Program-made: the position numbers and the translations under genes
The notes under the pieces: model-generated
What the model was told of the DNA's origin: nothing
Database searches by the model: none
The model's input: the letters and a program-made list of their open reading frames with translations, nothing else
Part shown: piece after piece, positions 1 to 64,000 of the stretch
Layout: every line of letters begins with the position of its first letter
Numbering within the stretch: position 1 is the first letter of the stretch
NCBI RefSeq assembly: GCF_014279975.1
Contig: NZ_CP047936.1
Location: 1,984,001-2,048,000, forward strand
Direction: 5' to 3'
Source of the DNA: Synechococcus sp. BIOS-U3-1
Lineage (GTDB): Bacteria > Cyanobacteriota > Cyanobacteriia > PCC-6307 > Cyanobiaceae
Length of the DNA: 64,000 nt

Positions 1-727
1 GGCCTGTGATCAGAAGTCCTTGCAAAGGCCTCAGAGACGCCCACAGACCTGAAAGATCCCGGCGAATCAAGGCGAACAGCATCAGGGTGATGCCTGTAAG
101 AACAACCGCTACAGGGCCTTTGGTCAGCACGGCGAAGGCCAGAACGATCCAGGCCAACCACCAACGCCGACCCGATCCACTCGCGTAGCAGCGCCATTGA
201 CAGAGCAAGCTGAGAGCGAGCGTCCCAGTGAGCAGCGAATCACTGACAGCGGTCCTGCTCCAGATCAGCACCAGTGGAGACAGGGCAAAAGCGAGCGCTG
301 AGGCGATGGCCGTCCGACGGGGAAACGAATCGCCCTGCAATGGGTACCGCAGCAGGGTGTCCCCGAGAGCGAGCATGGTCAGCACCGAAGCCAGGGCCGA
401 GGGCAGGCGGGCCGCCCATGTGCCGAGTGGATCCCAAAAAGTCCCTGCTGGCAGGGCATATCCCAGGCCCATCAACCAATACACCAGTGGTGGTTTATCG
501 AACCGGGGCAACCCGTTCACCCGAGGCGTGAGCCAGTCACCGGTCTCCGCCATGGCACGGCCAGATGCCGCGAATAAAGGCGGCGTTTCATCAACGAGAC
601 CTGTGCTGCCGAGCTGCCAACAGAAGATCGCCAATGCCAGTACGAGGATGAGCAGCATTCCACGCCTTCGCTGCCGAGCGGTTGGCAGAACGATGGAAGG
701 AATCTGGGCTGATGAATCCGCTGTCAT
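1..727 (-). CDS. ArnT/PMT-like lipid-linked glycosyltransferase (partial)
   Basis: Reading the minus strand from the ATG at 727 gives an open frame to the window edge (242 codons), so the C-terminus is missing. The N-terminus has one membrane segment (residues about 20-37) followed by the ArnT-type first-loop signature DETPPLFAASGRAM and RFDKPPLVYW. This loop carries the catalytic Asp/Glu of membrane glycosyltransferases that take the sugar from a polyprenyl-phosphate donor (GT83/GT39-like). More hydrophobic segments follow. The substrate is unknown; a cell-surface polysaccharide or lipid is likely. Its ATG overlaps the stop of the upstream GT4 gene (TGATG), so the two are probably co-translated. 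Confidence 0.85.
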   Translation of the reverse strand, partial: MTADSSAQIPSIVLPTARQRRRGMLLILVLALAIFCWQLGSTGLVDETPPLFAASGRAMAETGDWLTPRVNGLPRFDKPPLVYWLMGLGYALPAGTFWDPLGTWAARLPSALASVLTMLALGDTLLRYPLQGDSFPRRTAIASALAFALSPLVLIWSRTAVSDSLLTGTLALSLLCQWRCYASGSGRRWWLAWIVLAFAVLTKGPVAVVLTGITLMLFALIRRDLSGLWASLRPLQGLLITG

Positions 728-1830
728 CAGGAGATGGTGCCATTCACAGGTAACAGGCCCCTACGGATCCAGGCTTCGACCCGGGCTGCCAAACCTTCCT
801 GACTCGCGCAGCGCTCAACCCAGCGACGGCAGGCCAAACGATCGATGGCCGACGCCTGAAGTGTTGCTTTTGCGAGGGCTTCCCAATCATCGGGAGCAAC
901 CAGCCAACCGGTTTCGCCGTCCTGAATAATTTCTCCTGGGCCTCCGCGGTCATAAGCGATCACCGGCACACCACAGGCCAAGGCCTCAACCACAACATTG
1001 CCGTAAGCCTCATTCCACTTCGGCGTGTTGAGCAGCGCTCTGCAACCGCCAAGCTCGCGCTGCAGCTCATCGGTGGGCTTGAAGCCACACCACTCAATCG
1101 TTCCTGCGGGCACTGCACTCTCGACACGCCTGGCATAGGCATCGTCCTCCACCAGCCCCCAGACACGCAGCGTCTCGCCTAGCTGAGCCGCAACCAACGC
1201 CGCATCCTCAAGCCCCTTTTCGGGAGCAACTCGTCCGGCCCAACCCAGGGGACCATCGGTGATGAGCTGCAGCTCATAACGAGAGAGATCGAAACCGTTT
1301 CCCACCACATCAGGGGGATCAACGAGAGCGAAGTCGTCCGACTGACGACGGGTGTGAAACGCAAGGCGTCGCTGATCCCAACGGGCCAGATCAGCCACGG
1401 CACTATCCATCACCGCAGACACGGACCCCATACTCACGAGGTGAAAAATGTTTGGTGCCACATGGGGGGTAAGCCATAGCGGCAGCCAGTCGTATCCAAA
1501 ATTGAGCAGGGCATCAACATCGCTGGCCAGTTCCAGCGCCCGGTCCCAGAGACGAGGCAGCACAGCATCCCTGGGAATCCGCATCGGTTCATTCCGATCC
1601 GCATGCTGCCAACTCGGCTGATCAACCCCAGGGACGGTATGGAGTGTCACGCGCTCATCGATCACTGGTGAGCAGGAACCTTCCGGAGCCACGAGGTGCA
1701 GGCGATGACCCCGCTGGGCTAGGCCCTTCACCAGAGATGCAAGCGTGAGCTCAACCCCTCCTCCTCGTCCGCTGCCGAGCTGTCCGACGGGTGTGCTGAC
1801 CAGCACCAATGACAAAGGACGATCGGTCAT
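727..1830 (-). CDS. GT4-family glycosyltransferase
   Basis: This 367-residue protein has the two-Rossmann GT-B layout. A Gly-rich N-terminal loop (GSGRGGGVELTLASL) is followed by GWAGRVAPEKGLEDA and a C-terminal donor-binding block EALACGVPVIAYDRGGPGEI with the EX7E motif. It is expected to transfer a sugar from an NDP-sugar in the cytoplasm. The ATG at 1830 is chosen because the next gene's stop overlaps it (ATGA) and the family begins just before the first beta strand; a longer in-frame extension to 1941 runs inside the upstream gene. It lies between an EamA transporter and an ArnT-like enzyme, suggesting an envelope glycan cluster. The acceptor is unknown. Confidence 0.88.
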   Translation of the reverse strand: MTDRPLSLVLVSTPVGQLGSGRGGGVELTLASLVKGLAQRGHRLHLVAPEGSCSPVIDERVTLHTVPGVDQPSWQHADRNEPMRIPRDAVLPRLWDRALELASDVDALLNFGYDWLPLWLTPHVAPNIFHLVSMGSVSAVMDSAVADLARWDQRRLAFHTRRQSDDFALVDPPDVVGNGFDLSRYELQLITDGPLGWAGRVAPEKGLEDAALVAAQLGETLRVWGLVEDDAYARRVESAVPAGTIEWCGFKPTDELQRELGGCRALLNTPKWNEAYGNVVVEALACGVPVIAYDRGGPGEIIQDGETGWLVAPDDWEALAKATLQASAIDRLACRRWVERCASQEGLAARVEAWIRRGLLPVNGTIS

Positions 1831-2789
1831 GCCTTCAGGTCTCCAGGACGCGGCATCGAGGCCGAAAACCAAGGCTCCCAGATGCGCTGGCGCTGACTCA
1901 CTAAAAGCACTGAGATCAGCACCAGAAGCACCGCAAGCCACTGCAGGTTGTCGAGGCGTTCACCCAGCAACACTCCCCCGGAGGCAAGCGCAAACACCGG
2001 TGTCAGGAAGCCAAGCGTGCTGAAACCGGTGAGATCCTCCCGGTTGGCAAACCAGAAAAAAATGGAATAGGCAAGCGCGCTGCCCAAAAGCGATGCATAG
2101 GCCATTTGTGCCCAGTTGAGGGCCGACCAGGGTGGAATCAGTGCCGTACTGGCATCAAGGCCATGCCAGGCGAGCAGAGGCACTCCACCCAGCACCATGT
2201 GCCACCCGGTCACCGCCACCGGATCACTGTTCCTGCAGGCGAAGCGACACAGGACAGTGCCTAGGGCCATCGCTAATGCCGCCAGCAGCATCCAGCCTGT
2301 GCCGTCCTGCCATCCAGCCTGCAGATCCGACAGATCAGCCTGCAACCACCAGTGCTGCAGGAGAGGCGCTGGAACCCCCAGACAGACAATTCCGGAAAGT
2401 CCAACAACAAGACCGATCCAGCCGATCGGATTGATCGATTCCGCAAACAGCCAGCGTGCGAGTAGAGCCACGATCAGGGGTTGCGAGTCGATCAAAACTG
2501 ATCCGAGGCCGGCACCAGTGCCCTGCAGTCCCTTGGCCAAAAAAAACTGGAAAAGAAACGCATCAACGACGGTAAACAGCAAAAACCAGCCACGATCAGC
2601 AGAGTTAACGGTCAGCGATCTTCCTAAAAAAGGAACAGCGATGAGCAGAACGATGCCAGCGGGAAGCAAGCGCAGGCACGCCACAAGCGGAGCCCCACCA
2701 GACTCCACTAATGGGGCCATTGCCGCCATTGCAGTGCCCCACAAAGCGAAGGGCAACACCATCAGCAGCCCGCGCTGCAGCGTCGTCAT
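1827..2789 (-). CDS. EamA/DMT-family transporter
   Basis: The 320-residue protein is strongly hydrophobic throughout, with about ten predicted membrane helices in two repeats of five, the usual layout of the drug/metabolite transporter (EamA) superfamily. Typical features are the N-terminal PFALWGTAMAAM helix and a second repeat starting near WMLLAALAMALGTVLCRF. The substrate cannot be inferred; relatives export amino acids or other metabolites. It is the first gene of a three-gene minus-strand group in which every junction overlaps by a few bases. A divergent promoter region of about 50 bp separates it from sppA. Confidence 0.85.
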   Translation of the reverse strand: MTTLQRGLLMVLPFALWGTAMAAMAPLVESGGAPLVACLRLLPAGIVLLIAVPFLGRSLTVNSADRGWFLLFTVVDAFLFQFFLAKGLQGTGAGLGSVLIDSQPLIVALLARWLFAESINPIGWIGLVVGLSGIVCLGVPAPLLQHWWLQADLSDLQAGWQDGTGWMLLAALAMALGTVLCRFACRNSDPVAVTGWHMVLGGVPLLAWHGLDASTALIPPWSALNWAQMAYASLLGSALAYSIFFWFANREDLTGFSTLGFLTPVFALASGGVLLGERLDNLQWLAVLLVLISVLLVSQRQRIWEPWFSASMPRPGDLKA

Positions 2790-2842
2790 AGAAATAGGCG
2801 GACAGGGTCCTTTTTAAGATCCGGCGAGTTGAACTGAGGATC

Positions 2843-3655
2843 ATGGGGTGGCTTTGGCGTCGCAAGTCCAAACGCCGTATGGCGCGCATCGTGATTGAGG
2901 GCGCGATCAGTGGCTCGACACGACTCAGAGTGCTGAAGGCTCTTCGCGAGGTACAGGAGCGGGAGTTCCCGGCACTCCTGCTACGCATCGACAGCCCGGG
3001 AGGAACGGTCGGTGACAGCCAGGAAATCCATGCGGCGCTGCTACGCCTACGCGAAAAAGGCTGCAAGGTGGTCGCCAGCTTCGGCAACATTTCCGCATCC
3101 GGCGGTGTCTATGTCGGAGTGGCAGCTGATTCAATCGTGGCTAACCCCGGAACGATCACCGGCTCGATCGGTGTGATCCTGCGTGGCAACAATCTCTCAG
3201 AACTGCTGGCCAAAGTCGGTGTTCGCTTCGAGACCGTCAAGAGCGGGGCCTACAAAGACATCCTTTCTCCTGATCGGGCCCTCAGCCCTGAAGAGCGTGA
3301 GCTGCTCCAAAGCCTGATCGACAGCAGTTACGACCAGTTCGTCGCCGCCGTTGCCGAGGGCCGAGGACTGGATCAGAACACGGTGCGTACCTTTGCCGAT
3401 GGGCGAGTGTTCAGTGGAGCTCAGGCCAAGGATCTAGGCCTTGTTGATGAGTTGGGGGACGAGGAACAGGCTCGATTAGTGGCAGCACGTTTGGCCGAGC
3501 TAGATGAGGAGCGCTGCCGGCCTGTAACGCTCGGCAAACCCCGCAAGCGCCTCCTACAAAACCTGCCTGGATCCAGCCTTCTGCTGAGACTCGATCAGTT
3601 GCTGACCACGGAACTTGAACTGAGCGGACAGCCCCTCTGGATGCACAGACCATGA
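2843..3655 (+). CDS. sppA: Signal peptide peptidase SppA (short form)
   Basis: The 270-residue protein is a single-domain serine protease of the S49 family. It has the RIDSPGGTVGDS block (residues about 48-59), the catalytic Ser86 in NISASGGVY and the catalytic Lys138 in SGAYKD, 52 residues later as in Bacillus-type SppA. Family members degrade signal peptides left in the membrane after secretion. The N-terminus is basic (MGWLWRRKSKRR) and has no clear transmembrane helix, so membrane attachment is uncertain. The stop overlaps the aroH ATG (ATGA), so the two are probably translationally coupled. Confidence 0.9.
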   Translation: MGWLWRRKSKRRMARIVIEGAISGSTRLRVLKALREVQEREFPALLLRIDSPGGTVGDSQEIHAALLRLREKGCKVVASFGNISASGGVYVGVAADSIVANPGTITGSIGVILRGNNLSELLAKVGVRFETVKSGAYKDILSPDRALSPEERELLQSLIDSSYDQFVAAVAEGRGLDQNTVRTFADGRVFSGAQAKDLGLVDELGDEEQARLVAARLAELDEERCRPVTLGKPRKRLLQNLPGSSLLLRLDQLLTTELELSGQPLWMHRP

Positions 3656-4032
3656 CAGCCCCTCGGCTGCTGCGAGGACTAAGAGGTGCGACCACCTGCG
3701 CTGACAACAGCGCACACGCCATCCATGACGCTGTTGCTGAGCTAGTGGACGCCCTGATGGACCAGAACGCTCTGAATCCAGACCAGCTGGTCTCCGTGAC
3801 GTTCTCCGTGACAGCCGATCTGGACGCCAGCTTTCCAGCAGCGACGGCGCGCCACCGATCAGGCTGGGAGGGAGTAGCCCTCCTGGATGTGCAGCAGATG
3901 GCCGTTCAGGGGGACCTGGCGCGTTGCATCCGTCTTCTGGCTCATGCCTGGATTCCTTCCGATCAACCGCTGCAGCATCCCTACCTGAGGGGGGCATCAC
4001 GGCTGCGCCCGGACCGATCTGGTCACAACTGA
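3652..4032 (+). CDS. aroH: Monofunctional chorismate mutase, AroH type
   Basis: The 126-residue protein matches the trimeric AroH family, which converts chorismate to prephenate for Phe/Tyr synthesis. The N-terminal RGLRGATT carries the conserved active-site Arg, and LARCIRLL carries the second one. Set by eye against Bacillus subtilis AroH, the position of catalytic Glu78 is Gln (in VQQMAV) and Cys75 is Asp. This alignment is from memory and should be confirmed. The gene overlaps sppA by four bases. The C-terminal tail after HPYLRGA is short and basic. Confidence 0.88.
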   Translation: MTAPRLLRGLRGATTCADNSAHAIHDAVAELVDALMDQNALNPDQLVSVTFSVTADLDASFPAATARHRSGWEGVALLDVQQMAVQGDLARCIRLLAHAWIPSDQPLQHPYLRGASRLRPDRSGHN

Positions 4033-4130
4033 CAGATCAGGCGCCGGCCCCCGAAGCACCGCGTTCGGGAGATTCTCACGACAATTCAGTCACGACTCAC
4101 GGCATTAGCGCCGACTGCTCCCGAATCACG

Positions 4131-4718
4131 ATGAAACGACGTTGTTCTCTCACTCCCAGTCGCAGCGCAGGACTGGCAGCTCTGATCGGTTGCGGAGTCA
4201 TCGGCGGAGCTGCTGTATTGCCCCTCGCCACACCCCCCGCCATTGCTCAGAACACACCGTCCTTGCTGGAGTTCCGCTGGGACTCAGGGTCTGGATATCG
4301 CAAGCTTTACTTCGTTCAGACCAGCCAACGCCGGCGCGAGCGCTCGGAATATTTCTTCATGCTGCGCAAGAAGGATCGCAAGACCGCGATTCTCAAACTG
4401 AGCATCACGGTGCCCAGCTATTTCAACGCGCGCATCCGTCCTAAAAATCTCACGCTCTGCAAGATGTCGATGGGCGGGATGCTCTCTAGAAGCAAGTGCA
4501 AAGAAGTGCTGCCAGCGGTGTTTGAAGTAAATGAGAAGCAGACAGCCATCGAGGTCTTCCCCGACACACCGATCCCAACTGGTGGCACCTATGCCGTCGT
4601 GATGAACGTCTTCAATCCGAGCCAGGCGGGAATGTTCCAATTCAATGCCCTGGCACAGGCCCCCGGAGACGTTCCCGTATCCGGCTACCTCGGCAGCTGG
4701 CTTGTGGATATCGACTGA
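4131..4718 (+). CDS. Secreted DUF2808-like protein
   Basis: The 195-residue product begins with a clear signal peptide: basic MKRRCSLTPSR, a long hydrophobic stretch, then PPAIAQN. The mature part (TPSLLEFRWDSGSGYRKLYF onward) is beta-rich and resembles the cyanobacterial DUF2808 family of secreted proteins of unknown function. The ATG at 4131 is preferred because it puts the signal peptide at the N-terminus; longer in-frame starts overlap aroH. No enzymatic motif is visible. Confidence 0.8.
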   Translation: MKRRCSLTPSRSAGLAALIGCGVIGGAAVLPLATPPAIAQNTPSLLEFRWDSGSGYRKLYFVQTSQRRRERSEYFFMLRKKDRKTAILKLSITVPSYFNARIRPKNLTLCKMSMGGMLSRSKCKEVLPAVFEVNEKQTAIEVFPDTPIPTGGTYAVVMNVFNPSQAGMFQFNALAQAPGDVPVSGYLGSWLVDID

Positions 4719-4771
4719 CCCTGGCTGATAAACTCGCTCCTTGACGAAAAGCCGGGTGCCGGAAAAATCTC

Positions 4772-4909
4772 ATGACGAAACGAACTCTCGGAGGCACAAG
4801 TCGCAAGCGCAGGCGCGTTTCCGGTTTCAGGGTGCGCATGCGCACGCATACAGGGCGTCGAGTCATTCGTAGTCGACGCAAGCGCGGACGCTCACGTCTG
4901 TCCGCTTGA
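4772..4909 (+). CDS. rpmH: 50S ribosomal protein L34
   Basis: This 45-codon gene encodes a very basic peptide beginning [19 protein letters not shown] and ending [10 protein letters not shown], the standard L34 sequence pattern and length. It lies just upstream of rnpA, the near-universal rpmH-rnpA order. The product is part of the large ribosomal subunit. Confidence 0.97.
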
Positions 4910-4927
4910 TTCTCTCGAATTGCTGCG

Positions 4928-5329
4928 ATGGTCTTGCCGGCATCCATGCGTCTGCGCGGCCATCGCTGTTTTGATCATTTGCATCGGAAAGGCAAGCGCT
5001 TTCACGGCACTTTGATGGTTCTGAGAAAGGCCTCAGCCCATCACTCCCTGCTCAAACGCCCAGCGACTCCGGGTGGATCCGACAGCCGGCCAAGGTCACG
5101 GGCCTGCCGCGTGGCTGTGGTGATCAGCAGCAAGGTGAGCAAACGCGCCGTGATCAGAAATCGATTGCGGAGGCTCCTGCACGATCATCTGCGTTCAAAG
5201 TTCGAACATGCTCCAGAACACTCCAGCGTCTGGCTTCTGGTCAGTTTGAAGCCTGGAGCAGCCACAGAGGATCACGACTTACTGGAAGAATGCGACAGAT
5301 TGCTTGTACAGGCGGGCCTGAAGCCATGA
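4928..5329 (+). CDS. rnpA: Ribonuclease P protein component
   Basis: The 133-residue basic protein has the RnpA signature SKRAVIRNRLRRLLHDHLR (RNR motif) and the N-terminal RGHRCFDHLHRKGKRFHG block that contacts the pre-tRNA leader. It pairs with the RnpB RNA to process tRNA 5' ends. It follows rpmH, and its stop overlaps the ATG of the PH-domain gene (ATGA). An internal ATG at 4946 is an alternative start; 4928 keeps the hydrophobic MVLPAS extension. Confidence 0.95.
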   Translation: MVLPASMRLRGHRCFDHLHRKGKRFHGTLMVLRKASAHHSLLKRPATPGGSDSRPRSRACRVAVVISSKVSKRAVIRNRLRRLLHDHLRSKFEHAPEHSSVWLLVSLKPGAATEDHDLLEECDRLLVQAGLKP

Positions 5330-5748
5330 CCAGCTCCATTCAGGAAGACACCTTTTACGAGGGAGGCCCCGCAAAGGGTGATCTGATCTTCAATATCCTT
5401 TTGGCCTTCACCTTGCTTGGCCTTCCACTCACCGTGGCGGCCGTTGTACGGGCCCTTTGGTTGCGCTTCCGCATCACCAGTCGGAGAGTCTCTGTGAGCG
5501 GCGGCTGGATGGGTAAGGACCGTAGCCAAGTGGTCTACAGCCAGATCCGGGAGGTGCGCTGTGTGCCCCGTGGTTTTGGAGCGTGGGGCGACATGGTTCT
5601 CGTGCTGACAGATGGATCAAGGCTTGAGCTCCGTTCGATGCCGCGCTTCCGGGAGGTTGAGACCTACATCCAAGAACGCATCAAGAGCAGATCCGAATCC
5701 AATGGCTCTAGCAGTGACAGCATTCCAAGCAAAGGCTTCGCTGCCTAA
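5326..5748 (+). CDS. PH-domain membrane protein
   Basis: The 140-residue protein has one hydrophobic hairpin or helix (residues about 20-42, IFNILLAFTLLGLPLTVAAVV) followed by a bacterial PH-like domain (ITSRRVSVSGGWMGKDRSQVVYSQI onward) and a Ser-rich tail. The ATG at 5326 overlaps the rnpA stop. Its fixed place between rnpA and yidC suggests a link to membrane protein biogenesis, but no function is established. Confidence 0.82.
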   Translation: MTSSIQEDTFYEGGPAKGDLIFNILLAFTLLGLPLTVAAVVRALWLRFRITSRRVSVSGGWMGKDRSQVVYSQIREVRCVPRGFGAWGDMVLVLTDGSRLELRSMPRFREVETYIQERIKSRSESNGSSSDSIPSKGFAA

Positions 5749-5823
5749 CACTGCGCACCAACGCAACGGCCTCGACGCTGTTGCACACTGGCATCACCCT
5801 TCACCGCCCATCGGAACGCCATC

Positions 5824-6963
5824 GTGATCGGTTACATCTCCGACAATCTGCTGCTGCCGATCCTGGATTTCTTCTATGGATTGGTTCCCAGCTACGGGCT
5901 CGCGATCGTGGCTCTCACGGTGGTGATCCGCCTGGCTCTCTTCCCGCTGAGCGCAGGGTCTATTCGCAGCGCACGGCGCATGCGCATCGCCCAGCCTGTG
6001 ATGCAGAAACGTCAGGCTGAGATCAAGTCTCGCTTCGCCAGCAATCCTCAAAAACAGCAGGAAGAGCTGGGCAAATTGATGAAGGAGTTCGGCAGTCCCC
6101 TTGCGGGATGCCTGCCTCTCTTGGTCCAGATGCCGATCCTGTTCGCATTGTTCGCCACGTTGCGAGGCTCACCATTTGCAGACGTTCCTTACACCCTCAA
6201 TCTCAAAGTGCTGCCCTCCGAGCAGATCGCTGCGGTTGAGCCCAAACCATTTACAAGCGCGAGCCACTCGATCTTCGTCACTGAGACCAATCACGTTCCT
6301 GTGATCGCCAGCCTCCCCGGCGGCACCAAGATCGGCACTGGTGACAGCGTTCAGATCCAGCTTCAAACCAAGAGCGGAGAAGCTTTCGGGGAGGTTCTAA
6401 ACGGTGTTGAGAACGGCAAGTCTTTCCTGCCTGCCTGGACGGTCACCAAAGGCGAATCGATTGTGTCTGTCTCCGAAACAGGAGAAATCACAGCGCTGGC
6501 TGCCGGTGATGCAACGGTTGAAGGCAAGATCCCTGGCCTGGCAGCCCGCAGTGGTTTCCTGTTCATCAAGGCTCTCGGACAGGTGGGCTTCTACACCGAC
6601 GGTTCAGTCAACTGGGATATCGCCATCCTCGTTGGCTCCTTTGGCCTGAGCCTGTTCATTTCCCAACTGCTGTCGGGCATGGGCATGCCTGCTAATCAGC
6701 AGCAGTCCACAGCCAACAAGATCACACCGGTGATGATCACAGGAATGTTCCTGTTCTTCCCTCTGCCGGCGGGCGTTCTGCTCTACATGGTGATCGCCAA
6801 TATCTTCCAGGCTCTGCAGACCTTCCTGCTCACCCGTGAGGCATTACCGGACAATCTGCAGGCGATCCTGGACGAACAGCTCAAGCAGCAACCCACACCT
6901 GCGGCAGCCGGTGGAATCCCTGGGGGCCGCTTGCCTTTCGAGCCAAAGGGCGGCAACAAATGA
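5824..6963 (+). CDS. yidC: Membrane protein insertase YidC/Oxa1/Alb3
   Basis: The 379-residue protein has the Oxa1 core split by a large loop. The first helix is followed by [19 protein letters not shown] with the conserved groove Arg. The [15 protein letters not shown] segment marks TM2-TM3, and the C-terminal helices [11 protein letters not shown] and [19 protein letters not shown] complete the core. In cyanobacteria it inserts thylakoid and plasma membrane proteins, including photosystem subunits. The loop at residues about 120-255 contains a stretch resembling a bacterial Ig-like (BIG2) domain ([20 protein letters not shown]). The start is a GTG at 5824; the stop overlaps the DUF177 gene. 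Confidence 0.95.
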
Positions 6964-7508
6964 TTCCCGGCCTTGAGCCGGTACCGCTCAGGGAGCTACA
7001 AGCTCTGGGAACCTTCAGGGTCTGGTCAGTGGCAGGTCAACTCGATGAGATGCCCAGCCTCACCCCCGTTCGAGGCACTCTCAGAGCGGAACATCGAGGC
7101 AATCTTTTAGAGGTTGAGGGGTCGGTGCAGACCATCGTCTGCCTGCGCTGCGACCGTTGCCTCGGTCACTTCAACCAACAGCTGAGCGCTATCTCCAAGG
7201 AACTGATCTGGCTTGGCCAGGAACCGAGCGACGATCATCTCGCCGAAGCCGGTCTCGACTTGGCTTCGCCAGATGGACTGATGGAGTGTCTCGACCCACG
7301 CGGTGACTTCGAGCCAGAGCGCTGGGTTTTCGAACAGCTGAGCCTGCAGATGTCGGTTGTCAATCGCTGCGGAAAACATTGCCCGGGGATGCCACAGAAA
7401 CCATCAGACGCTTCCCCAACCCGCGAAGAGACCACACCTGACCCCCGCTGGCAGGCCCTGAAAGATCTGCAGTCGTCGATGCAACGCAGCGGGACGAACC
7501 ATGACTGA
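6960..7508 (+). CDS. DUF177/YceD-family protein
   Basis: The 182-residue protein matches the YceD (DUF177) family. It has a CxxC pair in [12 protein letters not shown] (residues about 60-71) and a later CGKHCPG that could complete a metal site. In bacteria and chloroplasts this family is linked to 23S rRNA and L32 maturation; here that is inference from family membership. It overlaps yidC upstream and the AAA ATPase gene downstream. Confidence 0.85.
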
Positions 7509-9000
7509 AAACTGGATCGCACAACTGGATCTTTTAATTCGATCGGGCACACCGTTGATCTGGATCCGCAGCCATGAAGAAGAGCGAGTGGAAACGCTGC
7601 TACGCCAGGCCTCGGAGCGGCTGCCCGATCGCACCCTGACCTGCTGGGATTTTGTGGGAGGCCTTAGCGGCGCCCTGGGCCAGGAACAGCTGGGAGCACG
7701 ACAGCCAATGGCAGTGCTGCAGTGGCTTCAGGAGCGGTCCCCTTCCAGTCCGACCCTTTTACTGCTCAAAGATGTGCACCGGTTCTGTGAAGACCCTGGA
7801 ATTGCACGCATGTTGCGGAACCTCGCCAGCCAACTGCGAACCACACCACACACCCTGATTGTGACGTGCGGGCAGTGGACGCCACCCGCCGATCTGGACG
7901 AAGCCCTCACTCTGATGGACCTGCCCTTGCCCCAGGAGCAGGAGCTGCGAACACTTCTCGCCAACATCGCCAAAGCCAGCGGTCGAGCTTTAGAGGCTGA
8001 TGTGCTCGAGGAACTCACCCATGCCTGCTGTGGACTGAGCGAAGCGAGGGTGAGGCATGTGGCCGCCAAAGCGCTCGCACAGCGTGGATCGCTCAGCCGC
8101 GAGGACTTGGTGGATGTGCTGGAGGAGAAACGACTTTCCCTGGCCCGCAGCGAAGTGCTGGAGTTCTGCCCGACGGATGCAACGCCTGGCGACATCGGCG
8201 GATTGGAAACGCTCAAGCACTGGCTTGATCAACGACACAGGGCTTTCAACGACGATGCACGCCGCTTTGGACTTCCTCTGCCGAAGGGGGTGCTCCTTGT
8301 CGGTCCGCAGGGCACCGGTAAGTCACTGACAGCCCGAGCAATCGCCCACAGTTGGTCGATGCCACTTCTTCGTCTTGATGTGGGCCGCCTGTTCTCCGGC
8401 CTGGTTGGAGCCAGCGAAGCCAGAACCCGCGACATGATTCAGCGGGCGGAAGCGATGGCGCCCTGCGTTCTCTGGATCGATGAAATCGACAAGGGATTCG
8501 GCAATGACAGCCGCAGTGACGGCGGCACCAGCCAGCGTGTTCTGGCCACCGTGCTCACCTGGATGGCCGAGAAACGGTCTGCAGTGTTTGTGGTGGCCAC
8601 TGCAAACGGCGTGGAGCGCTTACCGGCAGAACTGCTGCGCAAGGGTCGTTTTGATGAAATCTTCCTGCTGGATCTGCCTTCGAGAGATGAGCGACTGAGC
8701 ATCCTCAGCCTTCACCTACAGCGGCGGCGCCCTCGACTCAACTTGCCACTTTCAACTGTGGTTGATCGCACTGACGGTTACTCCGGAGCTGAATTGGAGC
8801 AAGTGGTGATTGAGGCGATGCATCTGGCCTTCGCCGAAATTCGTGAACTCACCGAAAGCGACATGATCCTGGCGGCATCGCAGCTTGTTCCCTTATCGCG
8901 CACAGCAAGGGAACAGATGGAGAGCCTCAAGCAGTGGGCCAGTGCCGGGCGGGCCAGGCCCGCATCATTACGAGCCGTAACGAACCCTGACGCGGCGTAA
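7501..9000 (+). CDS. ycf46: Ycf46-like AAA+ ATPase
   Basis: The 499-residue protein has an N-terminal domain (residues 1-240) typical of Ycf46, starting with LIRSGTPLIWIRSHEEERVE. A single AAA+ module follows: Walker A GPQGTGKS, Walker B CVLWIDEIDKGF, sensor 1 VVATANG and the arginine-finger segment LRKGRFDEIFLLDLPSRDER. Homologues are encoded in algal plastids and cyanobacteria, and have been tied to photosynthetic or CO2 regulation. The start overlaps the DUF177 stop by eight bases. Confidence 0.9.
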   Translation: MTENWIAQLDLLIRSGTPLIWIRSHEEERVETLLRQASERLPDRTLTCWDFVGGLSGALGQEQLGARQPMAVLQWLQERSPSSPTLLLLKDVHRFCEDPGIARMLRNLASQLRTTPHTLIVTCGQWTPPADLDEALTLMDLPLPQEQELRTLLANIAKASGRALEADVLEELTHACCGLSEARVRHVAAKALAQRGSLSREDLVDVLEEKRLSLARSEVLEFCPTDATPGDIGGLETLKHWLDQRHRAFNDDARRFGLPLPKGVLLVGPQGTGKSLTARAIAHSWSMPLLRLDVGRLFSGLVGASEARTRDMIQRAEAMAPCVLWIDEIDKGFGNDSRSDGGTSQRVLATVLTWMAEKRSAVFVVATANGVERLPAELLRKGRFDEIFLLDLPSRDERLSILSLHLQRRRPRLNLPLSTVVDRTDGYSGAELEQVVIEAMHLAFAEIRELTESDMILAASQLVPLSRTAREQMESLKQWASAGRARPASLRAVTNPDAA

Positions 9001-9072
9001 CGATCCGCCCCTTCGACCCGGGACGAACACAGCCAGGCTCCGTAGGTTCCATGCACCAGCGAAAGACCGGAA

Positions 9073-9234
9073 TTGAACCGTTCCTCCGAAATCACCACTC
9101 AATTGGCAGCTGCCTGCCTTGGAGCCGGGGTGATCACTACGGTGGCCGTCGCTCAGGGCCAAAACCCTGTGACAGCTCTGGGAATCACGCTGTTCTCAGC
9201 CGTGGCAGCAGTGATGGTGGGTCAGGTTTTCTGA
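9073..9234 (+). CDS. Small hydrophobic protein, unknown function
   Basis: A 53-codon frame with a TTG start encodes MNRSSEITTQLAAACLGAG, then a continuous hydrophobic region ending VAAVMVGQVF, consistent with one or two membrane helices. An in-frame TAG lies shortly upstream, and no ATG or GTG is available in this frame. It fills the gap between the AAA ATPase gene and serS. Support is compositional only, so the start codon is uncertain. Confidence 0.6.
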   Translation: MNRSSEITTQLAAACLGAGVITTVAVAQGQNPVTALGITLFSAVAAVMVGQVF

Positions 9235-9293
9235 GAACAGTCAGACCGCTGACAACGGACGCCTAGGCTGCCGGCGCGATCATCCGAACCCCT

Positions 9294-10571
9294 GTGCTCG
9301 ATCAGCGTCTGGTGCGAGAGAACCCTGAGCTGATTGCTACTCAGCTGGGTCGCCGAGGACTGGATGTGGACCTCAGCTCCCTTCAGCAGATCGCCCATCA
9401 TCAAAGAAATCTCGAACAAGAGCGCAGCACTCTTCAAGCTGAGGGCAACCGCATCGGCAAGGAGGTGGGGCAACAGATCAAAGCCGGAGCCGATCCGAAA
9501 GGGGCTGAAGTCGCTGATCTACGTCAGCAGGGCAATGCCATCAAGCAGAAAGTCTCCGTTCTCGAGGACGAGGAGAAGCAGCTCGCCTCACGCTTGAAGG
9601 ATCAGCTGCTCATGCTTCCCAACCTTCCATCGGCAGACAGCCCTGATGGCAAGGATGAAAACGACAACATCGAGGTGCGCAGTTGGGGCGTCCCACGCCA
9701 ACAAGAAGGCCTGGAAGAGCATTGGGCGATCGCTGACCGTCTTGGCCTGCTGGACAGCGAACGATCCGTACGCATTGCCCAGAGCCGATTCGTGACCTTG
9801 TTTGGTCAGGGCGCTCGCCTGGAACGGGCTCTGATCAACTTCATGCTCGACCTTCATGGCAGCAAGGGCTACCGAGAGGTGCTGCCACCTGTGCTGGTGA
9901 ACAGCGCCAGTCTCACAGGATCAGGGCAACTGCCGAAGTTTGCCGAAGAGAGCTTCCGTTGCGCTGAGGACGATCTCTGGCTGACGCCCACCGCGGAGGT
10001 TCCCGTCACCTCTCTGCATCGCGACGAAATCATTCCGGGCGATCAGCTGCCTCTGAAATACGTGGCTTACAGCCCATGCTTTCGTAGAGAAGCGGGAAGC
10101 TATGGCCGGGACACCCGAGGGCTGATCCGCTTGCACCAATTCAACAAAGTGGAGCTCTACTGGTTCGTGCACCCCGAGCACTCAGCAGAAGCCCACTCGC
10201 AGATCACAGCGGATGCGGAGGCGGTTCTTCAGGCCCTTGAGCTCCCCTACCGGGTCCTGGAACTCTGCACGGGTGATTTGGGTTTTTCAGCGTCGCGCAC
10301 TTACGACCTCGAAGTGTGGCTCGCAGGGGCCGGTGCGTACCGGGAGATCTCTAGTTGCAGTGTTTGCGATGATTTCCAGGCACGGCGTTCTTCGATCCGC
10401 ACCAAGGAAGGGAAAGTGACCCGGCTGGTGCACACCCTCAATGGCAGTGGTCTGGCGATCGGCCGAACCATGGCAGCTCTGCTGGAAAACGGTCAGCAGT
10501 CGGATGGCAGTGTTTTGTTGCCCAAGGCACTGGTGCCTTACTTCGGTGGGGACAAAATCCAGCCAGAATGA
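9294..10571 (+). CDS. serS: Seryl-tRNA synthetase
   Basis: The 425-residue protein has the N-terminal antiparallel coiled-coil arm that grips tRNA-Ser (residues about 30-105) and a class II catalytic core. Motif 2 is FRREAGSYGRDTRGL followed by IRLHQFNKVEL, and motif 3 is LNGSGLAIGRTMAALLEN. Length and motif order are normal. The start is GTG (9294). It charges tRNA-Ser with serine. Confidence 0.96.
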   Translation: MLDQRLVRENPELIATQLGRRGLDVDLSSLQQIAHHQRNLEQERSTLQAEGNRIGKEVGQQIKAGADPKGAEVADLRQQGNAIKQKVSVLEDEEKQLASRLKDQLLMLPNLPSADSPDGKDENDNIEVRSWGVPRQQEGLEEHWAIADRLGLLDSERSVRIAQSRFVTLFGQGARLERALINFMLDLHGSKGYREVLPPVLVNSASLTGSGQLPKFAEESFRCAEDDLWLTPTAEVPVTSLHRDEIIPGDQLPLKYVAYSPCFRREAGSYGRDTRGLIRLHQFNKVELYWFVHPEHSAEAHSQITADAEAVLQALELPYRVLELCTGDLGFSASRTYDLEVWLAGAGAYREISSCSVCDDFQARRSSIRTKEGKVTRLVHTLNGSGLAIGRTMAALLENGQQSDGSVLLPKALVPYFGGDKIQPE

Positions 10572-10590
10572 AGGAACTGAAACGGGTTCC

Positions 10591-11673
10591 ATGAACGTTC
10601 TGGCCTCACTGCTGGCTCTGGGGCTGTTGATCGTCATTCATGAAGCGGGCCATTTTCTGGCTGCACGACTGCAGGGCATTCGTGTCAACGGCTTTTCTGT
10701 GGGCTTTGGACCAGCTCTGCTCAAAACCGAGCAGGGGGGTGTGACCTACGCCCTGAGATTGCTCCCTCTAGGTGGATTCGTTTCATTCCCGGAAGACGAC
10801 GAAGAGAGCGACATTCCCAAAGACGATCCGGATCTGCTGCGCAATCGGCCGATTCCACAGCAGATGCTGGTGATCAGTGCTGGCGTCCTCGCCAATCTGC
10901 TGCTGGCCTGGTTGGTTCTTGTGGGACACACCGCCACCACAGGAGTCCCTGGGGAAGCAGGACCAGGAGTGATGGTGATGAGCGTGCAGGGAGGTGAGCC
11001 GGCTGCTTTGTCCGGGCTAAAACCTGGCGATCGAATCCTGTCAATCGATGCGATTGATCTTGGCCGTGGAGAGCAGGCCGTCCAGGCCGCGGTGGATCCG
11101 ATTCGCAACAGCCCTGGCCTGCCGCTCACGCTGCAGGTGCTGCGCAACGATGTGCTCACACCTCTCCAGCTCACGCCTGCCGACCAGCAGGGTGTTGGTC
11201 GTATCGGCGCCCAGCTTCAGGAAGTCATCAGCGGCTCCACCCGACCAGTGCACTCACCGCTAGAAGCAGTCAGCGTGTCCAGCCAACAGTTCAGCGGGCT
11301 GTTCAGCCGAACAGTCTCGGGCTATGCAGGCTTATTCACCAATTTCGGCGCCACCGCTCAGCAGGTCTCAGGCCCGGTAAAGATTGTGGAAATGGGTGCA
11401 CAACTCTCAAGTCAGGGAGGGTCGGGTCTCGCGCTCTTTCTGGCGCTGATCTCCATCAACCTGGCAGTCCTCAACGCATTGCCACTGCCGCTGCTCGATG
11501 GCGGTCAGCTGGTGTTTCTACTGCTGGAGGGGCTACGCGGACGCCCACTACCGGAACGTTTTCAGCTGGCTGTGATGCAGTCCAGTCTGCTGTTAGTCCT
11601 CGGCCTCAGTGTGTTGCTGATCGTGCGTGACACCAGCCAACTTCCTGTGGTGCGTCAATTGATCGGCCAGTGA
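10591..11673 (+). CDS. rseP: RIP metalloprotease RseP/site-2 protease
   Basis: The 360-residue membrane protein has the zinc-binding HEAGH motif at residues 17-21 in the first helix, a PDZ domain near residues 125-205 ([12 protein letters not shown]) and the C-terminal [12 protein letters not shown] motif supplying the third zinc ligand. It performs intramembrane cleavage, releasing anti-sigma factors or clearing signal peptides. ATG 10591 is chosen because it places HEAGH at the usual distance; a longer in-frame start lies inside serS. Confidence 0.93.
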
Positions 11674-11716
11674 AACTGTATGGTTACCCATTGAACCGCT
11701 CCTTTTCACTCGCTGC

Positions 11717-12019
11717 ATGGCCAAGAAGTCGATGATCGCCCGCGATGCGAAGCGCAAGAAAATGGTTGAGCGCTTCTCAGCCAAGCGGACTGCCCTGATG
11801 GCCGCCTTCAACGCAGCGGATGGCCCCATGGAACGGCTTGAGATCCACCGCAAGATCCAGGCACTACCACGCAACAGTGCCCCTACACGCATGCGCAACC
11901 GCTGCTGGGCCACAGGTAAACCCAGAGGGGTTTACCGCGACTTCGGCCTCTGCCGCAATCAACTTCGTGAACGCGCCCACAAGGGCGAACTCCCAGGTGT
12001 CGTGAAGTCCAGCTGGTGA
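11717..12019 (+). CDS. rpsN: 30S ribosomal protein S14
   Basis: The 100-residue basic protein begins [20 protein letters not shown] and carries the typical C-terminal [24 protein letters not shown] segment. It is the zinc-independent S14 type: it lacks the CxxC zinc pairs of the short form. It is a small-subunit protein. A strong terminator follows at 12055. Confidence 0.96.
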
Positions 12020-12054
12020 TTTGTCCAGAGTCTGCTCAGAATTGATGCAGTTGA

Positions 12055-12080
12055 GGAGGTGTTTGAACACCTCCTTTTTT
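12055..12080 (+). terminator. Rho-independent terminator after rpsN
   Basis: A 9-bp perfect stem (GGAGGTGTT / AACACCTCC) with a 2-nt loop is followed by six T. It lies 35 bp after the rpsN stop and separates it from pnp. Confidence 0.9.
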
Positions 12081-12179
12081 GATGGATGTCACACACCGAA
12101 TCGAATTGGAATCAGTGGGATTGACGTTTCAATCCTGTGAAGTGCCAGAATAAAGATTGACAGAAAGACATAAACAACA

Positions 12180-14345
12180 GTGCAAGGTCAGACACAGTCG
12201 ATCTCCTTTGACGGTCGGGAGATTCGGTTGACCACGGGGCGGTATGCCCCCCAGGCCGGTGGCTCGGTGATGATCGAATGCGGTGACACTTCGGTGCTCG
12301 TCACAGCCACCCGATCCAAAGGGCGCGAAGGCATCGATTTCCTTCCCCTCATCTGCGACTACGAAGAGCGCCTTTATGCAGCAGGGCGCATTCCAGGAAG
12401 TTTCATGCGCCGTGAGGGAAGACCTCCCGAGCGAGCAACACTGATTTGCCGTTTGATTGACAGGCCGATGCGGCCTCTCTTTCCCAGCTGGATGAGAGAC
12501 GACATCCAAATCGTGGCCACATGCATGTCTCTCGACGAGCGCGTTCCTGCCGATGTGCTTTCGGTGACTGGAGCCTCGATGGCGACACTGTTGGCGGGCA
12601 TCCCTTTCCAAGGCCCGATGGCAGCGGTGAGGGTTGGGCTACTAGGCGACGACTTCGTGCTCAACCCCAGCTTCCGAGAGATCGAACGGGGAGACCTCGA
12701 CCTGGTCGTTGCTGGTACCCCCGATGGTGTGGTGATGGTTGAGGCAGGTGCAAACCAGCTTCCTGAAGGGGATGTGATTGAAGCCATCGACTTCGGATAT
12801 GAGGCGGTCTGTGAGCTCATCAAGGCTCAGGAATCCATCCTCAAAGAAGCTGGAATCGAGCAGGTCAAACCTGAAGCTCCAAGCACAGACACAACACTGC
12901 CGGTTTATCTCGAGAAAGCTTGCAGTAAATCGATTGGCGATGTCCTCAGCCAGTTCGATCAGAGCAAGGCCGAGCGTGACGAAAAGCTCGATGCGATCCG
13001 TGATCAAACCGCTGAAACCATCGCTGGTCTGAAAGACACAGACCCCGTTCGAGAGCTGGTTTCAGGCAACGGCAAAGCACTGCCAACCAGCTTCAAAGCT
13101 CTGACGAAAAAGCTGATGCGACAGCAGATCGTGAAGGACGGCAAACGTGTTGACGGCAGAACTCTCGATCAAGTGCGTCCGATCAGCGCTGCGGCCGGCG
13201 TGCTGCCCAAACGAGTTCACGGCTCTGGTCTGTTCCAGCGCGGCCTCACACAAGTGCTGTCGACCGCAACCCTCGGCACACCCAGCGATGCCCAGGAGAT
13301 GGACGATCTCAACCCCAACAGTGAGAAGACCTACCTCCATCACTACAACTTCCCTCCTTACTCGGTTGCCGAGACCAAGCCGATGCGGTCCCCTGGCAGG
13401 CGAGAAATCGGCCATGGAGCGCTCGCAGAACGCGCCATTTTGCCTGTGCTGCCAGCAAAAGACACCTTCCCGTACGTGGTGAGGGTAGTGAGCGAGGTTC
13501 TCAGCTCCAATGGCTCAACCTCAATGGGTTCAGTGTGCGGCAGCACCCTTGCCCTGATGGACGCCGGTGTGCCGTTGAAAGCACCCGTCAGCGGCGCCGC
13601 CATGGGTCTAATTAAAGAGGGCAAGGAAGTTCGCATCCTCACCGACATTCAGGGCATCGAGGACTTCCTTGGTGACATGGATTTCAAAGTGGCGGGTACC
13701 GACAAGGGCATCACTGCCCTGCAGATGGACATGAAGATCACCGGCCTGGAGATCAAGACCATTGCCGAGGCGATCAATCAGGCCCGTCCTGCCCGTCTCC
13801 ACATCCTCGAAAAGATGCTGGAAGCGATTGATGCCCCCCGTGATGGCATGTCACCCCATGCCCCGCGCCTGCTCAGCTTCCGCATCGACCCGGAACTGAT
13901 CGGCACCGTGATCGGTCCGGGTGGCCGCACCATCAAGGGAATCACCGAACGCACCAACACCAAGATCGACATCGAAGACAGCGGCATTGTCACCATCGCG
14001 TCCCATGACGGAGCGGCGGCTGATGAAGCTCAGAAAATCATCGAAGGTCTCACCCGCAAGGTGAATGAGGGCGAGGTGTTCAGTGGTTCTATTACCCGCA
14101 TCATTCCGATCGGCGCCTTTGTGGAGATCCTTCCTGGCAAAGAGGGCATGATCCACATCTCCCAGCTGTCAGAAGCTCGGGTCGAGAAGGTGGAGGACGT
14201 GGTGAAGGTGGGTGACGAGGTCACCGTTCGCGTCCGCGAGATCGACAACCGCGGCCGTATCAATCTGACGCTACGCGGTGTGCCCCAAAACGGGGAAGAG
14301 ATTGAGCCCGAACCTGCCCCCACACCCGTTGCGCCCCTCTCCTGA
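12180..14345 (+). CDS. pnp: Polyribonucleotide nucleotidyltransferase (PNPase)
   Basis: The 721-residue enzyme has two RNase PH domains joined by a helical domain, a KH domain ([15 protein letters not shown], residues about 575-590) and an S1 domain ([18 protein letters not shown], then GMIHISQL) near the C-terminus. It degrades RNA phosphorolytically from the 3' end; in cyanobacteria it also synthesises RNA tails. The start is GTG at 12180, just before [11 protein letters not shown]. The length is normal for the family. Confidence 0.96.
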
Positions 14346-14354
14346 GGTCTCGAT

Positions 14355-15272
14355 TCAGACCTGAAAATCTGGATCAATTCTCTCCATAGCCCGTGCCGCT
14401 CGCTTCTCAAGCGCGGCATGGGCTTTTCCATTGCTAGCGATCAGACAACCTGCCTGACGTACGTCTCCGGTGTTGTAAGTGAGCGGACGACCATCCGCAT
14501 GAGTGAAGGCACCACCAGCCGCTAGTAATACAGCCTCAGGGGCTGCCATATCCCAGTCTTTGGGAGCAGTCTTGCCCGACAACGAGATGTAGAGATCGGT
14601 CTCACCACGCAAAATGGTGGCCACCTTGCAGCCCACACTGCCCACAGCCTTGGAGCCGGCGAGGGGAAGAGCCGCGATCAGTTGTTCCAGGCGAGCATCC
14701 CGATGACTGCGGCTCGCCACCATGATCAGTTCTCCCTCTGCAGAGCGGTCGCTGAAGCGAACGGGGCTGCTCTTGCCGCTGCGGTTTTCGCACCAGCTGC
14801 CATCACCCACCAGGCCAAACCAGAGCTCATCAGCCTCGGGAAGCAACACCACTCCCAGTACAGGACGCTGACCCTGCACAAGCGCCAAATGCACCGCGTA
14901 TTCACCGGTGCCTTGCAAAAAATCCTTGGTGCCATCGAGAGGATCCAGAATCCAGAGCCATTCGGCCGGCAAAGGCTCCCCAGCAGTGAGCTGCTCCTTA
15001 GCCGTCTCCTCGCTCAGCAAGGTCCAGCCAGCATCAGGGAACGCTGAACCCAGACCATCGAGCAACCATTGATTCACGGCCAGATCCGCGGCAGACACTG
15101 GCCCCTCTCCACCATTGTCAACACTTAGAGCTCGGGAAAAACCATGGGGAGGCTGCTCACCGCGGGTATAAGCCCGCAAAATATCGGCGGCTCCCCAGCA
15201 CAGAGGGCGCAGTGTCTCGAGAAGGCTGTCCTGACTGATGCCAGCGGGCAGATTCATCGCAGTCGGCATCAT
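14355..15272 (-). CDS. cysQ: CysQ-like 3'(2'),5'-bisphosphate nucleotidase
   Basis: The 305-residue protein belongs to the inositol monophosphatase/CysQ superfamily. It has the metal-binding motif WILDPLDGTKDFLQGTGEYA and the second motif DWDMAAPEAVLLAAGG. It probably removes the 3' phosphate of PAP/PAPS from sulfate assimilation. The start is taken at the tandem ATG (15272); MNLPAG at 15257 is an alternative. Only about 24 bp separates it from the divergent rsmI, so the promoters must overlap the coding starts. It converges on pnp. Confidence 0.88.
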   Translation of the reverse strand: MMPTAMNLPAGISQDSLLETLRPLCWGAADILRAYTRGEQPPHGFSRALSVDNGGEGPVSAADLAVNQWLLDGLGSAFPDAGWTLLSEETAKEQLTAGEPLPAEWLWILDPLDGTKDFLQGTGEYAVHLALVQGQRPVLGVVLLPEADELWFGLVGDGSWCENRSGKSSPVRFSDRSAEGELIMVASRSHRDARLEQLIAALPLAGSKAVGSVGCKVATILRGETDLYISLSGKTAPKDWDMAAPEAVLLAAGGAFTHADGRPLTYNTGDVRQAGCLIASNGKAHAALEKRAARAMERIDPDFQV

Positions 15273-15295
15273 GGAGTGATCTGGGCGGAGCCATT

Positions 15296-16162
15296 GTGAA
15301 GCAACGCGCCGAACCGGAAGCTGGTGTTCTTTATCTAGTGGGTACGCCGATCGGAAATTTGGGCGACCTCTCACCGAGAGCACGGGCCCTGCTGGTTGCT
15401 GTAGACACAATCGCCTGCGAAGACACCCGACACAGCGGCCAACTGCTCACTGCTCTGGGATCGAAAGCACGACGCTGCAGCTTCCATCAGCACAACATGT
15501 ACGGGCGCATCCCCCAACTGCTGAACGATCTCAGTAACGGTCACAGCATTGCTGTGATCAGTGATGCCGGACTGCCTGGGATCAGTGACCCCGGAGAAGA
15601 GCTCGTCGCTGCAGCACGACAAGCAGGCCATGCCGTGATCTGCATCCCCGGGCCCTGCGCCGCCACGACAGCACTGATCAGCAGCGGTCTGCCGAGTGGC
15701 CGCTTCTGCTTTGAAGGGTTTCTACCGAGCAGGGGGCGCGAGCGGCGTAATCGGTTGGCAGCAGTGGTCGCAGAAGAACGCACGACGGTGCTGTACGAAG
15801 CTCCTCATCGACTGGTGAAACTGCTGGAAGAGCTGCAGGAACTCTGTGGTGATCAACGCGCCCTACAGGTGACACGTGAGCTGACCAAGCGTCACGAACA
15901 GCAGGTGGGGCCAAACGTGATCGCTGGCTTGACCCATTTCAAGGAGCATCCTCCCCAAGGTGAATTCACCCTGGTTCTGGGTGGGGCGCCACAAGAAAAG
16001 TCCATCACCATGAACGACGAACAGTGCCGTCAGCAACTCGCAGCACTGATCAAACAGGGTATGAAGCCCGGCGATGCAGCAAAGGATCTGGCCAGAAGCG
16101 CCGGACGGTCCCGGCGAGAGCTCTACGCACTACTGCATGAAGAGCAGAACCAGGCAGACTGA
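15296..16162 (+). CDS. rsmI: 16S rRNA 2'-O-methyltransferase RsmI
   Basis: The 288-residue protein has the tetrapyrrole-methylase fold signatures of RsmI (YraL): LYLVGTPIGNLGDLSPRA near the N-terminus, CEDTRHS, SDAGLPGISDPG and GRFCFEGFLP. It methylates the ribose of C1402 in 16S rRNA. The start is GTG. It is divergent from cysQ and is followed by a small membrane protein gene. Confidence 0.94.
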   Translation: MKQRAEPEAGVLYLVGTPIGNLGDLSPRARALLVAVDTIACEDTRHSGQLLTALGSKARRCSFHQHNMYGRIPQLLNDLSNGHSIAVISDAGLPGISDPGEELVAAARQAGHAVICIPGPCAATTALISSGLPSGRFCFEGFLPSRGRERRNRLAAVVAEERTTVLYEAPHRLVKLLEELQELCGDQRALQVTRELTKRHEQQVGPNVIAGLTHFKEHPPQGEFTLVLGGAPQEKSITMNDEQCRQQLAALIKQGMKPGDAAKDLARSAGRSRRELYALLHEEQNQAD

Positions 16163-16186
16163 ACAAAGCCTGACGGAAACCGCGGC

Positions 16187-16414
16187 ATGTTGCTGCGCTT
16201 AAGACTGCTGCTAATCACTTTGGGTGGCAGTGCCGCTTTACTTGTGGTGCTCTGCCTTGGAGCGCAGAACCTCAGTGACCGCTACAAGCTGAAACTGGGC
16301 CTGGGCACGACAGCACCACTCCCTGCTGGGTTCATTGTTGGCGTCAGCACTGTGCTGGGAGTGATCAGCGGTGGCAGCCTCGCGGTGGTCTTGATCCCCA
16401 ACTCACAACGGTGA
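16187..16414 (+). CDS. Small two-helix membrane protein
   Basis: The 75-residue product has two hydrophobic helices (residues about 5-28 and 46-70) joined by a short polar loop, KLKLGLGTTAPLPAG. Layout and size recall LapA-type inner membrane proteins, but no family is assigned. It lies 25 bp after rsmI and ends head to head with the HTH gene on the other strand. Confidence 0.75.
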   Translation: MLLRLRLLLITLGGSAALLVVLCLGAQNLSDRYKLKLGLGTTAPLPAGFIVGVSTVLGVISGGSLAVVLIPNSQR

Positions 16415-16415
16415 A

Positions 16416-17189
16416 TCAGTTGTCGAGGGAATACAGGGCGCCTTCAAGCACGAGGCGAGTGATTCCTCTGGCAAGCAGATGGCGAGACGTGCTCTCAAAA
16501 ACCTTGGTATCGGGAACCTTGATCACACGCTGACTACGGCCGCACTGACGTTTTGCAGAACGAGGGCTGGAGTACAGGCACAAGGCCTGGCGCACAAGCT
16601 CTTCCGGATTCAGAACACCCAGTTCAGGGAACTCACTGAGCGGCCTTGGATCCAGCTCAACGGTCTTGTCCACCAGCATGTACACACTGTCGGGGAGCAC
16701 ACCGGCCGCGAAGGGTCGACAGCTGACCTGCTCCCGACTCACCTGCGGCAGATCAACAGGCAGAACGGCAATTTCTTGAAAGACGTCGTCCGATGGCAAG
16801 TCGAAGGCTTCGTCATCACCGACATCATCAGCATCCTCAGCGCCGAAGTCATCGGCATCGTCGAGGGCAAGGGTTGCGCTGCCATCGTCTTCAACCGACT
16901 CTGACTGGTCAGAATCAAGGAGCTGCTCAGCGGCTTGCCCAGGATCCGCTCCCGTTTCAGGCAGATCATTGGCTTCGAGGGGATCAGCCTGAGGCGTAAT
17001 TGTTGCAGCGCGAGCTCGTGCTGACTTGAGCGCGTCGTACTCCTCCGGAGACAACAGGGTGCGGACCGTGCGGCTAACGGTGTTGGCGCTACATCCGTAA
17101 GCATCAGCCAGAGCGGCGCTGGACTCGCCGGCGCGATAACGGACCAAAAGCTCCTGCTTTTGACTGTCAGTAAGCCGGCTTAGTGCCAT
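16416..17189 (-). CDS. HTH protein with acidic middle region
   Basis: The 257-residue protein starts with a homeodomain/transposase-like helix-turn-helix (residues about 1-50: SQKQELLVRYRAGESSAALA then YGCSANTVSRTVRTLL). A long Asp/Glu-rich linker follows (residues about 70-145), then a folded C-terminal part with many basic residues (RSAKRQCGRSQRVIKVP). ATG 17189 puts the HTH at the N-terminus. It is probably a DNA-binding regulator; its targets are unknown. It directly borders tRNA-Arg. Confidence 0.82.
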   Translation of the reverse strand: MALSRLTDSQKQELLVRYRAGESSAALADAYGCSANTVSRTVRTLLSPEEYDALKSARARAATITPQADPLEANDLPETGADPGQAAEQLLDSDQSESVEDDGSATLALDDADDFGAEDADDVGDDEAFDLPSDDVFQEIAVLPVDLPQVSREQVSCRPFAAGVLPDSVYMLVDKTVELDPRPLSEFPELGVLNPEELVRQALCLYSSPRSAKRQCGRSQRVIKVPDTKVFESTSRHLLARGITRLVLEGALYSLDN

Positions 17190-17256
17190 CGAGCAATTTG
17201 AGCAGCCTCCAACTTTAGATGCAGCAGCTTGGCTTGACTGCAAGAATGCCGGCCAT

Positions 17257-17330
17257 GCTCCCTTAGCTCAGCTGGATAGAGCAACTGCCTTCTAAGCAGT
17301 CGGTCGATGGTTCGAATCCATCAGGGGGCG
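17257..17330 (+). tRNA. tRNA-Arg (anticodon UCU)
   Basis: A full cloverleaf is visible. The acceptor stem is GCTCCCT/AGGGGGC with one G-U pair, the D-arm stem GCTC/GAGC, the anticodon stem ACTGC/GCAGT with loop CTTCTAA giving anticodon TCT, and the T-arm GATGG/CCATC with TTCGAAT. CCA is not encoded. It decodes AGA. Its 3' half is repeated downstream, so it is probably the island's integration site. Confidence 0.96.
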
Positions 17331-17488
17331 TTGAGTAGTCGCTATCGATCTCCCGACAAAACAACCTCACACCAACCACGCCCCGCCAAGTGCGGGGCTT
17401 TTTGCTGTCTGGTTACCCGCGTCAATTCGGCTCACCAGAGTTTCACCAGAACTTCGCGGTTTCTGCACCAGAGCTGTGCAGGGGGGTT
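17285..17488 (+). repeat. tRNA-Arg att-like repeat, copy 1
   Basis: From the tRNA anticodon arm through the tRNA terminator and the following CACCAGA-rich segment, about 200 bp is repeated nearly identically 1,806 bp downstream. This is the expected attL-type junction of an element that entered the tRNA 3' end. Confidence 0.85.
17379..17404 (+). terminator. Terminator of tRNA-Arg
   Basis: CCCCGC / GCGGGG stem with a CAAGT loop and a T-rich tail, 50 bp after the tRNA. The same core hairpin recurs many times in the island. Confidence 0.85.
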
Positions 17489-17545
17489 CACCAGTAGGGC
17501 TGTGACCTTGAAGGAGTCGAAGGGGCAGCACCCCCACTCACCCAG
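17438..17545 (+). repeat. Upstream module R2, copy 1
   Basis: This roughly 105-bp stretch has repeated TTCACCAGA-like words, then GGGCTGTGACCTTGAAGGAGTC and a GGGGCAGCACCCCC hairpin. Close copies precede the genes at 19375 and 21690. It probably supplies transcription or translation signals to the small gene that follows. Confidence 0.75.
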
Positions 17546-17556
17546 TCGAGCCAGCC

Positions 17557-17730
17557 ATGTCTATCAAGTCACTCTTCATCTACACCCTTTTCCTAACGAT
17601 CGGACTTGGCTCACTCGCGCATGCAGAATCCCAGTTGATCGAGCAGCGACTTCAGGAGTCCGCTCAAACCGAGGAGTTGGCCAATCGCATCAGCTATGCG
17701 CCCGGCCATTGGGGACGCTTGACTGTCTGA
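17557..17730 (+). CDS. Small secreted protein, unknown function
   Basis: This 57-codon gene encodes a signal peptide (MSIKSLFIYTLFLTIGLGSL, cleavage likely after AHA) and a mature part of about 34 residues (ESQLIEQRLQESAQTEELAN onward) predicted to be an amphipathic helix. It follows module R2 at normal gene spacing. No family is recognised. It could be a secreted peptide or the N-terminal remnant of a larger protein. Confidence 0.55.
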   Translation: MSIKSLFIYTLFLTIGLGSLAHAESQLIEQRLQESAQTEELANRISYAPGHWGRLTV

Positions 17731-17827
17731 TGCGGATTCACCACCCGGATCAAACCGGGTCACCACCTAGGCGGGCATCACTTCCAGCCTGTCTTCTTCA
17801 TAATCTCCCAGACTTCGATGAGGTCAA

Positions 17828-18241
17828 TCACTTTGGTCTTACTGAAAAATCGACGTCATGTTCAGAAAGTATATCCAACAGCTTTTTATCATTGATCAAC
17901 TCCACATAAGCCCGTCGTCCATCAGTTAATACCACCTGTGCATTTCCACGGCTAAATGGAATTAAAGCCCTGCTGACGCGCCTTTTTTCAACCAAATCAA
18001 CAAAGTTATCGTAACTAAGTTCGAGTATTGGCCTGCCCTCGGGAAGTGTTGGTGTTGGAGCATTCCAAACCAATTTGATGTTCTCAATCCAGGTCCCAAA
18101 TGCTTTTGGGTCTTGAAATAAAATAGTGCGCTGAAGTGTGTTTAGCATTGCAGCTGCCAATAAAATAAGGAAAAGGAGGCCAAGAGCAATCGACTGTTGC
18201 ATATTTTTGATTTTTGCTAATAGGCGTTGTCTTAATATCAT
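17828..18241 (-). CDS. Stand-alone FtsH extracellular-domain-like protein
   Basis: The 137-residue protein has one N-terminal membrane helix (SIALGLLFLILLAAAML) and then a domain resembling the FtsH N-terminal periplasmic (FtsH_ext) domain: ELSYDNFVDLVEKRRVSRAL, VVLTDGRRAYVELINDKKLL, then EHDVDFSV. No AAA or protease domain follows, so it cannot be a protease. It might sit in or modulate FtsH hexamers. An internal ATG at 18202 is an alternative start. It lies alone in the first part of the island. Confidence 0.78.
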   Translation of the reverse strand: MILRQRLLAKIKNMQQSIALGLLFLILLAAAMLNTLQRTILFQDPKAFGTWIENIKLVWNAPTPTLPEGRPILELSYDNFVDLVEKRRVSRALIPFSRGNAQVVLTDGRRAYVELINDKKLLDILSEHDVDFSVRPK

Positions 18242-18269
18242 TCAAACATCATTATCACTTAGCCGCGTA

Positions 18270-18400
18270 TCACTTCCAGTCGCCTGACTTCTGCATCGTT
18301 TCCCAGGCTTCGATCGCGTTGTGGCGAAGCATGCGTCTGATGACAGGTTAACCAATGCCGCGAAGCGGTCGGGTCTCGACGATGACCCACTGAGCGTTCT
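18270..18400 (-). pseudogene. DUF1651-like gene, C-terminal half (broken)
   Basis: The minus strand encodes VIVETRPLRGIG, a TAA stop, then PVIRRMLRHNAIEAWETMQK, closely matching the C-terminal half of the intact gene at 30008-30271. With the N-terminal half at 18592-18747 it looks like one gene split by about 200 bp that carries a double-glycine peptide gene. Confidence 0.7.
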
Positions 18401-18408
18401 CGGGCATC

Positions 18409-18558
18409 TCAGGCCCGATCCTCATGTCCGCTGTACATGGGTATTGCGATGGCTGCTAAGTCCACCCCGCCGGAGACGCCTTCCAACTCTTCATCAGTCA
18501 GCTCTTCCTTGACGGGCTCTTGCTTGGCGTCCTGCTTCTTGTCTTGCTCTTCAGGCAT
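18409..18558 (-). CDS. Short double-glycine leader peptide
   Basis: The 49-residue product has a highly charged leader (MPEEQDKKQDAKQEP) and the Nif11/bacteriocin-type cleavage motif EELTDEELEGVSGG, followed by an 18-residue core VDLAAIAIPMYSGHEDRA without Cys. A GGAGA ribosome binding site lies 7 nt before the ATG. The leader end is nearly the same as in the Nif11 genes at 20632-23092, but the leader is half length. It probably encodes a secreted peptide cut by a C39 peptidase. It sits between two halves of a DUF1651-like gene. Confidence 0.7.
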   Translation of the reverse strand: MPEEQDKKQDAKQEPVKEELTDEELEGVSGGVDLAAIAIPMYSGHEDRA

Positions 18559-18591
18559 CAGATTCTCCAGGACGTCCCCCAGAGGTAGCAG

Positions 18592-18747
18592 CTATCTCGG
18601 GTCCGTAGGAACGAGCTTCCACTTGGCATGCACCGTGGGCGAATCATTTGTGAAGCTGCAGACCTTCCCCTGCTGATCATTCAGCAACCAGCCGACACCC
18701 CTCTTTGGTGGGTGCCGTTCAACCTGTGGTCGGTCCTTGTTCGGCAT
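18592..18747 (-). pseudogene. DUF1651-like gene, N-terminal half
   Basis: The frame reads MPNKDRPQVERHPPKRGVGW, then LLNDQQGKVCSFTND and HAKWK, matching the first half of the intact paralogue at 30008-30271, before running into an unrelated tail and a stop. The matching C-terminal half lies at 18270-18400. Confidence 0.7.
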
Positions 18748-18800
18748 CGGTGGAGTCTGGCCACCATTCGAATCAGACTGGCGGCTGATTGATCCGCTGC

Positions 18801-19007
18801 ATGCCGATTCCCTGGGGCCAGCACCTTGACCTGGCCCGCTGCGCTGCATCGATCGGTGAACACGATCTGGGTGCCGCCACGGTGGCCATGGCCGGCGCAC
18901 TTCATCTGCTCCAGCGTGACCTGCTGATCGATTCCTGGACAGACAGCGACCCACTGCTTGGGAAGCAGTTGCTCTCTGCGTTTGCAAATGGCCCGCTGAC
19001 GCCCTGA
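18801..19007 (+). CDS. Hypothetical protein, 68 aa
   Basis: The ATG at 18801 begins a protein-like frame (MPIPWGQHLDLARCAASIGE, a helical middle with AMAGALHLLQRDLL, and KQLLSAFANGPLTP). GC-rich codon use resembles the core genome rather than the surrounding island. No family is recognised. It could be real or a displaced core fragment. It ends shortly before the second tRNA-derived repeat. Confidence 0.4.
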   Translation: MPIPWGQHLDLARCAASIGEHDLGAATVAMAGALHLLQRDLLIDSWTDSDPLLGKQLLSAFANGPLTP

Positions 19008-19090
19008 AACTGCAAACAAAATTGCAAACGCGGCGCAGACTCGAATCGCTAGACACCAGTCACAACAACCATTTATGGGCTCAGACTCAT

Positions 19091-19294
19091 CTGCCTTCTA
19101 AGCAGTCGGTCGATGGTTCGAATCCATCAGGGGGCGTTGAGTAGTCGCTATCGATCTCCCGACAAAACAACCTCACACCAACCACGCCCCGCCAAGTGCG
19201 GGGCTTTTTGCTGTCTGGTTACCCGCGTCAATTCGGCTCACCAGAGTTTCACCAGAACTTCGCGGTTTCTGCACCAGAGCTGTGTAGTGGGGTT
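19091..19294 (+). repeat. tRNA-Arg att-like repeat, copy 2
   Basis: Near-identical copy of 17285-17488: the tRNA 3' half from CTGCCTTCTAAGCAG, then the terminator and the CACCAGA-rich segment. The tRNA 5' half is absent, so this is not a functional tRNA; it marks a former or present integration junction. Confidence 0.88.
19187..19210 (+). terminator. Terminator in the tRNA-derived repeat
   Basis: Copy of the CCCCGC / GCGGGG hairpin with T-run from behind tRNA-Arg. Confidence 0.75.
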
Positions 19295-19352
19295 CACCAG
19301 AGGGGCTGTGATCTTGAAGGAGTCGAGGGGGCAACACCCCCAACACAACCCA
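19244..19352 (+). repeat. Upstream module R2, copy 2
   Basis: CACCAGA words, GGGCTGTGATCTTGAAGGAGTC and a GGGGGCAACACCCCC hairpin, directly upstream of the double-glycine peptide gene at 19375. Confidence 0.75.
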
Positions 19353-19374
19353 CACACTTATCCCCATTAGAACA

Positions 19375-19608
19375 ATGACTACTTTCAACACTGACTACAA
19401 CAACACTGAACTGCTCGATCAAGAGCTGACGATTGATCAGCTTGAATACGTGGCTGGTGGATTTGCCACAATGCAAACTATTAGTGGAATTCCAGGTGAC
19501 CACTTAGCTGCGGTTGGCAGCGAGATTTATCACACGATTGTAGGAACAAAAGGCAGAGGGTTCCTGAATTCTTGGGGAAATGATTGTTTTGACTCAAGGG
19601 GGTGCTAG
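19375..19608 (+). CDS. Double-glycine leader bacteriocin-like peptide
   Basis: The 77-residue product has a 29-residue leader ending LLDQELTIDQLEYVAGG, the LxxxxLxxxxGG pattern cut by C39 peptidase domains. The core is 48 residues (FATMQTISGIPGDHLAAVGS onward), Gly-rich, with two Cys in NDCFDSRGC at the end that could form a disulfide. It follows module R2 and ends before a strong terminator. It is a likely substrate of the exporter at 45518-51488. Activity is unknown. Confidence 0.75.
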   Translation: MTTFNTDYNNTELLDQELTIDQLEYVAGGFATMQTISGIPGDHLAAVGSEIYHTIVGTKGRGFLNSWGNDCFDSRGC

Positions 19609-19684
19609 GGCATTAAGACGAACCAATGACTGCGATTATAATTTAGAAATAACTCGCGAAAGTAAATTATAATCACCCCCAGTT

Positions 19685-19712
19685 AAAGCCCCTGCATTGA
19701 CAGGGGCTTTTT
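19685..19712 (+). terminator. Terminator after the 19375 peptide gene
   Basis: Ten-bp stem AAAGCCCCTG / CAGGGGCTTT, loop CATTGA, then a T-rich tail. Similar hairpins follow other island peptide genes. Confidence 0.85.
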
Positions 19713-19740
19713 ATTGCTTCAATCACCCCTAAGAACTCAT

Positions 19741-19790
19741 GAATTAGCCTCCAATACCTGGCACGATTGAGCGCAGTTGAGCAGAGATAG
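19741..19790 (+). repeat. Dispersed repeat R1, partial copy A
   Basis: Contains AATACCTGGCACGATTGAGC, the left part of the ~98-bp repeat seen in full at 21403 and 23201. Confidence 0.7.
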
Positions 19791-19810
19791 ATAAAACCTA
19801 CTTTTTAGAG

Positions 19811-19893
19811 CGGGGCGTTGAGAAGTCGCTATCGATCTCCCGACAAAAACCTCACACCAATCACGCCCCGCCACAAGTGGGTTTTTTTATTGC
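19811..19893 (+). repeat. tRNA-flank repeat, partial copy 3
   Basis: Copy of the sequence just behind tRNA-Arg (GGGGCGTTGAG, then CGCTATCGATCTCCCGACAA and the CACGCCCCGCC terminator) without the tRNA arms. A further trace of repeated integration or duplication. Confidence 0.75.
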
Positions 19894-19943
19894 ATTGGTC
19901 TGTGGGGTACATCTAAGCTCACAGCGAAGCAAAGCACTAACGA

Positions 19944-20468
19944 ATGTCACGCAGGACTACTGCCATTGCCGCAGCACTGTCTGTGCTTGCGCTCGGGTCT
20001 CCATTGATCACTGCAAGAGCGGACCCTTTGGCGGATATTTTTAACGGAATTGGATTGGAGCTATACAAGCAAGGTGATTATCAAGGAGCAATTACTGAGT
20101 ACACCAAGGCAATAGAGATCAAACCTAACTATGTTATGGCTTACTACAATCGTGGGATTGCTAAGGATATGTTGAGTGATTATAGAGGAGCGATTGCTGA
20201 TTACACCAAGGCAATAGAGATTAATCCTCAGGATGCCTCTACCTATTTCAATCGTGGTAAAGCCAAGGTTAGGTTAGGAGATTATCGAGGATCAATTGCT
20301 GATTTCACGAAGTCAATCCAGATTCATCCTGAGGATGCCACTGCCTATTACAGACGTGCTTATTCCAAGAGTCAATTACAAGACCTAAAAGGTGCCTGTG
20401 ATGATTGGAGAAAAGCAGCAGAATGGGGAGATGAAGATGCTGCTGATGGGATATGGGTGTTCTGTTAG
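19944..20468 (+). CDS. Secreted TPR protein
   Basis: The 174-residue protein has a signal peptide (MSRRTTAIAAALSVLALGSP, cleavage near ARA) and four tetratricopeptide repeats of 34 residues. Three start with the pattern Y..RG.AK...DYRGAI.DYTKAI; the last is YYRRAYSKSQLQDLKGACDD. TPRs bind other proteins, so a periplasmic or lumenal scaffold role is likely. Similar repeats are abundant in cyanobacteria. It is the only clearly multi-domain protein in this part of the island. Confidence 0.85.
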   Translation: MSRRTTAIAAALSVLALGSPLITARADPLADIFNGIGLELYKQGDYQGAITEYTKAIEIKPNYVMAYYNRGIAKDMLSDYRGAIADYTKAIEINPQDASTYFNRGKAKVRLGDYRGSIADFTKSIQIHPEDATAYYRRAYSKSQLQDLKGACDDWRKAAEWGDEDAADGIWVFC

Positions 20469-20540
20469 GGGATATTCCTGTAATCACACGATGAGATCAT
20501 CACACCTAAATGCCATCCGACACTTGGTGAAAAATGTTCA

Positions 20541-20563
20541 CCCCGCCAAGTGCGGGTTTTTTT
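20541..20563 (+). terminator. Terminator after the TPR gene
   Basis: CCCGC / GCGGG stem followed by seven T, 70 bp after the TPR stop and just ahead of the next peptide gene's leader. Confidence 0.8.
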
Positions 20564-20597
20564 ATGTCAAGCACGTGAATACGGTGCTTCCTGTCAG

Positions 20598-20631
20598 CCG
20601 TTGCTATGACTGCTGAACAGACCTGATACCC
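20598..20631 (+). promoter_or_regulatory. Conserved leader with six-codon upstream ORF (copy 1)
   Basis: The 34 nt before the Nif11 ATG contain ATGACTGCTGAACAGACCTGA, a mini-ORF encoding MTAEQT that stops 5 nt before the main ATG; there is no clear Shine-Dalgarno. It is shared with the genes at 21039 and 22582. Confidence 0.6.
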
Positions 20632-20850
20632 ATGTCCAAAGAACAACTCAAGGCATTCATCACCAAAGTTAAAGGCGATTCCGGTCTTCAGGAGAAGCTA
20701 AAAGCAGCTAAGTCACCTGAAGATGTTGTGGGCATTGCTAAAGAACACGGCCACGAATTCACTGCTGATAAGTTCGGTCAGCTCAGCGAAGAGGAGCTAG
20801 AAAGCTTATCTGGTGGCACTGATTTTTGTTATGTCAATACTGGTGGATGA
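20632..20850 (+). CDS. Nif11-leader RiPP precursor
   Basis: The 72-residue peptide has the long Nif11-type leader (MSKEQLKAFITKVKGDSGLQ, KSPEDVVGIAKEHGHEFTAD) ending EEELESLSGG and a very short core TDFCYVNTGG with one Cys and two Thr, enough for one thioether ring. In marine picocyanobacteria such precursors are modified by the promiscuous lanthipeptide synthetase ProcM (prochlorosins). No synthetase gene is in this window. It shares its leader with three neighbours. Confidence 0.85.
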   Translation: MSKEQLKAFITKVKGDSGLQEKLKAAKSPEDVVGIAKEHGHEFTADKFGQLSEEELESLSGGTDFCYVNTGG

Positions 20851-20940
20851 TACCGCCGCCAGCGGATCTTCTACACTCTGCTTCAAACCCCTTCAACGAC
20901 AGTGGCTTTTGGTTTCTTGTTTTACACCCAAAAACCCATG

Positions 20941-20990
20941 AATTTCCCTGCATTGACTGGCACGATTGAGCGCAGTAATTATTAGCTAAA
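20941..20990 (+). repeat. Dispersed repeat R1, partial copy B
   Basis: Contains CTGGCACGATTGAGCGCAGT and AATTATTAGCTAA, the left half of R1. Confidence 0.65.
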
Positions 20991-21004
20991 GACACTGCAG
21001 AAGA

Positions 21005-21038
21005 CCGTTGCTATGACTGCTGAACAGACCTGATACCC
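21005..21038 (+). promoter_or_regulatory. Conserved leader with six-codon upstream ORF (copy 2)
   Basis: Same 34-nt sequence as at 20598, including the MTAEQT mini-ORF; here the main start is GTG (21039). Confidence 0.6.
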
Positions 21039-21293
21039 GTGTCACTAGAACAACTCAAGGCATTCCTAGAGAAGGTCAAAGGCGACCCCAGCCTTCAAGA
21101 CAAACTAAAAGCAGCAAAGTCACCTGAAGATGTTGTAGGCATTGCCAAAGAGCACGGCTTCGAATTCACTGCTGATAAGATTACTGAACTCAGTGAAGAG
21201 GAACTAGAAAGCGTGGCTGGAGGACTTATGAAGGATACTCATAAACGCACTGGTGGCTTCGGCTCACACTGTGGGGCAGGTTGTTGCTGGTAA
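21039..21293 (+). CDS. Nif11-leader RiPP precursor (Cys-rich core)
   Basis: The 84-residue peptide starts with GTG. The Nif11 leader is almost identical to its neighbours and ends EEELESVAGG. The 22-residue core LMKDTHKRTGGFGSHCGAGC-CW has three Cys plus two Thr and one Ser, a composition typical of prochlorosin cores able to form one to three lanthionine rings. It probably depends on a ProcM-like enzyme encoded elsewhere. A terminator follows. Confidence 0.87.
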   Translation: MSLEQLKAFLEKVKGDPSLQDKLKAAKSPEDVVGIAKEHGFEFTADKITELSEEELESVAGGLMKDTHKRTGGFGSHCGAGCCW

Positions 21294-21344
21294 AAAACTG
21301 GTGTCCATAATTCCCCCCCCTCGGCTTCAAAACCTAAACACTCA

Positions 21345-21373
21345 AAGCCTCTGCATTGGCTGGGGCTTTTTAC
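21345..21373 (+). terminator. Terminator after the 21039 peptide gene
   Basis: AAGCCTCTGCATTGGCTGGGGCTTTTT: imperfect GC-rich hairpin with a T tail, matching the pattern at 19685 and 23141. Confidence 0.65.
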
Positions 21374-21402
21374 TTCTTCAACCTCGCCAATAAGCTCATA
21401 AA

Positions 21403-21500
21403 TCAGCCTTCAATACCTGGCACGATTGAGCGCAGTAAGCATTAGTTAATAGCAAGTCAGCGTCGCTGAAAGGGTGGTGAAGGCGCATCCCCCAAACGGA
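21403..21500 (+). repeat. Dispersed repeat R1, full copy C
   Basis: About 98 bp: CAGCCTTCAATACCTGGCAC, GATTGAGCGCAGTAAGCATT, AGTTAATAGCAAGTCAGCGT, CGCTGAAAGGGTGGTGAAGG, then CGCATCC. It is near-identical to copy D at 23201 and, inverted, to the copies at 26940 and 29115. Confidence 0.85.
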
Positions 21501-21564
21501 CCAATCTTGTAAATCAGGTGGGTGGAAGCGGTGTTTGCCCAGGTGGTGACAAAGGTCTGAGCCA

Positions 21565-21669
21565 TTCACCAGAAGCTCACCAGAACTTCGCGGGGTCTTC
21601 ACCAGAGCTGTGTAGTGGGGTTCACCAGAAGGGCTGTGATCTTGAAGGAGTCAAGGGGGCAGCACCCCA
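21565..21669 (+). repeat. Upstream module R2, copy 3
   Basis: CACCAGAACTTCGCGG, CACCAGAGCTGTG, GGGCTGTGATCTTGAAGGAG and a GGGGGCAGCACCCC hairpin, ending about 20 bp before the ATG at 21690. Confidence 0.75.
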
Positions 21670-21689
21670 AACATTCACTCCTTAAAGCT

Positions 21690-22469
21690 ATGACTAATTA
21701 TTATTGGAACAATTGCTATCGCTGGTCCAAATCATCATGGGACAAATATAATGCGCTGCCCGAAGACACAAAGAGAGTATTAACGGAAGGAGGTGAAAAG
21801 CAAGATTGGTTGCTCAAATATGAGAAACAGCTCGGTCGTCTACCCCCTTGGTTGACGCAGCCACCTAAATCTCTGCAGATAGATTGTAAAACAGGAAATC
21901 CGATTGATTCTGATGCTAGTGCAGTAGGTAATTCAGATTCCTCTGACTTGCTCAATGAAACTGCTTTCCCATGGGAAGAGTGGGAAAAACTTCCCAAAGA
22001 AGAGAGAGACGCAGAAATGAAGGAAGCAATTAAAAGAAATCAACAGACTGATGACTTAAGGCAACAAATAATCAATGGAGGCGGCGATCCTGATAGCCCA
22101 AACCTTCACCCTCAATACCGAGAAATTATATCGGCAGCCAGTGAGGAAGGAGGGATTGATGTACTAACTGGAGAGACGGCTGATGCTGTAAGCAATACAG
22201 ATGAAAAGCCCACTCCTCCTCTCCCCTTTTGTGATGTTGCTGAATCAAGCAGAGAAAATGAACCCGTTGGTGGCCATGTCTTCGACACTGGTGGTGGTGA
22301 ATTCAATTCCACCCCTCAAACTCTGACCCCAATCGATCTCAATTCCGCAATGGTGACCGATGCCTATCAACATCAAAATGCACCTGGAGCTGATTTGATC
22401 GTTGGCGAACCAAATCAAGGAATGGATCCCTATCAAGCACAGCGAGTGCAATACGAAGTCTTAGCTTGA
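21690..22469 (+). CDS. Hypothetical hydrophilic protein, 259 aa
   Basis: The ATG at 21690 (MTNYYWNNCYRWSKSSWDKY) follows module R2 and is preferred over an upstream in-frame start that lies inside the repeat. The protein is polar and Asp/Glu/Pro/Gly-rich with no membrane helix. Charged helical stretches (WEEWEKLPKEERDAEMKEAI) are followed by low-complexity, probably disordered sequence to the end. No family is recognised. It is unusually long for this part of the island and has a strong terminator. Confidence 0.7.
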   Translation: MTNYYWNNCYRWSKSSWDKYNALPEDTKRVLTEGGEKQDWLLKYEKQLGRLPPWLTQPPKSLQIDCKTGNPIDSDASAVGNSDSSDLLNETAFPWEEWEKLPKEERDAEMKEAIKRNQQTDDLRQQIINGGGDPDSPNLHPQYREIISAASEEGGIDVLTGETADAVSNTDEKPTPPLPFCDVAESSRENEPVGGHVFDTGGGEFNSTPQTLTPIDLNSAMVTDAYQHQNAPGADLIVGEPNQGMDPYQAQRVQYEVLA

Positions 22470-22488
22470 ATCCAACCAACAACTCACT

Positions 22489-22514
22489 AGCCCCGCCATG
22501 TGCGGGGTTTTTTA
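22489..22514 (+). terminator. Terminator after the 21690 gene
   Basis: CCCCGC CATGT GCGGGG stem-loop followed by TTTTTT, 20 bp after the stop. Confidence 0.88.
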
Positions 22515-22547
22515 TGTCAAGCAAGTGAACACGGTGCTTCCTGTCAA

Positions 22548-22581
22548 CCGTTGCTATGACTGCTGAACAGACCTGATACCC
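22548..22581 (+). promoter_or_regulatory. Conserved leader with six-codon upstream ORF (copy 3)
   Basis: Third copy of the 34-nt leader with the MTAEQT mini-ORF ending 5 nt before the ATG at 22582. Confidence 0.6.
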
Positions 22582-22845
22582 ATGTCCCTAGAACAACTCA
22601 AAGCCTTCCTCGCCAAGGTCAATGAAGATTCCAACCTTCAGGAGAAACTCAAAGGAGCAAAGTCACCTGAAGATGTTGTAAGCATTGCTAAAGAACATGG
22701 TCATGACTTTGCTCTCGAACATATCAACCAGTTGACTGACAAAGAGCTTGAAGGCGTATCAGGCGGCACTGCTATTACTCCAATAATTGCTGCTACAAAT
22801 GCTGCAAGCAATGCTTTGAGAGTCGCAGGCCAAAGTTGCGGTTAA
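22582..22845 (+). CDS. Nif11-leader RiPP precursor (hydrophobic core)
   Basis: The 87-residue peptide has a Nif11 leader (MSLEQLKAFLAKVNEDSNLQ) ending KELEGVSGG. The core TAITPIIAATNAASNALRVA-GQSCG is Ala/Thr-rich with one C-terminal Cys. This would allow a single large thioether ring, or the core may act unmodified. It is followed 19 bp later by a second precursor, so the two are co-transcribed. Confidence 0.84.
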   Translation: MSLEQLKAFLAKVNEDSNLQEKLKGAKSPEDVVSIAKEHGHDFALEHINQLTDKELEGVSGGTAITPIIAATNAASNALRVAGQSCG

Positions 22846-22864
22846 GTCTTAATCAAACAAACCC

Positions 22865-23092
22865 ATGTCCCTAGAACAACTCAAAGCCTTCCTCGAAAAG
22901 GTCAAAGGCGACACCACGCTTCAGGAAAAACTAAAAGCAGCTAAGTCCCCTGAAGATGTTGTGGGTATTGCTAAAGAACATGGTCATGAATTCACTGCTG
23001 ATAAGATCAGTCAGCTCAGTGAAGAGGAGCTAGAAGGTGTTTCGGGTGGTGGCTCTAAAGGTGGATCTGTTTGTGAACCTGAGTGTAGGTGA
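22865..23092 (+). CDS. Nif11-leader RiPP precursor (CxxxC core)
   Basis: The 75-residue peptide has a Nif11 leader ending EEELEGVSGG and a core GSKGGSVCEPECR with two Cys and two Ser. It is second in a two-gene unit with 22582. Unlike that gene it lacks the MTAEQT leader; its ATG follows ATCAAACAAACCC. It is probably a substrate for a trans-acting lanthipeptide synthetase. Confidence 0.86.
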   Translation: MSLEQLKAFLEKVKGDTTLQEKLKAAKSPEDVVGIAKEHGHEFTADKISQLSEEELEGVSGGGSKGGSVCEPECR

Positions 23093-23140
23093 CCAATTGT
23101 GTTGTCTCCAAACTGACCATCTTTCTAACCAGTTCAAACC

Positions 23141-23170
23141 TAAAGCTCCTGTATTGATAGGGGCTTTTTA
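23141..23170 (+). terminator. Terminator after the Nif11 pair
   Basis: AAAGCTCCTGTATTGATAGGGGCTTTTTA: imperfect stem with T-run, 50 bp after the stop. Confidence 0.75.
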
Positions 23171-23200
23171 TTGCTTCAATCACAATCCAAAAGCCCACAA

Positions 23201-23298
23201 AGCAGCCTTCAATGCTTGCACGATTGAGCGCAGTAATCATTAGTTAATAGCAAGTCACCGTCGCTGAAATGGTGGTGAAGGCGCATCCCCCGAACGAG
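23201..23298 (+). repeat. Dispersed repeat R1, full copy D
   Basis: Near-identical to copy C. Its right end is CACCGTCGCTGAAATGGTGG-TGAAGGCGCATCC. Confidence 0.85.
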
Positions 23299-23348
23299 TG
23301 AATACGACTGTCCAGATGGACCAGGACAGTGGGACATTGACCCACCAG

Positions 23349-23380
23349 TCACAAAAAAAGACCCGTTGTTTCACAGGTCT
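23349..23380 (-). terminator. Minus-strand terminator overlapping a stop codon
   Basis: On the minus strand AAGACCTGTGAAACAACGGG-TCTTTTTTT forms an AAGACC/GGGTCTT stem with seven T. The TGA of the 23371 gene falls in the loop side. Confidence 0.75.
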
Positions 23381-23490
23381 TCGGTGGGTGTGAGGAGTTG
23401 GGCATCTCGGTGAGGAGAAAGCCAACTGCCACAGGTATAGCCCAAGCCTGTGCCGTTTACCCCACTGGTCACAACTGGTTGCATACCCAT
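23371..23490 (-). CDS. Possible 39-aa peptide ending in a terminator
   Basis: The frame encodes MGMQPVVTSGVNGTGLGYTC-GSWLSPHRDAQLLTPTEDL. It has a Gly/Thr/Ser-rich middle with one Cys. The case for a real gene is that the stop codon is embedded in a good minus-strand terminator, so something is transcribed in this direction. The ribosome binding site is weak (CGGGTATGGGT). No family is recognised. Confidence 0.4.
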   Translation of the reverse strand: MGMQPVVTSGVNGTGLGYTCGSWLSPHRDAQLLTPTEDL

Positions 23491-23567
23491 ACCCGAGGGA
23501 TAAGATTTCAACGTGAGGAGAAAAGCTCACGGGGTGGAAACAAGGACACACTCCCGCAGAGTTTTCG

Positions 23568-23597
23568 GAGCCCCTGCCTTTGGCGGGGGTTTCTTTT
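23568..23597 (+). terminator. Orphan GC-rich hairpin
   Basis: AGCCCCTGCCTTTGGCGGGGGTTTCTTTTT; a plus-strand terminator-like hairpin with no convincing plus-strand gene before it. Confidence 0.5.
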
Positions 23598-23600
23598 TGT

Positions 23601-23741
23601 CTACTCAGGCTCGTTTCTTGCGATACCAAAGAGCACCGCAACCCACGTAAAAACGATCAATAAAGAAAGCATGGCGCTTAGTGATGCGATTAGAAAAAAG
23701 GCAGGATCATCACTTCCTGCCCGAGCAGTCGCATCCTTCAT
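23601..23741 (-). CDS. Small single-helix membrane protein
   Basis: This 46-codon frame begins MKDATARAGSDDPAFFLIAS and continues as a long hydrophobic helix (LSAMLSLLIVFTWVAVLFGI) with a short charged tail ARNEPE. The topology is plausible for a tiny membrane protein. There is no clear ribosome binding site and no known family. Confidence 0.45.
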   Translation of the reverse strand: MKDATARAGSDDPAFFLIASLSAMLSLLIVFTWVAVLFGIARNEPE

Positions 23742-23824
23742 CAATACGACTTTGAGATTCTAAAAACAGAGGTCTGGACGAAGAGAGTTCAAATCTGACG
23801 GTTTACCCAACCTTCGTCAGAGAC

Positions 23825-23950
23825 TCATCCAAGTCCGGGAATCACATGCGTCATCAGGTAAGCGTTGACCCAGCGGATCATGCCTGTATCCACATCAGCG
23901 ATCTGGAACAGGTCCCTCAACTTCGAACCCGTCTTAACCTTCTTAGCCTT
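23825..23950 (-). pseudogene. DUF3104-like C-terminal relic
   Basis: The minus strand reads LFQIADVDTGMIRWVNAYLM-THVIPGLG, nearly the same as the C-terminal part of the protein at 30813-30959. It lacks its own start and is joined out of frame to the membrane protein gene 23917-24204, so it is a fragment. Confidence 0.65.
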
Positions 23951-24204
23951 CTCTTGCGGATCCACCCCAAAACAATTTTTGGAATAAAAAGGGAAGACAA
24001 AAGTGAAAGTGGGGCGCCAACGAAAAACAAATACAATATCGCTAAATACGGGTAGCCAGCAGCGTCGGGGCCCGTAAGACCTAAGACTAAACTGTAAACC
24101 ACTACAATTGAATAAAGGGCCAACCCAATAGATAAAAAAATGATTGGCACACTTAGGAAATACAACAAAACAGCAAACAACCACCAGCGAAATCCCCTTC
24201 TCAC
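23917..24204 (-). CDS. Small membrane protein
   Basis: The 95-residue product has two long hydrophobic helices (residues about 8-40 and 50-76) and a very basic C-terminus (RKRRLRRLRRVRS). The basic tail is created by reading through the DUF3104-like relic in another frame, so the original C-terminus may have been replaced. No family is recognised. Confidence 0.6.
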   Translation of the reverse strand: MRRGFRWWLFAVLLYFLSVPIIFLSIGLALYSIVVVYSLVLGLTGPDAAGYPYLAILYLFFVGAPLSLLSSLFIPKIVLGWIRKRRLRRLRRVRS

Positions 24205-24306
24205 AACTCTGGTGCGACGATGCTGCCCTATTGGTAGCTATGACCAGTAGGGCAGTCAGGCGAGTGGAAGCGTTGCCCGCCTAGGTGGTGAAAGCTCAGA
24301 AGCCCA

Positions 24307-24489
24307 TCACCCCTGCGTCTTGGCAGTGCCAGGCAAGCCAGGGTTTCTGTCTTGAACGTATCCAGGAAGTCCTGGATTTCCATATGCCTCAGCCTCCCTT
24401 GGCATCAGCCCGTCGACTGCGAAGAACGCCGCCGCACCCAGAAGACCGCCAACAGCAGAACCGATAACAACACGTTTAATCCCCTTCAT
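24307..24489 (-). CDS. Small secreted/membrane-anchored protein with NPGLPG repeats
   Basis: The 60-residue protein starts MKGIKRVVIGSAVGGLLGAA, a signal or anchor helix. After it comes a mature part with two copies of GNPGLPG/RNPGLPG separated by YVQD. It begins 3 bp after the stop of the gene at 24493, so the two form an operon. Function unknown. Confidence 0.65.
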   Translation of the reverse strand: MKGIKRVVIGSAVGGLLGAAAFFAVDGLMPREAEAYGNPGLPGYVQDRNPGLPGTAKTQG

Positions 24490-24492
24490 GGA

Positions 24493-24795
24493 TCAAGCCT
24501 CCTCGCCGGGGTTCAGATACTTAGTGGTGTACGGCAATGCTTCCTGTTCGCTTCCCACCTGCATCCATTCGACGGGCATATTGAACTTTCCATCCTTTGC
24601 CCATTCGGCGTAGAGATCAGCGCCCATGGTCACTTCGGCAGTGAACTTGATCAGGGCGACGTTGTTGCGACCCTTGCTGGAGCTGCTTTCAACGCGAGTA
24701 TTGATGTGTTGCTTGCCGTGTTGAACGTCTTCTTTTTGGGGTGTTATCCAAAGCCCCCATGCCTTGGTTTTGAACTGTCCCTTAGAGGTTGCCAT
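24493..24795 (-). CDS. Hypothetical protein, 100 aa
   Basis: The ATG at 24795 (MATSKGQFKTKAWGLWITPQ) gives a soluble, mostly beta protein with no Cys and no signal peptide. A longer in-frame extension runs back into repeat-derived sequence (an R1-type fragment at 24812), so the inner start is preferred. It is co-directional and nearly contiguous with 24307-24489. No family is recognised. Confidence 0.65.
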   Translation of the reverse strand: MATSKGQFKTKAWGLWITPQKEDVQHGKQHINTRVESSSSKGRNNVALIKFTAEVTMGADLYAEWAKDGKFNMPVEWMQVGSEQEALPYTTKYLNPGEEA

Positions 24796-24811
24796 TTCAT
24801 AAAAGTCTCTG

Positions 24812-24845
24812 GAGTCACCGTCGCTGAAAGGGTGGTGAAGGAGCG
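24812..24845 (+). repeat. R1 right-end fragment
   Basis: GTCACCGTCGCTGAAAGGGT-GGTGAAGG, the right end of repeat R1. Confidence 0.65.
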
Positions 24846-24898
24846 GAAGATATTTCGTAGACAGACGCCAGATGCCTGAAATGTAGCAATGCAAGGTG

Positions 24899-25348
24899 TC
24901 AGCTTTCAGTCTCATTCAAAGCCTTCTCAAAGGCTGATTCATCACTTCTTTTGCAAATACCCCTTATCTTTCCTGATTCCAATTCGGAAAGAGAATCTCT
25001 ACGAATGAGAACATCAGCAACTATTTGTCCAGTTGGATCAAATTGCATAGATGCCTTTTGAATAACAGTATTTCCATTAACAATTTCTTTCTTATCTTCA
25101 ACCACATAACCATTGACGATTTCCACTTCTTCCCATTCACCACCTAGTGACCCCATTATTCGACTATTTAACAGATCAAGCTTTAAGTGCTGGATGACAG
25201 TTTTCTCTTCCCTCTTTATAATCTGATTTGACTTAAGATTCTTTACCGCAATAAAACGGCTGCTCTCACACCTCAAATAAACAAAGTCATCAGCAACGGC
25301 AGGTGATGCAGAGAGGAGTAGAGCGCTAAGGAGTGGAAGGCATTTCAT
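24899..25348 (-). CDS. Small secreted protein, 149 aa
   Basis: The ATG at 25348 starts a signal peptide (MKCLPLLSALLLSASPAVAD) with cleavage likely after AVA. The mature domain is mixed, with two Cys (YLRCESSRF and GICKRS) that may pair. A GTG two codons upstream is an alternative start. No family is recognised. Several island proteins share this size and two-Cys secreted layout. Confidence 0.72.
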   Translation of the reverse strand: MKCLPLLSALLLSASPAVADDFVYLRCESSRFIAVKNLKSNQIIKREEKTVIQHLKLDLLNSRIMGSLGGEWEEVEIVNGYVVEDKKEIVNGNTVIQKASMQFDPTGQIVADVLIRRDSLSELESGKIRGICKRSDESAFEKALNETES

Positions 25349-25409
25349 ATTCACAGGCTAGAGACGACTGCTTATTCCATCTACCACCAACAAACATATC
25401 GGCAATTGC

Positions 25410-25889
25410 TTAACCATACCGATTCCTGTAAGACTCCAGGATTTCCATAAGTTCCTCAGCTTTTTCCCCATAGCACTCACTAAGTGAACGCATATCATGC
25501 TCACATTTCATCCAGAAACTCACAAATTCTGTATCAGACCTATGTGCCCCTGACCGATGTCGAACAACTGTAATCCCAAAATGAGTAACCTCACTCCAGT
25601 GATAATAGAACTTTCTGAACAACACCCTCTCCCTCATTCCATCTGGACCTAATTTCAACCAACTACTATTAGGCCAGAGAGTCAGTATGGATACAAGAAT
25701 GCCGAGGCCACCAAAAACACATATCAATGAGTTGATCCAGTCACCTCCTGAATCAGTAATTCCCACGACAAGAAATAGAATGCTTACCACAATCACGAAA
25801 ATCCACTTGATCTTACTGGGGTAAAGCGTTATGGACTCTGGCAGCAAATCCTGTTGATCCACAAGCCTTAGCTCCCAATAGCTGTTCAT
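25410..25889 (-). CDS. Two-helix membrane protein with PH-like C-terminus
   Basis: The 159-residue protein has a short N-terminal soluble part, a helical hairpin (residues about 28-70: IFVIVVSILFLVVGI and LICVFGGLGILVSILTL), then a basic beta-rich domain (LKLGPDGMRERVLFRKFYYH) resembling the pattern of bacterial PH-like membrane proteins. No exact family is claimed. Confidence 0.7.
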   Translation of the reverse strand: MNSYWELRLVDQQDLLPESITLYPSKIKWIFVIVVSILFLVVGITDSGGDWINSLICVFGGLGILVSILTLWPNSSWLKLGPDGMRERVLFRKFYYHWSEVTHFGITVVRHRSGAHRSDTEFVSFWMKCEHDMRSLSECYGEKAEELMEILESYRNRYG

Positions 25890-26030
25890 AAGGTTAGAGA
25901 CGACTCCCTATGCCATCTACCACCAATTAAAACCCCCCAAAGGAACTAAGGACCCAGGGCGATCTTTAGCTCGAATGGGGGATGTAAACCGGATCAATCC
26001 GGGTGAAGTTGTGATGGGTGGAATTGATTG

Positions 26031-26219
26031 ATGGACAAAACAACTAAAACCACAGGCTCTCTGGCTGGAGACATCGTTGTCGCCACTCTGTTGACAATAG
26101 TCTTTGCAACTGCATTTGCTTTTGTGGCCAACAGTCACTCGCAGCAATACAAAGATTGCATTACGCAGAGTGATCTCACTAGCGACCAATGCAGTCTGCT
26201 CTACCCCGCACAGCGATGA
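26031..26219 (+). CDS. Small single-helix membrane protein
   Basis: The 62-residue protein MDKTTKTTGSLAGDIVVATL continues with a hydrophobic helix (LTIVFATAFAFVANS) and a short exported tail containing a Cys pair (KDCITQSD...DQCSLLYP). An upstream TTG is an alternative start. Unknown function. Confidence 0.62.
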   Translation: MDKTTKTTGSLAGDIVVATLLTIVFATAFAFVANSHSQQYKDCITQSDLTSDQCSLLYPAQR

Positions 26220-26379
26220 ATGCCGCATCGATTCAATGCAAGATCAGCTCCGAGCAACGACAAGCCCATAGAAAAATGGGGACCACGCGGTGGTCGATAC
26301 ACAGAGCATCGAACGAAATCTGGGCGACCCTGGCGGCGTTACTTCTGACTAAATCAGTATTAAGGAAAAACAGAAGAAA

Positions 26380-26628
26380 CTACAATATATACTTCTTGTT
26401 ACAGTATTCTAAGGATGGGGCCATTGGCTTGCCTTCGTCCATGATTTTTGTCAAAGCACAATGGCAATAATCTTGGATATCCTTAAGAGTGCTGCTGAGC
26501 CCCTTTAGTTCAACTGATGTCAATGCATGCGCAATGCATGATTCAGATTCAACTTGAGGGTATGCAAGGGCAGACCCAGTCGTTATCAGTGATGTCGCGG
26601 TCAATACTGCCAGTGAAAGCTTTTTCAT
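26380..26628 (-). CDS. Small secreted Cys-containing protein
   Basis: The 82-residue product starts with a clear signal peptide (MKKLSLAVLTATSLITTGSA, cleavage near ALA). The mature part of about 60 residues has four Cys (ESCIAHAL, YCHCALTK, LEYCNKK), suggesting two disulfides. The inner ATG at 26628 is preferred because it places the signal at the N-terminus. No family is recognised. Confidence 0.72.
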   Translation of the reverse strand: MKKLSLAVLTATSLITTGSALAYPQVESESCIAHALTSVELKGLSSTLKDIQDYCHCALTKIMDEGKPMAPSLEYCNKKYIL

Positions 26629-26939
26629 GAGTTCAGCTTGTGATGTACCCATATTCTCAGTTGGCAGGATTACCAAGGTCACAACCTGCAGGGTAGATCC
26701 CAGTCATATCAAGCGATTGCAGTCAAATAACGCCCTCAAGCCTGCAGCCATCAGCAGCAGAGCCAGCGCCCCAAAAGCTAGTTGTAGCAAGGAGTTTTAA
26801 GCCGCCAGTAGCCTATAATCCCGCACCAACCAGCAGCTCGGACCCGCAGGCAAACCTACCACCTAAATCTCAGTCACTGCAATGCATCTCAGCCGTTGAT
26901 CGCCTGAAACGCGCAGCTATTCACTCGCTGAAGGGGTGA

Positions 26940-27020
26940 TGCACCTTCACCACCCCTTCAGCGACGGCAGCTTGCCTTTAATTAATAATTACTACGCTCA
27001 ATCGCACCAGGCATTGGAGG
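26940..27020 (-). repeat. Dispersed repeat R1, inverted copy E
   Basis: Reverse orientation of R1: CACCTTCACCACCCCTTCAG, CGACGGCAGCTTGCC, then ACTACGCTCAATCGCACCAG. The rest of 26629-27100 shows no convincing gene. Confidence 0.78.
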
Positions 27021-27100
27021 CAGAAAGATGGACAAAGGTTGTGATTGAAGAAACAACAAAACAATTGATGCGAATGGTAAGCGGATTACGATTGCAAGTT

Positions 27101-27370
27101 TCAATTACAGACATTTTGACAATGTGACTGGCAAAAATAAGACCAAAGTGATCCAACATCACCACCAGCATCACCGCCAGCCATTCTCTCAAGTTCTTTG
27201 CCTGAAAGCTCTGGTTGAGCTTTCTGCAAGTCTTCAGCAGAGATGCTGAAACCGGCTTCTTCGGCAGTCGCCACAACGGCATCAGTATCGGCAGCTGCTT
27301 TGAGCTTCTCCTGAAGAGTGGTGTTGCCTCTGACTTTTTCCAGGAAGGGTTTGAGTTGTTCTTTAGTCAT
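27101..27370 (-). CDS. Nif11-leader RiPP precursor (three-Cys core)
   Basis: The 89-residue peptide has a divergent Nif11 leader (MTKEQLKPFLEKVRGNTTLQ) ending GKELERMAGG. The core DAGGDVGSLWSYFCQSHCQN-VCN has three Cys and two Ser, suited to thioether rings. A good GGAGA ribosome binding site lies in GGAGACACCCATG, shared with the gene at 31016. Unlike the plus-strand group it does not use the MTAEQT leader. Confidence 0.86.
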   Translation of the reverse strand: MTKEQLKPFLEKVRGNTTLQEKLKAAADTDAVVATAEEAGFSISAEDLQKAQPELSGKELERMAGGDAGGDVGSLWSYFCQSHCQNVCN

Positions 27371-27689
27371 GGGTGTCTCCGAAAGGGACCCTTTGGTTCT
27401 ACGCCTGTTGCACAGCAGTGAGCAGAGGGGCAGCCGACCTGAGCCGTACGGTTTCAGGAACTTTCAAGACGGTTTGTTCGGAGGCAGAATCACAGGCTTT
27501 GATTGTGTTGCAGTGTCTCCTGTGCCTTGGTGGGCAGCGGGGCGATGGCAACAACAGAATCCAGCAACTCAATGGAGAGAGGGCGCAGTATTGATAAGGC
27601 GTCAGTTCGCGCATGATGCCGAGCTTTGGTTGGGTGCGCTTGCCAGTGCCACTGACAGTCACCACCTGGGCTGACACCGCTTCCACCCG

Positions 27690-27922
27690 CCTGATTTCTA
27701 CATCGTTTCCATGCCTCGATCGCGTTGTGGCGAAGCATTCGTCGAACGGCAAGAGCACCACCACCCCTGAGCGGCCTCGTTTCCACGACGACCAACTGGG
27801 CATGAGCCGTGGGTGAGTCATTCGTGAAATTGCAGACCTTCCCCCACTGGGGTTTTCTCCAGCCAATTCACGCCATTCTTCGGCGCATACCTACCGACGA
27901 GTGGCCTGTCCTTATTGGGCAT
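27690..27922 (-). pseudogene. DUF1651-like gene with frameshifts
   Basis: The start MPNKDRPLVGRYAPKNGV is followed by a frameshift near 27845. The sequence then continues in another frame as VCNFTNDSPTAHAQ and VVVETRPLRGGGALAVRRML, and a second one-base loss plus a TAG occurs near 27710. The intact paralogue is at 30008-30271. Confidence 0.75.
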
Positions 27923-28026
27923 CGGTAAAGTCTGGCCAGCATCCGGATCAAACCGGATCAATTTGCATTTGCGGGCTTGCCTCTATCTTTACTCAAGGGA
28001 AAATCACGATATTTGCAGACTTTTAG

Positions 28027-28323
28027 ATGGCACGTTTCATGATCCAGTGGTGCGCTCCTGCTCCTACTGAGAAGTACGCAAACGCCATCGTTGATTACAT
28101 CAGCAACGGTAAGACGATGGATGAATTTGCCGGGTTCAAAGTACTGGCACGTCAGATCCACCCCCATACCGGTGGAGGCGTACTACTGGTGGAAGCCGAC
28201 AACATGGCAGCAGTTCAGAAGCACACATATCCCTGGACCAAGGGTCTCGGAGTCACCGCGACGATTACCCCCGGCCTTAGCGACGAGGAGTTTGTCGAGC
28301 TGGAAGGGAGTACCCCCAACTGA
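28027..28323 (+). CDS. DUF3303-like small protein
   Basis: The 98-residue protein MARFMIQWCAPAPTEKYANA has a central FAGFKVLARQIHPHTGGGVL and a C-terminal TPGLSDEEFVELEG, a pattern I associate with the DUF3303 family (ferredoxin-like alpha/beta fold of unknown function). A related but distinct member is at 53340. Decayed pieces of near-identical copies occur at 39830-40074 and 44520-44665, so this gene has been duplicated in the region. Confidence 0.78.
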   Translation: MARFMIQWCAPAPTEKYANAIVDYISNGKTMDEFAGFKVLARQIHPHTGGGVLLVEADNMAAVQKHTYPWTKGLGVTATITPGLSDEEFVELEGSTPN

Positions 28324-28510
28324 CCAGAAGGCAGCAGGCTGACTCCCTACAGGGCAGTTGGTTAATCCACGGAAAAACTGGATACAGCTCGCCTTCTGTA
28401 TCCAGAAACGTCAATCACGGGGTCGAGCCGTATGGCAGCAAATCCCATAAGACTCATTCAACTGTATGAAAAACTGAGATGGCACTTAGATTGCTTTCTT
28501 ACTTGAATTC

Positions 28511-28828
28511 ATGAAAGTACTATCCCTATTTGGAGTTCTGCTCATCTCAGTTGCGCCTGTTTTTGCTGTTAATCCTGAGCAAGAGTCAAGACTCAAAGAG
28601 TCTTGGTGGCCAAAGCAAGGAACAAGTTTTAGATGCTACATGGAACTTGAAGAGAATGGAATATTCCTATTTAAAGAAGTTTTATCTGAGAGTGAAATTA
28701 GTTGGGAGTTATTCCCACGTCCACAGCCAAAACATTTTGAATTCATAGAAGACAAAGGTGGTGCTTGGGTAGGAGGTGCAGATGACACCCGGCTTGTTCG
28801 CACACAGGCCGGAATCTGTCATTACTAA
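28511..28828 (+). CDS. Small secreted protein, 105 aa
   Basis: A signal peptide MKVLSLFGVLLISVAPVFAV (cleavage after VFA) is followed by a mature domain of about 85 residues with two Cys (FRCYMELE, AGICHY). The Cys pair near both ends may form one disulfide. No family is recognised; size and layout match other secreted proteins here. Confidence 0.72.
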   Translation: MKVLSLFGVLLISVAPVFAVNPEQESRLKESWWPKQGTSFRCYMELEENGIFLFKEVLSESEISWELFPRPQPKHFEFIEDKGGAWVGGADDTRLVRTQAGICHY

Positions 28829-29114
28829 AGCAATAGCGTTGCTTTTATCGGATGAGAAAAACAGGGCTGGACAGAGGGGATGCAGGCAACTGATCGATGG
28901 TGCAGCAGCCGTTGATTGGCTGGAGCTGTACGGGCAGAAGTGATCAGGGTGTACCCCTGCCATTTATGGAGATCCGACAACTTGGTCCCGATAGTGCTTG
29001 ATTTTTCAAAAAGCTCTTGACAAGCTAACCGTGTGAACACAGGCGGGAGGAGATAACGGTCCTCCCTTTCCTGTTGTCGGATCTTGAGCTGAAGTGACTT
29101 TGGCTCGTTTGAAG
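28829..29114. other. Intergenic stretch with an 11-bp inverted repeat
   Basis: GATCCGACAAC at 28971 and its complement GTTGTCGGATC at 29073 bracket about 90 bp. A short frame before it (QLIDGAAAVDWLELYGQK) looks like a gene fragment. No complete gene is visible. Confidence 0.5.
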
Positions 29115-29195
29115 ATGCGCCTTCACCACCCTTTCAGCGACGGTGGCTTGTCTAAGCTAATAATTACTGCGCTTAATCGTGCCTGGTATTGAATG
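29115..29195 (-). repeat. Dispersed repeat R1, inverted copy F
   Basis: Reverse orientation of R1: CGCCTTCACCACCCTTTCAG, CGACGGTGGCTTG, then AATCGTGCCTGGTATTGAA. Confidence 0.8.
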
Positions 29196-29214
29196 TTGAT
29201 TTGTGGCAACAGTG

Positions 29215-29538
29215 CTACCAGACGTCAGGGCAAAGCAATGCTTTTAGTTTTTTGTATTCCATCAATTTTTCTCGGCCAGATTCAACGCTGAGGAATTCAC
29301 CATTGGACACCATGGCCTCTGCGATAATTCGCGTCGCGGTGGGGCTGAACACAGAAAGGCCCTCTTGATTGGTATGCCTATCCCTTACGCACATTTCTTT
29401 CACAAATTCGATCTCGTAATCATCATACAGATCGACCAAAAAGTCTTTGTATTCGCCTGCTACGACTGAAATTTCAGATAGACAAATGAGAGCGATAAAC
29501 AAAAGCAATTTCCTTCCGATGGAGAGGCGGCGAAGCAT
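29215..29538 (-). CDS. Small secreted protein, 107 aa
   Basis: The N-terminus MLRRLSIGRKLLLFIALICL is a signal peptide or anchor, with possible cleavage near VAG. The mature part is helical and acidic, with Cys in KEMCVRDRH and LLCPDVW near the C-terminus. No family is recognised. R1 copy F lies just past its stop codon. Confidence 0.68.
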   Translation of the reverse strand: MLRRLSIGRKLLLFIALICLSEISVVAGEYKDFLVDLYDDYEIEFVKEMCVRDRHTNQEGLSVFSPTATRIIAEAMVSNGEFLSVESGREKLMEYKKLKALLCPDVW

Positions 29539-30007
29539 GGATTAGGCGTTATTCCGCGCATGATGCCGCGCTTTGCTTGGTTGCGCTTGCAGTGGTCACC
29601 ACCTAGGCAGGCAACGCCATTGGTGCCATCGTTCAGTCATGAGGGACAACATCCGCCGAATCCTGAAAGTTGCGGCGCCATTCGGTGTCATGGCGTTGGG
29701 TTGGTAAGCCTTCGTGCCCAACTTCAAACTGCTCAGGCTTGGGACTGATCGCTCTCAAGAATAGATTCATCTTGAACGACTCTTCAATGCAGCCGACCAT
29801 TTGAGGTACGACCTGTTTACGCCGCAGTCCACTAAGGATTGGAATCTGTATGCGCGGGATGGGCGGTCAGACAATGGATCTCAGAACCACTTTTGGACGG
29901 GGCACGAAAGGACCGAATTCTCAAAAAGGGCGAGGCTCTCATGCTCAAAGAGTGCGGACCAAATCCAGAAAGACTTGATCCCATGCCGTAAGTCCAGTTT
30001 GGACAAG
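29539..30007. other. Intergenic stretch without a convincing gene
   Basis: The first 70 bp (GCGCATGATGCCG, TTGGTTGCGCTTGC, GTCACCACCTAGGC) resembles 27610-27680, a short dispersed sequence. A 22-codon frame at 29639 (MRDNIRRILKVAAPFGVMAL) is too short to support. Confidence 0.5.
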
Positions 30008-30271
30008 TCACCACCTGGGCTGACAGCGTTTCCAGCCACCTGACTTCTGCATGGTCTCCCAAGCCTCGATGGCGTTGTGGCGCAGCATCCTGCGAATGAC
30101 CGGCTGAGCACTGCCGCGTAATGGCCTGGTCTCCACGACGACCCACTGGGCATGAGCTGTTGGATTGCTGTTGGTGAAGCTGCAGACCTTTTGCTCCTGG
30201 TCGTTCAACAACCAACCGACACCGTCCTTCGGTGCATGTCGGTCAACAAGTGGACGGTCCTTGTTTGGCAT
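30008..30271 (-). CDS. DUF1651-like protein (intact copy)
   Basis: The 87-residue protein begins MPNKDRPLVDRHAPKDGVGW and ends with VETRPLRGSAQPVIRRMLRH and IEAWETMQKSGGW, the pattern of the DUF1651 family of picocyanobacteria. The ATG at 30271 is supported by the conserved MPNKDRP start in all copies. It is the only uninterrupted copy; broken ones lie at 18270-18747, 27690, 31830, 33868, 39560 and 42580. It is basic and probably soluble; its function is unknown. Confidence 0.8.
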   Translation of the reverse strand: MPNKDRPLVDRHAPKDGVGWLLNDQEQKVCSFTNSNPTAHAQWVVVETRPLRGSAQPVIRRMLRHNAIEAWETMQKSGGWKRCQPRW

Positions 30272-30534
30272 CGGTGGAGTCTGGCGAATTCGTCTGTCCA
30301 CCAAGCGAAAGACCATCTGCTCAAACGGCGCTGCATTGAATCGCCAAAATTTGATGCGCTGCTTGACTTCTAGCTCTCAGGCAAACACCATCTAGCCCAA
30401 TAGTTGGCCCATTTATGTTCAGATCTGCTGCAGCGCAGACTTTTTGAGGTTTTTCTGCCTGCTGGGCCAACACTTTTGTTCCTCCAGAAGCAGCTCTTCG
30501 GAGCGAAAAATGAGGGTCGGCTGCTGAACCCTGC

Positions 30535-30762
30535 ATGTTTCTCGAAATCCCCGTTTTGCTCGAAGCAGGCATCTCGGTGAACGATGAAATCGCAACTCAC
30601 ATCCACTGCCTTAAGCAGCCTGATCTGACCACAGAGGATCGCGACCACATCCAGCAGAACCTTGCCCGAGGTTGTGCCCGTGGCCTGCAGCTCATCGCAC
30701 TGCATCAGCTGCACCTGTCTCTCCGCCTCGATGAGCTGGTCGTGGAGATGGCCGACGCTTGA
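30535..30762 (+). CDS. Hypothetical protein, 75 aa
   Basis: The 75-residue product (MFLEIPVLLEAGISVNDEIA) appears all-helical, with a Leu/His-rich C-terminal helix (LQLIALHQLHLSLRLDELVV). A clean terminator lies about 30 bp after its stop, which supports expression. No family is recognised. Confidence 0.6.
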   Translation: MFLEIPVLLEAGISVNDEIATHIHCLKQPDLTTEDRDHIQQNLARGCARGLQLIALHQLHLSLRLDELVVEMADA

Positions 30763-30787
30763 TCTGCTTGGCCTCCGTTGAGGTTCA

Positions 30788-30815
30788 GCAGCCCCGCCAA
30801 GCGCGGGGCTTTTTA
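30788..30815 (+). terminator. Terminator after the 30535 gene
   Basis: AGCCCCGC CAA GCGCGGGGCT stem followed by TTTTT. The stop codon of the converging gene (30813) lies in the T-run. Confidence 0.88.
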
Positions 30816-30959
30816 TTGCCCCGGAGCCCTCGCGAGGATGTGGGTCACGAAATCAGCGTTGACCCAGCGGATCACGCCTGAATCCACATCAGCGATCTGA
30901 AAGAGATTGTGGATGCTCGGATCACGGGCACCGCCGCCGCAGTGGATCACCTGGCCCAT
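30813..30959 (-). CDS. Short DUF3104-like protein
   Basis: This 48-codon frame encodes MGQVIHCGGGARDPSIHNLF then QIADVDSGVIRWVNADFVTH, the second half of a DUF3104-like protein (full-length example at 58717). The usual N-terminal half (KAGDLVLVQ...WW) is absent; a terminator of the upstream gene lies right before it. It is therefore probably a truncated gene, though start and stop are intact. Confidence 0.5.
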   Translation of the reverse strand: MGQVIHCGGGARDPSIHNLFQIADVDSGVIRWVNADFVTHILARAPGQ

Positions 30960-30971
30960 CCACGATTCCCC

Positions 30972-30997
30972 AAAAAAAACCCGCTATTTGCGGGCAT
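30972..30997 (-). terminator. Terminator of the 31016 peptide gene (minus)
   Basis: On the minus strand GCCCGCAAATAGCGGGTTTTTTTT: CCCGC/GCGGG stem with eight T, 20 bp after the stop of 31016-31276. Confidence 0.85.
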
Positions 30998-31015
30998 TCT
31001 TGATTTCACTTGGCT

Positions 31016-31276
31016 TCAGTTGTCAGCCGTATAGTTTTTGCAGTGCGTATTTTGGTGGCATTGGCACCAAGATCCAAACTGTCCGGCGTTTGTAGCTTCA
31101 AGCTCCTCCTCTGTAATTTTAACGGGTAGATTGAAAAGGTTGGCAGATATCGCAAAACCCTCTGCTCTCGCAGTATCAACAACCTCTTCTGTTGACTTTG
31201 CAGCCTTGATTTTCTCCTGAAGGCTTCTGTCACCTTCGAGTTTTACGAGAATTGCATTGAGTTGTTCTTGAGTCAT
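31016..31276 (-). CDS. Nif11-leader RiPP precursor with NAG motif
   Basis: The 86-residue peptide has a Nif11 leader (MTQEQLNAILVKLEGDRSLQ). Where the others have GG it reads EEELEATNAG, so cleavage would follow Asn-Ala-Gly. The core QFGSWCQCHQNTHCKNYTADN has three Cys and several Thr/Ser. The ribosome binding site GGAGACACCC matches that of the 27101 gene, and about 100 bp of upstream sequence is also partly alike. A strong terminator follows. Confidence 0.83.
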   Translation of the reverse strand: MTQEQLNAILVKLEGDRSLQEKIKAAKSTEEVVDTARAEGFAISANLFNLPVKITEEELEATNAGQFGSWCQCHQNTHCKNYTADN

Positions 31277-31507
31277 GGGTGTCTCCGAGTGGGACCTGCT
31301 CGGTCTATTCCCGCTGGATCACGCATGGAAGTGGGGCGACCGTCCTTCGAGGTTCGGTTTCAGGACCTTTTCGGACGGGTTCTGCGGGAGCAAAGTCGCA
31401 TGTTTCTATGGCGTTGTGACAAAGCTTGCTTCTGCTTTTGGCGGCTCTGGCGTGCGTTACGGAATCTCTGAAGAAATAGAAAGGTGAATTAGTCGTCGAA
31501 AGCTTTA

Positions 31508-31813
31508 TCAGTTGAACAAGCAGCGGACATTATCGTGATCGACCGAGAATTCAATGATCTCCCCACCTAACATCCAGGGTGCGGTGACTAGAACCGCCTG
31601 GTAATCAGTGCTTTTTACGCCGAGTTCCCAGGTGGCCAGTGAGAACCCGTTGTCACTTTTGAACAGCGCGGAACCTGATTTACGAAGTTCGATCGATTCC
31701 TCTCCCGCTGTAATAAGAACCCCCCAAGGTCGACAAAATTGCTTAGCTTGAGTGGGTAATAAGATCAGCATCGAAGCAGTAGCAATAGTTGTAATGGCAG
31801 TGAGGTTTCTCAT
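31508..31813 (-). CDS. Small secreted protein, 101 aa
   Basis: The ATG at 31813 begins a signal peptide (MRNLTAITTIATASMLILLP, cleavage after TQA). The mature part of about 80 residues has two Cys (KQFCRPWG and VRCLFN) near the two ends. Upstream, in the same frame, lies a DUF1651 start fragment; the longer read-through protein is unlikely. No family is recognised. Confidence 0.7.
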   Translation of the reverse strand: MRNLTAITTIATASMLILLPTQAKQFCRPWGVLITAGEESIELRKSGSALFKSDNGFSLATWELGVKSTDYQAVLVTAPWMLGGEIIEFSVDHDNVRCLFN

Positions 31814-31829
31814 GGCAGGTCTGATTCGC

Positions 31830-31936
31830 AAGACAAAAACATAGCTTTTTAGCAGCTGCTTCTGATCTTTCACCAACCAGCCGACACCGTTCTTCGGTGC
31901 GTGGCGATCAACAAGCGGGCGGTCCTTGTTCGGCAT
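31830..31936 (-). pseudogene. DUF1651-like N-terminal fragment
   Basis: MPNKDRPLVDRHAPKNGVGW-LVKDQKQLLK matches the start of the intact copy at 30271. It then diverges and runs in frame into the secreted protein gene at 31813. Confidence 0.7.
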
Positions 31937-31953
31937 CAATCAACGATGGCGAG

Positions 31954-32295
31954 TCAGCGTGCCTTTGAGGGTTTGCGATGGGGGATCTCAGTAACACCGT
32001 TTTTAGTGCGAAAGATGGTCAAGTCTCTATTTCGATCCACCTGCCAGGTAGCGGGAAAAACCTTGCCATCGCTTTCAACTGAAATCTCACCAGAAGCAGG
32101 TTTCCAATAGATGACACGCTTGTTGTCGCTGGCGTAGGTCACCTCGAACGACTCAGTGTCCTCCCGCACGAAGCAAGCCTCTGAAACGCCATTGAAAGTG
32201 CATGTTCCATGAAATCCAATGATGGGCCGAGCGACAGCCACAGAAGCCGAGCAGCAACCCGCAGCAGCGATTAGTGCTGGTCGAAAACGGTTCAT
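31954..32295 (-). CDS. Small secreted protein, 113 aa
   Basis: A signal peptide (MNRFRPALIAAAGCCSASVA, cleavage after VAR or VA) is followed by a beta-rich mature domain containing a Cys pair (HGTCTFNGVSEACFV) and RVIYWKPASGEISVESDGKV. It is reminiscent of small secreted beta-barrel proteins of cyanobacteria, but no family is assigned. Confidence 0.72.
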   Translation of the reverse strand: MNRFRPALIAAAGCCSASVAVARPIIGFHGTCTFNGVSEACFVREDTESFEVTYASDNKRVIYWKPASGEISVESDGKVFPATWQVDRNRDLTIFRTKNGVTEIPHRKPSKAR

Positions 32296-32446
32296 TGATA
32301 ACGCCTGAGCAGTTCCACCAATACGGCAGTTTCGTCACTAAACAATTTTGCTGTGCGCAAGTGGGTCGTCCTTGCTTGGCATGCCGACACGATGGCGAAA
32401 CGGCCTTGCGAATACTGGGCAAACTGAGACCTGCAATCAGTTGTTC

Positions 32447-32704
32447 ATGCCAGAAACCACCAGCCCGAAAGTCGAACTGATGTGTCTGCAGGGGTTGGCT
32501 GATCTGGAACGAATCGAAGGGCCATTTCTGAATGCACTGGCCGCAAGCGACCCCGAGGGAGCGGCGGTCATGCTGTTTTTGTTGCTGGCCCACATGGCTT
32601 CGACGAGCAAGCGGCTTCTGGGAGCGATGGTGGTCGATCGGCTGGATGCTGAAACCGATGCCGTGGAAAGGCCAACTGCTCACGAGGCAGTCGGCCGATC
32701 CTGA
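32447..32704 (+). CDS. Hypothetical helical protein, 85 aa
   Basis: The ATG at 32447 (MPETTSPKVELMCLQGLADL) gives an all-helical protein with a hydrophobic middle (AAVMLFLLLAHMASTSKRLL). A frameshifted copy of its first 30 codons occurs at 39702-39800, which supports this start. A 10-bp hairpin follows. No family is recognised. Confidence 0.65.
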   Translation: MPETTSPKVELMCLQGLADLERIEGPFLNALAASDPEGAAVMLFLLLAHMASTSKRLLGAMVVDRLDAETDAVERPTAHEAVGRS

Positions 32705-32709
32705 AAAAA

Positions 32710-32738
32710 GTGGTCCCACCTAGTCGCAGTGGGACCAC
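32710..32738. terminator. 10-bp perfect inverted repeat
   Basis: GTGGTCCCAC / GTGGGACCAC with a 9-nt loop, preceded by AAAAAA and followed by a weak T-run. It would work better as a terminator on the minus strand. Confidence 0.5.
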
Positions 32739-32831
32739 TCTGGTCCCTTTCAAGGACATCCCAGGTCGACCTCTGGGCCATAAAACCCAGTCATAGCCTT
32801 GAAATCCCTTGGCACGACAGGAAAATTTTTT

Positions 32832-32874
32832 CCTTCTAAGCAGTCGGTCGAAAGTTCGAATCCATCAGGGGGCG
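32832..32874 (+). repeat. tRNA-Arg 3' fragment (att-like copy 4)
   Basis: 43 bp matching the tRNA-Arg 3' half from the anticodon loop to the acceptor end; the T-stem is changed from GATGG to GAAAG, so it cannot form a tRNA. It marks a distal island boundary candidate. Confidence 0.85.
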
Positions 32875-33152
32875 TCAGTTACAGCAAAGCTTCGCAGCAG
32901 TCACCACCCACCATTCGGCGAGTTATTTAATGCCCTGGACCGATGACAAAACCGGCTTCCGCGTGAACTAAACCAGACAGGCAGGTCGTTCAGAGCCATT
33001 TAAGAGAAGCACACCAGAGCTGTTCAGTGGGCTTCACCTGAAACTCGACTGATCTTCTTCCGACTTTCACCAAAAAAACTTCCGAGAATCACTCAAAGAG
33101 TGGTCATTCTCAATTCATCGGGGTCTCTACTCCCTACTCGCGTCTCAAAACA
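32875..33152. other. Non-coding stretch with R2 trace
   Basis: Contains CACCAGAGCTGTTCAGTGGGCTTCACC (33011-33038), a degenerate piece of module R2, upstream of the gene at 33153. No other feature is seen. Confidence 0.5.
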
Positions 33153-33323
33153 ATGACAGATCAAACATCATTAGCAACGAAGTCGACGCGTGAACTCGAC
33201 TACTTTGATCCCAGCCTTGAGGTTATTGATCATTACTTCTCTTGCATAAAATTGTGCAATCTAAATGATCAAAATTGTCCAATTAATTGCCTTGCTGAAC
33301 ACTTAGGTTTTGGCGATGGCTGA
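33153..33323 (+). CDS. Twin-CX3C mini-protein
   Basis: The 56-residue peptide MTDQTSLATKSTRELDYFDP is followed by FSCIKLCNLNDQNCPINCLA-EHLG. The four Cys form CX3C-X6-CX3C in a helix-turn-helix context, which would give a disulfide-linked or metal-binding hairpin. A clear paralogue is at 40099-40275. No signal peptide or GG leader is seen. The pattern resembles twin-CX3C chaperone folds by convergence only. Function unknown. Confidence 0.7.
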   Translation: MTDQTSLATKSTRELDYFDPSLEVIDHYFSCIKLCNLNDQNCPINCLAEHLGFGDG

Positions 33324-33657
33324 TGTTTACTTTGATAAGCACTACGCCAATCCCACCAAGCGCCGAGTTTTTGCTCCCCCGGAGCCTTGGCGTCACCGAC
33401 TGCCGCAGAAGTTAGTACTTCAATGGCGACCACTGCCTGCACCGATGCAGTGGAGCGTTGTTTGCAACCTGGGTGAGCAACGATTCATTGGCGCGTCACT
33501 GACTCCATCGACCCATTTCCAGCACTTCCGCTTCTGCCATTGCGCGTGCTTTGGGTGGTGGCCGTCTCGTCGCCTTTGAGCTGACGTCAACGCAGATGGG
33601 CTGGACAGATCCCGAGGTGGACAAAGGCGACATCATGTGAGGACCTACTTCACTTCG

Positions 33658-33849
33658 ATGCTGCGTTCGCTATCTGCCATGGCACTTGTTGTTTGTTTAA
33701 GCGTTATCTCGCTTTTGACTGCTTGCTCGAATGAAGGCATTGCCTTGTCGAATCGCGTTGTAGATCAAGAAGCGAGTTTGATTGAGCTTGGGACCATGGA
33801 TCAAGCACCAAACGTCGGCGAAGAGTCCATGAAATTCGATCCCCTGTAG
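33658..33849 (+). CDS. Small lipoprotein
   Basis: The ATG at 33658 gives a 63-residue product with a lipoprotein signal (MLRSLSAMALVVCLSVISLL, lipobox LLTAC) and an acidic mature part SNEGIALSNRVVDQEASLIE. A GTG seven codons upstream is an alternative start. It is probably attached to the outer face of a membrane. No family is recognised. Confidence 0.65.
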   Translation: MLRSLSAMALVVCLSVISLLTACSNEGIALSNRVVDQEASLIELGTMDQAPNVGEESMKFDPL

Positions 33850-33867
33850 TCAATTAATACGTTGGAG

Positions 33868-33935
33868 TCAGCCGACACCATTCTTTGGTGGGCACCTATC
33901 GACTATCGGGCAGTCCTTGTTTGTCCTCAGCAGAG
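33868..33935 (-). pseudogene. DUF1651-like N-terminal relic
   Basis: The minus strand reads TNKDCPIVDRCPPKNGVG then a stop, a degenerate version of the NKDRPLVDRHAPKNGVGW start of the DUF1651-like genes. Confidence 0.6.
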
Positions 33936-34520
33936 TCTGAAAGGACTCGCAGAAGCGATTGGATTGATGGGTCCCGGCCTCTTTCTGCTGAACCGAGAAC
34001 TGATCCTCGAACTGTGCAGATAGCAGATCAAAACGAGTCGTGCCAAAGACCAACTGCTCACGAGGAAGTGAGCACCTCAGAGGTCGTTCCTTCACCCTTA
34101 GGCGCCGGCACTCCTAGCTGTTTGTGTAGCCTCCAGCACGGGTTGTCGTAAAAGCCGACAGCAATAGATGTGGGCCATCACTTCTTGGCGTCTTCAGCAC
34201 GCTTCGCGGCTGCTCCGGCTTTGGCTTCAGTGCGCTTGGATTGCATTGCAGGGAACGCTTCGTGGTGAGCTTGTTGGCTCAAAACTTCCACAAGAGGTCA
34301 TTGTCGGCCAGCTTCTGGCAAATGGCCAGGTTGCCTGGTTTACACCAGACCGATAGTAGATCCTGGGTTTAACGGACTCCCTGGTATTGCTGAATTCATT
34401 CATGAAGAAGTGAAGGAGTATGTTAATCAATAATTACCATATAGCCTGTGATCAGACTTCATCTTTAACTCCATTCACAACACATACATCTACTTCTGAG
34501 TTGAGTTACTGGTGAATATT
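33936..34520. other. Relic-rich non-coding stretch
   Basis: The plus-strand frame LRGELVGSKLPQEVIVGQLL-ANGQVAWFTPDR (34256-34356) is protein-like but has no convincing start, so it may be a gene fragment. A possible minus-strand 22-33 codon peptide ending AAAKRAEDAKK overlaps it. Nothing else is supported. Confidence 0.35.
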
Positions 34521-34548
34521 AGCCCCGCCAAGCGCGGGGCTTTTTATT
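34521..34548 (+). terminator. Island-type terminator
   Basis: AGCCCCGC CAA GCGCGGGGCT with a TTTTT tail, same sequence as at 30788. No intact plus-strand gene precedes it closely. Confidence 0.8.
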
Positions 34549-34561
34549 GCCTAGCTTCAGC

Positions 34562-34577
34562 TGTGAGCAACATCACT
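34562..34577 (+). promoter_or_regulatory. CRP-like palindrome upstream of a GG peptide gene
   Basis: TGTGAGCAACATCACT differs from TGTGA-N6-TCACA in the last base only. It ends 100 nt before the ATG at 34677. Similar sites occur at the same distance before the peptide genes at 45224 and 53067. Confidence 0.5.
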
Positions 34578-34676
34578 GCACCGCTTGATGGTGGTCATCA
34601 CATCAGCCATTGATTAGGGAGATGCTGCATGAGTCGAAGGGATGACCTCCACACCACCACCCACCAACAACGAACC

Positions 34677-34901
34677 ATGACTACTGCTTTCACGACTGAA
34701 ACCGTCGACCAACAGCTTCAACTATCCGATCTTCAACAGCTGAATGGTGGCGGTGCCCCGCTTCTCCTCGCATGGGGCATGGGTGCAGCTACAGGAGCGA
34801 TGGCGATGTGGATCTATGAAAACGCTAATCGAGAAAAAATTGCTGATGCTGTTCATGACCTGATTAGCGGAGAATCAGAAAGCCAAAGAGGTAATTCCTA
34901 G
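34677..34901 (+). CDS. Double-glycine leader bacteriocin-like peptide
   Basis: The 74-residue peptide has a 25-residue leader (MTTAFTTETVDQQLQLSDLQ) ending QQLNGG. The core GAPLLLAWGMGAATGAMAMW has a GxxxG-rich hydrophobic helix and a polar tail rich in Glu and Ser. GxxxG-helix cores with GG leaders are typical of class II (two-peptide or microcin-like) bacteriocins. The inner ATG (34677) is chosen because it gives a standard leader length. A CRP-like site lies upstream. It is a likely substrate of the 45518 peptidase-exporter. Confidence 0.75.
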   Translation: MTTAFTTETVDQQLQLSDLQQLNGGGAPLLLAWGMGAATGAMAMWIYENANREKIADAVHDLISGESESQRGNS

Positions 34902-35132
34902 AGCTATCGAGAGCAATCTGGCTCCGGCGGCGGTGGCAAATTCGGTAGGCCATTCTGGAGCATGAACATTCTCGTTAAGGTCTTAAATCCGGGTTCTTCA
35001 TCCTTCGGCTTGCCGCTAGCGAGGTAATCGAGGGAGCTTTTCTTAAAGCTGAAATCGGAGCCCGCCAAGCAAGAACAGCTTCATAGCGCAGGAAATGTTG
35101 CTATCAAGAGTGCAAATGCCTGCTTTAGCTAG

Positions 35133-35876
35133 ATGAGTTTCTGGTCTTTAGTCATTATCTGCATTGGCGCTATTGGAAGCTGTCATTGGTTGGCAAGTTT
35201 GATCTCGTATCAACCAGAGAAAGTGCAAATCCGCTGGGCATCAATTGGAGGCGGGGCTAGCTTGGGATACATTTTTGTTCATCTGTTGCCTGAACTAGCG
35301 AGCGGAGGTGGTGACATAAGCCAAGCTGTTGAGATGAGCCCTTACGTGCCAAATGCATTAACCGAGAGCCTACTGTTCCTAATCGTTTTGCTGGGAGTCT
35401 TGATTCCGTATGCATTGGGTGTCATTAGCACACAGAATCCATCTAGTACTCAATGGGCAGGTATTGTTCGTCTAGCTCTATTTGCTCTAGTCAACTACCT
35501 CTACGCCTACTCCTTGCCGTCGTTACTAACAACCGGAATCATCTATGGACTATTATATACAGTAGCAATAAGTGCACATATCTTACTCGCAGATAGAGTA
35601 TTAGATAAAAACCACAAAAAAGTTTTTCGGAAGCGTTTCCGCTGGATCGGCAGCGCTGCCCTTATTTTAGGCGCGGTTCACGCCGCGATTTTGCATCCAA
35701 TTTCTGACTTAACATTGGCTGTGGCTACGGCATTTGTTGGTGGTGGTTTATTAATCAGCGTTTTTCGGGAAGAGCTTCCCAGTCCTAATCAATCTCGACT
35801 TGCATGGCTGTCGCTTGGCTTGATCACGATGATTTCACTTCTCCTAACAGCAACAACAATGCATGCTCATACATGA
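35133..35876 (+). CDS. ZIP-like polytopic membrane protein
   Basis: The 247-residue protein has about eight hydrophobic helices. GGGASLGYIFVHLLPEL in the second helix resembles the HLLPE helix of ZIP metal transporters, and GAVHAAILHPI has further His. The family cannot be fixed by eye. It lies 38 bp upstream of the Coq4-motif gene on the same strand, so the two are probably co-transcribed. Confidence 0.72.
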   Translation: MSFWSLVIICIGAIGSCHWLASLISYQPEKVQIRWASIGGGASLGYIFVHLLPELASGGGDISQAVEMSPYVPNALTESLLFLIVLLGVLIPYALGVISTQNPSSTQWAGIVRLALFALVNYLYAYSLPSLLTTGIIYGLLYTVAISAHILLADRVLDKNHKKVFRKRFRWIGSAALILGAVHAAILHPISDLTLAVATAFVGGGLLISVFREELPSPNQSRLAWLSLGLITMISLLLTATTMHAHT

Positions 35877-35914
35877 AGCAACGATTGCAACGCATGTAAT
35901 CGCTAGAGCCACTA

Positions 35915-36985
35915 TTGAGATATAGATCCAGTTTCAAGTTTTGCTTCTACCCGCATGAGTTGAGAAATCAAATCTTCCAGGCTAGTGTTAGAAAACATGA
36001 TTTGTCATTGTCTTTGAGCTTCTTCGTTGAACCTGGATCTGTTGCTGTTGTGGCTCGCGGACTTCTTGGGTCAGTTTCGACGCCTGAGGGGGCAACACAG
36101 GAACAGTTAAGGCTGATCCAATCGTTACTTGATAATTTATGGAACCGGCCTGACCTAAAAATACATACATTAGGTCCAATTAATTCCTTAGAGCTTGCAG
36201 TTACTGTCAAGGATCAATCTACTCGGAGAGTTTTTCACAACTTGCAAATGATGCTGGAATTGTGCAGGCACCCTCAGACAAAAGAACAACTTCGTCTGGG
36301 CGAAAATTATTCCGAATCTCTAGGCGTGACGAGCGATGCACTGCAAGTGACTCGAGATTACTTGCATTCTGGGGTCAAAAAAGCCGCTGAGGATGCAAAC
36401 CGAATATTCAATAAGTATCTTCCTTCAAGAAGCGAGCCTGAACTAGCAGGGCAAGATTTATCAACTATTGATAACCTTCAAAATTTAGCAAAGAGGATTG
36501 AGTCATTCTCTGATTTACCCGAAACAAGCCTTGGCTGGGCATTAATTTTCTACTACAAACACTTTGGATTTCCTGTCCCAGGATCTCAACTATGCGCACT
36601 AAATAGTCTCTATGTCGCTCATGACATGACACATGTCATTTCTGGAATCTCAATTACGCCTGCCGGAGAAATAGCATTAAGTGCTTTTCAGCTTGCGATG
36701 GGGCCTAATCAAATAAATGAAAGCGCTCTTTTGGCCTCATTAATAACTCATGAGGCCGGTTTCGTCAGCGTCAATCCAACCCTTCATCCTGACGATGCAA
36801 GCCTTGACAACTCTTCGGCTGCACATCTGCTTTCGAGTGAGCTGGCCAGAGGGAGTTGCTGCAATGGTGATTTCTCTTTGGTTGATCACTTCCAGCTAGC
36901 ACATCTTCCTCTATCAACAGTACGCGAGCAGTTCAATGTATTGCCACCAATAAATCCAGACGATGGCCACCATTTTCTTTGGTAA
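35915..36985 (+). CDS. Coq4-motif protein
   Basis: The 356-residue protein starts with TTG (no other start exists between the upstream stop and residue 1). The C-terminal half (residues about 205-356) carries HDMTHVISGISITPAGE, which is exactly HDxxHx11E, the metal-binding signature of Coq4, a ubiquinone-synthesis protein. The N-terminal 200 residues are helical and unlike Coq4. Cyanobacteria make plastoquinone rather than ubiquinone, so the substrate may be another prenyl-quinone or lipid. It follows the ZIP-like gene. Confidence 0.72.
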   Translation: MRYRSSFKFCFYPHELRNQIFQASVRKHDLSLSLSFFVEPGSVAVVARGLLGSVSTPEGATQEQLRLIQSLLDNLWNRPDLKIHTLGPINSLELAVTVKDQSTRRVFHNLQMMLELCRHPQTKEQLRLGENYSESLGVTSDALQVTRDYLHSGVKKAAEDANRIFNKYLPSRSEPELAGQDLSTIDNLQNLAKRIESFSDLPETSLGWALIFYYKHFGFPVPGSQLCALNSLYVAHDMTHVISGISITPAGEIALSAFQLAMGPNQINESALLASLITHEAGFVSVNPTLHPDDASLDNSSAAHLLSSELARGSCCNGDFSLVDHFQLAHLPLSTVREQFNVLPPINPDDGHHFLW

Positions 36986-37027
36986 TCACATCATGTAAAC
37001 GGACCTTCTACTTTTGAAGAAATATCG

Positions 37028-38092
37028 CTATTTACGACACGTCATCGTTGCATCGTTGATGGCTTTGGCGGCTTGTTGAAGGGCTTTTAGTTCGTCTTTA
37101 TCAAGATCCAGTTCGTAAACCTTATCCCAGCCATGTACACCCAAAAGAACAGGAACGCCAAGGACACTGTCTCCACAGTTGGCCAACTCTCCTTTCAAGA
37201 GAACTTGTGCGGCTATCACTTGCGGCCTGGCTTCAGCCAAGCATGCCACTAAGTCGGTCACTGCATGAGCTGTCATGACCTCAGTCGTATGTCCCCGGCT
37301 GGTGAAGTGAGTGAGAAAAGGCCGTAAACCTGTTCGAAGATCCGCTGTACATCTATTGAGAAACGTCTCTGCTTGCTGCCATTCGTTTTGCTCTAGATGA
37401 TGTAGCAGGATTTTACGTCCATCTTGAAGTCTTAATGGGTAGTCAACTGAAGATCCGCATCGCTTCAACTCAGACTGAAGGCTTGCTAAACGCCATTGTG
37501 GAATCCCTGACGCTTCAATTTGACTAATACACGGAACAAGGTGATCGCCATGTTGCCCAAGAGTCCAAGCACGAATGTGGGTTCGCCGCACATCTAGGTC
37601 CCTGGCCAGCTCTGCTCGGAAGCGAAGTGTGTCTGACCAAGCACCAGCTCCGATGACTCGATGCCGGCCCAGAGCTTCAGCAAAGATTTGAACACCTAAT
37701 TCCACTGGATTGGACTGAACAATGACAAGAGGTGGCTCTGAGCTACTTGCAAGGGCAATTGCATATTGTTCGAAAAGCTCGGCGTTGTCTTTCCCTAGCT
37801 GAGCGCGGTCGGCCTTTTCTGTTGGGTTTGTGCTGAGGGTACGCCCAGCCAACATCACCACCACATCGGCGTTGATGCACTCAGGGTCAATAACCACCTC
37901 GATGGATGGAGCGTTATCACAAAAGGCATCAGTGAGATCTGCGCGAAGCGCGTGAACACCCATCTCACTGACGTCCCCATGATGTCCGACCAGCTGGAGC
38001 GTCCCACCGCTTGGGATTAAACCTCGATCGAGGATTTGTACAACTAGCTGGCGACCGCAGTGGCCCGAGGCTCCGATTACAGCGAGGCGCAT
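37028..38092 (-). CDS. Malate/lactate dehydrogenase-family enzyme
   Basis: The 354-residue protein has an N-terminal NAD-binding fold (MRLAVIGASGHCGRQLVVQI), the substrate-loop Arg region MLAGRTLSTNP, the VIVQSNPVELGVQIFAEA motif and the catalytic His in TLGQHGDHLVP. These are the landmarks of the LDH/MDH superfamily, oxidising 2-hydroxyacids with NAD. The sequence departs from the usual MDH at many sites, so the substrate is uncertain. It is single-gene and flanked by small membrane protein genes. Confidence 0.85.
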   Translation of the reverse strand: MRLAVIGASGHCGRQLVVQILDRGLIPSGGTLQLVGHHGDVSEMGVHALRADLTDAFCDNAPSIEVVIDPECINADVVVMLAGRTLSTNPTEKADRAQLGKDNAELFEQYAIALASSSEPPLVIVQSNPVELGVQIFAEALGRHRVIGAGAWSDTLRFRAELARDLDVRRTHIRAWTLGQHGDHLVPCISQIEASGIPQWRLASLQSELKRCGSSVDYPLRLQDGRKILLHHLEQNEWQQAETFLNRCTADLRTGLRPFLTHFTSRGHTTEVMTAHAVTDLVACLAEARPQVIAAQVLLKGELANCGDSVLGVPVLLGVHGWDKVYELDLDKDELKALQQAAKAINDATMTCRK

Positions 38093-38292
38093 TTGGATAC
38101 ATCAATTCATATATTTTGGTTGCTTCAATGAAACTGTCTACCCAATGACAAAAAATCAAGGGGTCAGCATTGATTAGATGTTGAAGGCAAGAGGGAGAAG
38201 CTGCAGTTCGTTTTTTATCACCCTGGAGTCTTCGGCAGAGGATGGGGCATCAGATCAATATTGTCCCACCTGATCGCCCCGCTCTGAGAGTT

Positions 38293-38592
38293 TCAAAATC
38301 CCAAAAAAGAAACCTGCTTACCTTGACGACGAAGTCTTTTCATCCTTTTTTCATGCACCCAATAGCCGATTTTGATGAGCTTCCCCCAGATCAACTTCCA
38401 CAGGAGCAGGCAAATAATAACCGGGGCATTGATTACAACAGCGCAAACGATTCGATCAGGCCAAGCATCAAAGCATTTCAACCCGACCCAAACTCCAACA
38501 CTGCCCAGGACACAAGTCGTCAAAAGCCAAACCAACAACATCCCCCAAGTAATAAGGAAGTCAACAAGTTTTTGATTATATTTTCTGGACAC
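38293..38592 (-). CDS. Small two-helix membrane protein
   Basis: The 99-residue protein has two long helices (residues about 10-37 and 47-68) and a basic tail (HEKRMKRLRRQGKQVSFLGF) on the cytoplasmic side. No family is recognised. It lies just downstream of the dehydrogenase promoter region, in the same direction. Confidence 0.65.
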   Translation of the reverse strand: MSRKYNQKLVDFLITWGMLLVWLLTTCVLGSVGVWVGLKCFDAWPDRIVCAVVINAPVIICLLLWKLIWGKLIKIGYWVHEKRMKRLRRQGKQVSFLGF

Positions 38593-38988
38593 AGTGCTTA
38601 CGAACTCCTGATGTAATGAAGCATTATAAAAAGATTCGGTGTTTTGCTACAACAGGGCTCGTCCGGAAGGTTGAGCAATGAGATTCTGTCTTATTCAAAC
38701 CTTAAAAGCTTTTCCTGACAAGAGATAAACACCCACCCAAATCAAAAGTCCGATGACTACAAACGCCTGGATTGACCACTAGAAATCCACAAAAACTGCG
38801 ATCAAAATGATGCTTGTCTTGAGGGTTTCCGGTAACAACTCACGTTAGCTCTCATAGTGATCCCACCGGTTCTACCGGATCAGATATCCCCTATTGGCAT
38901 TGCCACCTTCATCTAACCATGCCTCATCGGGTTGTGGCTGAGCATCCACTCACTACTGGCTAATCACCGACCAGTAGCGAGCAAAACA
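38593..38988. other. Non-coding stretch with a membrane-peptide relic
   Basis: On the minus strand near 38704-38780 a start-less frame reads WSIQAFVVIGLLIWVGVYLL then SGKAFKV and a stop, preceded by TAG. It looks like the remainder of a small membrane protein. No other feature is seen. Confidence 0.4.
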
Positions 38989-39207
38989 TCATTTATCTTT
39001 TCTCTGGGTCACATCATATATACCAAATCCGAATACGAGGCTAAAGGCCAATACAACGGCACCTTTTTCAAGTTGAATTGGTAGACCAGCTCTGCAACCT
39101 TGTTCTCTCTCAAGGTGACTGCCAAGACTGAAACCAGCTGCAAACAACATCAAGGTTCCTGCTCCAGCACCACAGGCTTTGAGGACTATTTGTTCAGTGA
39201 TTTTCAT
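38989..39207 (-). CDS. Small membrane protein, 72 aa
   Basis: The product MKITEQIVLKACGAGAGTLM has two hydrophobic helices separated by EREQGCRAGLPIQLEKG. Its ATG overlaps the stop of the 39204 gene, indicating a two-gene operon. Unknown function. Confidence 0.65.
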   Translation of the reverse strand: MKITEQIVLKACGAGAGTLMLFAAGFSLGSHLEREQGCRAGLPIQLEKGAVVLAFSLVFGFGIYDVTQRKDK

Positions 39208-39440
39208 TTAAAGATACTGTGCTGCTTGGCGGCATAACCACTGAATGATACCAAGGAAAACGGAAGTGCAATCAGAAAACTTGTCAAATAAAATCCACCG
39301 AATATGAAGCCAACGACGAAGCCAGGAATAAAAGAAGTTTTCCTGCTAGGGCAGGAATAGCCAGATGCAAAAGTAAATCCAATGACCAAAAGGAGGAGTG
39401 CTGCATAGCCTGCCCAAGAAATTATATGAATCAATTGCAT
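39204..39440 (-). CDS. Small membrane protein, 78 aa
   Basis: The ATG at 39440 (MQLIHIISWAGYAALLLLVI) starts a protein with two hydrophobic segments and a polar turn SCPSRKTSF. A longer frame continues upstream into a DUF1651-like start fragment, so the inner start is preferred. It overlaps the next gene by four bases. Confidence 0.62.
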   Translation of the reverse strand: MQLIHIISWAGYAALLLLVIGFTFASGYSCPSRKTSFIPGFVVGFIFGGFYLTSFLIALPFSLVSFSGYAAKQHSIFK

Positions 39441-39559
39441 AATTCCACGGAAGGCCTTCCATTCTACTTGTTCAATTAAAGTTACACGAAAAATGCAAGT
39501 ATTCGAACTAAGGGTTATGGGTACGGCCATCTCGTTCCTGAAACAGCACAACTCACCCA

Positions 39560-39635
39560 TCTGGGCGATGTGAAGCCAGCCAAAGCCATTTGTTAGTGAA
39601 TGGCGGTCAACACGTGAGCGGACCTGATTTGGCAA
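39560..39635 (-). pseudogene. DUF1651-like N-terminal relic
   Basis: MPNQVRSRVDRHSLTNGFGW-LHI is a diverged version of the DUF1651-like start; it is fused in frame to unrelated sequence. Confidence 0.6.
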
Positions 39636-39701
39636 CCCACAACGATGGACAAACTACTTAGCGGATGCTGGGCAAACTAAGGACTTTTCATTCCGAGCCC
39701 A

Positions 39702-40074
39702 TGCAGGAAACCACCAGCACTCATATGGAAAAAGGTGATTGCAGTGGTTGGCTGATCTAGAGCGGCTGGATGCTCCCTGGGTGGAACTGATAGGCGGCAG
39801 TGAACCAGAACGCGCTCCGGTTCCTAGTAGGGAATACGCCAGTGCCATCGGTGATTACATCAGCAACCGCACGCCCTTGGATGAATTTGCAGGATTCAAA
39901 GTACTGGCACGTCAGATCCACCCTCATACCGGTGGAGGCATGCTGCTGATAGAAGCCGACAACATGACAGCAGTACAGAAGCACACCTACCCCGAACAAG
40001 GGATCTCGGCATCACGGCGACGATTATCCCTGGCCTTAGCGATGAGGAGTTTGTTAAACTGGAGAGAAGTATGA
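39702..40074 (+). pseudogene. Mosaic relic: 32447-like start joined to DUF3303-like body
   Basis: The first part (ATGCAGGAAACCACCAGCAC... then LADLERLDAPW) is a frameshifted copy of the gene at 32447. It joins REYASAIGDYISNRTPLDEF and FKVLARQIHPHTGGGMLLIE, a copy of the protein at 28027. Near 40000 a frameshift spoils the C-terminus (the original TPGLSDEEFV appears in another frame). Confidence 0.75.
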
Positions 40075-40098
40075 CCAACTCGGACTAAATCACTCCGG

Positions 40099-40275
40099 CT
40101 ATGACGCCACAAAACATTCTGATCCGTCATCAATTTTTAAATGATTGACAAGACAGCTAGTAATGCAATATTCATCATTTAAGTCGCATTCCGTGATGCA
40201 GACGAAATAATCTTCAAGCGCATCCCACCTTTCAGTAATAGAACTTTGAAGGGGTTCTTTTTTCAAGTCATACAT
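40099..40275 (-). CDS. Twin-CX3C mini-protein (paralogue)
   Basis: The 58-residue peptide MYDLKKEPLQSSITERWDAL is followed by YFVCITECDLNDEYCITSCL-VNHL. It matches the gene at 33153 in the pattern Y-F-x-C-x3-C-x-L-N-D-x2-C-x3-C-L-x2-H-L. A GGGAG ribosome binding site lies 7 nt before the ATG. A fifth Cys lies near the C-terminus. Two independent copies with conserved Cys spacing support that both are real genes. Function unknown. Confidence 0.75.
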   Translation of the reverse strand: MYDLKKEPLQSSITERWDALEDYFVCITECDLNDEYCITSCLVNHLKIDDGSECFVAS

Positions 40276-40587
40276 TGTTGGCTCCCGAGTGAATGCTCTA
40301 TAGGAGGCCTTCCACTAGAAAGTCAATTATTTTGTATCGATGAATAAACTACCTAGTAATATACTCATGGGGCAAAATACTCATTGGGGTTACTCGCGTA
40401 AACAACAAATAACGCCTAGCACCAAAGCCCTACACAGGCCTCATACGGAGAGAGTCAATCAACCGATCAAGACATAACACAACAACAGGAGGCGCCAAAC
40501 AGCCCTCTAATACGGAAGAAAAAATAAATACTCATTTGCGAAATAATAAATTGATCAACTTATTTTTGCTGAACGAGAATAAGGTCG
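40276..40587. other. AT-rich intergenic stretch
   Basis: No coding frame, repeat or hairpin that I can support; it probably holds the divergent promoters of the 40099 and 40588 genes. Confidence 0.5.
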
Positions 40588-40845
40588 ATGAACAAAATGG
40601 AGACGCGCATGAATGCATCAAAGAAAAGTCCAGCCTGCTTCCTGCGATGGAGCATACATAAAGTGACCAAAGGTTTATACGCAGTCTCTGCAACTATTGA
40701 TGGTTCTGACTACGACTTTGTTGGCAATTTTAGGTCGATTCAAGAAGCCCAAACAGCAGGTCGTCGTTATATACAAGACCTTTTGCATAATTCACTTTCT
40801 GGTGGTCGTTTGTCACTCAGAACAGTAAAAAGCTCAGTCGCCTAA
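40588..40845 (+). CDS. Hypothetical protein, 85 aa
   Basis: The product MNKMETRMNASKKSPACFLR is followed by a compact alpha/beta pattern: WSIHKVTKGLYAVSATIDGS, then a helix EAQTAGRRYIQDLLHN. It is basic and soluble. ATG 40609 is an alternative start. No family is recognised. Confidence 0.6.
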   Translation: MNKMETRMNASKKSPACFLRWSIHKVTKGLYAVSATIDGSDYDFVGNFRSIQEAQTAGRRYIQDLLHNSLSGGRLSLRTVKSSVA

Positions 40846-40894
40846 AGAAAGTCTCATCAGGATAGTTACTGATTAGTTTTAAGCTAACAATCCC

Positions 40895-41110
40895 ATGAGA
40901 CCAGCACCTAAACTGATTCGCAGCGAATCGTTGACAGGGAAGCTGGATATTGGCGCACCCATGGTGCGCCATGGTCTAGATAGCAATTGCACGCAGCAAC
41001 AACTTCACACCCTGGAGAGCCGACAGCAGCAAGCCAACCGTGTGATCTCTACTCGACTGCATTTGAACATAGCAGCTGCTGAAGTGCAATCTCCGAAATT
41101 ACGGAATTGA
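40895..41110 (+). CDS. Hypothetical protein, 71 aa
   Basis: The product MRPAPKLIRSESLTGKLDIG is polar with a Gln-rich helical middle (CTQQQLHTLESRQQQANRVI). Codon use is unremarkable. There is no family match and no terminator right after it, so support is weak. Confidence 0.4.
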   Translation: MRPAPKLIRSESLTGKLDIGAPMVRHGLDSNCTQQQLHTLESRQQQANRVISTRLHLNIAAAEVQSPKLRN

Positions 41111-41217
41111 TTGAAGGCTAAAAAACATAAACTCAAAACAATGCAAATTATACGGGCCATTCAGATACAAACAGCTTGAATGTCGCTAATATTACAAAAT
41201 CTACCGGAACAGAATTG

Positions 41218-41889
41218 ATGATTCTAAATACATTAGCAAAATATTTATCCAGACCGAGAGAAGTTTATTTTTTAATGATCTCATACCTGTTTTCGTTCGC
41301 ATTCAACAGATCACTTTCACTTGCAAACATAGAAGATGGCCTTGTCAAGCAATTACTGGCAAACGCAAATTCATTTTTAAACAGCCTTACGTCCCTTGGC
41401 CATCCACTAAACAGTCTGTTTCTTCTAACAACAGCTTGCCTAATCATACTAGGAATAATTGGCCGGAGCGATCGATTAGGCAAAGATATTCTTGCAATCT
41501 TTTTATCAATATGCTGGCTTGCTGAGCTGATGTCCATTAATCTTCTGCTCATAGCTCCCATCAAAGATCCAAAGCTACTTTTGGCAGAATTGTTGCTGTT
41601 CCTGCCAATTGTTGTTGTTTCATTTACTTGGTGGTACTGGAGAATAAACTATTCATACTCAATAAGCAAAAAAGCAAAGCCAGAGGCAGAGCCAATTACA
41701 TTCAAGATTCCGAGAACAACACTAAATTATTTATATCTTTCTATTGATACATTTTTCAAATACCAGCCTAGCTACGTCAGCTTTAACACCAAACGTGCAA
41801 AATCAATTCATTTATTTCACGCGATTGTAAAGCTGAATGTTCTAGGGCTTACGTTGGGACGTGCGGTGAGCTTAGCAACATCATTTTAA
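41218..41889 (+). CDS. Five-helix membrane protein, channel-like C-terminus
   Basis: From the ATG at 41218 (a TTG at 41176 is also possible) the 223-residue protein has about five hydrophobic helices. The C-terminal part (TTLNYLYLSIDTFFKYQPSY then LNVLGLTLGRAVSLA) resembles the pore-helix plus last-helix layout of two-TM ion channels. The TxGYG-type selectivity filter is absent, so K+ conduction is unlikely. Function unknown. Confidence 0.62.
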   Translation: MILNTLAKYLSRPREVYFLMISYLFSFAFNRSLSLANIEDGLVKQLLANANSFLNSLTSLGHPLNSLFLLTTACLIILGIIGRSDRLGKDILAIFLSICWLAELMSINLLLIAPIKDPKLLLAELLLFLPIVVVSFTWWYWRINYSYSISKKAKPEAEPITFKIPRTTLNYLYLSIDTFFKYQPSYVSFNTKRAKSIHLFHAIVKLNVLGLTLGRAVSLATSF

Positions 41890-41997
41890 CGACGATCAAA
41901 ACATTCATCATTGTGGCAAATCAGAGATCTAAAATTAACTAACAAACAAGTGCCCCACTATCTGAAGCAGGGCATTAAGGTTTAAGAGGTTAAGCAA

Positions 41998-42141
41998 TCA
42001 ACAGCAACCGCATCTGAATCCATCTGCACATGGTTCACAGCAGAAGCGTTTGCCATCGTGGATCACAGCTTTTGTCACTTCGATGCTGCAGTCACAATCG
42101 GAGTTGCATTAGCATTTGAAGAGATCGGTATTCGTGGTGAT
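41998..42141 (-). pseudogene. Bacterial metallothionein (SmtA-like), broken
   Basis: The minus strand reads ITTNTDLFKC, a TAA stop, then CNSDCDCSIEVTKAVIHDGK and RFCCEPCADGFRCGCC. The Cys spacing and the KAI..DG..YC...CA.G pattern match the SmtA metallothionein family (Zn/Cd sequestration). No ATG, GTG or TTG precedes it in frame (an ATC stands where a start would fit), so the gene is inactive as written. Confidence 0.75.
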
Positions 42142-42579
42142 GACCGGAATTGAATAAGTCCTTTCTAGACCTGCACAAAGTTTCTCGATAGGGAGAAGAC
42201 CGACCATGTAGATAGGCATAGCCATAAAAGCCAAAAACCGCCCCAACTGGAACCAAACAAAACTCGCAACGAGCACACCCCGAAACCCTTACAAAGCACC
42301 ATCGGTAACTCACCAGAACTCGATGTAAGAAGAATCAGGCCTGATGGCAGATCACGACGACAGAGCAACTCTGCTGGCCTCCCCTAGGTGCCCTTCACTG
42401 GCGTTGGACACCATGGTTCGTCAATGAGAATCCCTTATGGAACTCGAATAACAGCACGAAGCCGGCAGAAACCGAATCACCGGCTGCACTTCTGACTGCT
42501 GGCCATCAAGGCCAGCTAGTCAATCGCCTCGAAAGACATACTGGCTTCACACGTTCGGTGCATGCAAGTTCAGATGGAT
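42142..42579. other. Non-coding stretch
   Basis: No supported gene on either strand; open frames here lack conserved features. Confidence 0.45.
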
Positions 42580-42715
42580 TCAACTCACTGATGAATCCAT
42601 CATTTTCCAGACTTCAATGGCACTGGAGCAAAGCATTTTTCTTGTGACTGGCTCAACTTTCCCCAACAGCAGTCTGCTGTCGAAGACCGCACATTGCTGA
42701 TCAGTATGAGCCATG
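42580..42715 (-). pseudogene. DUF1651-like C-terminal relic
   Basis: The minus strand reads QCAVFDSRLLLGKVEPVTRK then MLCSSAIEVWKMMDSS, aligning with VVETRPLRGSAQPVIRRMLRHNAIEAWETMQKS-type sequence of the family. There is no N-terminal half. Confidence 0.6.
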
Positions 42716-42841
42716 TCATTAAGCGAGCTACATAGAATTAGCAATTAACAAGATGAGTCTCCGAATTCAACAACTTAAAGAGTTAAATCTAATTTTCCTT
42801 CATAATTCTAAAACGATAGATTTTAGATCAAGCTCAGAGCC

Positions 42842-43183
42842 CTAGCGCTTTTTGGGCAACTCCACGCTCTGTGCCTTACAAGTCTCTCGTGCGTACAGAA
42901 GCGCAGCTTGAATATTTGAAGACTCTTTGGAACCCAAAACTTCAATGACATCTTCTGAATACCGTATGAAGTCAGCATTCGAAATAGCCTCATCCTTTCT
43001 AAGATTACACAACAAAGTCAATGCTTGGTAAAGGGAAACATAACCTCCAACATACGATGTATCGCATCCCCGTTGATTTTGCTTCCGCAAATTATCCGTA
43101 AATTCTTGATAAACTTCTTGAGCCAAAGCTCCTGAGGATGCCAGAAAAAGAGCACAGATTAACGAGAAGAGCTTCATGAGCAA
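42842..43183 (-). CDS. Small secreted protein, 113 aa
   Basis: A signal peptide (MLMKLFSLICALFLASSGAL, cleavage after LAQ or ALA) precedes a helical mature domain with Cys in QRGCDTSY, TLLCNLRK and ETCKAQ. It lies in the same direction as the lipoprotein gene upstream (43248). No family is recognised. Confidence 0.72.
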   Translation of the reverse strand: MLMKLFSLICALFLASSGALAQEVYQEFTDNLRKQNQRGCDTSYVGGYVSLYQALTLLCNLRKDEAISNADFIRYSEDVIEVLGSKESSNIQAALLYARETCKAQSVELPKKR

Positions 43184-43247
43184 AACTGATTAAAAACAAA
43201 AGATTGATGATGATGCTATTTCAAAAGCACAATTAAAGCAAAAAGCT

Positions 43248-43613
43248 TCATCGCTCTTCCACAAGCAGATCGCACCATTGATTTTTTCTCAAATTATTAT
43301 TAATAATTCCAATATTGAGCATCCCCTTGGTCGTGACTTTATACGTCTTATTGATATGCTTTTGCGCCTCTTCCTTACTCAGTAGATCATCCAAAATAAG
43401 ATTGCAATAGACACCTATCAACATAACGCTCGCACCTGCTGTGATACCTTCACCAAATTTTTTATTCGCAATCTGCTGTAGCTGATCGTTGCTGATTTCC
43501 CGCATCTCACCCTGGGGCTGATCAGCAAGACCTGTCTGACAGCCCAATGGTGAGAACATCATGATTCCAATCAATAACAGCGGCTTCAATGCAACCAAAC
43601 CCTGTGTACGCAT
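43248..43613 (-). CDS. Small lipoprotein, 121 aa
   Basis: The N-terminus MRTQGLVALKPLLLIGIMMF ends in the lipobox SPLGC. The mature part is helical, with Cys in IGVYCNLIL and NQWCDLL. It is probably a membrane-anchored lipoprotein. Unknown function; its layout parallels the next gene (42842), suggesting a shared role. Confidence 0.7.
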   Translation of the reverse strand: MRTQGLVALKPLLLIGIMMFSPLGCQTGLADQPQGEMREISNDQLQQIANKKFGEGITAGASVMLIGVYCNLILDDLLSKEEAQKHINKTYKVTTKGMLNIGIINNNLRKNQWCDLLVEER

Positions 43614-43945
43614 AGCTCGTTATCGCCGCTACAGCATTCATAGCGTGGACTTATGTCATTTGCCTTGAACACACCACCCCGACAGGTCCGTCCGGATAAC
43701 TGTAATGAGGGCCCACTGCCGACAATCAATGAATTTCGACCACAACTCAATGGCATTGACTTACTACGACCTCAACACAACCCGATGAGGGTGTAGCGGA
43801 TCATGGTGAGGGATCCAACCATCAGTCTTGACTCGGCAAGAAGTAAAGACTGATGACTTCGTCCAACCTAAAGAGTGGGGACCAACTATCTCGAGTACAC
43901 AAAGAGGTGATCATGGCTAAAACAGAGACAAGCTACTGAAGCGAT

Positions 43946-44329
43946 ATGGAGTGGCACCAAACGGCCGACTGTGTAGAGGAAAAGCTTCAAACGATTCAGC
44001 AAATGCACAGGCTGAATGGGATTTCAGAGCTCATGGCACTAGCTGATTACTGCACCAAGAATCAATTGAAGACTGAGTTCATCACCAAAGAGCAGCACGA
44101 TGCCCTTATTGACCCAGACAATGAGGATGGAGCGTGGGTTCTCCGTCGAAGCGGAGGAATAAGACTGAAGATCACATCTCAATCAGGAGAAGCAATCTTC
44201 AGCCTTCGCATCGAAGAAAACATCTGGCATGGTTATGCCGAGCATGTGGCTGACTGGTATAAATTTGCTGAGAATTCAAAAGTACTATTCCAAATTCCAT
44301 CCAAAGATGAAACGAGCTGGCTGGTCTGA
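43946..44329 (+). CDS. Hypothetical protein, 127 aa
   Basis: The soluble protein MEWHQTADCVEEKLQTIQQM has an N-terminal helical part and a beta-rich C-terminal half (GGIRLKITSQSGEAIFSLRI, HGYAEHVADWYKF). No signal, membrane helix or known motif. A terminator follows at 44463. Confidence 0.68.
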   Translation: MEWHQTADCVEEKLQTIQQMHRLNGISELMALADYCTKNQLKTEFITKEQHDALIDPDNEDGAWVLRRSGGIRLKITSQSGEAIFSLRIEENIWHGYAEHVADWYKFAENSKVLFQIPSKDETSWLV

Positions 44330-44462
44330 GGGGGCGACCCAAAAGGAGGAGCTCAGTGCCAAGAAAATCACCTGAATGGGGGATATGGATTCAGTTCATT
44401 TCCTTAAGGATGGATACATTGGAGGGAAGACCCCTTCTCGACTGAACCATTCACACCAAGCA

Positions 44463-44487
44463 TGCCCCGCCAATTGCGGGGTTTTTA
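44463..44487 (+). terminator. Island-type terminator
   Basis: GCCCCGC CAATT GCGGGG stem followed by TTTTT. Confidence 0.82.
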
Positions 44488-44519
44488 CTGTCTAAGCACT
44501 GGCGTGGAAGCGGGGCAAT

Positions 44520-44665
44520 ATGCATTGGTGCCCTTACCTCTGTTTACTCAAGGACAGAGCCACGACTATCCGTGGAACAAGACACTAAGTATCACTGCGG
44601 AGATCAATCCCGGCCACAATGATGATGAGTATGTCGAACTGGGAGAGGGCTTGCCCAGTTGGTGA
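44520..44665 (+). pseudogene. DUF3303-like C-terminal relic
   Basis: PLFTQGQSHDYPWNKTLSIT then AEINPGHNDDEYVELGEG aligns with the C-terminal half of the protein at 28027 (HTYPWTKGLGVTATITPGLS). There is no N-terminal half. Confidence 0.65.
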
Positions 44666-44961
44666 TCAACGATCGAGGTTAAGGCTGATCACTCAATGCA
44701 GGCCAACTCTTACAGGCAATAAAAAAATGAAACGGATTAACTCCGTTGCTCTTACCTCTAGAGCAAGAGTTGGCACCGTTACGGTTACGGAGACGAGGCT
44801 GGTGAAAGAGTGGCAGGATAACTCAAAGTTCCACGAAAGCAGCGAAACCGCTGATCGTTTTCAATTGTTCCAGGGTGAGTTGACTATTACTCATTGGGTG
44901 TTTCTTTAAATAGAAACACCATCTCGAAATGACGTTGTTCACAGACGCTAAGCGGTAATAA
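44666..44961. other. Stretch with one weak frame
   Basis: A 60-codon frame at 44727-44909 (MKRINSVALTSRARVGTVTV) has no signal, motif or clear ribosome binding site. It is left uncalled. Confidence 0.35.
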
Positions 44962-44986
44962 AAACCCCGCTCAAGAAAACGGGGAT
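44962..44986 (-). terminator. Terminator of the 45006 peptide gene (minus)
   Basis: On the minus strand CCCCGTTTTCTTGAGCGGGG followed by TTTTTATT, 20 bp after the stop. Confidence 0.82.
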
Positions 44987-45005
44987 GCAAATCAAATCGC
45001 CATAT

Positions 45006-45224
45006 TCACCATTCGCTCATAGGAAACATATTGGTAACAAGCGTCGATGAGCAGTTACTAGGTCGCTGATCTTTGATGAAAACTTTGCTTCGGCTCTTTG
45101 GTTCATACTTGTTCCACACTTTGTTGGTGCCTGCACCAACATCAGGTTCACTAATAAAGGAAACAAGATTGATCTTATTCCCACCAGAAATGGCAGACAG
45201 TTGATCGAGATTCAGTTCGTTCAT
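45006..45224 (-). CDS. Double-glycine leader bacteriocin-like peptide
   Basis: The 72-residue peptide has a short 15-residue leader MNELNLDQLSAISGG, the classic LxxLxxxxGG recognition element of C39 peptidases. The 57-residue core NKINLVSFISEPDVGAGTNK is polar and basic, with a single Cys. It lies immediately downstream of the exporter operon in the same direction, with its own terminator. Its upstream region shares a CRP-like palindrome and about 60 bp with the 52897 gene. It is the most likely cognate substrate of the exporter. Confidence 0.8.
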   Translation of the reverse strand: MNELNLDQLSAISGGNKINLVSFISEPDVGAGTNKVWNKYEPKSRSKVFIKDQRPSNCSSTLVTNMFPMSEW

Positions 45225-45315
45225 TGACTTTAAGTGTGTTGAGGGGAGATGCCCTGCGGCTCACATACCATCTCCGGATTCAGCGTCTTACTCAATGACC
45301 TACCTCATACAGGAC

Positions 45316-45331
45316 TGTGATCTTGCTCACA
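45316..45331 (+). promoter_or_regulatory. Perfect CRP-like palindrome
   Basis: TGTGATCTTGCTCACA fits TGTGA-N6-TCACA exactly and is flanked by C...G, extending the dyad. It lies 92 nt before the ATG of the minus-strand peptide gene (45224). Confidence 0.6.
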
Positions 45332-45517
45332 GGGTCAAGGCACACAAATAGATGAAATCAAGCCAATCACTCAATCAAAATTTCAGGCAAGTAACATGCA
45401 AAAGCTTTAATAATGACTACAGAGTGCCAAAAAGCTCTTGGACCGAAGAAATCTTCAAATAGCGTGATTAATGAATCGACTGCGCTGAAATTCCCAGCAC
45501 GAAACTCATGGATCACA

Positions 45518-47665
45518 TCAGTTGATTTCACTGATGAGCTGAACATAAGCTCCTTGAGGATCCTGCAACAGACTCTCATGAGTGCCCTGCTGGATCACCT
45601 TGCCTTCGTCCATCACCAAGATCAAATCAGCATCGCGGATCGTGCTTAAGCGGTGAGCAACAATCACCTGCGTACAGCCACGACGAGTGAGATTGGCGAT
45701 CAGTTTGCGTTCAGTCTCTGCATCTAGCGCCGATGTGGCTTCATCCATGATCAGGATGCTCGGGTTACACACCAGAGCTCTAGCCAACTCCAGCCTTTGA
45801 CGTTGACCACCAGAAAGGTTTCGCCCTCCTTCGCTAAGGAGCGTGTCGAGTCCTTCCGGCAATCCGCGTACCACCTCGAGGACTTCAGCTTCTCTACAAG
45901 CCTCGACCAGAATTTTGTCATCGATCGCTGGATTCCAGAGGCTGAGGTTGTCGCGCACACTGCAACCGAAAAGCTGAATCTCCTGCTGCACCATCGCCAA
46001 AGAGGAAACCACCACAGACCGGGGATGCTCCATCAAGGTTTTTCCATCGAACTGGATCGACCCACCGGTGGGTTGATGAAGGCCTGCCAACAACTTGGCC
46101 AACGTGCTCTTTCCACTGCCACTACCACCAACCAAAGCAACACGCATACCTGGATGGATCGTTAGCGACAAGCCATCGATCAGAGGAGCCTGGATTGCCG
46201 TGAAGCTGTACTTCAGCTCCTTGATTTCAATCCTGCCGCTGAGCCGCATGAGGGTCGATCCAGCTTTCAGCTGTTGGTCGCCGTTGAGAAGAGGGTCCTG
46301 AGGTTGTTCCAACACATCCTCAAGGCGTAGAACCCCGGCTGAAAAACCTGGCAATTGCTGCACAAAGCCAATCGCAGCCTCGATCTGCCCCTTGAGACTG
46401 AAAGCGATCGTCTGAGCCGCCAGCAACATGCCAAGCGTGAGCTCGCCCCGGATCACCAGAAAAAAACCAAGCAGAAGCACCGCCACTTCATTCAAGGTGG
46501 TCAGACCATTCGGGACCAGGCGCAGGCGGGCGTTGCGCAGCTGGAAGTCTTGAAGCGTGTTGAGCAAGCGGCTTTGGTATCCAGCAAAACGGCGGAACAC
46601 ATCGTGTTCAATCGCAGCAGCTTTAATCGTTTCGATATCGCGCATTGCGCTGACCACCACAGCCCCACTCTTGGCGGCATCCTTTTGCAGAGTCAGGCTT
46701 GCGTCTTTCTGAGTCCGCAAATTCCACTGCACCACAACGGCATTGATGCCAGTCGTTGTGAGAATCAACAGACCAAGCCAAGGGCTGTAGAGAAAGGTAA
46801 GGATCAGGTAAAAAACAAGCAGGACTAACCCAGTAAGCATCGGGATCAGACGCCCGCCGATGAACTCGGCGATGTCGAGGTTGGTGGCCATCCGTCCGGC
46901 AATATCAGACGCATAGCGTTGGCTGTAAAAACGCTCGGGAAGTCCAAGAATGTGATGCTCGAAGCCGATAGCGAAGCGGCGTGTCAAGCGCTTCTCGAGG
47001 CTGCGGGTTCCCACCAACTGCAGGTGTTGCAGCATCACTTGAAGACCAATGGTGAGAGCCATGGCCCAGAGCATCGGCTTCAGCCAGTTGTTCATTGCAT
47101 TGCCAATCACTTCATCCAGATAGATCTGGGCAAAAACCGGCATCACCAACTGGGGAAGAATGAGCAGCAATCCAGCGATGAGAATGAACGCCACCCCCAT
47201 TGGCTCGCTGGACATCCGATGGAACACAATCGGCCACACCGATGGGGCCCGGCCGCCACGTTGAAACTCCGGACCAGGTTCCATCGTCAGCACAATGCCC
47301 GTGTAGCTGCGGTCGAATTCTTCTCGGCTGACGGTGCGGGGACCCAGAGCAGGGTCATTGAGCGCCACAGCATCGCCTCGAAAACCCTCGAAGACCAGGA
47401 AGTGGTTGAACTCCCAAAACAGAATCGCCGGAGGCTTCAGCTGTTCGAGTGCTTCAAGGCCTTTTTGAAACCCCTTCGCTTGAAGGCCGAAGCTGCGAGC
47501 CGCCAGAACTAGATTGGCAGCATCACTACCATTGCGTGACACGCCGCACAATTCACGCAGTTGGGTGAGAGGCACATAGCGGCCGTAATACTGAAGAACA
47601 ATGCTGAGTGAAGCTGCACCGCATTCGGTGTTCTCCATCTGCAGCACCGTGGGCGTGCGTACCAT
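45518..47665 (-). CDS. NHLM-type peptidase-containing ABC exporter (ABC1)
   Basis: The 715-residue protein has an N-terminal C39 peptidase domain with catalytic Cys15 (QMENTECGA), His88 (FNHFLVFEG) and Asp104 (LNDPALGPR). A six-helix ABC membrane domain (about 155-440) follows, then a nucleotide-binding domain with Walker A GGSGSGKST, signature LSGGQRQRL and Walker B SILIMDEATSALD. It should cut leader peptides after Gly-Gly and export the core. Layout and partners match the NHLM bacteriocin export family. The start overlaps the stop of the HlyD-like gene. Confidence 0.93.
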   Translation of the reverse strand: MVRTPTVLQMENTECGAASLSIVLQYYGRYVPLTQLRELCGVSRNGSDAANLVLAARSFGLQAKGFQKGLEALEQLKPPAILFWEFNHFLVFEGFRGDAVALNDPALGPRTVSREEFDRSYTGIVLTMEPGPEFQRGGRAPSVWPIVFHRMSSEPMGVAFILIAGLLLILPQLVMPVFAQIYLDEVIGNAMNNWLKPMLWAMALTIGLQVMLQHLQLVGTRSLEKRLTRRFAIGFEHHILGLPERFYSQRYASDIAGRMATNLDIAEFIGGRLIPMLTGLVLLVFYLILTFLYSPWLGLLILTTTGINAVVVQWNLRTQKDASLTLQKDAAKSGAVVVSAMRDIETIKAAAIEHDVFRRFAGYQSRLLNTLQDFQLRNARLRLVPNGLTTLNEVAVLLLGFFLVIRGELTLGMLLAAQTIAFSLKGQIEAAIGFVQQLPGFSAGVLRLEDVLEQPQDPLLNGDQQLKAGSTLMRLSGRIEIKELKYSFTAIQAPLIDGLSLTIHPGMRVALVGGSGSGKSTLAKLLAGLHQPTGGSIQFDGKTLMEHPRSVVVSSLAMVQQEIQLFGCSVRDNLSLWNPAIDDKILVEACREAEVLEVVRGLPEGLDTLLSEGGRNLSGGQRQRLELARALVCNPSILIMDEATSALDAETERKLIANLTRRGCTQVIVAHRLSTIRDADLILVMDEGKVIQQGTHESLLQDPQGAYVQLISEIN

Positions 47666-48786
47666 CAGTAGACCCCCGTTAGATCGCGCAAAATCGGAAT
47701 CACGTAGCTAATCGGGCGTCGTTCCTCGACGAGAACCCGTACCTCTGTTGGGGTGCCTGTACTGATCTCTATGGCCGGCCCGGGGCCACCACCCCAGTCA
47801 TAACCACTGATGGTGCTGGGATCTCGCTTCAAAGAGGTCTTGACTTCGATCAGTGGACCTTTCGGTTGCTGGCGCACCGCATCTAAAAGCGATTCCAAAC
47901 CAAGGCGTTTGATCAGAGCCTGATCATTCACAGGTAGTCGACGGATACTGAGAACCTGCCCCTCAATGCCTCCGTGACGTTGCCGTTTGGTACTGCTTGG
48001 GCTGATCCTGACCCGCTGACCCGCCTTCAGTCGCTTGCCATCACCAGGGGAGAAGAAAGCCAAACTCTCCAAACTGGATTGTCTTCCGCCCGCATCCAAC
48101 GTGAACAAGGTGCTCGCGGGTTGCACCACTTCTCCACGGTGCACGTTCCGGTCAATCACGCAGCCATTGATCGGTGCCCTAATCTGAGCGATGCGATTGA
48201 TCTCCTCGCTACGAGCCTTAATACGGGCCTGCTGCTGCTTGATGTGTTGTTGGCGCTGCCCGTTCTGAGATGCAAGAGAGTAGATCAAGCTACTGAGTTC
48301 CCGCTGTTGTCGGGCAAGGTCGTCGAGCGGGATGCCTCCGCTGCGAGCCAGCTTCTCGATACGGGCAATCTGAGCCTTCTGTTGACGGACCCGGATCGCA
48401 CCAAGGGCATCTTCCTCAAGGTCCTGACTGATCAATTGCTCGAGCTGTATCTCAGCTTCCTTACGACTCATCTCCTGCGTTACAGGATCGATTCTCGCCA
48501 TCAACTTCCCTCTCTTTACGCAGTCACCGATGGCGTTGTTGAGCTCCAGAATCCTGCCAGCTGTCTCGCTTTGCACCACCGTGAGGCTGTTGGATCGGAT
48601 CAGCACTCCCTTGCCACTGATGCGAACAGGCAAACGGCCAAACACCGACCAGAGACCAATGGTGAGGCAGAAGCCTCCAAGTGACAGCAAAAGAAGCCAT
48701 TGCCCGGGTCGAAGAAGGCGAAGAGGCTGATCTAGTTTTTCAGGACTGGAGAGAGCATCCAGTGCATTCTTGCGAAACAGGCTCAT
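47665..48786 (-). CDS. HlyD-family adaptor of the NHLM export system
   Basis: The 373-residue protein has one N-terminal membrane helix (WLLLLSLGGFCLTIGLWSVF), a split lipoyl/barrel-sandwich region (VRISGKGVLI and RAPINGCVIDRNVHRGEVVQ) and a coiled-coil hairpin between (residues about 115-205). It links the inner-membrane ABC transporters to the outer envelope. ATG 48786 is chosen because it overlaps the upstream stop (ATGA). It is third in the four-gene operon. Confidence 0.9.
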   Translation of the reverse strand: MSLFRKNALDALSSPEKLDQPLRLLRPGQWLLLLSLGGFCLTIGLWSVFGRLPVRISGKGVLIRSNSLTVVQSETAGRILELNNAIGDCVKRGKLMARIDPVTQEMSRKEAEIQLEQLISQDLEEDALGAIRVRQQKAQIARIEKLARSGGIPLDDLARQQRELSSLIYSLASQNGQRQQHIKQQQARIKARSEEINRIAQIRAPINGCVIDRNVHRGEVVQPASTLFTLDAGGRQSSLESLAFFSPGDGKRLKAGQRVRISPSSTKRQRHGGIEGQVLSIRRLPVNDQALIKRLGLESLLDAVRQQPKGPLIEVKTSLKRDPSTISGYDWGGGPGPAIEISTGTPTEVRVLVEERRPISYVIPILRDLTGVY

Positions 48787-51488
48787 GTGATCTGACGCTG
48801 CATCATCCGGAAGAACAGACCCTCGTTCTGCAGCAAGGTCTCGCAACTACCCTGCTCTCGCACCTGACCCTGGTCGATGACGACGATCCGATCAGCATGA
48901 CGAATGGTGCTGAGGCGATGGGCAATCACAACGCGGGTGATGGCCATCGCCTCCAAGCTTCCGGTGACGATGGCCTGGGTTCGATTATCGAGGGCGCTGG
49001 TGGCCTCGTCGAAGATCAGAATCCGAGGCTTACGAATCAGCGCCCGGGCAATGGCAACCCGCTGACGCTGACCGCCAGAGAGGGTGGCTCCACCCTCGGG
49101 AATCATGGTTTGCAAACCCATTGGCATTGACCGGATCTCATCGGCCAGGCCGGCCAGTTCGGCGGCATGCCAGACCTCCTCCTCTTCGACCACACTGCCC
49201 CCGGCAATCGCCTCCAGCAAAGTGCCTGTTAACAACGTGTTGGTTTGCAGCACCGTACCGATCTGACGACGGACGCTGTCCAGCCGCATTCCGCTCAGAG
49301 GTTTGCCATCAAATCGGACTTCTCCATCTTCAGGAGCGGCAAAGCCCAAGAGAAGTCGTACCAGTGTGGATTTACCAGACCCTGAAGGACCCACGATGGC
49401 GAGATGTTCTCCTGCACTTGCCTCCATGCTGACGCCATCGAGCACCAATGGCAGATCTGCGGAGTAGCGATAACTGACCCGGTCAAGCTGGATCTGTCCC
49501 TCAAGAGCGCCTGCATCCTCCTTCAAGTCGATAATCTCGGGAGCAGTATCCAGGATGGGACGGGCTCGCTCATAAAGCACCGGCATATCAAAAGCCCCAA
49601 CCAACAATCCAGCGAATCCAGCAGCTGCACCGATGAAGGTCCCGAAGGCCGAAAAGAAGCCAAGCAGCTGACCAACATTTGGAGCATTGAGACTTGGACT
49701 GTTGGCGGCCTCCGCAATCAGCCTGGTGATCACGATATAAAGAAGCAAAGTGCCGAGATTTGGCATCACCCCATTGAGAAGCGCAGCAGTTGCTTCCTTG
49801 GCATCAAGGGCATTTTCTAAGTCGACGATTTTTTGAAACTCCTGACCCCACCAGCGGGCCCCAGCAGTTTCGGCGCCGGCCAGGCGCAACTTGGAAACAG
49901 AACCGATCAGTTCAAGATTGCGGCTCTGAGCCTGCCCCTGGGCCTCTTCCTGATGACGTTGCAATGGTCTTGACTGCAGACCAATCAGAGCTGTGGGCAA
50001 CAGAATCAGGGCAGCCACTACAAGGGCAAGGGCTGTCAGTTTCACGCTGATGCGAAGCATGAACAGGATGTAGACGCTGGTAAGAACAAGCCTGAGCAAC
50101 CCCCCCTCGAGAAGTTGCTGAATTTCACCACGCAGTTCATCCAGGGCACCGAACCTCAGCTGTAAATCACCAACGTTGCGGAGACGGAAGAATTCAGCGG
50201 GTAATCGCAGCAGTCGATGCATGCCGGCAAGCTGAGCGCGCGCCGCACCTCGTTGCTGACTGAGCTGCACCGCGCGGTTCTGGACCCATTCAAAGCAAAC
50301 TCGAGCCACGCCAGCGGCAAACAGGATGAAGCTGATTTGCAGCAGCAGTCCCAGATCGCGATCGGGAAGAGCCTGATTCGTGATCACCGTATTGAACGTA
50401 GGTGTCAGCAACGAGAGCAGAGTCGATATCAGCATGACGCCAACTCCAAGGCGGAATCCACCGCTCAACACCCCCAGACAGGCCCCCGTAAGAAGACCTG
50501 TAAAACCCATACCAAAGATCCAGCGAGCTGCTCCCACATCCCGACCGATCGCAAGCAGGAACCCAACGAACACTCCGATAAGCAGCCCACCAATCACAAA
50601 ACTGGTGGTATTTCGGGGCTGGCCGTAGGCGAAGCGAAGCAGTCCGAGAGTGCTGAGGTCTTTGGTTTGAAACGCCGGACTGATACTGAGCATCCGCGGC
50701 GACAGCCGTTTCAAAAAACCACTGCAATGTGCCAACGGCTGAGGATGAGCCATCTCACCCGGCACCCATGCGCGATAGCCCTTAGCCGTCGACTGAAGCA
50801 AGACCACCACACCCTCACCCTCATCATCCGAATCGGTCTCCAGAAAGCCGATCAGATCTCCACAGTCTTTTTGAAGATCAGCAAGGTTGATCAGAATGTC
50901 ACGGGCGAATAGGTCGGTTCGAGAGAGCAATTGCTCAAGTCGAAGCCGTGGCTCAAGGTCCAACTGACGCGTCGGCAATGGTGGCACTGCTCCATGGTCC
51001 GTACACAACAGGGTCAGGGCACGCAGCACCGGATCGTCGGATTCGACTTGTGACGACTGACCCTGCTCCATGGCCAAAACAAGGTTCTGGGTGGCATTGA
51101 TATTCAGCGGTTGATGGCCATCGAGTAGAGCCTGATGACGCTGCTCGAATTGATGGTGCAGCACTGTCAGTTTGTTGAGCCATTGATCGCTAGTCGGCAC
51201 TGGAGACGGTGAAACTCCGAGGTCTTGACTCACCTGCTCATCGAGCCAGCACAGACCCTGCTGATAGGGCCCCTCAGGGAAGATCTCCAAATGGCTCTCC
51301 TGAATGGCCTTAAGCATGATTTGAATCGGAGCACCGGTTGCATCCGACAGGCCCGGATAGACGATGTTTTGTTGTAGGCGCAGAACACCGAACGCATGGT
51401 CGCCATGGGACTCCAGCAAAAGCACTCCAGCAGTGATGCGGAAAGGCTCTGAGGGCCATGGGTGATCACTACCGGCATTCCATCTCAT
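48783..51488 (-). CDS. NHLM-type ABC transporter with long N-terminal domain (ABC2)
   Basis: The 901-residue protein has an N-terminal soluble region of about 290 residues with no protease Cys, a six-helix membrane domain (about 300-600) and a nucleotide-binding domain (Walker A GPSGSGKST, LSGGQRQRV, ILIFDEATSALD). The N-terminal domain is characteristic of the second ABC protein of NHLM systems. It probably forms a complex with the 45518 and 47665 products. It overlaps genes on both sides by four bases, so the operon is translationally coupled. Confidence 0.91.
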   Translation of the reverse strand: MRWNAGSDHPWPSEPFRITAGVLLLESHGDHAFGVLRLQQNIVYPGLSDATGAPIQIMLKAIQESHLEIFPEGPYQQGLCWLDEQVSQDLGVSPSPVPTSDQWLNKLTVLHHQFEQRHQALLDGHQPLNINATQNLVLAMEQGQSSQVESDDPVLRALTLLCTDHGAVPPLPTRQLDLEPRLRLEQLLSRTDLFARDILINLADLQKDCGDLIGFLETDSDDEGEGVVVLLQSTAKGYRAWVPGEMAHPQPLAHCSGFLKRLSPRMLSISPAFQTKDLSTLGLLRFAYGQPRNTTSFVIGGLLIGVFVGFLLAIGRDVGAARWIFGMGFTGLLTGACLGVLSGGFRLGVGVMLISTLLSLLTPTFNTVITNQALPDRDLGLLLQISFILFAAGVARVCFEWVQNRAVQLSQQRGAARAQLAGMHRLLRLPAEFFRLRNVGDLQLRFGALDELRGEIQQLLEGGLLRLVLTSVYILFMLRISVKLTALALVVAALILLPTALIGLQSRPLQRHQEEAQGQAQSRNLELIGSVSKLRLAGAETAGARWWGQEFQKIVDLENALDAKEATAALLNGVMPNLGTLLLYIVITRLIAEAANSPSLNAPNVGQLLGFFSAFGTFIGAAAGFAGLLVGAFDMPVLYERARPILDTAPEIIDLKEDAGALEGQIQLDRVSYRYSADLPLVLDGVSMEASAGEHLAIVGPSGSGKSTLVRLLLGFAAPEDGEVRFDGKPLSGMRLDSVRRQIGTVLQTNTLLTGTLLEAIAGGSVVEEEEVWHAAELAGLADEIRSMPMGLQTMIPEGGATLSGGQRQRVAIARALIRKPRILIFDEATSALDNRTQAIVTGSLEAMAITRVVIAHRLSTIRHADRIVVIDQGQVREQGSCETLLQNEGLFFRMMQRQIT

Positions 51489-52498
51489 GGCGTAGCGAGC
51501 TCTCCACGTTGAAAGTATTGGCAGAGCCAATCAAAATGACGAGCAGCGCGTGTGATAGCGCCAAGTTGATCGACGTCGAGGCAATCAATTGCTTGTTGTT
51601 CGGCTCGCTGAATCGCCTCAGCTCGTTGATGACTCTGAAGCTGATCGCGGCTTCGTCGACAGAGCATGCAAGCCAAGCCCCTGTAAAAGCGAGAGCCCAG
51701 TTCGGGGTTTTGCCTGAGTTCTGCGCGCAAAGCACTAAGCTCAATCGCGAGTAAATCCATTCCCAGAGCAGAACGGACCCCTAACGAAGCTCCGTGTCGA
51801 TCACTTAAGAGCAGAGAGATTTCACCCAGAAGTTCACCTCGTCTTGAGCTGCCCACCACTTGAGTTCTGCCGTCAAGAGTGAACAGAACCTCCGCCTCAC
51901 CACTCAACACCAAATAAGTAGACGTCACCTCATCACCCTGATTCAGCAGCACCGTCTCGGGGGGCACACGTTGTAACCGGCCGAGGCGAGCAAGCGTGAA
52001 AACATCCTGTTCCTGAAGGGTGGCGAACAGGGTCAACCCCTTTCTGAGAGCCTCCACAGGCGCATGATCACTGTGACATCGATGAACCCAAGCGTTCTGG
52101 TCCTGAATCTGAACAGCCAGTTTCTGTGCAATAACCCGATCAAACTGAGCAGCCATCGATGGCTGTTCCTTTGACAACAGCTCGAACTTTTCAACAGAAA
52201 GTTGCAGCACCTTGCACACACCGAATGTGGTGATGGTTGCCGTAGCAGGTCGGTCCTCCAGCAAGCTCATTTCACCCACCATGCTTCCAGCGGCAAGTTT
52301 TGCCACTTGCTCCTGGCCCTGCTGCAAGCTGGAGGGAGTAGCGATCAGACAACCTGACAACAGCAGCATCGGATTAAGACGACGCTCCCCCTCCTTGATC
52401 AGGACCTGATCGGACTGAAACGTAACCGTCTCGCCATTAGTCAGGAGCCAACTGCGCAGTTCCGGACTGATCCAATTGAAGACGTTGAAGGGAGACAT
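51485..52498 (-). CDS. Double cyclic-nucleotide-binding-domain protein
   Basis: The 337-residue protein has two cNMP-binding domains: residues about 15-120 (GSMVGEMSLLEDRPATATI) and about 160-270 (GELLGEISLLLSDRHGASL). Both have the beta-roll phosphate-binding cassette pattern, although the PBC Arg is replaced or shifted in the second. No helix-turn-helix follows, so it is not a CRP-type DNA binder; the C-terminus is helical. It is the first gene of the exporter operon and may gate transport in response to cAMP/cGMP. Confidence 0.85.
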   Translation of the reverse strand: MSPFNVFNWISPELRSWLLTNGETVTFQSDQVLIKEGERRLNPMLLLSGCLIATPSSLQQGQEQVAKLAAGSMVGEMSLLEDRPATATITTFGVCKVLQLSVEKFELLSKEQPSMAAQFDRVIAQKLAVQIQDQNAWVHRCHSDHAPVEALRKGLTLFATLQEQDVFTLARLGRLQRVPPETVLLNQGDEVTSTYLVLSGEAEVLFTLDGRTQVVGSSRRGELLGEISLLLSDRHGASLGVRSALGMDLLAIELSALRAELRQNPELGSRFYRGLACMLCRRSRDQLQSHQRAEAIQRAEQQAIDCLDVDQLGAITRAARHFDWLCQYFQRGELATP

Positions 52499-52749
52499 CG
52501 CTCAGTAAAATCGCAGTCCGTCCCAACGAACAAATTTCTTTTCAAGCATGCACACGAATCGCTGCAAGCGACCAATGATTTACGGCAATGAAATGCCTAC
52601 ATCAGTGACTTGAAACAAGCTCGCCTGGCGAACGATATAAATAAGTTTTGCTTATACAAAGCAAAAATCTCCACGAGTGGTTCTGAAACAGAGGCTGGTC
52701 TCTAAAGGAACAAAGAGCGCAATGACAGCCGGAGATGGCCACAGTTAAA
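52499..52749. other. Exporter operon 5' region
   Basis: Non-coding stretch between the CNB gene and the 52750 terminator; it must hold the operon promoter. I see no CRP-like palindrome in it. Confidence 0.45.
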
Positions 52750-52783
52750 CAAAACCCCCCACTGCGGAAAGTGGGGTCTTGAT
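52750..52783 (-). terminator. Terminator of the 52897 peptide gene (minus)
   Basis: On the minus strand CCCCACTTTCCGCAGTGGGG followed by GGTTTTGTTT: a seven-bp stem with a T-rich tail. Confidence 0.82.
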
Positions 52784-52896
52784 CAATGCCTGAGACAAAG
52801 TTGAATACCAAACGTTGCCAATAGAAGCGTGCTGGCCGGGAGGCAGATGAACGCTGCCAGCCTGGTTGCCACCGGCGAAGATTGTGATGATCTTGA

Positions 52897-53067
52897 TCAC
52901 TTCATCGGCGTAGTCACCAACTTCCTGCTCCCCGTCGCCATCCCGAAGATTTTCTCAAACCAATGCCCGACTTTGGTTTTGGCCTTATTGCCGCCGCCGC
53001 TGATGGTGGCAAGCTCATCGAGCTGCAGCTCATGGTCTATGAGGGCTCTGATGAAGGTTGTGGCCAT
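52897..53067 (-). CDS. Double-glycine leader bacteriocin-like peptide
   Basis: The ATG at 53067 gives a 56-residue peptide with leader MATTFIRALIDHELQLDELA ending ATISGG and a 31-residue basic core GNKAKTKVGHWFEKIFGMATGSRK plus tail. The core is cationic and amphipathic, as in class II bacteriocins, with no Cys. A longer in-frame extension to 53166 is unlikely. It lies just upstream of the exporter operon in the same direction and shares upstream sequence and a CRP-like site with the 45006 gene. Confidence 0.78.
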   Translation of the reverse strand: MATTFIRALIDHELQLDELATISGGGNKAKTKVGHWFEKIFGMATGSRKLVTTPMK

Positions 53068-53167
53068 AGTTCTGCTTGATTCATGAAGAGGTGTGGAGGT
53101 CATCCCTCCGACCCCCACACCATCTGCGGATTCAGCGTCTGACTTGATGACCTGCCTCATGGGCACC

Positions 53168-53183
53168 TGTGGTCCTGCTCACA
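53168..53183 (+). promoter_or_regulatory. CRP-like palindrome (one mismatch)
   Basis: TGTGGTCCTGCTCACA differs from TGTGA-N6-TCACA at one base. It is 101 nt before the ATG at 53067. Confidence 0.52.
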
Positions 53184-53339
53184 GGCTCTTGCTGAACCTC
53201 TGAACATCTGGATTCAGTCATCGCTGCAGCGATGACGATGTCACTCACCATCAGGATCAAACTGTCAGGCAAAGGTGACTTGAAAAGGCTGATCGGAAAG
53301 CGATGGCTACGAAGTGAGTTCCCCTCGAATTGACCAATC

Positions 53340-53657
53340 GTGCAGATGTATCTCGCGGACTGCCTCTTTCCGGATATTGAAAGCCAGCTCGCTGCCTACA
53401 AGAGCTTTTGCGAAATGTGGGATTCAGGTGAAATGGCAAAAGCGGACAAGTTTCCAGGCTTTGAAATGATGTTTCGCGTCCATGCACCCGGTGCAGGTCG
53501 TGTGACCGCGCTATTCAAAGCTGAAAGCGACGCACAAATTTTTGAACATTTTGCTCCATGGCGGGCTCAATATGGAATCGAAATGGACTTCACCCCAGTG
53601 ATCGGTTGCCAAGACGTTGTGGAACATCACAAAAAGCTATTCGCAAAAATGGGCTGA
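53340..53657 (+). CDS. DUF3303-like protein, second type
   Basis: The 105-residue protein (MQMYLADCLFPDIESQLAAY) shares DKFPGFEMMFRVHAPGAG and DFTPVIGCQDVVEHH positions with the 28027 family but is diverged and slightly longer. The start is GTG at 53340; ATG 53346 is an alternative. It is probably a small ferredoxin-like-fold protein of unknown role. Confidence 0.72.
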   Translation: MQMYLADCLFPDIESQLAAYKSFCEMWDSGEMAKADKFPGFEMMFRVHAPGAGRVTALFKAESDAQIFEHFAPWRAQYGIEMDFTPVIGCQDVVEHHKKLFAKMG

Positions 53658-54068
53658 ACAAAGCAACAACGCTGCAGGGCTAAGTTGCCGATAGGAACGA
53701 CTTCTCGAAAAGTCCTGCTGCGTCAACTTAATTGGCGAATGTCCAACAATTCCAGAAGCACCTGATCCTTGATCTAAATCGACAAGAAATAAATGAATCC
53801 TAGTCACAAGAATCACAAAAGGGCAGCTAATTAATGTCAGGCAAAGAAGCCAGTCAAGAAACAACAGAAACTTGACAAATGCACGAAAATGATTGACCTC
53901 AAACTAACGAACACAAAGCAGCTGGCATCGAGAAAGGCGGGATATGGACGAAAATTGACATTTTCCCTTCTTGTTAGATCACAAAATAAGGATGAAAAAC
54001 TTTAAAGGATGTCAAGATTGACAGGCTAACAAAAATGTTCACAACGAAGATCCAAGGCAAATACTGAT
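53658..54068. other. AT-rich intergenic stretch
   Basis: No supported gene, repeat or hairpin is visible. Confidence 0.45.
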
Positions 54069-54644
54069 GTGTTGATTGCTTCTGTGCACTCATCGCCAGA
54101 GGTCGAATTAGTTGCAGCTAGAGCTCCCACTTATCAAAATGAGAAAAGTCGTGAGCAATCCTTGAAGAGACGATCAACTGTTTCTGATTCAATGCAGAAG
54201 AGGCTGGACAAGATTGATGCACTGATCAAACGAGGATACACGCTTCAAAGAGCCAACAAACTATATATTGAATTCACCTCAACCTCGAACTTAAGACTAA
54301 ATCTTCTGACTCCATGGAACACGCCAGGAGGATTCTCTTGGATTGCATTTTTCTTCCCCTATGCTGTTTGCTTCCAAATTCGCGAGTGGTCATTCTTTTA
54401 TTGGCTAGCGCTTCTGGGTACAGTCGGATGTGTGTTTCCATCCATTCTGAACGATGAGACAATAATCTATTCAAGCCTCATATTAGGATATCTGTATGGC
54501 TGCATGTTCCCCTTCTTCCGGTATTTAGCAATCACAGAAGGTCGAAAAGAATGGCCCAGGTGGTCATCATACATTGGAGGATGGATCATGATTTATGCAT
54601 CAATCACCCCAGGCATCGTCATTTACAACCTATTGAATCACTGA
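54069..54644 (+). CDS. Membrane protein, 191 aa
   Basis: The protein (GTG start) has a polar N-terminal 75 residues with a basic helical part (MQKRLDKIDALIKRGYTLQR) followed by four or five hydrophobic helices (WIAFFFPYAVCFQIREWSFF onward). The layout recalls DUF2628-like membrane proteins, with a large Trp/Phe content; no firm family is given. Confidence 0.7.
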   Translation: MLIASVHSSPEVELVAARAPTYQNEKSREQSLKRRSTVSDSMQKRLDKIDALIKRGYTLQRANKLYIEFTSTSNLRLNLLTPWNTPGGFSWIAFFFPYAVCFQIREWSFFYWLALLGTVGCVFPSILNDETIIYSSLILGYLYGCMFPFFRYLAITEGRKEWPRWSSYIGGWIMIYASITPGIVIYNLLNH

Positions 54645-55192
54645 CCCTATCAATTGACCAAGCCGGAAACAAAAAGTCATCGGCTCTCGCGATTCGGTGC
54701 AAAAAATCGAGGCACTGTTATTTAGATTGATTTTAGTTCGTCAAATGCCACCACATCAACACTAGAACATAATCCTTCAGAATCCTCAGAAGCAAATTTA
54801 ATTGCCAGGAGCAGAAGTATTCACAGAAAATGACAATTGTTGAATCGAAATAGCACGCTTCGCTTCACACTTAAATCCATTCAGTTTAACAGTGCGAGAA
54901 TCTCGCATGAAGCCAACACTAATTAAAATATCCTTTCAGCCACCATCACCAACAAGCATACTTTTACTTATTCAAAATCAGCTTAAACTCAGGAGACCAA
55001 GAGCAGAGAGTATATTTGAATCATAGCCACTTAATTACGTCTACGGCATCCACTTCTCGATCGAAAACAAAGACTATCACCAGATGCACGGACAAAACGG
55101 ATAACCAGAGCACAAAAGACAGCAAATACACTCACAAGAGAAAGAACGAAAAAACCGAAGTTATCTGATCACCTATTATAGATATGATGCAA
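54645..55192. other. AT-rich intergenic stretch
   Basis: A hydrophobic minus-strand frame at about 55037-55165 (FGFFVLSLVSVFAVFCALVI) has no ATG and follows a stop, so it is uncalled. Nothing else is seen. Confidence 0.4.
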
Positions 55193-55432
55193 CTATGTTT
55201 TCAAACAAGTTTTACCCCAATTGAAGATCAAAACCCAAAAGAACACAGCACCTCCCAGAGCAACCTTCCAAGTATGAGACGAAAAAAAGCCATCCCTTTC
55301 AATCTTCTTCGCTTTATTTTCATCAGTGCCATAGTTAGCAGCAAGAGTATGGACTAGCCCATACAGCTGCAAGCAAACGGCAAGGCCTACAACTCTGGCC
55401 AATTCCGCAAACAACTGATTCATGACAGACAT
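55193..55432 (-). CDS. Small membrane protein, 79 aa
   Basis: From the ATG at 55432 (MSVMNQLFAELARVVGLAVC) the product has two hydrophobic helices, around residues 8-30 and 57-72, with a charged loop (TDENKAKKIERDGFFSS). An ATG at 55480 would add 16 residues. Unknown function. Confidence 0.62.
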   Translation of the reverse strand: MSVMNQLFAELARVVGLAVCLQLYGLVHTLAANYGTDENKAKKIERDGFFSSHTWKVALGGAVFFWVLIFNWGKTCLKT

Positions 55433-55491
55433 AGGCAATACAGAAAGACTACCAAGCAACCGACTAGGCTGATTGAACAAGCTTCAGGCAA

Positions 55492-55632
55492 ATGACCAAC
55501 AACAGAGTGTTACTAGCAGCTTTGTCTCTAGGCATTCTGATAGGTCTACTAGTCGTCGCCGAAGGCATGAGAACAAGCCCAAACGAACAAACCGAAGCAA
55601 TGCCCGCAGTTGATGCGTTCAAAGCAGAGTAA
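55492..55632 (+). CDS. Small single-helix membrane protein, 46 aa
   Basis: The frame MTNNRVLLAALSLGILIGLL continues VVAEGMRTSPNEQTEAMPAV and ends AFKAE: one membrane helix and a polar tail. It lies 11 bp before the VanZ-like gene on the same strand, so the two may be co-expressed. Weak but consistent support. Confidence 0.5.
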   Translation: MTNNRVLLAALSLGILIGLLVVAEGMRTSPNEQTEAMPAVDAFKAE

Positions 55633-55642
55633 ATCCAAAAAG

Positions 55643-56014
55643 ATGCTGATAATTCACGCAATTAATAATGTCAAAAAATCCTGGCTACCTACAAGTATCA
55701 TCATTGTTTTTGGCATAACGGTTCTATCACTAGCTCCACTAGAAGAACTGCCTAACACCCCCAGCTCAGACAAAATGAACCACCTGATTGCTTATGCATC
55801 ATTGGCATACCCTGCATCATTACGAAGGCCAAAAGGATGGAAATACATGATCCTCATTTTTGCTCTATACAGCGGACTCATTGAAATCATTCAGCCTTAT
55901 ACGAATCGCCATAGCGAATGGATTGATTTTATTGCGAACTTGGCAGGATTAGCAATCGGCTTAATGCTTGCGGTGCTGACCAATAAACACCAAGGCGATT
56001 TGAACGACCGATAA
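55643..56014 (+). CDS. VanZ-like membrane protein
   Basis: From ATG 55643 the 123-residue protein has four hydrophobic helices and the VanZ-like signature SDKMNHLIAYASLAYPASLR then GLIEIIQPYTNRHSEWIDFI-ANLAG. VanZ-family proteins are small integral membrane proteins; one confers teicoplanin resistance in enterococci, but the cyanobacterial role is unknown. An upstream in-frame extension to 55610 overlaps the previous gene. Confidence 0.85.
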   Translation: MLIIHAINNVKKSWLPTSIIIVFGITVLSLAPLEELPNTPSSDKMNHLIAYASLAYPASLRRPKGWKYMILIFALYSGLIEIIQPYTNRHSEWIDFIANLAGLAIGLMLAVLTNKHQGDLNDR

Positions 56015-56086
56015 AAAGTAGAACAAGCAAACGAAAATCATTGATCAACCTACCTTTGGCTCATCTCAACTCGGAAATATCAAGCA

Positions 56087-56554
56087 TCAATAGCGAAAAC
56101 GCTTCACCACCAAGCCCTTGCCTTTCATTCCTTGCCTATTCTGCCAAAGCTTGTTGATCACTAGATGATTTTCATAACCGAGAATTTGGTTAGCAGCGCT
56201 GTCTTGTCTGCACCAACGAGCAGTGACCTGATGATCCATCATTTCACGACCGGTTTGATCCTCTTGAGCAAGCTCTGAATGGAAATCAATCTGAAATGCT
56301 CTTGTTTCTGCTCGAAATTTCTCGGCATCACTATAAGCACTTAGATCTTCCTTTTCTATATCAAGCAAAACGAGCTTTAAATCTTTTATTCTGTCGACAG
56401 GCTTGAGCGGCTGCTCATCCCTGAAACTAGTAATGGTGACTTCATATTGCTTGAGCCTCCACGCGTCACAAGCATCTATTGCCTTCATCTCAGATTGATA
56501 ACTACAGCTAGCCAAAGCAAGCAAAAAAAACACAATGGGTATCGACTTCATCAT
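56087..56554 (-). CDS. Small lipoprotein, 155 aa
   Basis: The start is taken at the tandem ATG (MMKSIPIVFFLLALASCSYQ), giving a lipoprotein signal with lipobox LASC. The mature part is helical and charged, with Cys in IDACDAWR and ARWCRQD. It is probably an outer-face lipoprotein. No family is recognised. Confidence 0.7.
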   Translation of the reverse strand: MMKSIPIVFFLLALASCSYQSEMKAIDACDAWRLKQYEVTITSFRDEQPLKPVDRIKDLKLVLLDIEKEDLSAYSDAEKFRAETRAFQIDFHSELAQEDQTGREMMDHQVTARWCRQDSAANQILGYENHLVINKLWQNRQGMKGKGLVVKRFRY

Positions 56555-57854
56555 AAGACTGCACACAATTCCATTCTACCTCACAAGAAATTCTATGCAT
56601 CGTAAGAACAGTCTGTCAATTGAAGGAAGAGGTTAACTGAACAATCGCCAATAACGACTGTCACATGCACTAAAACATTGTGAGAAACAAAAATAGCAAT
56701 AGCAATACAATGGATGCCAATGAACGACTCATGCCACAATCGGTGGTGGAAGGAGGGAAGGTGGGATCAACGCATTGACTGATCAATCTGCTGAGGTGTA
56801 TTACCCGAAGCCATCACCAGTTAAAGGGATCGCGGCGTGATCCAAAAAGGAAAAATGCGGATGCTTGAGGGAAGATCCACATTCGACACATCCTTGCTTG
56901 ATCAGATGTGATAAGTGTTCCGCATAGACTGGTAAAACGCATTCAAAACAACCATTTCAAAAAAGATCGGCCTGACTCCAAGGCTTCGACAGGAAACCAA
57001 CGCGTCAAGGCACGCTTGGGAATGGTTGTGTTTTGGGTTTTAGCACTACAACGACACTCCGCAGAGCAATCGCCACTTCTGACCTACGGAGTCTGTGAGC
57101 GAACCAAAAACGCTTTGTCACTGAGGTAGCTCCGCATCTCGTCTTCAATACGAGACCACCCCCAGCGCACAGCTTGTGAGTGTTGGAGGCTGCATCAAGA
57201 GCACTTGGGCGCGAGCATGGATGCGAAAGGCTCTCGGCAATGGGGCGCAGATCGAAACGTCAACAGCTGACTGTTTACAAACCGTTACTTTTGGACTAAA
57301 TTATTTACAAAGCTTCAAGCAAAATTCGATGATCGCTTCAATTCGCCCCGTTCATACGTCGACATCCATGAATTACGAAGAGCTTGTTGAAGAAATGAAA
57401 AAGCTTGACATCGCAGACCTGCTCCTAATTCATCGCAGAAATACATTACCTTTATAATCGATACTGGATTCACTTGATCAACATATTCATAACTTCTTAG
57501 ACGTTATCGCAATGCATTGCTAAATTTACTCCATCAGTCCAATCCCTTTTGCAAAATCTATTCGTTTCGATATTTCACAAAATAGCTTATATCAACTTAA
57601 ATCGTTATTAAAAAATAATACCATCAACTATCATTATTTACCAAAGAACTTGTTCAACAAACAACTGAGTGTATTGCGAATTTAAAAACTCGAAAAAAGC
57701 GAATAATCGACTTTGGCAACTGACTAAGGATCAGCACTCAGTCAAGTCTTGGATGCTGGAACCCAAAAGCATATTCCGTCGAACTCAATGCAGTCCGACG
57801 GAATCAGCAATGAACCCATGACCGCGACTAAACAAGCGGTTTTAGAGCAACACG
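56555..57854. other. 1.3-kb stretch without a supported gene
   Basis: Only weak frames exist: 56908-57129 (basic, no motif) and 57328-57457, ending MNYEELVEEMKKLDIADLLL. Neither has a convincing ribosome binding site or family pattern. The last 350 bp is very AT-rich. Confidence 0.45.
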
Positions 57855-58058
57855 TCAGCCACGGACAGGTGCCTTTTGATCGTGCTTGACGGGACGCTGA
57901 CGACTTTTCAGCGCCTTGAGCATTCCCTTTTCAAGGGATGTCAATTTAGGTGCTGTCTCGTGCATCGCAGCCCTGGCCCGCTCTTTGGCGGCATCCATAA
58001 ACCTCTCAGTCTTGTCCTTCGCTTCAAAAGCCATGGGTTTCAAACGGTCCTCCATCAA
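57855..58058 (-). CDS. Small charged helical protein, 67 aa
   Basis: The product MMEDRLKPMAFEAKDKTERF then MDAAKERARAAMHETAPKLT is a highly charged, Ala-rich helix with a basic tail (SRQRPVKHDQKAPVRG). It could be a DNA- or protein-binding helical peptide; no family is recognised. Confidence 0.55.
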   Translation of the reverse strand: MMEDRLKPMAFEAKDKTERFMDAAKERARAAMHETAPKLTSLEKGMLKALKSRQRPVKHDQKAPVRG

Positions 58059-58360
58059 AAGTTACACACAGAAGTCGAAGGTGTCCTCAAATCCAACAAG
58101 TGATCTCGGAATGCACATCACCAGCAGCAGCCCCACCCATCCGATCCGATTGGCCTTGCACAATTAAGGTCGATCAGAGCAAGAGAATGTGTCGAAAGCC
58201 ATCATCAAGACTTGATTGCGCAAACCAAAGGATGATCCTTAGAGAGGACAATAAAAACATAATGAAGAGCTACAGCGAAGGCAGACATTCAACAGCAGAC
58301 TTAAAAAGTAAAAACTGTTTAGATATTCCCGAATAACGTAAAGAAATAGAATGAGAATAT
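58059..58360. other. Intergenic stretch
   Basis: No supported feature. Confidence 0.4.
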
Positions 58361-58528
58361 CTAAACCAACAAGGCTGTCTCTCGCATGATTTTTGCTCGA
58401 CGCAACTTAACCCAAGCCTGTCCGAAGATCGTAGCTTTTCTTGTGTCGACGCGACCTAAATCAGCATCATCGGGGAAGAGTCCACTTTCAACGGCAAGCA
58501 GATCGTCTTTTTCTTTGCTGGTGAGCAT
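58361..58528 (-). CDS. Hypothetical protein, 55 aa
   Basis: The ATG at 58528 gives MLTSKEKDDLLAVESGLFPD then DADLGRVDTRKATIFGQAWV-KLRRAKIMRE, an amphipathic helical protein. The GLFPDDADLGRVDTRKAT part is distinctive. The upstream extension to 58594 lacks such features. Unknown function. Confidence 0.55.
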   Translation of the reverse strand: MLTSKEKDDLLAVESGLFPDDADLGRVDTRKATIFGQAWVKLRRAKIMRETALLV

Positions 58529-58716
58529 ACGAGAACAGTTCTTAAGAGCCACTGTAGATAAAACAAGTGGCTTGACGTGCCAGACCAACTCCAAGAAGCT
58601 CCAGCAGTGAATAGGTTCTAATGCTTATGGCTCCCGGCAAGAACTGACCCTAGAAATCACTTACCGCCTTTGGCGATGTCAGGTTGTGAGGTTCTGAACA
58701 GCAAAGCTGGAGTGCC

Positions 58717-58995
58717 ATGCCATTACACAACGATCATCCACCCTTCGTCGGTGTAAAAGCAGGAGACTTAGTGCTCGTGCAGTCAACTCTGAATCCTGAC
58801 CCAACTGATACGGATTGGTGGATTGGCTTGATCATTAGTAACCAAGGTCGATTGAAAGAAAACCGTAGTGACACAGTACTAACTGTTGTTGATACCGATA
58901 GTGGTGAAGTCCGACAAGTCAACGCCGAACAGACAACACGCTTGAGCCTTGCAGGGATGGAACATAATAAGGTTGTGCCACTGATCAAAGGCTGA
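58717..58995 (+). CDS. DUF3104-like protein (full length)
   Basis: The 92-residue protein has VKAGDLVLVQSTLNPDPTDT, DWWIGLIISNQGRLKENRSD and TVVDTDSGEVRQVNAEQTTR, the complete DUF3104-like pattern of small SH3-like beta proteins found in picocyanobacteria. Shortened relatives lie at 30813 and 23825. Function unknown. Confidence 0.75.
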   Translation: MPLHNDHPPFVGVKAGDLVLVQSTLNPDPTDTDWWIGLIISNQGRLKENRSDTVLTVVDTDSGEVRQVNAEQTTRLSLAGMEHNKVVPLIKG

Positions 58996-59031
58996 AACAG
59001 AGAATACGGTTCCAACAGTGCGAACTAGAAC

Positions 59032-59499
59032 ATGACGATTGTTGATGAACAGACAAGCAAGCAAAACACCAAGAAACATACAGGTCGATTAATCTTGGTT
59101 TTGGGCTCCGCAATACTCATTGTACTATCATCTCTGATCGTTTTTTCAGGCTATCAAACCTGGGAAAAACAAACAGAATTGACGCAGTCATTCGAAAGAT
59201 GCATAGAAAAAGCACCATTTAAAAACACTGCAAATATATATAACCATGAGCAGAAGCTAGAAGCAGCAGACTTACAACAACATTTCGACCAATTCAATGA
59301 AATCCTTGATGAAACCGGATTACCACCAATCTGGAATGGAAAAGAGCTTATTCCCTGGAAAGAATACCACCAAGAATCCATTCAATTTGCCCAAAAATGT
59401 CATGAAGAGCTTGGAATAAAGCAGCCACAACAGGAGCTCCGTGGCTCATACGCCAAACCGGTGTGGGACCCAAAATCAACAATCTGGCAACCTGAGTAA
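59032..59499 (+). CDS. Single-helix anchored secreted protein, 155 aa
   Basis: The protein has a 19-residue basic cytoplasmic start, one membrane helix (LILVLGSAILIVLSSLIVFS) and a roughly 115-residue exported domain that is helical and charged, with Cys in SFERCIEKA and AQKCHEEL. No family is recognised. Confidence 0.7.
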   Translation: MTIVDEQTSKQNTKKHTGRLILVLGSAILIVLSSLIVFSGYQTWEKQTELTQSFERCIEKAPFKNTANIYNHEQKLEAADLQQHFDQFNEILDETGLPPIWNGKELIPWKEYHQESIQFAQKCHEELGIKQPQQELRGSYAKPVWDPKSTIWQPE

Positions 59500-59713
59500 A
59501 CTAGAAACGAATCAAAAAGATTGTAGGTCTCAAAGTCTCATCAGTGGTTCAACAACACGAGGACATCGGTTAAGAGCAATAAGACCAATCCTCATCGGAG
59601 CTTGCCAGTGCCTTCGATTAAAGCAACACAACCGAGCGCTCGTCACCATGATCGAATGATCTATGTGATGGTGTGCGCTGAGCCACTGCAAACCAGTTAG
59701 CAAAGACATCATC

Positions 59714-60274
59714 ATGGAGGTAGACAGAGGTGAGGGACCGTTGACATCCAACACTCAGCCTCTGGCGGGGCTCACCGCAACCCAACGCCTTGGGTTACGT
59801 GAAGTACTCATGGATGTCTGCAAGGCCGGGGCTTGGTCATGGGAGCTTCCTGTGCTGTTGAGAGATCGATGCTGGCTGCGACTCGATCGCATAAGGCTCC
59901 GTCAGCTGATGCGTCACCTCCCACCGGATGGACGAGATGAAGCTCCTGAGCTAATGCACTACAGAGAACTGATAGCGAAAGGAAACGAACCACTAATGGC
60001 TCAACAGCGATGCTGGCAGGAGTTTGGAATGGAAGATTGTCAGCGAGCTTTACAGGCCTACTGGCAGGGATGCGAAGCAACCAACCATGGCTGGTCAGCT
60101 CGTCGATATCGCCAACTTGTAAGCCTTTACCGAGATTACTTTGAACGAGGAGAGGCTTCAGTACCGATGCTGGTACTGGCGAGAAGAGGAACGACAGAGG
60201 AACACGAGATCCACTGGATCACAACAACCACACCGGTCAAAGACTTAGCGGGCATAAAACCATGCTGTTGCTGA
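59714..60274 (+). CDS. Hypothetical protein with CCC C-terminus, 186 aa
   Basis: The soluble, helical protein MEVDRGEGPLTSNTQPLAGL is rich in Arg, Trp and Leu (LLRDRCWLRLDRIRLRQLMR, WSARRYRQLVSLYRDYFERG) and ends GIKPCCC. GC-rich codon use differs from its AT-rich neighbours and resembles the core genome, so it may be a more recent or better-adapted gene. No family is recognised. Confidence 0.72.
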   Translation: MEVDRGEGPLTSNTQPLAGLTATQRLGLREVLMDVCKAGAWSWELPVLLRDRCWLRLDRIRLRQLMRHLPPDGRDEAPELMHYRELIAKGNEPLMAQQRCWQEFGMEDCQRALQAYWQGCEATNHGWSARRYRQLVSLYRDYFERGEASVPMLVLARRGTTEEHEIHWITTTTPVKDLAGIKPCCC

Positions 60275-60541
60275 TACAAAATAGTGTTGAATGATCAATA
60301 TCGACATAAGGACGACAGCCTTAGACCAGAAAATCGTTGATACAACTAACGATTATTACGAAAAAATCTAACTAAGCATGTTCGAACAATGATTAAAGCA
60401 TTGGGAGAAAATCAGATCGGATCGAAAGCACATGCAGCTCGAAGACAAAACGTAGGCAAATGATACAAAAAAATGCATTAAAATGCTCGTTGCAAATTGA
60501 GGCGCAGTGTTATCCAGTGACTAGAGAAAAGCCCCAATTCC

Positions 60542-60739
60542 ATGAGACCGAGTTTCTGCGAATTTAAAACTAATTACGACTCACAACCAGAACAATGGAG
60601 AAATAGACTCAAAGCCATTTATTTGACCGATCAAGACGCAGCGATCGCTGCATGGACACTGATCATGTCCATGGACGATTTAATGCTGGAAGTCGAGGAA
60701 ACAGCGCTATTTCTGGCTCAGATGTACTCCAAAAAGTAA
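60542..60739 (+). CDS. Hypothetical helical protein, 65 aa
   Basis: The product MRPSFCEFKTNYDSQPEQWR then NRLKAIYLTDQDAAIAAWTL is soluble and helical, with an acidic C-terminal helix (MDDLMLEVEETALFLAQM). No family is recognised; a simple regulator or adaptor is possible. Confidence 0.6.
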   Translation: MRPSFCEFKTNYDSQPEQWRNRLKAIYLTDQDAAIAAWTLIMSMDDLMLEVEETALFLAQMYSKK

Positions 60740-60806
60740 GTTTCAAACAGAGGGCCAGGAGAATGACAGCATCAAGAAAAAAAATTGACCCAAAACATTA
60801 AATAAA

Positions 60807-61169
60807 ATGAACAATACAATTGGCAAGTGCATCATTAAAGCAATCCTTATGGCTGTCTTAATGCTGACATCACCAACACAATCTAATGCGAATATCCAAC
60901 AGTACAACGTTGTTACTGATGAATTCTATGGGCTAAATGCAGAGAGAATATTACTTGTACCATCGGCCGATGAAGCCGACAAAACAGTTTTGATGGTAGG
61001 GAAATGCAGTAGCCGAGGAGCAACCGATCTCTATTTAGAAGCTAGCCCTGACAACGCAAAAGAAAGATGGTTTGTTATAGGCAAAAAAGATAGAATAAGA
61101 CCTGATCAAGAATTATGCCTGACAGGAAATTTACCAGCTTGGTTTGAAAAAGTGTCATTGACTCGTTAG
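60807..61169 (+). CDS. Small secreted protein, 120 aa
   Basis: A signal peptide (MNNTIGKCIIKAILMAVLML, cleavage after SNA) is followed by a beta-rich domain of about 90 residues with Cys in VGKCSSRG and ELCLTG. It is another member of the set of small secreted two-Cys proteins in this region. No family is recognised. Confidence 0.7.
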   Translation: MNNTIGKCIIKAILMAVLMLTSPTQSNANIQQYNVVTDEFYGLNAERILLVPSADEADKTVLMVGKCSSRGATDLYLEASPDNAKERWFVIGKKDRIRPDQELCLTGNLPAWFEKVSLTR

Positions 61170-61441
61170 CATCAATTTCAAATCAATCAAGCCTTCAGAA
61201 TTAATGCTATTGGCGTATGGTGAATCAGCCAATACAACGGCCAAAATCAGATCAAAGCACAACTAAAGACTGATTAAGCTAGCACAACACATTTATAAAG
61301 TGCAAACCAAGCCGAGGCAAAACCAAGTTGGAAACTAACGCTAAAATTATAAATACAAGAAGACAACAAAATTTAGACAAACCAAAATAATTGGGCTTTC
61401 AACAATCCGTTGCTAAAGAGTAGAGAGATCAACAGTTCAGC

Positions 61442-61825
61442 ATGGCAAGAAAGAGCACATTCCTTTCAGATTTCAAAGCCTTTATCAATAAAGGTAATGT
61501 GGTGGATCTGGCAGTTGCAGTAATCATCGCAGGCGCATTTGGGAAAGTGGTTAATGCACTTGTTCGCTTGATTATGACCAATGCGCTTGAGCCGGCACTG
61601 GAAAGGGCAAATGTTCAATCATTGTCCCAACTTCCGGGGGGTGAAATTATTGTTGCCGCGATCAACTTTGTTGTAATTGCCTTTGTCTGCTTCGTTGTCG
61701 TACGAATAGTCGAAAAAATGAAACGAAAAGAAGAAGTGATTGAAACATCAAAACCTGATCCTCAAATTCAACTCACCTCAGCGATCACACGCTTAACAGA
61801 AGTGATGGAAGAACGCTCATCCTAG
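61442..61825 (+). CDS. mscL: Large-conductance mechanosensitive channel MscL
   Basis: The 127-residue protein has the N-terminal FKAFINKGNVVDLAVAVIIA (MscL TM1 with the RGNVVDLAVGV-type motif), a periplasmic loop and TM2 (AAINFVVIAFVCFVVVRIVE), followed by a charged C-terminal helix. Residues 1-127 match the family length (about 130). It releases solutes on hypo-osmotic shock. Confidence 0.93.
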   Translation: MARKSTFLSDFKAFINKGNVVDLAVAVIIAGAFGKVVNALVRLIMTNALEPALERANVQSLSQLPGGEIIVAAINFVVIAFVCFVVVRIVEKMKRKEEVIETSKPDPQIQLTSAITRLTEVMEERSS

Positions 61826-62201
61826 AAAATTTTTTATTCACGATTCGCCATCATATAGCAAAACCAGATGCGTCTTAATCACCAACAAAGCTGCTGATAA
61901 CTAAACGATCAACAATAGATAAACCATCTTATGAAGTGACATTAGTAGGTGCTGTGACCAGGGTTGGCCTCAAACCAGCATGGTGGTAATCATTCAAGAC
62001 TTGATAAAAAGCCTTAATAGCAAGTACTTAGCGGGTAAGCGTTTATCGCATTGATATAGGCCCGCTAACACATTGATTCAATTGACTTCAGATCCGTGAA
62101 GATAACGAAAGGTGATTGATAAAAAATTGCAGCAACAGGGAACCAGTCATGGTCAAATGCTGCGAAGAAATCAAAACGTTAAAAAATCAGACACACCCAA
62201 G
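61826..62201. other. Intergenic stretch
   Basis: No supported gene; some AT-rich sequence after mscL. No clear terminator hairpin is seen. Confidence 0.45.
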
Positions 62202-62396
62202 TTATGCGGCTTTGCGTCGTCGCAACGAGAAACTTGGAATCGAGCGCCTGAACATCTGAAGACTTTCGTCCAACCTCACCTTGGCCGAGGCAAGTACAGC
62301 TTCACTGGCCCAAAGAGTGAACAGCTGAACAGCAGTCACAAAAAGGACCGCACCAACAACCACCAAAACAAGAGCTGAGAGTTGACTTAAATCCAT
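62202..62396 (-). CDS. Small single-helix membrane protein, 64 aa
   Basis: The product MDLSQLSALVLVVVGAVLFV then TAVQLFTLWASEAVLASAKV has one long N-terminal helix and a basic tail (MFRRSIPSFSLRRRKAA). Reading the plus strand instead gives no plausible protein. Unknown function. Confidence 0.65.
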   Translation of the reverse strand: MDLSQLSALVLVVVGAVLFVTAVQLFTLWASEAVLASAKVRLDESLQMFRRSIPSFSLRRRKAA

Positions 62397-63046
62397 TGAG
62401 CATCACTTGCATCCCTCTACTCAATAGACAGATTCAGTTCATCTGTCAGCCTTTTCGAGCGTTCAGTCGCGAAACGTTAACACTCTCAAGCCGTAGACAG
62501 TCAGGAATCCAATTTAATGGAGCATCCAAATTGATCTAAAACGTCGACAGAAGGCAAAACAAACATCAACACAGATTGTTTGAGGCAATTAAAACTTACA
62601 TTCAAAAAACACAAGCCCATCAAAAGTCTTGCGGGCACTTAAAGCACTAGGTTTTTCCATCAATGCACAAATAAGATACAGATGAGAAAAAGATTCCAAT
62701 CGTTAAAATACCAAAACACATAACGAGACTATCAGTGTTATACAAAGCAAACGTTTTAAATGCTGATAAAGTTTTCAACTTTACCAATAACAAACAAGGA
62801 AAAGATAGATCATAACTACGGTCGGCGTAAAATCTTGGGAGATGAATCATTAGGCTGCATAGAGCGTAAGATCTATCTTGGGCAACCGCTCATAACCCAT
62901 TCAAGACTCAATCATAAAAACAAAGGCAAAGGATAAATTGTCAAATCGAAGATATTAAGGCCAATTCACTATATCAAGCTACAATTCATATTAAAAGCAT
63001 AAGCAGCTGAAACCACACTCCTGCACATGACCATTAAAATGCCATT
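62397..63046. other. Intergenic stretch with one weak frame
   Basis: A 67-codon minus-strand frame at 62647-62850 (MIHLPRFYADRSYDLSFPCL), with one hydrophobic stretch near its end, is possible but has no motif. The rest is empty. Confidence 0.35.
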
Positions 63047-63604
63047 ATGAACCATGATCTCAATAAAGAGCTAACAACACGCTCTGTTGAATTAGCTGAA
63101 TTATCAAGAATGCCGCCAGACGATCGTATCGCAAGGATTGTCTGGTCTAGAATTCAGAATGATTTAGAGCGCCAGGACAGTCTGATTTATGGAATACAAT
63201 ACTGCGTGTCAAACATTTATTTTTTCATCAAGACACAGATTCAAGAAAATGAACTAACTCGCTGTGCTCTTAGCAACTGTGAAGAACTAATTAACCAATT
63301 GGGGTGGAGATCTGAGGATGTCCTGGCTAACGATCATTCAAAGTCTGTTTTTATTGACTACGTCAAAGAAGTTGTTTCAATGTACACTGACACAAGGCAG
63401 AATCACTGCGAAGATGCCCAATGCATCCTTGCGATGAATATGGTCCATATGGTTTTGCAAGATATCGAATATGTTATGAATAAAAGTCCAGCCCAAGCGA
63501 AGCGCCTACTACCAGCATTGAAAATTGCAGCTAGTTTACGAAATCAAATGCTGAGCATCTTTGGATATCAGCCTGAGAACTCAGACATGAGCTCTCAACA
63601 ATAA
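63047..63604 (+). CDS. Hypothetical helical protein, 185 aa
   Basis: The soluble protein MNHDLNKELTTRSVELAELS is almost entirely helical (DRIARIVWSRIQNDLERQDS, AQCILAMNMVHMVLQDIEYV) with scattered Cys and no membrane segment. Its fold may be a helical bundle. No family is recognised. Confidence 0.68.
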   Translation: MNHDLNKELTTRSVELAELSRMPPDDRIARIVWSRIQNDLERQDSLIYGIQYCVSNIYFFIKTQIQENELTRCALSNCEELINQLGWRSEDVLANDHSKSVFIDYVKEVVSMYTDTRQNHCEDAQCILAMNMVHMVLQDIEYVMNKSPAQAKRLLPALKIAASLRNQMLSIFGYQPENSDMSSQQ

Positions 63605-63909
63605 AACAAGATGGGAGCATTCAAACGACAGCAGTTATTGACTAATCCCAACCCCAGGATCATGGCCTTTCACCTGAAGGCATTTATCCAACACACGCCA
63701 TTGAAATCGGCGAGCGATTAGCTACACAGCTTTATGCAAGAAATCTCGATTTGCAGTGACATTGAATTCATATATTTGTCTATCACTCATGGATTTTCTA
63801 ACCAAGTCACTTAGCTTGATTAATCTCAGTTGGGTGATATCACTGGGCGACAATTTTTGAAAACACAGCCCAGACAAAGACTTCAACTCAAACCTCGAGA
63901 GCGTCGTTC
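63605..63909. other. Intergenic stretch
   Basis: No supported feature before the partial gene at 63910. Confidence 0.45.
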
Positions 63910-64000
63910 ATGACTGAATCAGATCTGTTAAACAGACGAAATAAGGCTGAAAAACAAACCTTCATTGGCTTGCCTCGCTATAAACTTATGAACGGTGTGC
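63910..64000 (+). CDS. Partial CDS at the window end
   Basis: The frame starts ATG at 63910 (MTESDLLNRRNKAEKQTFIG) and stays open to the edge. Too short to identify; a charged helical N-terminus is visible. Confidence 0.4.
   Translation, partial: MTESDLLNRRNKAEKQTFIGLPRYKLMNGV

What the first reader, a model, noticed from the sequence alone, without database searches (positions are those of the whole stretch)
45006..53067. Complete NHLM-type export operon flanked by its probable peptide substrates
Seen: four overlapping minus-strand genes (double cNMP-binding protein, ABC transporter with long N-terminal domain, HlyD-like adaptor, C39 peptidase-ABC exporter) with double-glycine peptide genes immediately upstream (52897) and downstream (45006). 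Known: NHLM/Nif11 systems pair such exporters with GG-leader peptides. Inference: the two short-leader peptides and the island's Nif11 precursors are all exported by this one machine. The single-glycine-pair leaders here are not Nif11-type, so one exporter may serve two unrelated leader classes.
Basis: partly seen in the sequence, partly recalled or inferred. Interest (0 to 1): 0.78.

Follow-up and report, generated by a model that had tools for sequence, protein, structure and literature searches.

The report
CRP-linked exporter for short-leader peptides
This stretch of a marine cyanobacterial genome holds a known type of peptide-export machine with small secreted-peptide genes on both sides; comparison with 200 relatives suggests that it ships these short-leader peptides, switched on by a cyclic-AMP-type regulator, while a second machine elsewhere ships the lanthipeptides.

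Summary
Four minus-strand genes (double cNMP protein, long ABC2, HlyD, C39-ABC1) form an NHLM / Wang-group-V-like export cassette with a double-glycine peptide gene on each side. The inference that this one machine also exports the Nif11 (prochlorosin) precursors is not supported: the genome has a second cassette (TolC, HlyD, C39-ABC, ABC2) directly followed by its only LanM, 1.17 Mb away. Over 201 sampled family genomes, NHLM presence tracks short-leader (CCRG-2) peptides at either LanM status, and LanM tracks Nif11 expansions at either NHLM status.

New here: the two flanking peptides, and a third in the window that the finding does not mention (34677-34901), have their own conserved promoter cassette: tandem CRP-type sites, a GAT[A/G]GT-like hexamer, usually a short stem-loop, ATG mostly 106-108 nt from the site. 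237 sites against 3 for the reversed pattern occur in the 201 genomes. 10 of 13 NHLM genomes carry at least 7, and all ten have a CRP-family regulator with an RETxxR helix, within 20 kb of the exporter in 7. In three NHLM-less genomes, none of 19 sites examined precedes a GG peptide. Export specificity and cAMP control are untested at the bench.

The parts
45518..47665 (-). NHLM-type ABC1: C39 peptidase-permease-ATPase, 715 aa, C15/H88/D104
   Evidence: TIGR03796 999.7 bits over cut-off; Pfam C39 + ABC; motifs
47665..48846 (-). HlyD-like adaptor, 393 aa
   Evidence: TIGR03794 241.8 bits over cut-off
48783..51530 (-). ABC2 without C39, long N-terminal domain, 915 aa
   Evidence: TIGR03797 595.6 bits, best family but below cut-off 709.4; no C39 among its Pfam hits
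51485..52498 (-). double cNMP-binding transport-associated protein, 337 aa, no HTH domain found
   Evidence: TIGR03896 246.3 bits over cut-off; PF00027 in two stretches, no other Pfam hit at E <= 0.1
45006..45224 (-). short-leader GG peptide MNELNLDQLSAISGG|NKINL..., 72 aa
   Evidence: core conserved in L242 of G169
52897..53067 (-). short-leader GG peptide MATTFIRALIDHELQLDELATISGG|GNKAK..., 56 aa
   Evidence: no relative with a kept core among the fetched loci
34677..34901 (+). third short-leader GG peptide, not mentioned in the finding: MTTAFTTETVDQQLQLSDLQQLNGG|GAPLLLAWGMG..., 74 aa
   Evidence: found through its tandem site; homologues in G056 (58%) and G190 (50%)
44823..44894 (-). probable decayed copy of a short-leader peptide gene (MSNSQLTLEQLKTISGFAAFVEL)
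45296..45331 (-). tandem CRP-type site, 0 mismatches, starting 107 nt before the ATG of the 45006 gene
   Evidence: similar position in relatives
53148..53183 (-). tandem CRP-type site, 1 mismatch, starting 116 nt before the ATG of the 52897 gene
34562..34597 (+). tandem CRP-type site, 1 mismatch, starting 115 nt before the ATG of the 34677 gene
45267..45272 (-). GATGGT hexamer at +60..65 of the site; inferred -10, which would centre the second CRP half-palindrome at -41.5
   Evidence: alignment A1; hexamer counts
45242..45255 (-). short stem-loop AGGG(CATCTC)CCCT before the ATG
44965..44984 (-). terminator-like site after the 45006 peptide gene
52757..52776 (-). terminator-like site between the 52897 peptide gene and the exporter operon
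19375..19608 (+). CCRG-2-like peptide of the other promoter type (class B): MTTFNTDYNNTELLDQELTIDQLEYVAGG|FATMQ...

Best explanation
The operon is a group-V / NHLM-like cleavage-and-export machine dedicated mainly to unmodified-looking, short-leader double-glycine peptides that are encoded singly beside it and around the genome. Each of the three class A peptide genes in the window (shown) has its own promoter cassette with tandem CRP-type sites. A CRP-family activator (gene at about 2.5366 Mb, outside the window) binds them and switches the peptides on in a class-II-type geometry (inferred). The peptide is made with a 15-25 residue leader, the C39 domain of ABC1 cuts after GG, and ABC1/ABC2/HlyD with an outer-membrane channel export the core (inferred from the families). 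The Nif11 prochlorosins go through the separate TolC-HlyD-C39ABC-ABC2 cassette next to LanM (inferred from adjacency and co-occurrence).
For: Cassette identity. Second exporter adjacent to LanM: with a C39 domain; the two ABC1 proteins are 35% identical and fall in separate clades, 100/100, in a tree of 18 rows (8 of 26 intended loci were missed by the script's pattern, 6 of them of the LanM-side type, of which only 2 remained). The third long ABC exporter of the genome (C1:100653) shows no Pfam C39 domain at E <= 0.001. Co-occurrence in 201 genomes (tests, which ignore phylogeny): NHLM x CCRG-2 8 of 13 vs 2 of 188, p = 1e-9; it holds within LanM+ (p = 0.005) and LanM- (p = 0.0003), whereas LanM does not predict CCRG-2 once NHLM is fixed (p = 0.18, 1.0). 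LanM predicts >= 8 Nif11 matches within NHLM+ (p = 6e-4) and NHLM- (p = 1e-5), whereas NHLM does not once LanM is fixed (0.12, 1.0). Promoter: 237 tandem sites vs 3 for the reversed pattern in 201 genomes (summed); 10 of 13 NHLM genomes have >= 7 sites, and NHLM x (>= 5 sites) is 10 of 13 vs 7 of 188, p = 2e-10. In the window genome 7 of 10 sites precede GG peptides. CRP-family protein: 19 of 20 fetched candidate loci gave a clear orthologue; cNMP and Crp-HTH domains over Pfam cut-offs; FGEM..RSA and RETASR stretches align with solved CRP-family proteins.
Against: The curated ABC2 model is not reached (595.6 < 709.4). In 8 of 13 NHLM loci no short-leader gene was detected within the fetched 13-20 kb. 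G141 has NHLM, LanM and 11 sites but no CCRG-2 match at E <= 0.005; G075 and G166 (81% complete) have CCRG-2 and no NHLM over cut-off; 5 of 13 NHLM genomes have no CCRG-2 match; G085, G090 and G118 have NHLM but no sites. Site-rich genomes without NHLM exist (G186, G061, G101, G123, G004, G098, G166), so the CRP regulon is wider than this exporter; and LanM itself is associated with sites (7 of 13 vs 10 of 188, p = 1e-5). Orthologues of the regulator occur in genomes with few sites (G193 2, G181 1, G009 3). The 18-position CCRG-2 model is weak, Fisher tests ignore relatedness, and the GG-proximal leader motif is shared by both classes. The exporter operon itself has no such site. cAMP binding, DNA binding, cleavage and export were not tested.
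Confidence: 0.62

Rival explanations
1. One promiscuous exporter: the NHLM machine cleaves and exports both short-leader peptides and Nif11 precursors.
For: Both leader classes end in the same ELxxxELxxxxGG motif. LahT150 shows that a C39 domain can be very tolerant of leader sequence (PMC6363468, passages). Wang 2011 proposed that the stand-alone LanM works with the two group V clusters in MIT9313 (PMC3140520, passages).
Against: A dedicated exporter lies next to LanM. G193, G186, G047 and G082 have LanM and >= 8 Nif11 matches but no NHLM over cut-off; G056 and G190 have NHLM and 10 and 7 CCRG-2 matches with no LanM and at most one Nif11 match at E <= 1e-10.
Confidence: 0.15
2. The short-leader peptides are exported by the LanM-side exporter or by the long-type ABC exporter at C1:100653, and the NHLM operon carries unknown cargo.
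For: G075 and G166 carry CCRG-2 without a detected NHLM; in 8 of 13 NHLM loci no short-leader gene was found nearby.
Against: NHLM predicts CCRG-2 within both LanM strata; peptide genes sit on both sides of the operon here and next to ABC1 in G056. G166 is only 81% complete. The 100.6-kb exporter shows no Pfam C39 domain at E <= 0.001, although its TIGR03796 match starts at model position 57 and a divergent domain is possible. Its distribution across genomes was not tested.
Confidence: 0.15
3. The upstream element is not a CRP operator but a duplicated sequence carried along with copied peptide genes.
For: Leaders and upstream DNA are strongly alike among paralogues, two genes being near-copies. 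Regulator orthologues also occur in site-poor genomes.
Against: Half-sites and spacing are kept while the spacers vary, in several genera (half-sites are partly fixed by the search pattern, the GAT hexamer is not). The same cassette precedes unrelated larger proteins, three of nine tested with RTX repeats over the Pfam cut-off. 15 of 17 genomes with >= 5 sites have the RETxxR protein (the G098 candidate was not an orthologue, G004 was not fetched), while the one orthologue with RGTTSR (G090) has 0 sites. Stem-loops are kept with different paired letters: 34 of 47 GG-linked sites vs 3.5 in mononucleotide shuffles.
Confidence: 0.1

Closest known systems
Group V bacteriocin gene clusters of cyanobacteria (Wang et al. 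2011, PMC3140520, passages) / NHLM export cassette (Haft et al. 2010, recalled)
   Same: Short-type C39-ABC, second ABC without C39, HlyD and a protein of two CAP_ED domains; GG-leader peptides nearby.
   Different: ABC2 scores below the NCBIfam NHLM cut-off; probable cargo here is short-leader CCRG-2-like peptides rather than NHLP or Nif11 precursors; CRP-type promoters are not mentioned in the passages read.
CCRG-2 family RiPP precursors (NF033456; described in PMC8120280, passages, as small secreted peptides of Prochlorococcus and Synechococcus)
   Same: Leader end ELxLDQLxxISGG; genomic relatives with the same promoter cassette score over the cut-off (L009 and L010 35.8, L013 24.1 bits).
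   Different: The two flanking peptides are below the cut-off or unmatched; the 34677 peptide was not among the matches.
Prochlorosins (Nif11 leader + ProcM/LanM; PMC10783134: abstract, one section, passages)
   Same: Many scattered precursors with a constant leader and variable core; GG cleavage site.
   Different: Long Nif11 leader, LanM partner, a separate exporter cassette, a different upstream sequence.
CRP regulons of cyanobacteria (Xu & Su 2009, PMC2633013: passages and one section)
   Same: CRP gene and sites predicted in MIT9313, MIT9303, CC9311, CC9605 and eight others; pseudo-palindromic sites.
   Different: No link to GG peptides or to NHLM, and no tandem-site cassette, in what was read; its supplementary tables were not seen.
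Class II bacteriocins / class II microcins (recalled)
   Same: Several cores are small, hydrophobic and Gly/Ala-rich, and no modification gene lies in the operon.
   Different: No bacteriocin family over cut-off for the two flanking peptides (PF10439 16.1 bits, cut-off 27.1, for the 52897 peptide); no activity known.

Membership tests
NHLM export cassette (NCBIfam equivalogs) | ABC1 over TIGR03796 cut-off | tested here: met
   999.7 vs 853.3
NHLM export cassette (NCBIfam equivalogs) | HlyD over TIGR03794 cut-off | tested here: met
   241.8 vs 156.2
NHLM export cassette (NCBIfam equivalogs) | ABC2 over TIGR03797 cut-off | tested here: not met
   595.6 vs 709.4, though the best family by about 300 bits; so it works like an NHLM cassette but is not filed as a full member
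NHLM export cassette (NCBIfam equivalogs) | NHLP-type (nitrile-hydratase-like) leader precursors in the genome | not tested
   model not run on the genome
Wang group V cluster | short-type C39-ABC + ABC without C39 + HlyD | tested here: met
Wang group V cluster | bimodular protein of two CAP_ED (cNMP) domains | tested here: met
   TIGR03896 over cut-off; two PF00027 stretches
CCRG-2 RiPP (NF033456) | 45006 and 52897 peptides over the curated cut-off of 24 bits | tested here: not met
   18.4 bits and no hit
CRP/FNR transcription factor (the regulator at 2.5366 Mb) | cNMP_binding plus Crp-type HTH over Pfam cut-offs | tested here: met
   70.1 vs 27.5 and 43 vs 27
CRP/FNR transcription factor (the regulator at 2.5366 Mb) | E. 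coli CRP equivalog (PRK11753) over cut-off | tested here: not met
   54.2 vs 266
CRP/FNR transcription factor (the regulator at 2.5366 Mb) | cAMP binding and binding to TGTGA-N6-TCACA | not testable with these tools
   only residue-level agreement (RETxxR, FGEM..RSA)
Nif11 / prochlorosin precursor | Nif11 leader in the flanking peptides | tested here: not met
   no TIGR03798 hit for either peptide at E <= 0.1

The most novel reading that the evidence does not exclude
A patchily distributed, cAMP-type regulon of exported peptides: a CRP-family activator, an NHLM-like exporter and a portable promoter-plus-leader cassette travel together among marine picocyanobacteria. New peptide cores come under one switch and one exporter simply by being fused behind the cassette, while in strains without the exporter the same cassette drives larger, partly RTX-type proteins. 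The peptides would be cAMP-controlled intercellular signals or bacteriocins, run in parallel with, and separately from, the prochlorosin system.
Probability: 0.4. Interest if true: 0.78.

Novelty: new variant of a known kind. Interest (0 to 1): 0.6.

Why it matters
In the passages and sections read, the exporters of prochlorosins and of CCRG-2 peptides are not assigned by experiment. One group reports that the protease domain of a transporter from Prochlorococcus MIT9313 did not prove active in their hands (PMC6363468, passage); which transporter was used was not seen. Genome G071, which by its length is MIT9313 (recall), carries both exporter types, so choosing the right one matters. The work gives a concrete pairing of exporter and substrate class, and a regulator plus operator that could tell when abundant ocean cyanobacteria secrete peptides. 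It also gives a DNA signature (tandem CRP cassette) that can find peptide genes that protein models miss, as it did here at 34677-34901.

Tried and rejected
Rfam on the window at gathering thresholds: only a tRNA and Cyano-1 RNA, so the upstream element reached no known RNA family. Cotranscription of the peptides with the exporter was judged unlikely because of separate upstream elements and terminator-like sites. A site in front of the exporter operon itself was looked for and not found at <= 1 mismatch for the single palindrome or <= 2 for the tandem pattern. The single palindrome is a poor guide: 4 in the window against 2.87 expected; genome-wide 78 against 28 for the reversed pattern at <= 1 mismatch, and of its 10 perfect copies 8 lie in the cassette while those at 701010 and 1958770 have no tandem partner. 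Class B upstream sequences (7 of 10 CRP letters at best) were not pursued. An automatic GG-leader pattern missed obvious leaders (for example MNNNELTFDQLTEISGG, and at least three in the 'others') and wrongly accepted two G004 proteins; counts of what follows the sites were therefore read by eye, and the '47 GG / 43 other' split is approximate. The first tree lost the LanM-side proteins through a script filter, and the second still held only two. One search used a wrong query (a long ORF that is not NtcA) and was replaced. An earlier count said 4 reversed-pattern matches; the table shows 3. I first took the 100.6-kb exporter for a third C39 exporter; Pfam shows no C39 domain there. Structure prediction, fold search and RNA models were not used.
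Full report
WHAT IS THERE. The window lies at C1:1984001-2048000 of a 2.71-Mb single-contig genome of a marine-Synechococcus-like cyanobacterium. The closest ABC1 proteins in named genome records are those of a Synechococcus MAG (96% in its best segment), Synechococcus CPC35 (86%) and UW105 (81%); G169 has UW105's contig length. The four minus-strand genes are as described: three of four curated NHLM models are reached and ABC2 is not. The arrangement equals group V of Wang et al. 2011 (PMC3140520, passages). Among the 13 sampled family genomes with ABC1 over cut-off, the order cNMP2-ABC2-HlyD-ABC1 was seen in 11 counting the window; G190's contig ends inside ABC2, and G090 showed no cNMP2 match. 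G139's ABC1 carries two in-frame stops.

THE PEPTIDE GENES. Both flanking GG peptides exist. Each has an upstream element of its own and a terminator-like site behind it. The element contains a palindrome TGTGA-N6-TCACA, then TGA-N6-TCA with centres 22 bp apart. A search of the window for the tandem pattern found a third copy at 34562, and 115 nt from its start the ATG of a 74-aa GG peptide whose core is kept in G056 (58%) and G190 (50%). The core of the 45006 peptide is kept in G169 (55%); for the 52897 peptide no kept core was found in the fetched loci. A 23-aa ORF at 44823-44894 looks like a decayed copy.

TWO EXPORTERS, TWO LEADER CLASSES. The genome has 36 Nif11-leader matches that pass the model's cut-off on their own, plus one that passes with its neighbour, and 19 CCRG-2 matches at E <= 0.01, eight of them over the cut-off, three of these only with their neighbours in the frame, scattered and often intermixed. 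It has one LanM, and directly before it a TolC-HlyD-C39ABC-ABC2 set (L074). So another dedicated exporter exists, but for the Nif11 class. A further long ABC exporter at C1:100653 shows a cNMP-like but no C39 domain in Pfam at E <= 0.001. Across 201 genomes drawn from the family (thresholds E 1e-150, 1e-20, 1e-10, 0.005): ABC1 over cut-off in 13, LanM over cut-off in 13 (14 with a fragment), at least 8 Nif11 matches in 12 (counts stop at 28), CCRG-2 in 10. The stratified tests give a double dissociation. With LanM: NHLM+ 5 of 6 have CCRG-2, NHLM- 0 of 7. Without LanM: 3 of 7 against 2 of 181. With NHLM: LanM+ 6 of 6 have Nif11 expansions, LanM- 0 of 7. Without NHLM: 4 of 7 against 2 of 181. 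Exceptions are told under evidence against. These tests treat genomes as independent, which they are not; NHLM together with CCRG-2 appears in four genera (g1, g30, g56, g11).

THE PROMOTER CASSETTE. The tandem pattern with at most one mismatch occurs in 39 of 201 genomes, 237 times, against 3 for the pattern read backwards (sum). 17 genomes have at least 5. An alignment of 37 upstream regions, 36 chosen because a GG leader follows and one for the 1143-kb gene, shows GAT at +60-62 invariant, which is not part of the search pattern. Among 47 sites in my fetched loci that a script called GG-linked, the hexamer at +60..65 is GATAGT or GATGGT in 36 (29 of 43 other sites of site-rich genomes, 0 of 14 isolated sites), and a stem-loop within +70 to +108 occurs in 34 (shuffled mean 3.5); for the other two sets it occurs in 23 of 43 (5.0) and 6 of 14 (3.2). 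ATG lies at +106-108 in 31 of the 47. If the hexamer is a -10, the second palindrome is centred at -41.5, the usual place for class II CRP activation (recalled knowledge; inference). The GG share of my fetched sites is biased, because many loci were fetched around CCRG-2 matches.

THE REGULATOR. With the last whole-genome search I looked for Crp-type HTH domains in 40 genomes chosen by their site counts (its list of matches was cut). I fetched 20 candidates: 19 are clear orthologues of one CRP-family protein (187 bits or more to the window genome's copy) and the G098 candidate is not. It is present in 15 of the 17 genomes with at least 5 sites (G098 not found, G004 not fetched), among them all ten NHLM genomes with at least 7. 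It lies within 20 kb of the exporter in 7 of those ten (G139, G056, G190, G071, G029, G141, G169), and 505 kb away in the window genome. The recognition helix reads RETASR or RETTSR in all but G090 (RGTTSR), and G090 has NHLM but 0 sites. Orthologues also occur in genomes with few sites (G193 2, G181 1, G009 3). Solved relatives are CRP-family proteins including E. coli CAP. The double cNMP protein of the operon has no HTH hit and is not this regulator.

WHAT THE SITES DRIVE. Window genome: all 10 sites examined; 7 precede GG peptides, 2 an identical pair of 285-aa proteins with only a weak RTX-model match (21.9 bits, cut-off 1000; no Pfam hit), and 1 a 222-aa protein starting MGVFAKLDG, a motif that also opens several GG-peptide cores. 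Read by eye, site-rich genomes without NHLM give: G186 0 GG peptides at 9 examined of 16 sites, G061 0 at 7 of 10 (one undetermined), G101 0 at 3 of 7, G004 1 at 4 of 5. There the sites mostly precede larger proteins; of nine such proteins from various genomes given to Pfam, three have RTX repeats over the cut-off and one below it. G190 gives 9 of 9 and G056 12 of 14 (GG, GS or GA ends), but those loci were fetched mostly for their CCRG-2 matches. G166, where NHLM was not seen, gives 5 of 5.

LITERATURE. Searches showed no title or abstract start that links CRP with GG peptides or with NHLM in picocyanobacteria. Most subscription papers are not held, including the paper cited for CCRG-2. Xu & Su 2009 (passages and one section) predicted CRP sites in MIT9313 and relatives and noted many hypothetical targets; its supplementary tables were not seen. 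That G071 is MIT9313 rests on its length, 2,410,873 bp, and recall.

VERDICT. A known exporter type with a newly supported cargo class and a newly described promoter cassette.

Noticed in passing
L074 (G000:C1:848000-864000), 3637-14369: Prochlorosin-type cassette TolC-HlyD-C39ABC-ABC2-LanM; LanM also lies next to ABC2, on either strand, in G141, G193, G169 and G120.
   Followed up: partly
window 23507-23570 (+): Cyano-1 RNA (RF01701, 56.5 bits) close to Nif11 genes.
   Followed up: no
class B genes among L009-L028, e.g. window 19375-19608: A second large set of short-leader peptides with near-identical leaders and upstream DNA (TGTAGTGGGGTTCACC...CTTGAAGGAGTCGAGGGGGCAACACCCCC) but unrelated cores; a different, at most 7-of-10 CRP-like element.
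   Followed up: partly
L075:2086-2943 and 3760-4617 (+): Two identical 285-aa ORFs about 1.7 kb apart, each behind a perfect tandem CRP-type site; only a weak RTX-model match.
   Followed up: partly
L060:1608-2276 (+), G000 1143 kb: 222-aa protein starting MGVFAKLDG behind the cassette; the same motif opens GG-peptide cores in G071, G056, G190 and G169, as if a core had been placed behind the promoter without a leader.
   Followed up: partly
G090 CRP-family protein (L334): Recognition helix RGTTSR instead of RETxxR, and no tandem sites in that genome although it carries NHLM.
   Followed up: partly
L191:649-759 (-), G190: 24-bp perfect inverted repeat overlapping the promoter hexamer and the region before the start of one GG peptide.
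   Followed up: no
G139:C85:39329-41467: NHLM ABC1 with two in-frame TGA stops about 3 kb from an intact-looking CRP-family gene.
   Followed up: no
L082:4636-7584 (-), G000 100.6 kb: 982-aa long ABC exporter with a weak cNMP match and no recognised C39 domain.
   Followed up: partly
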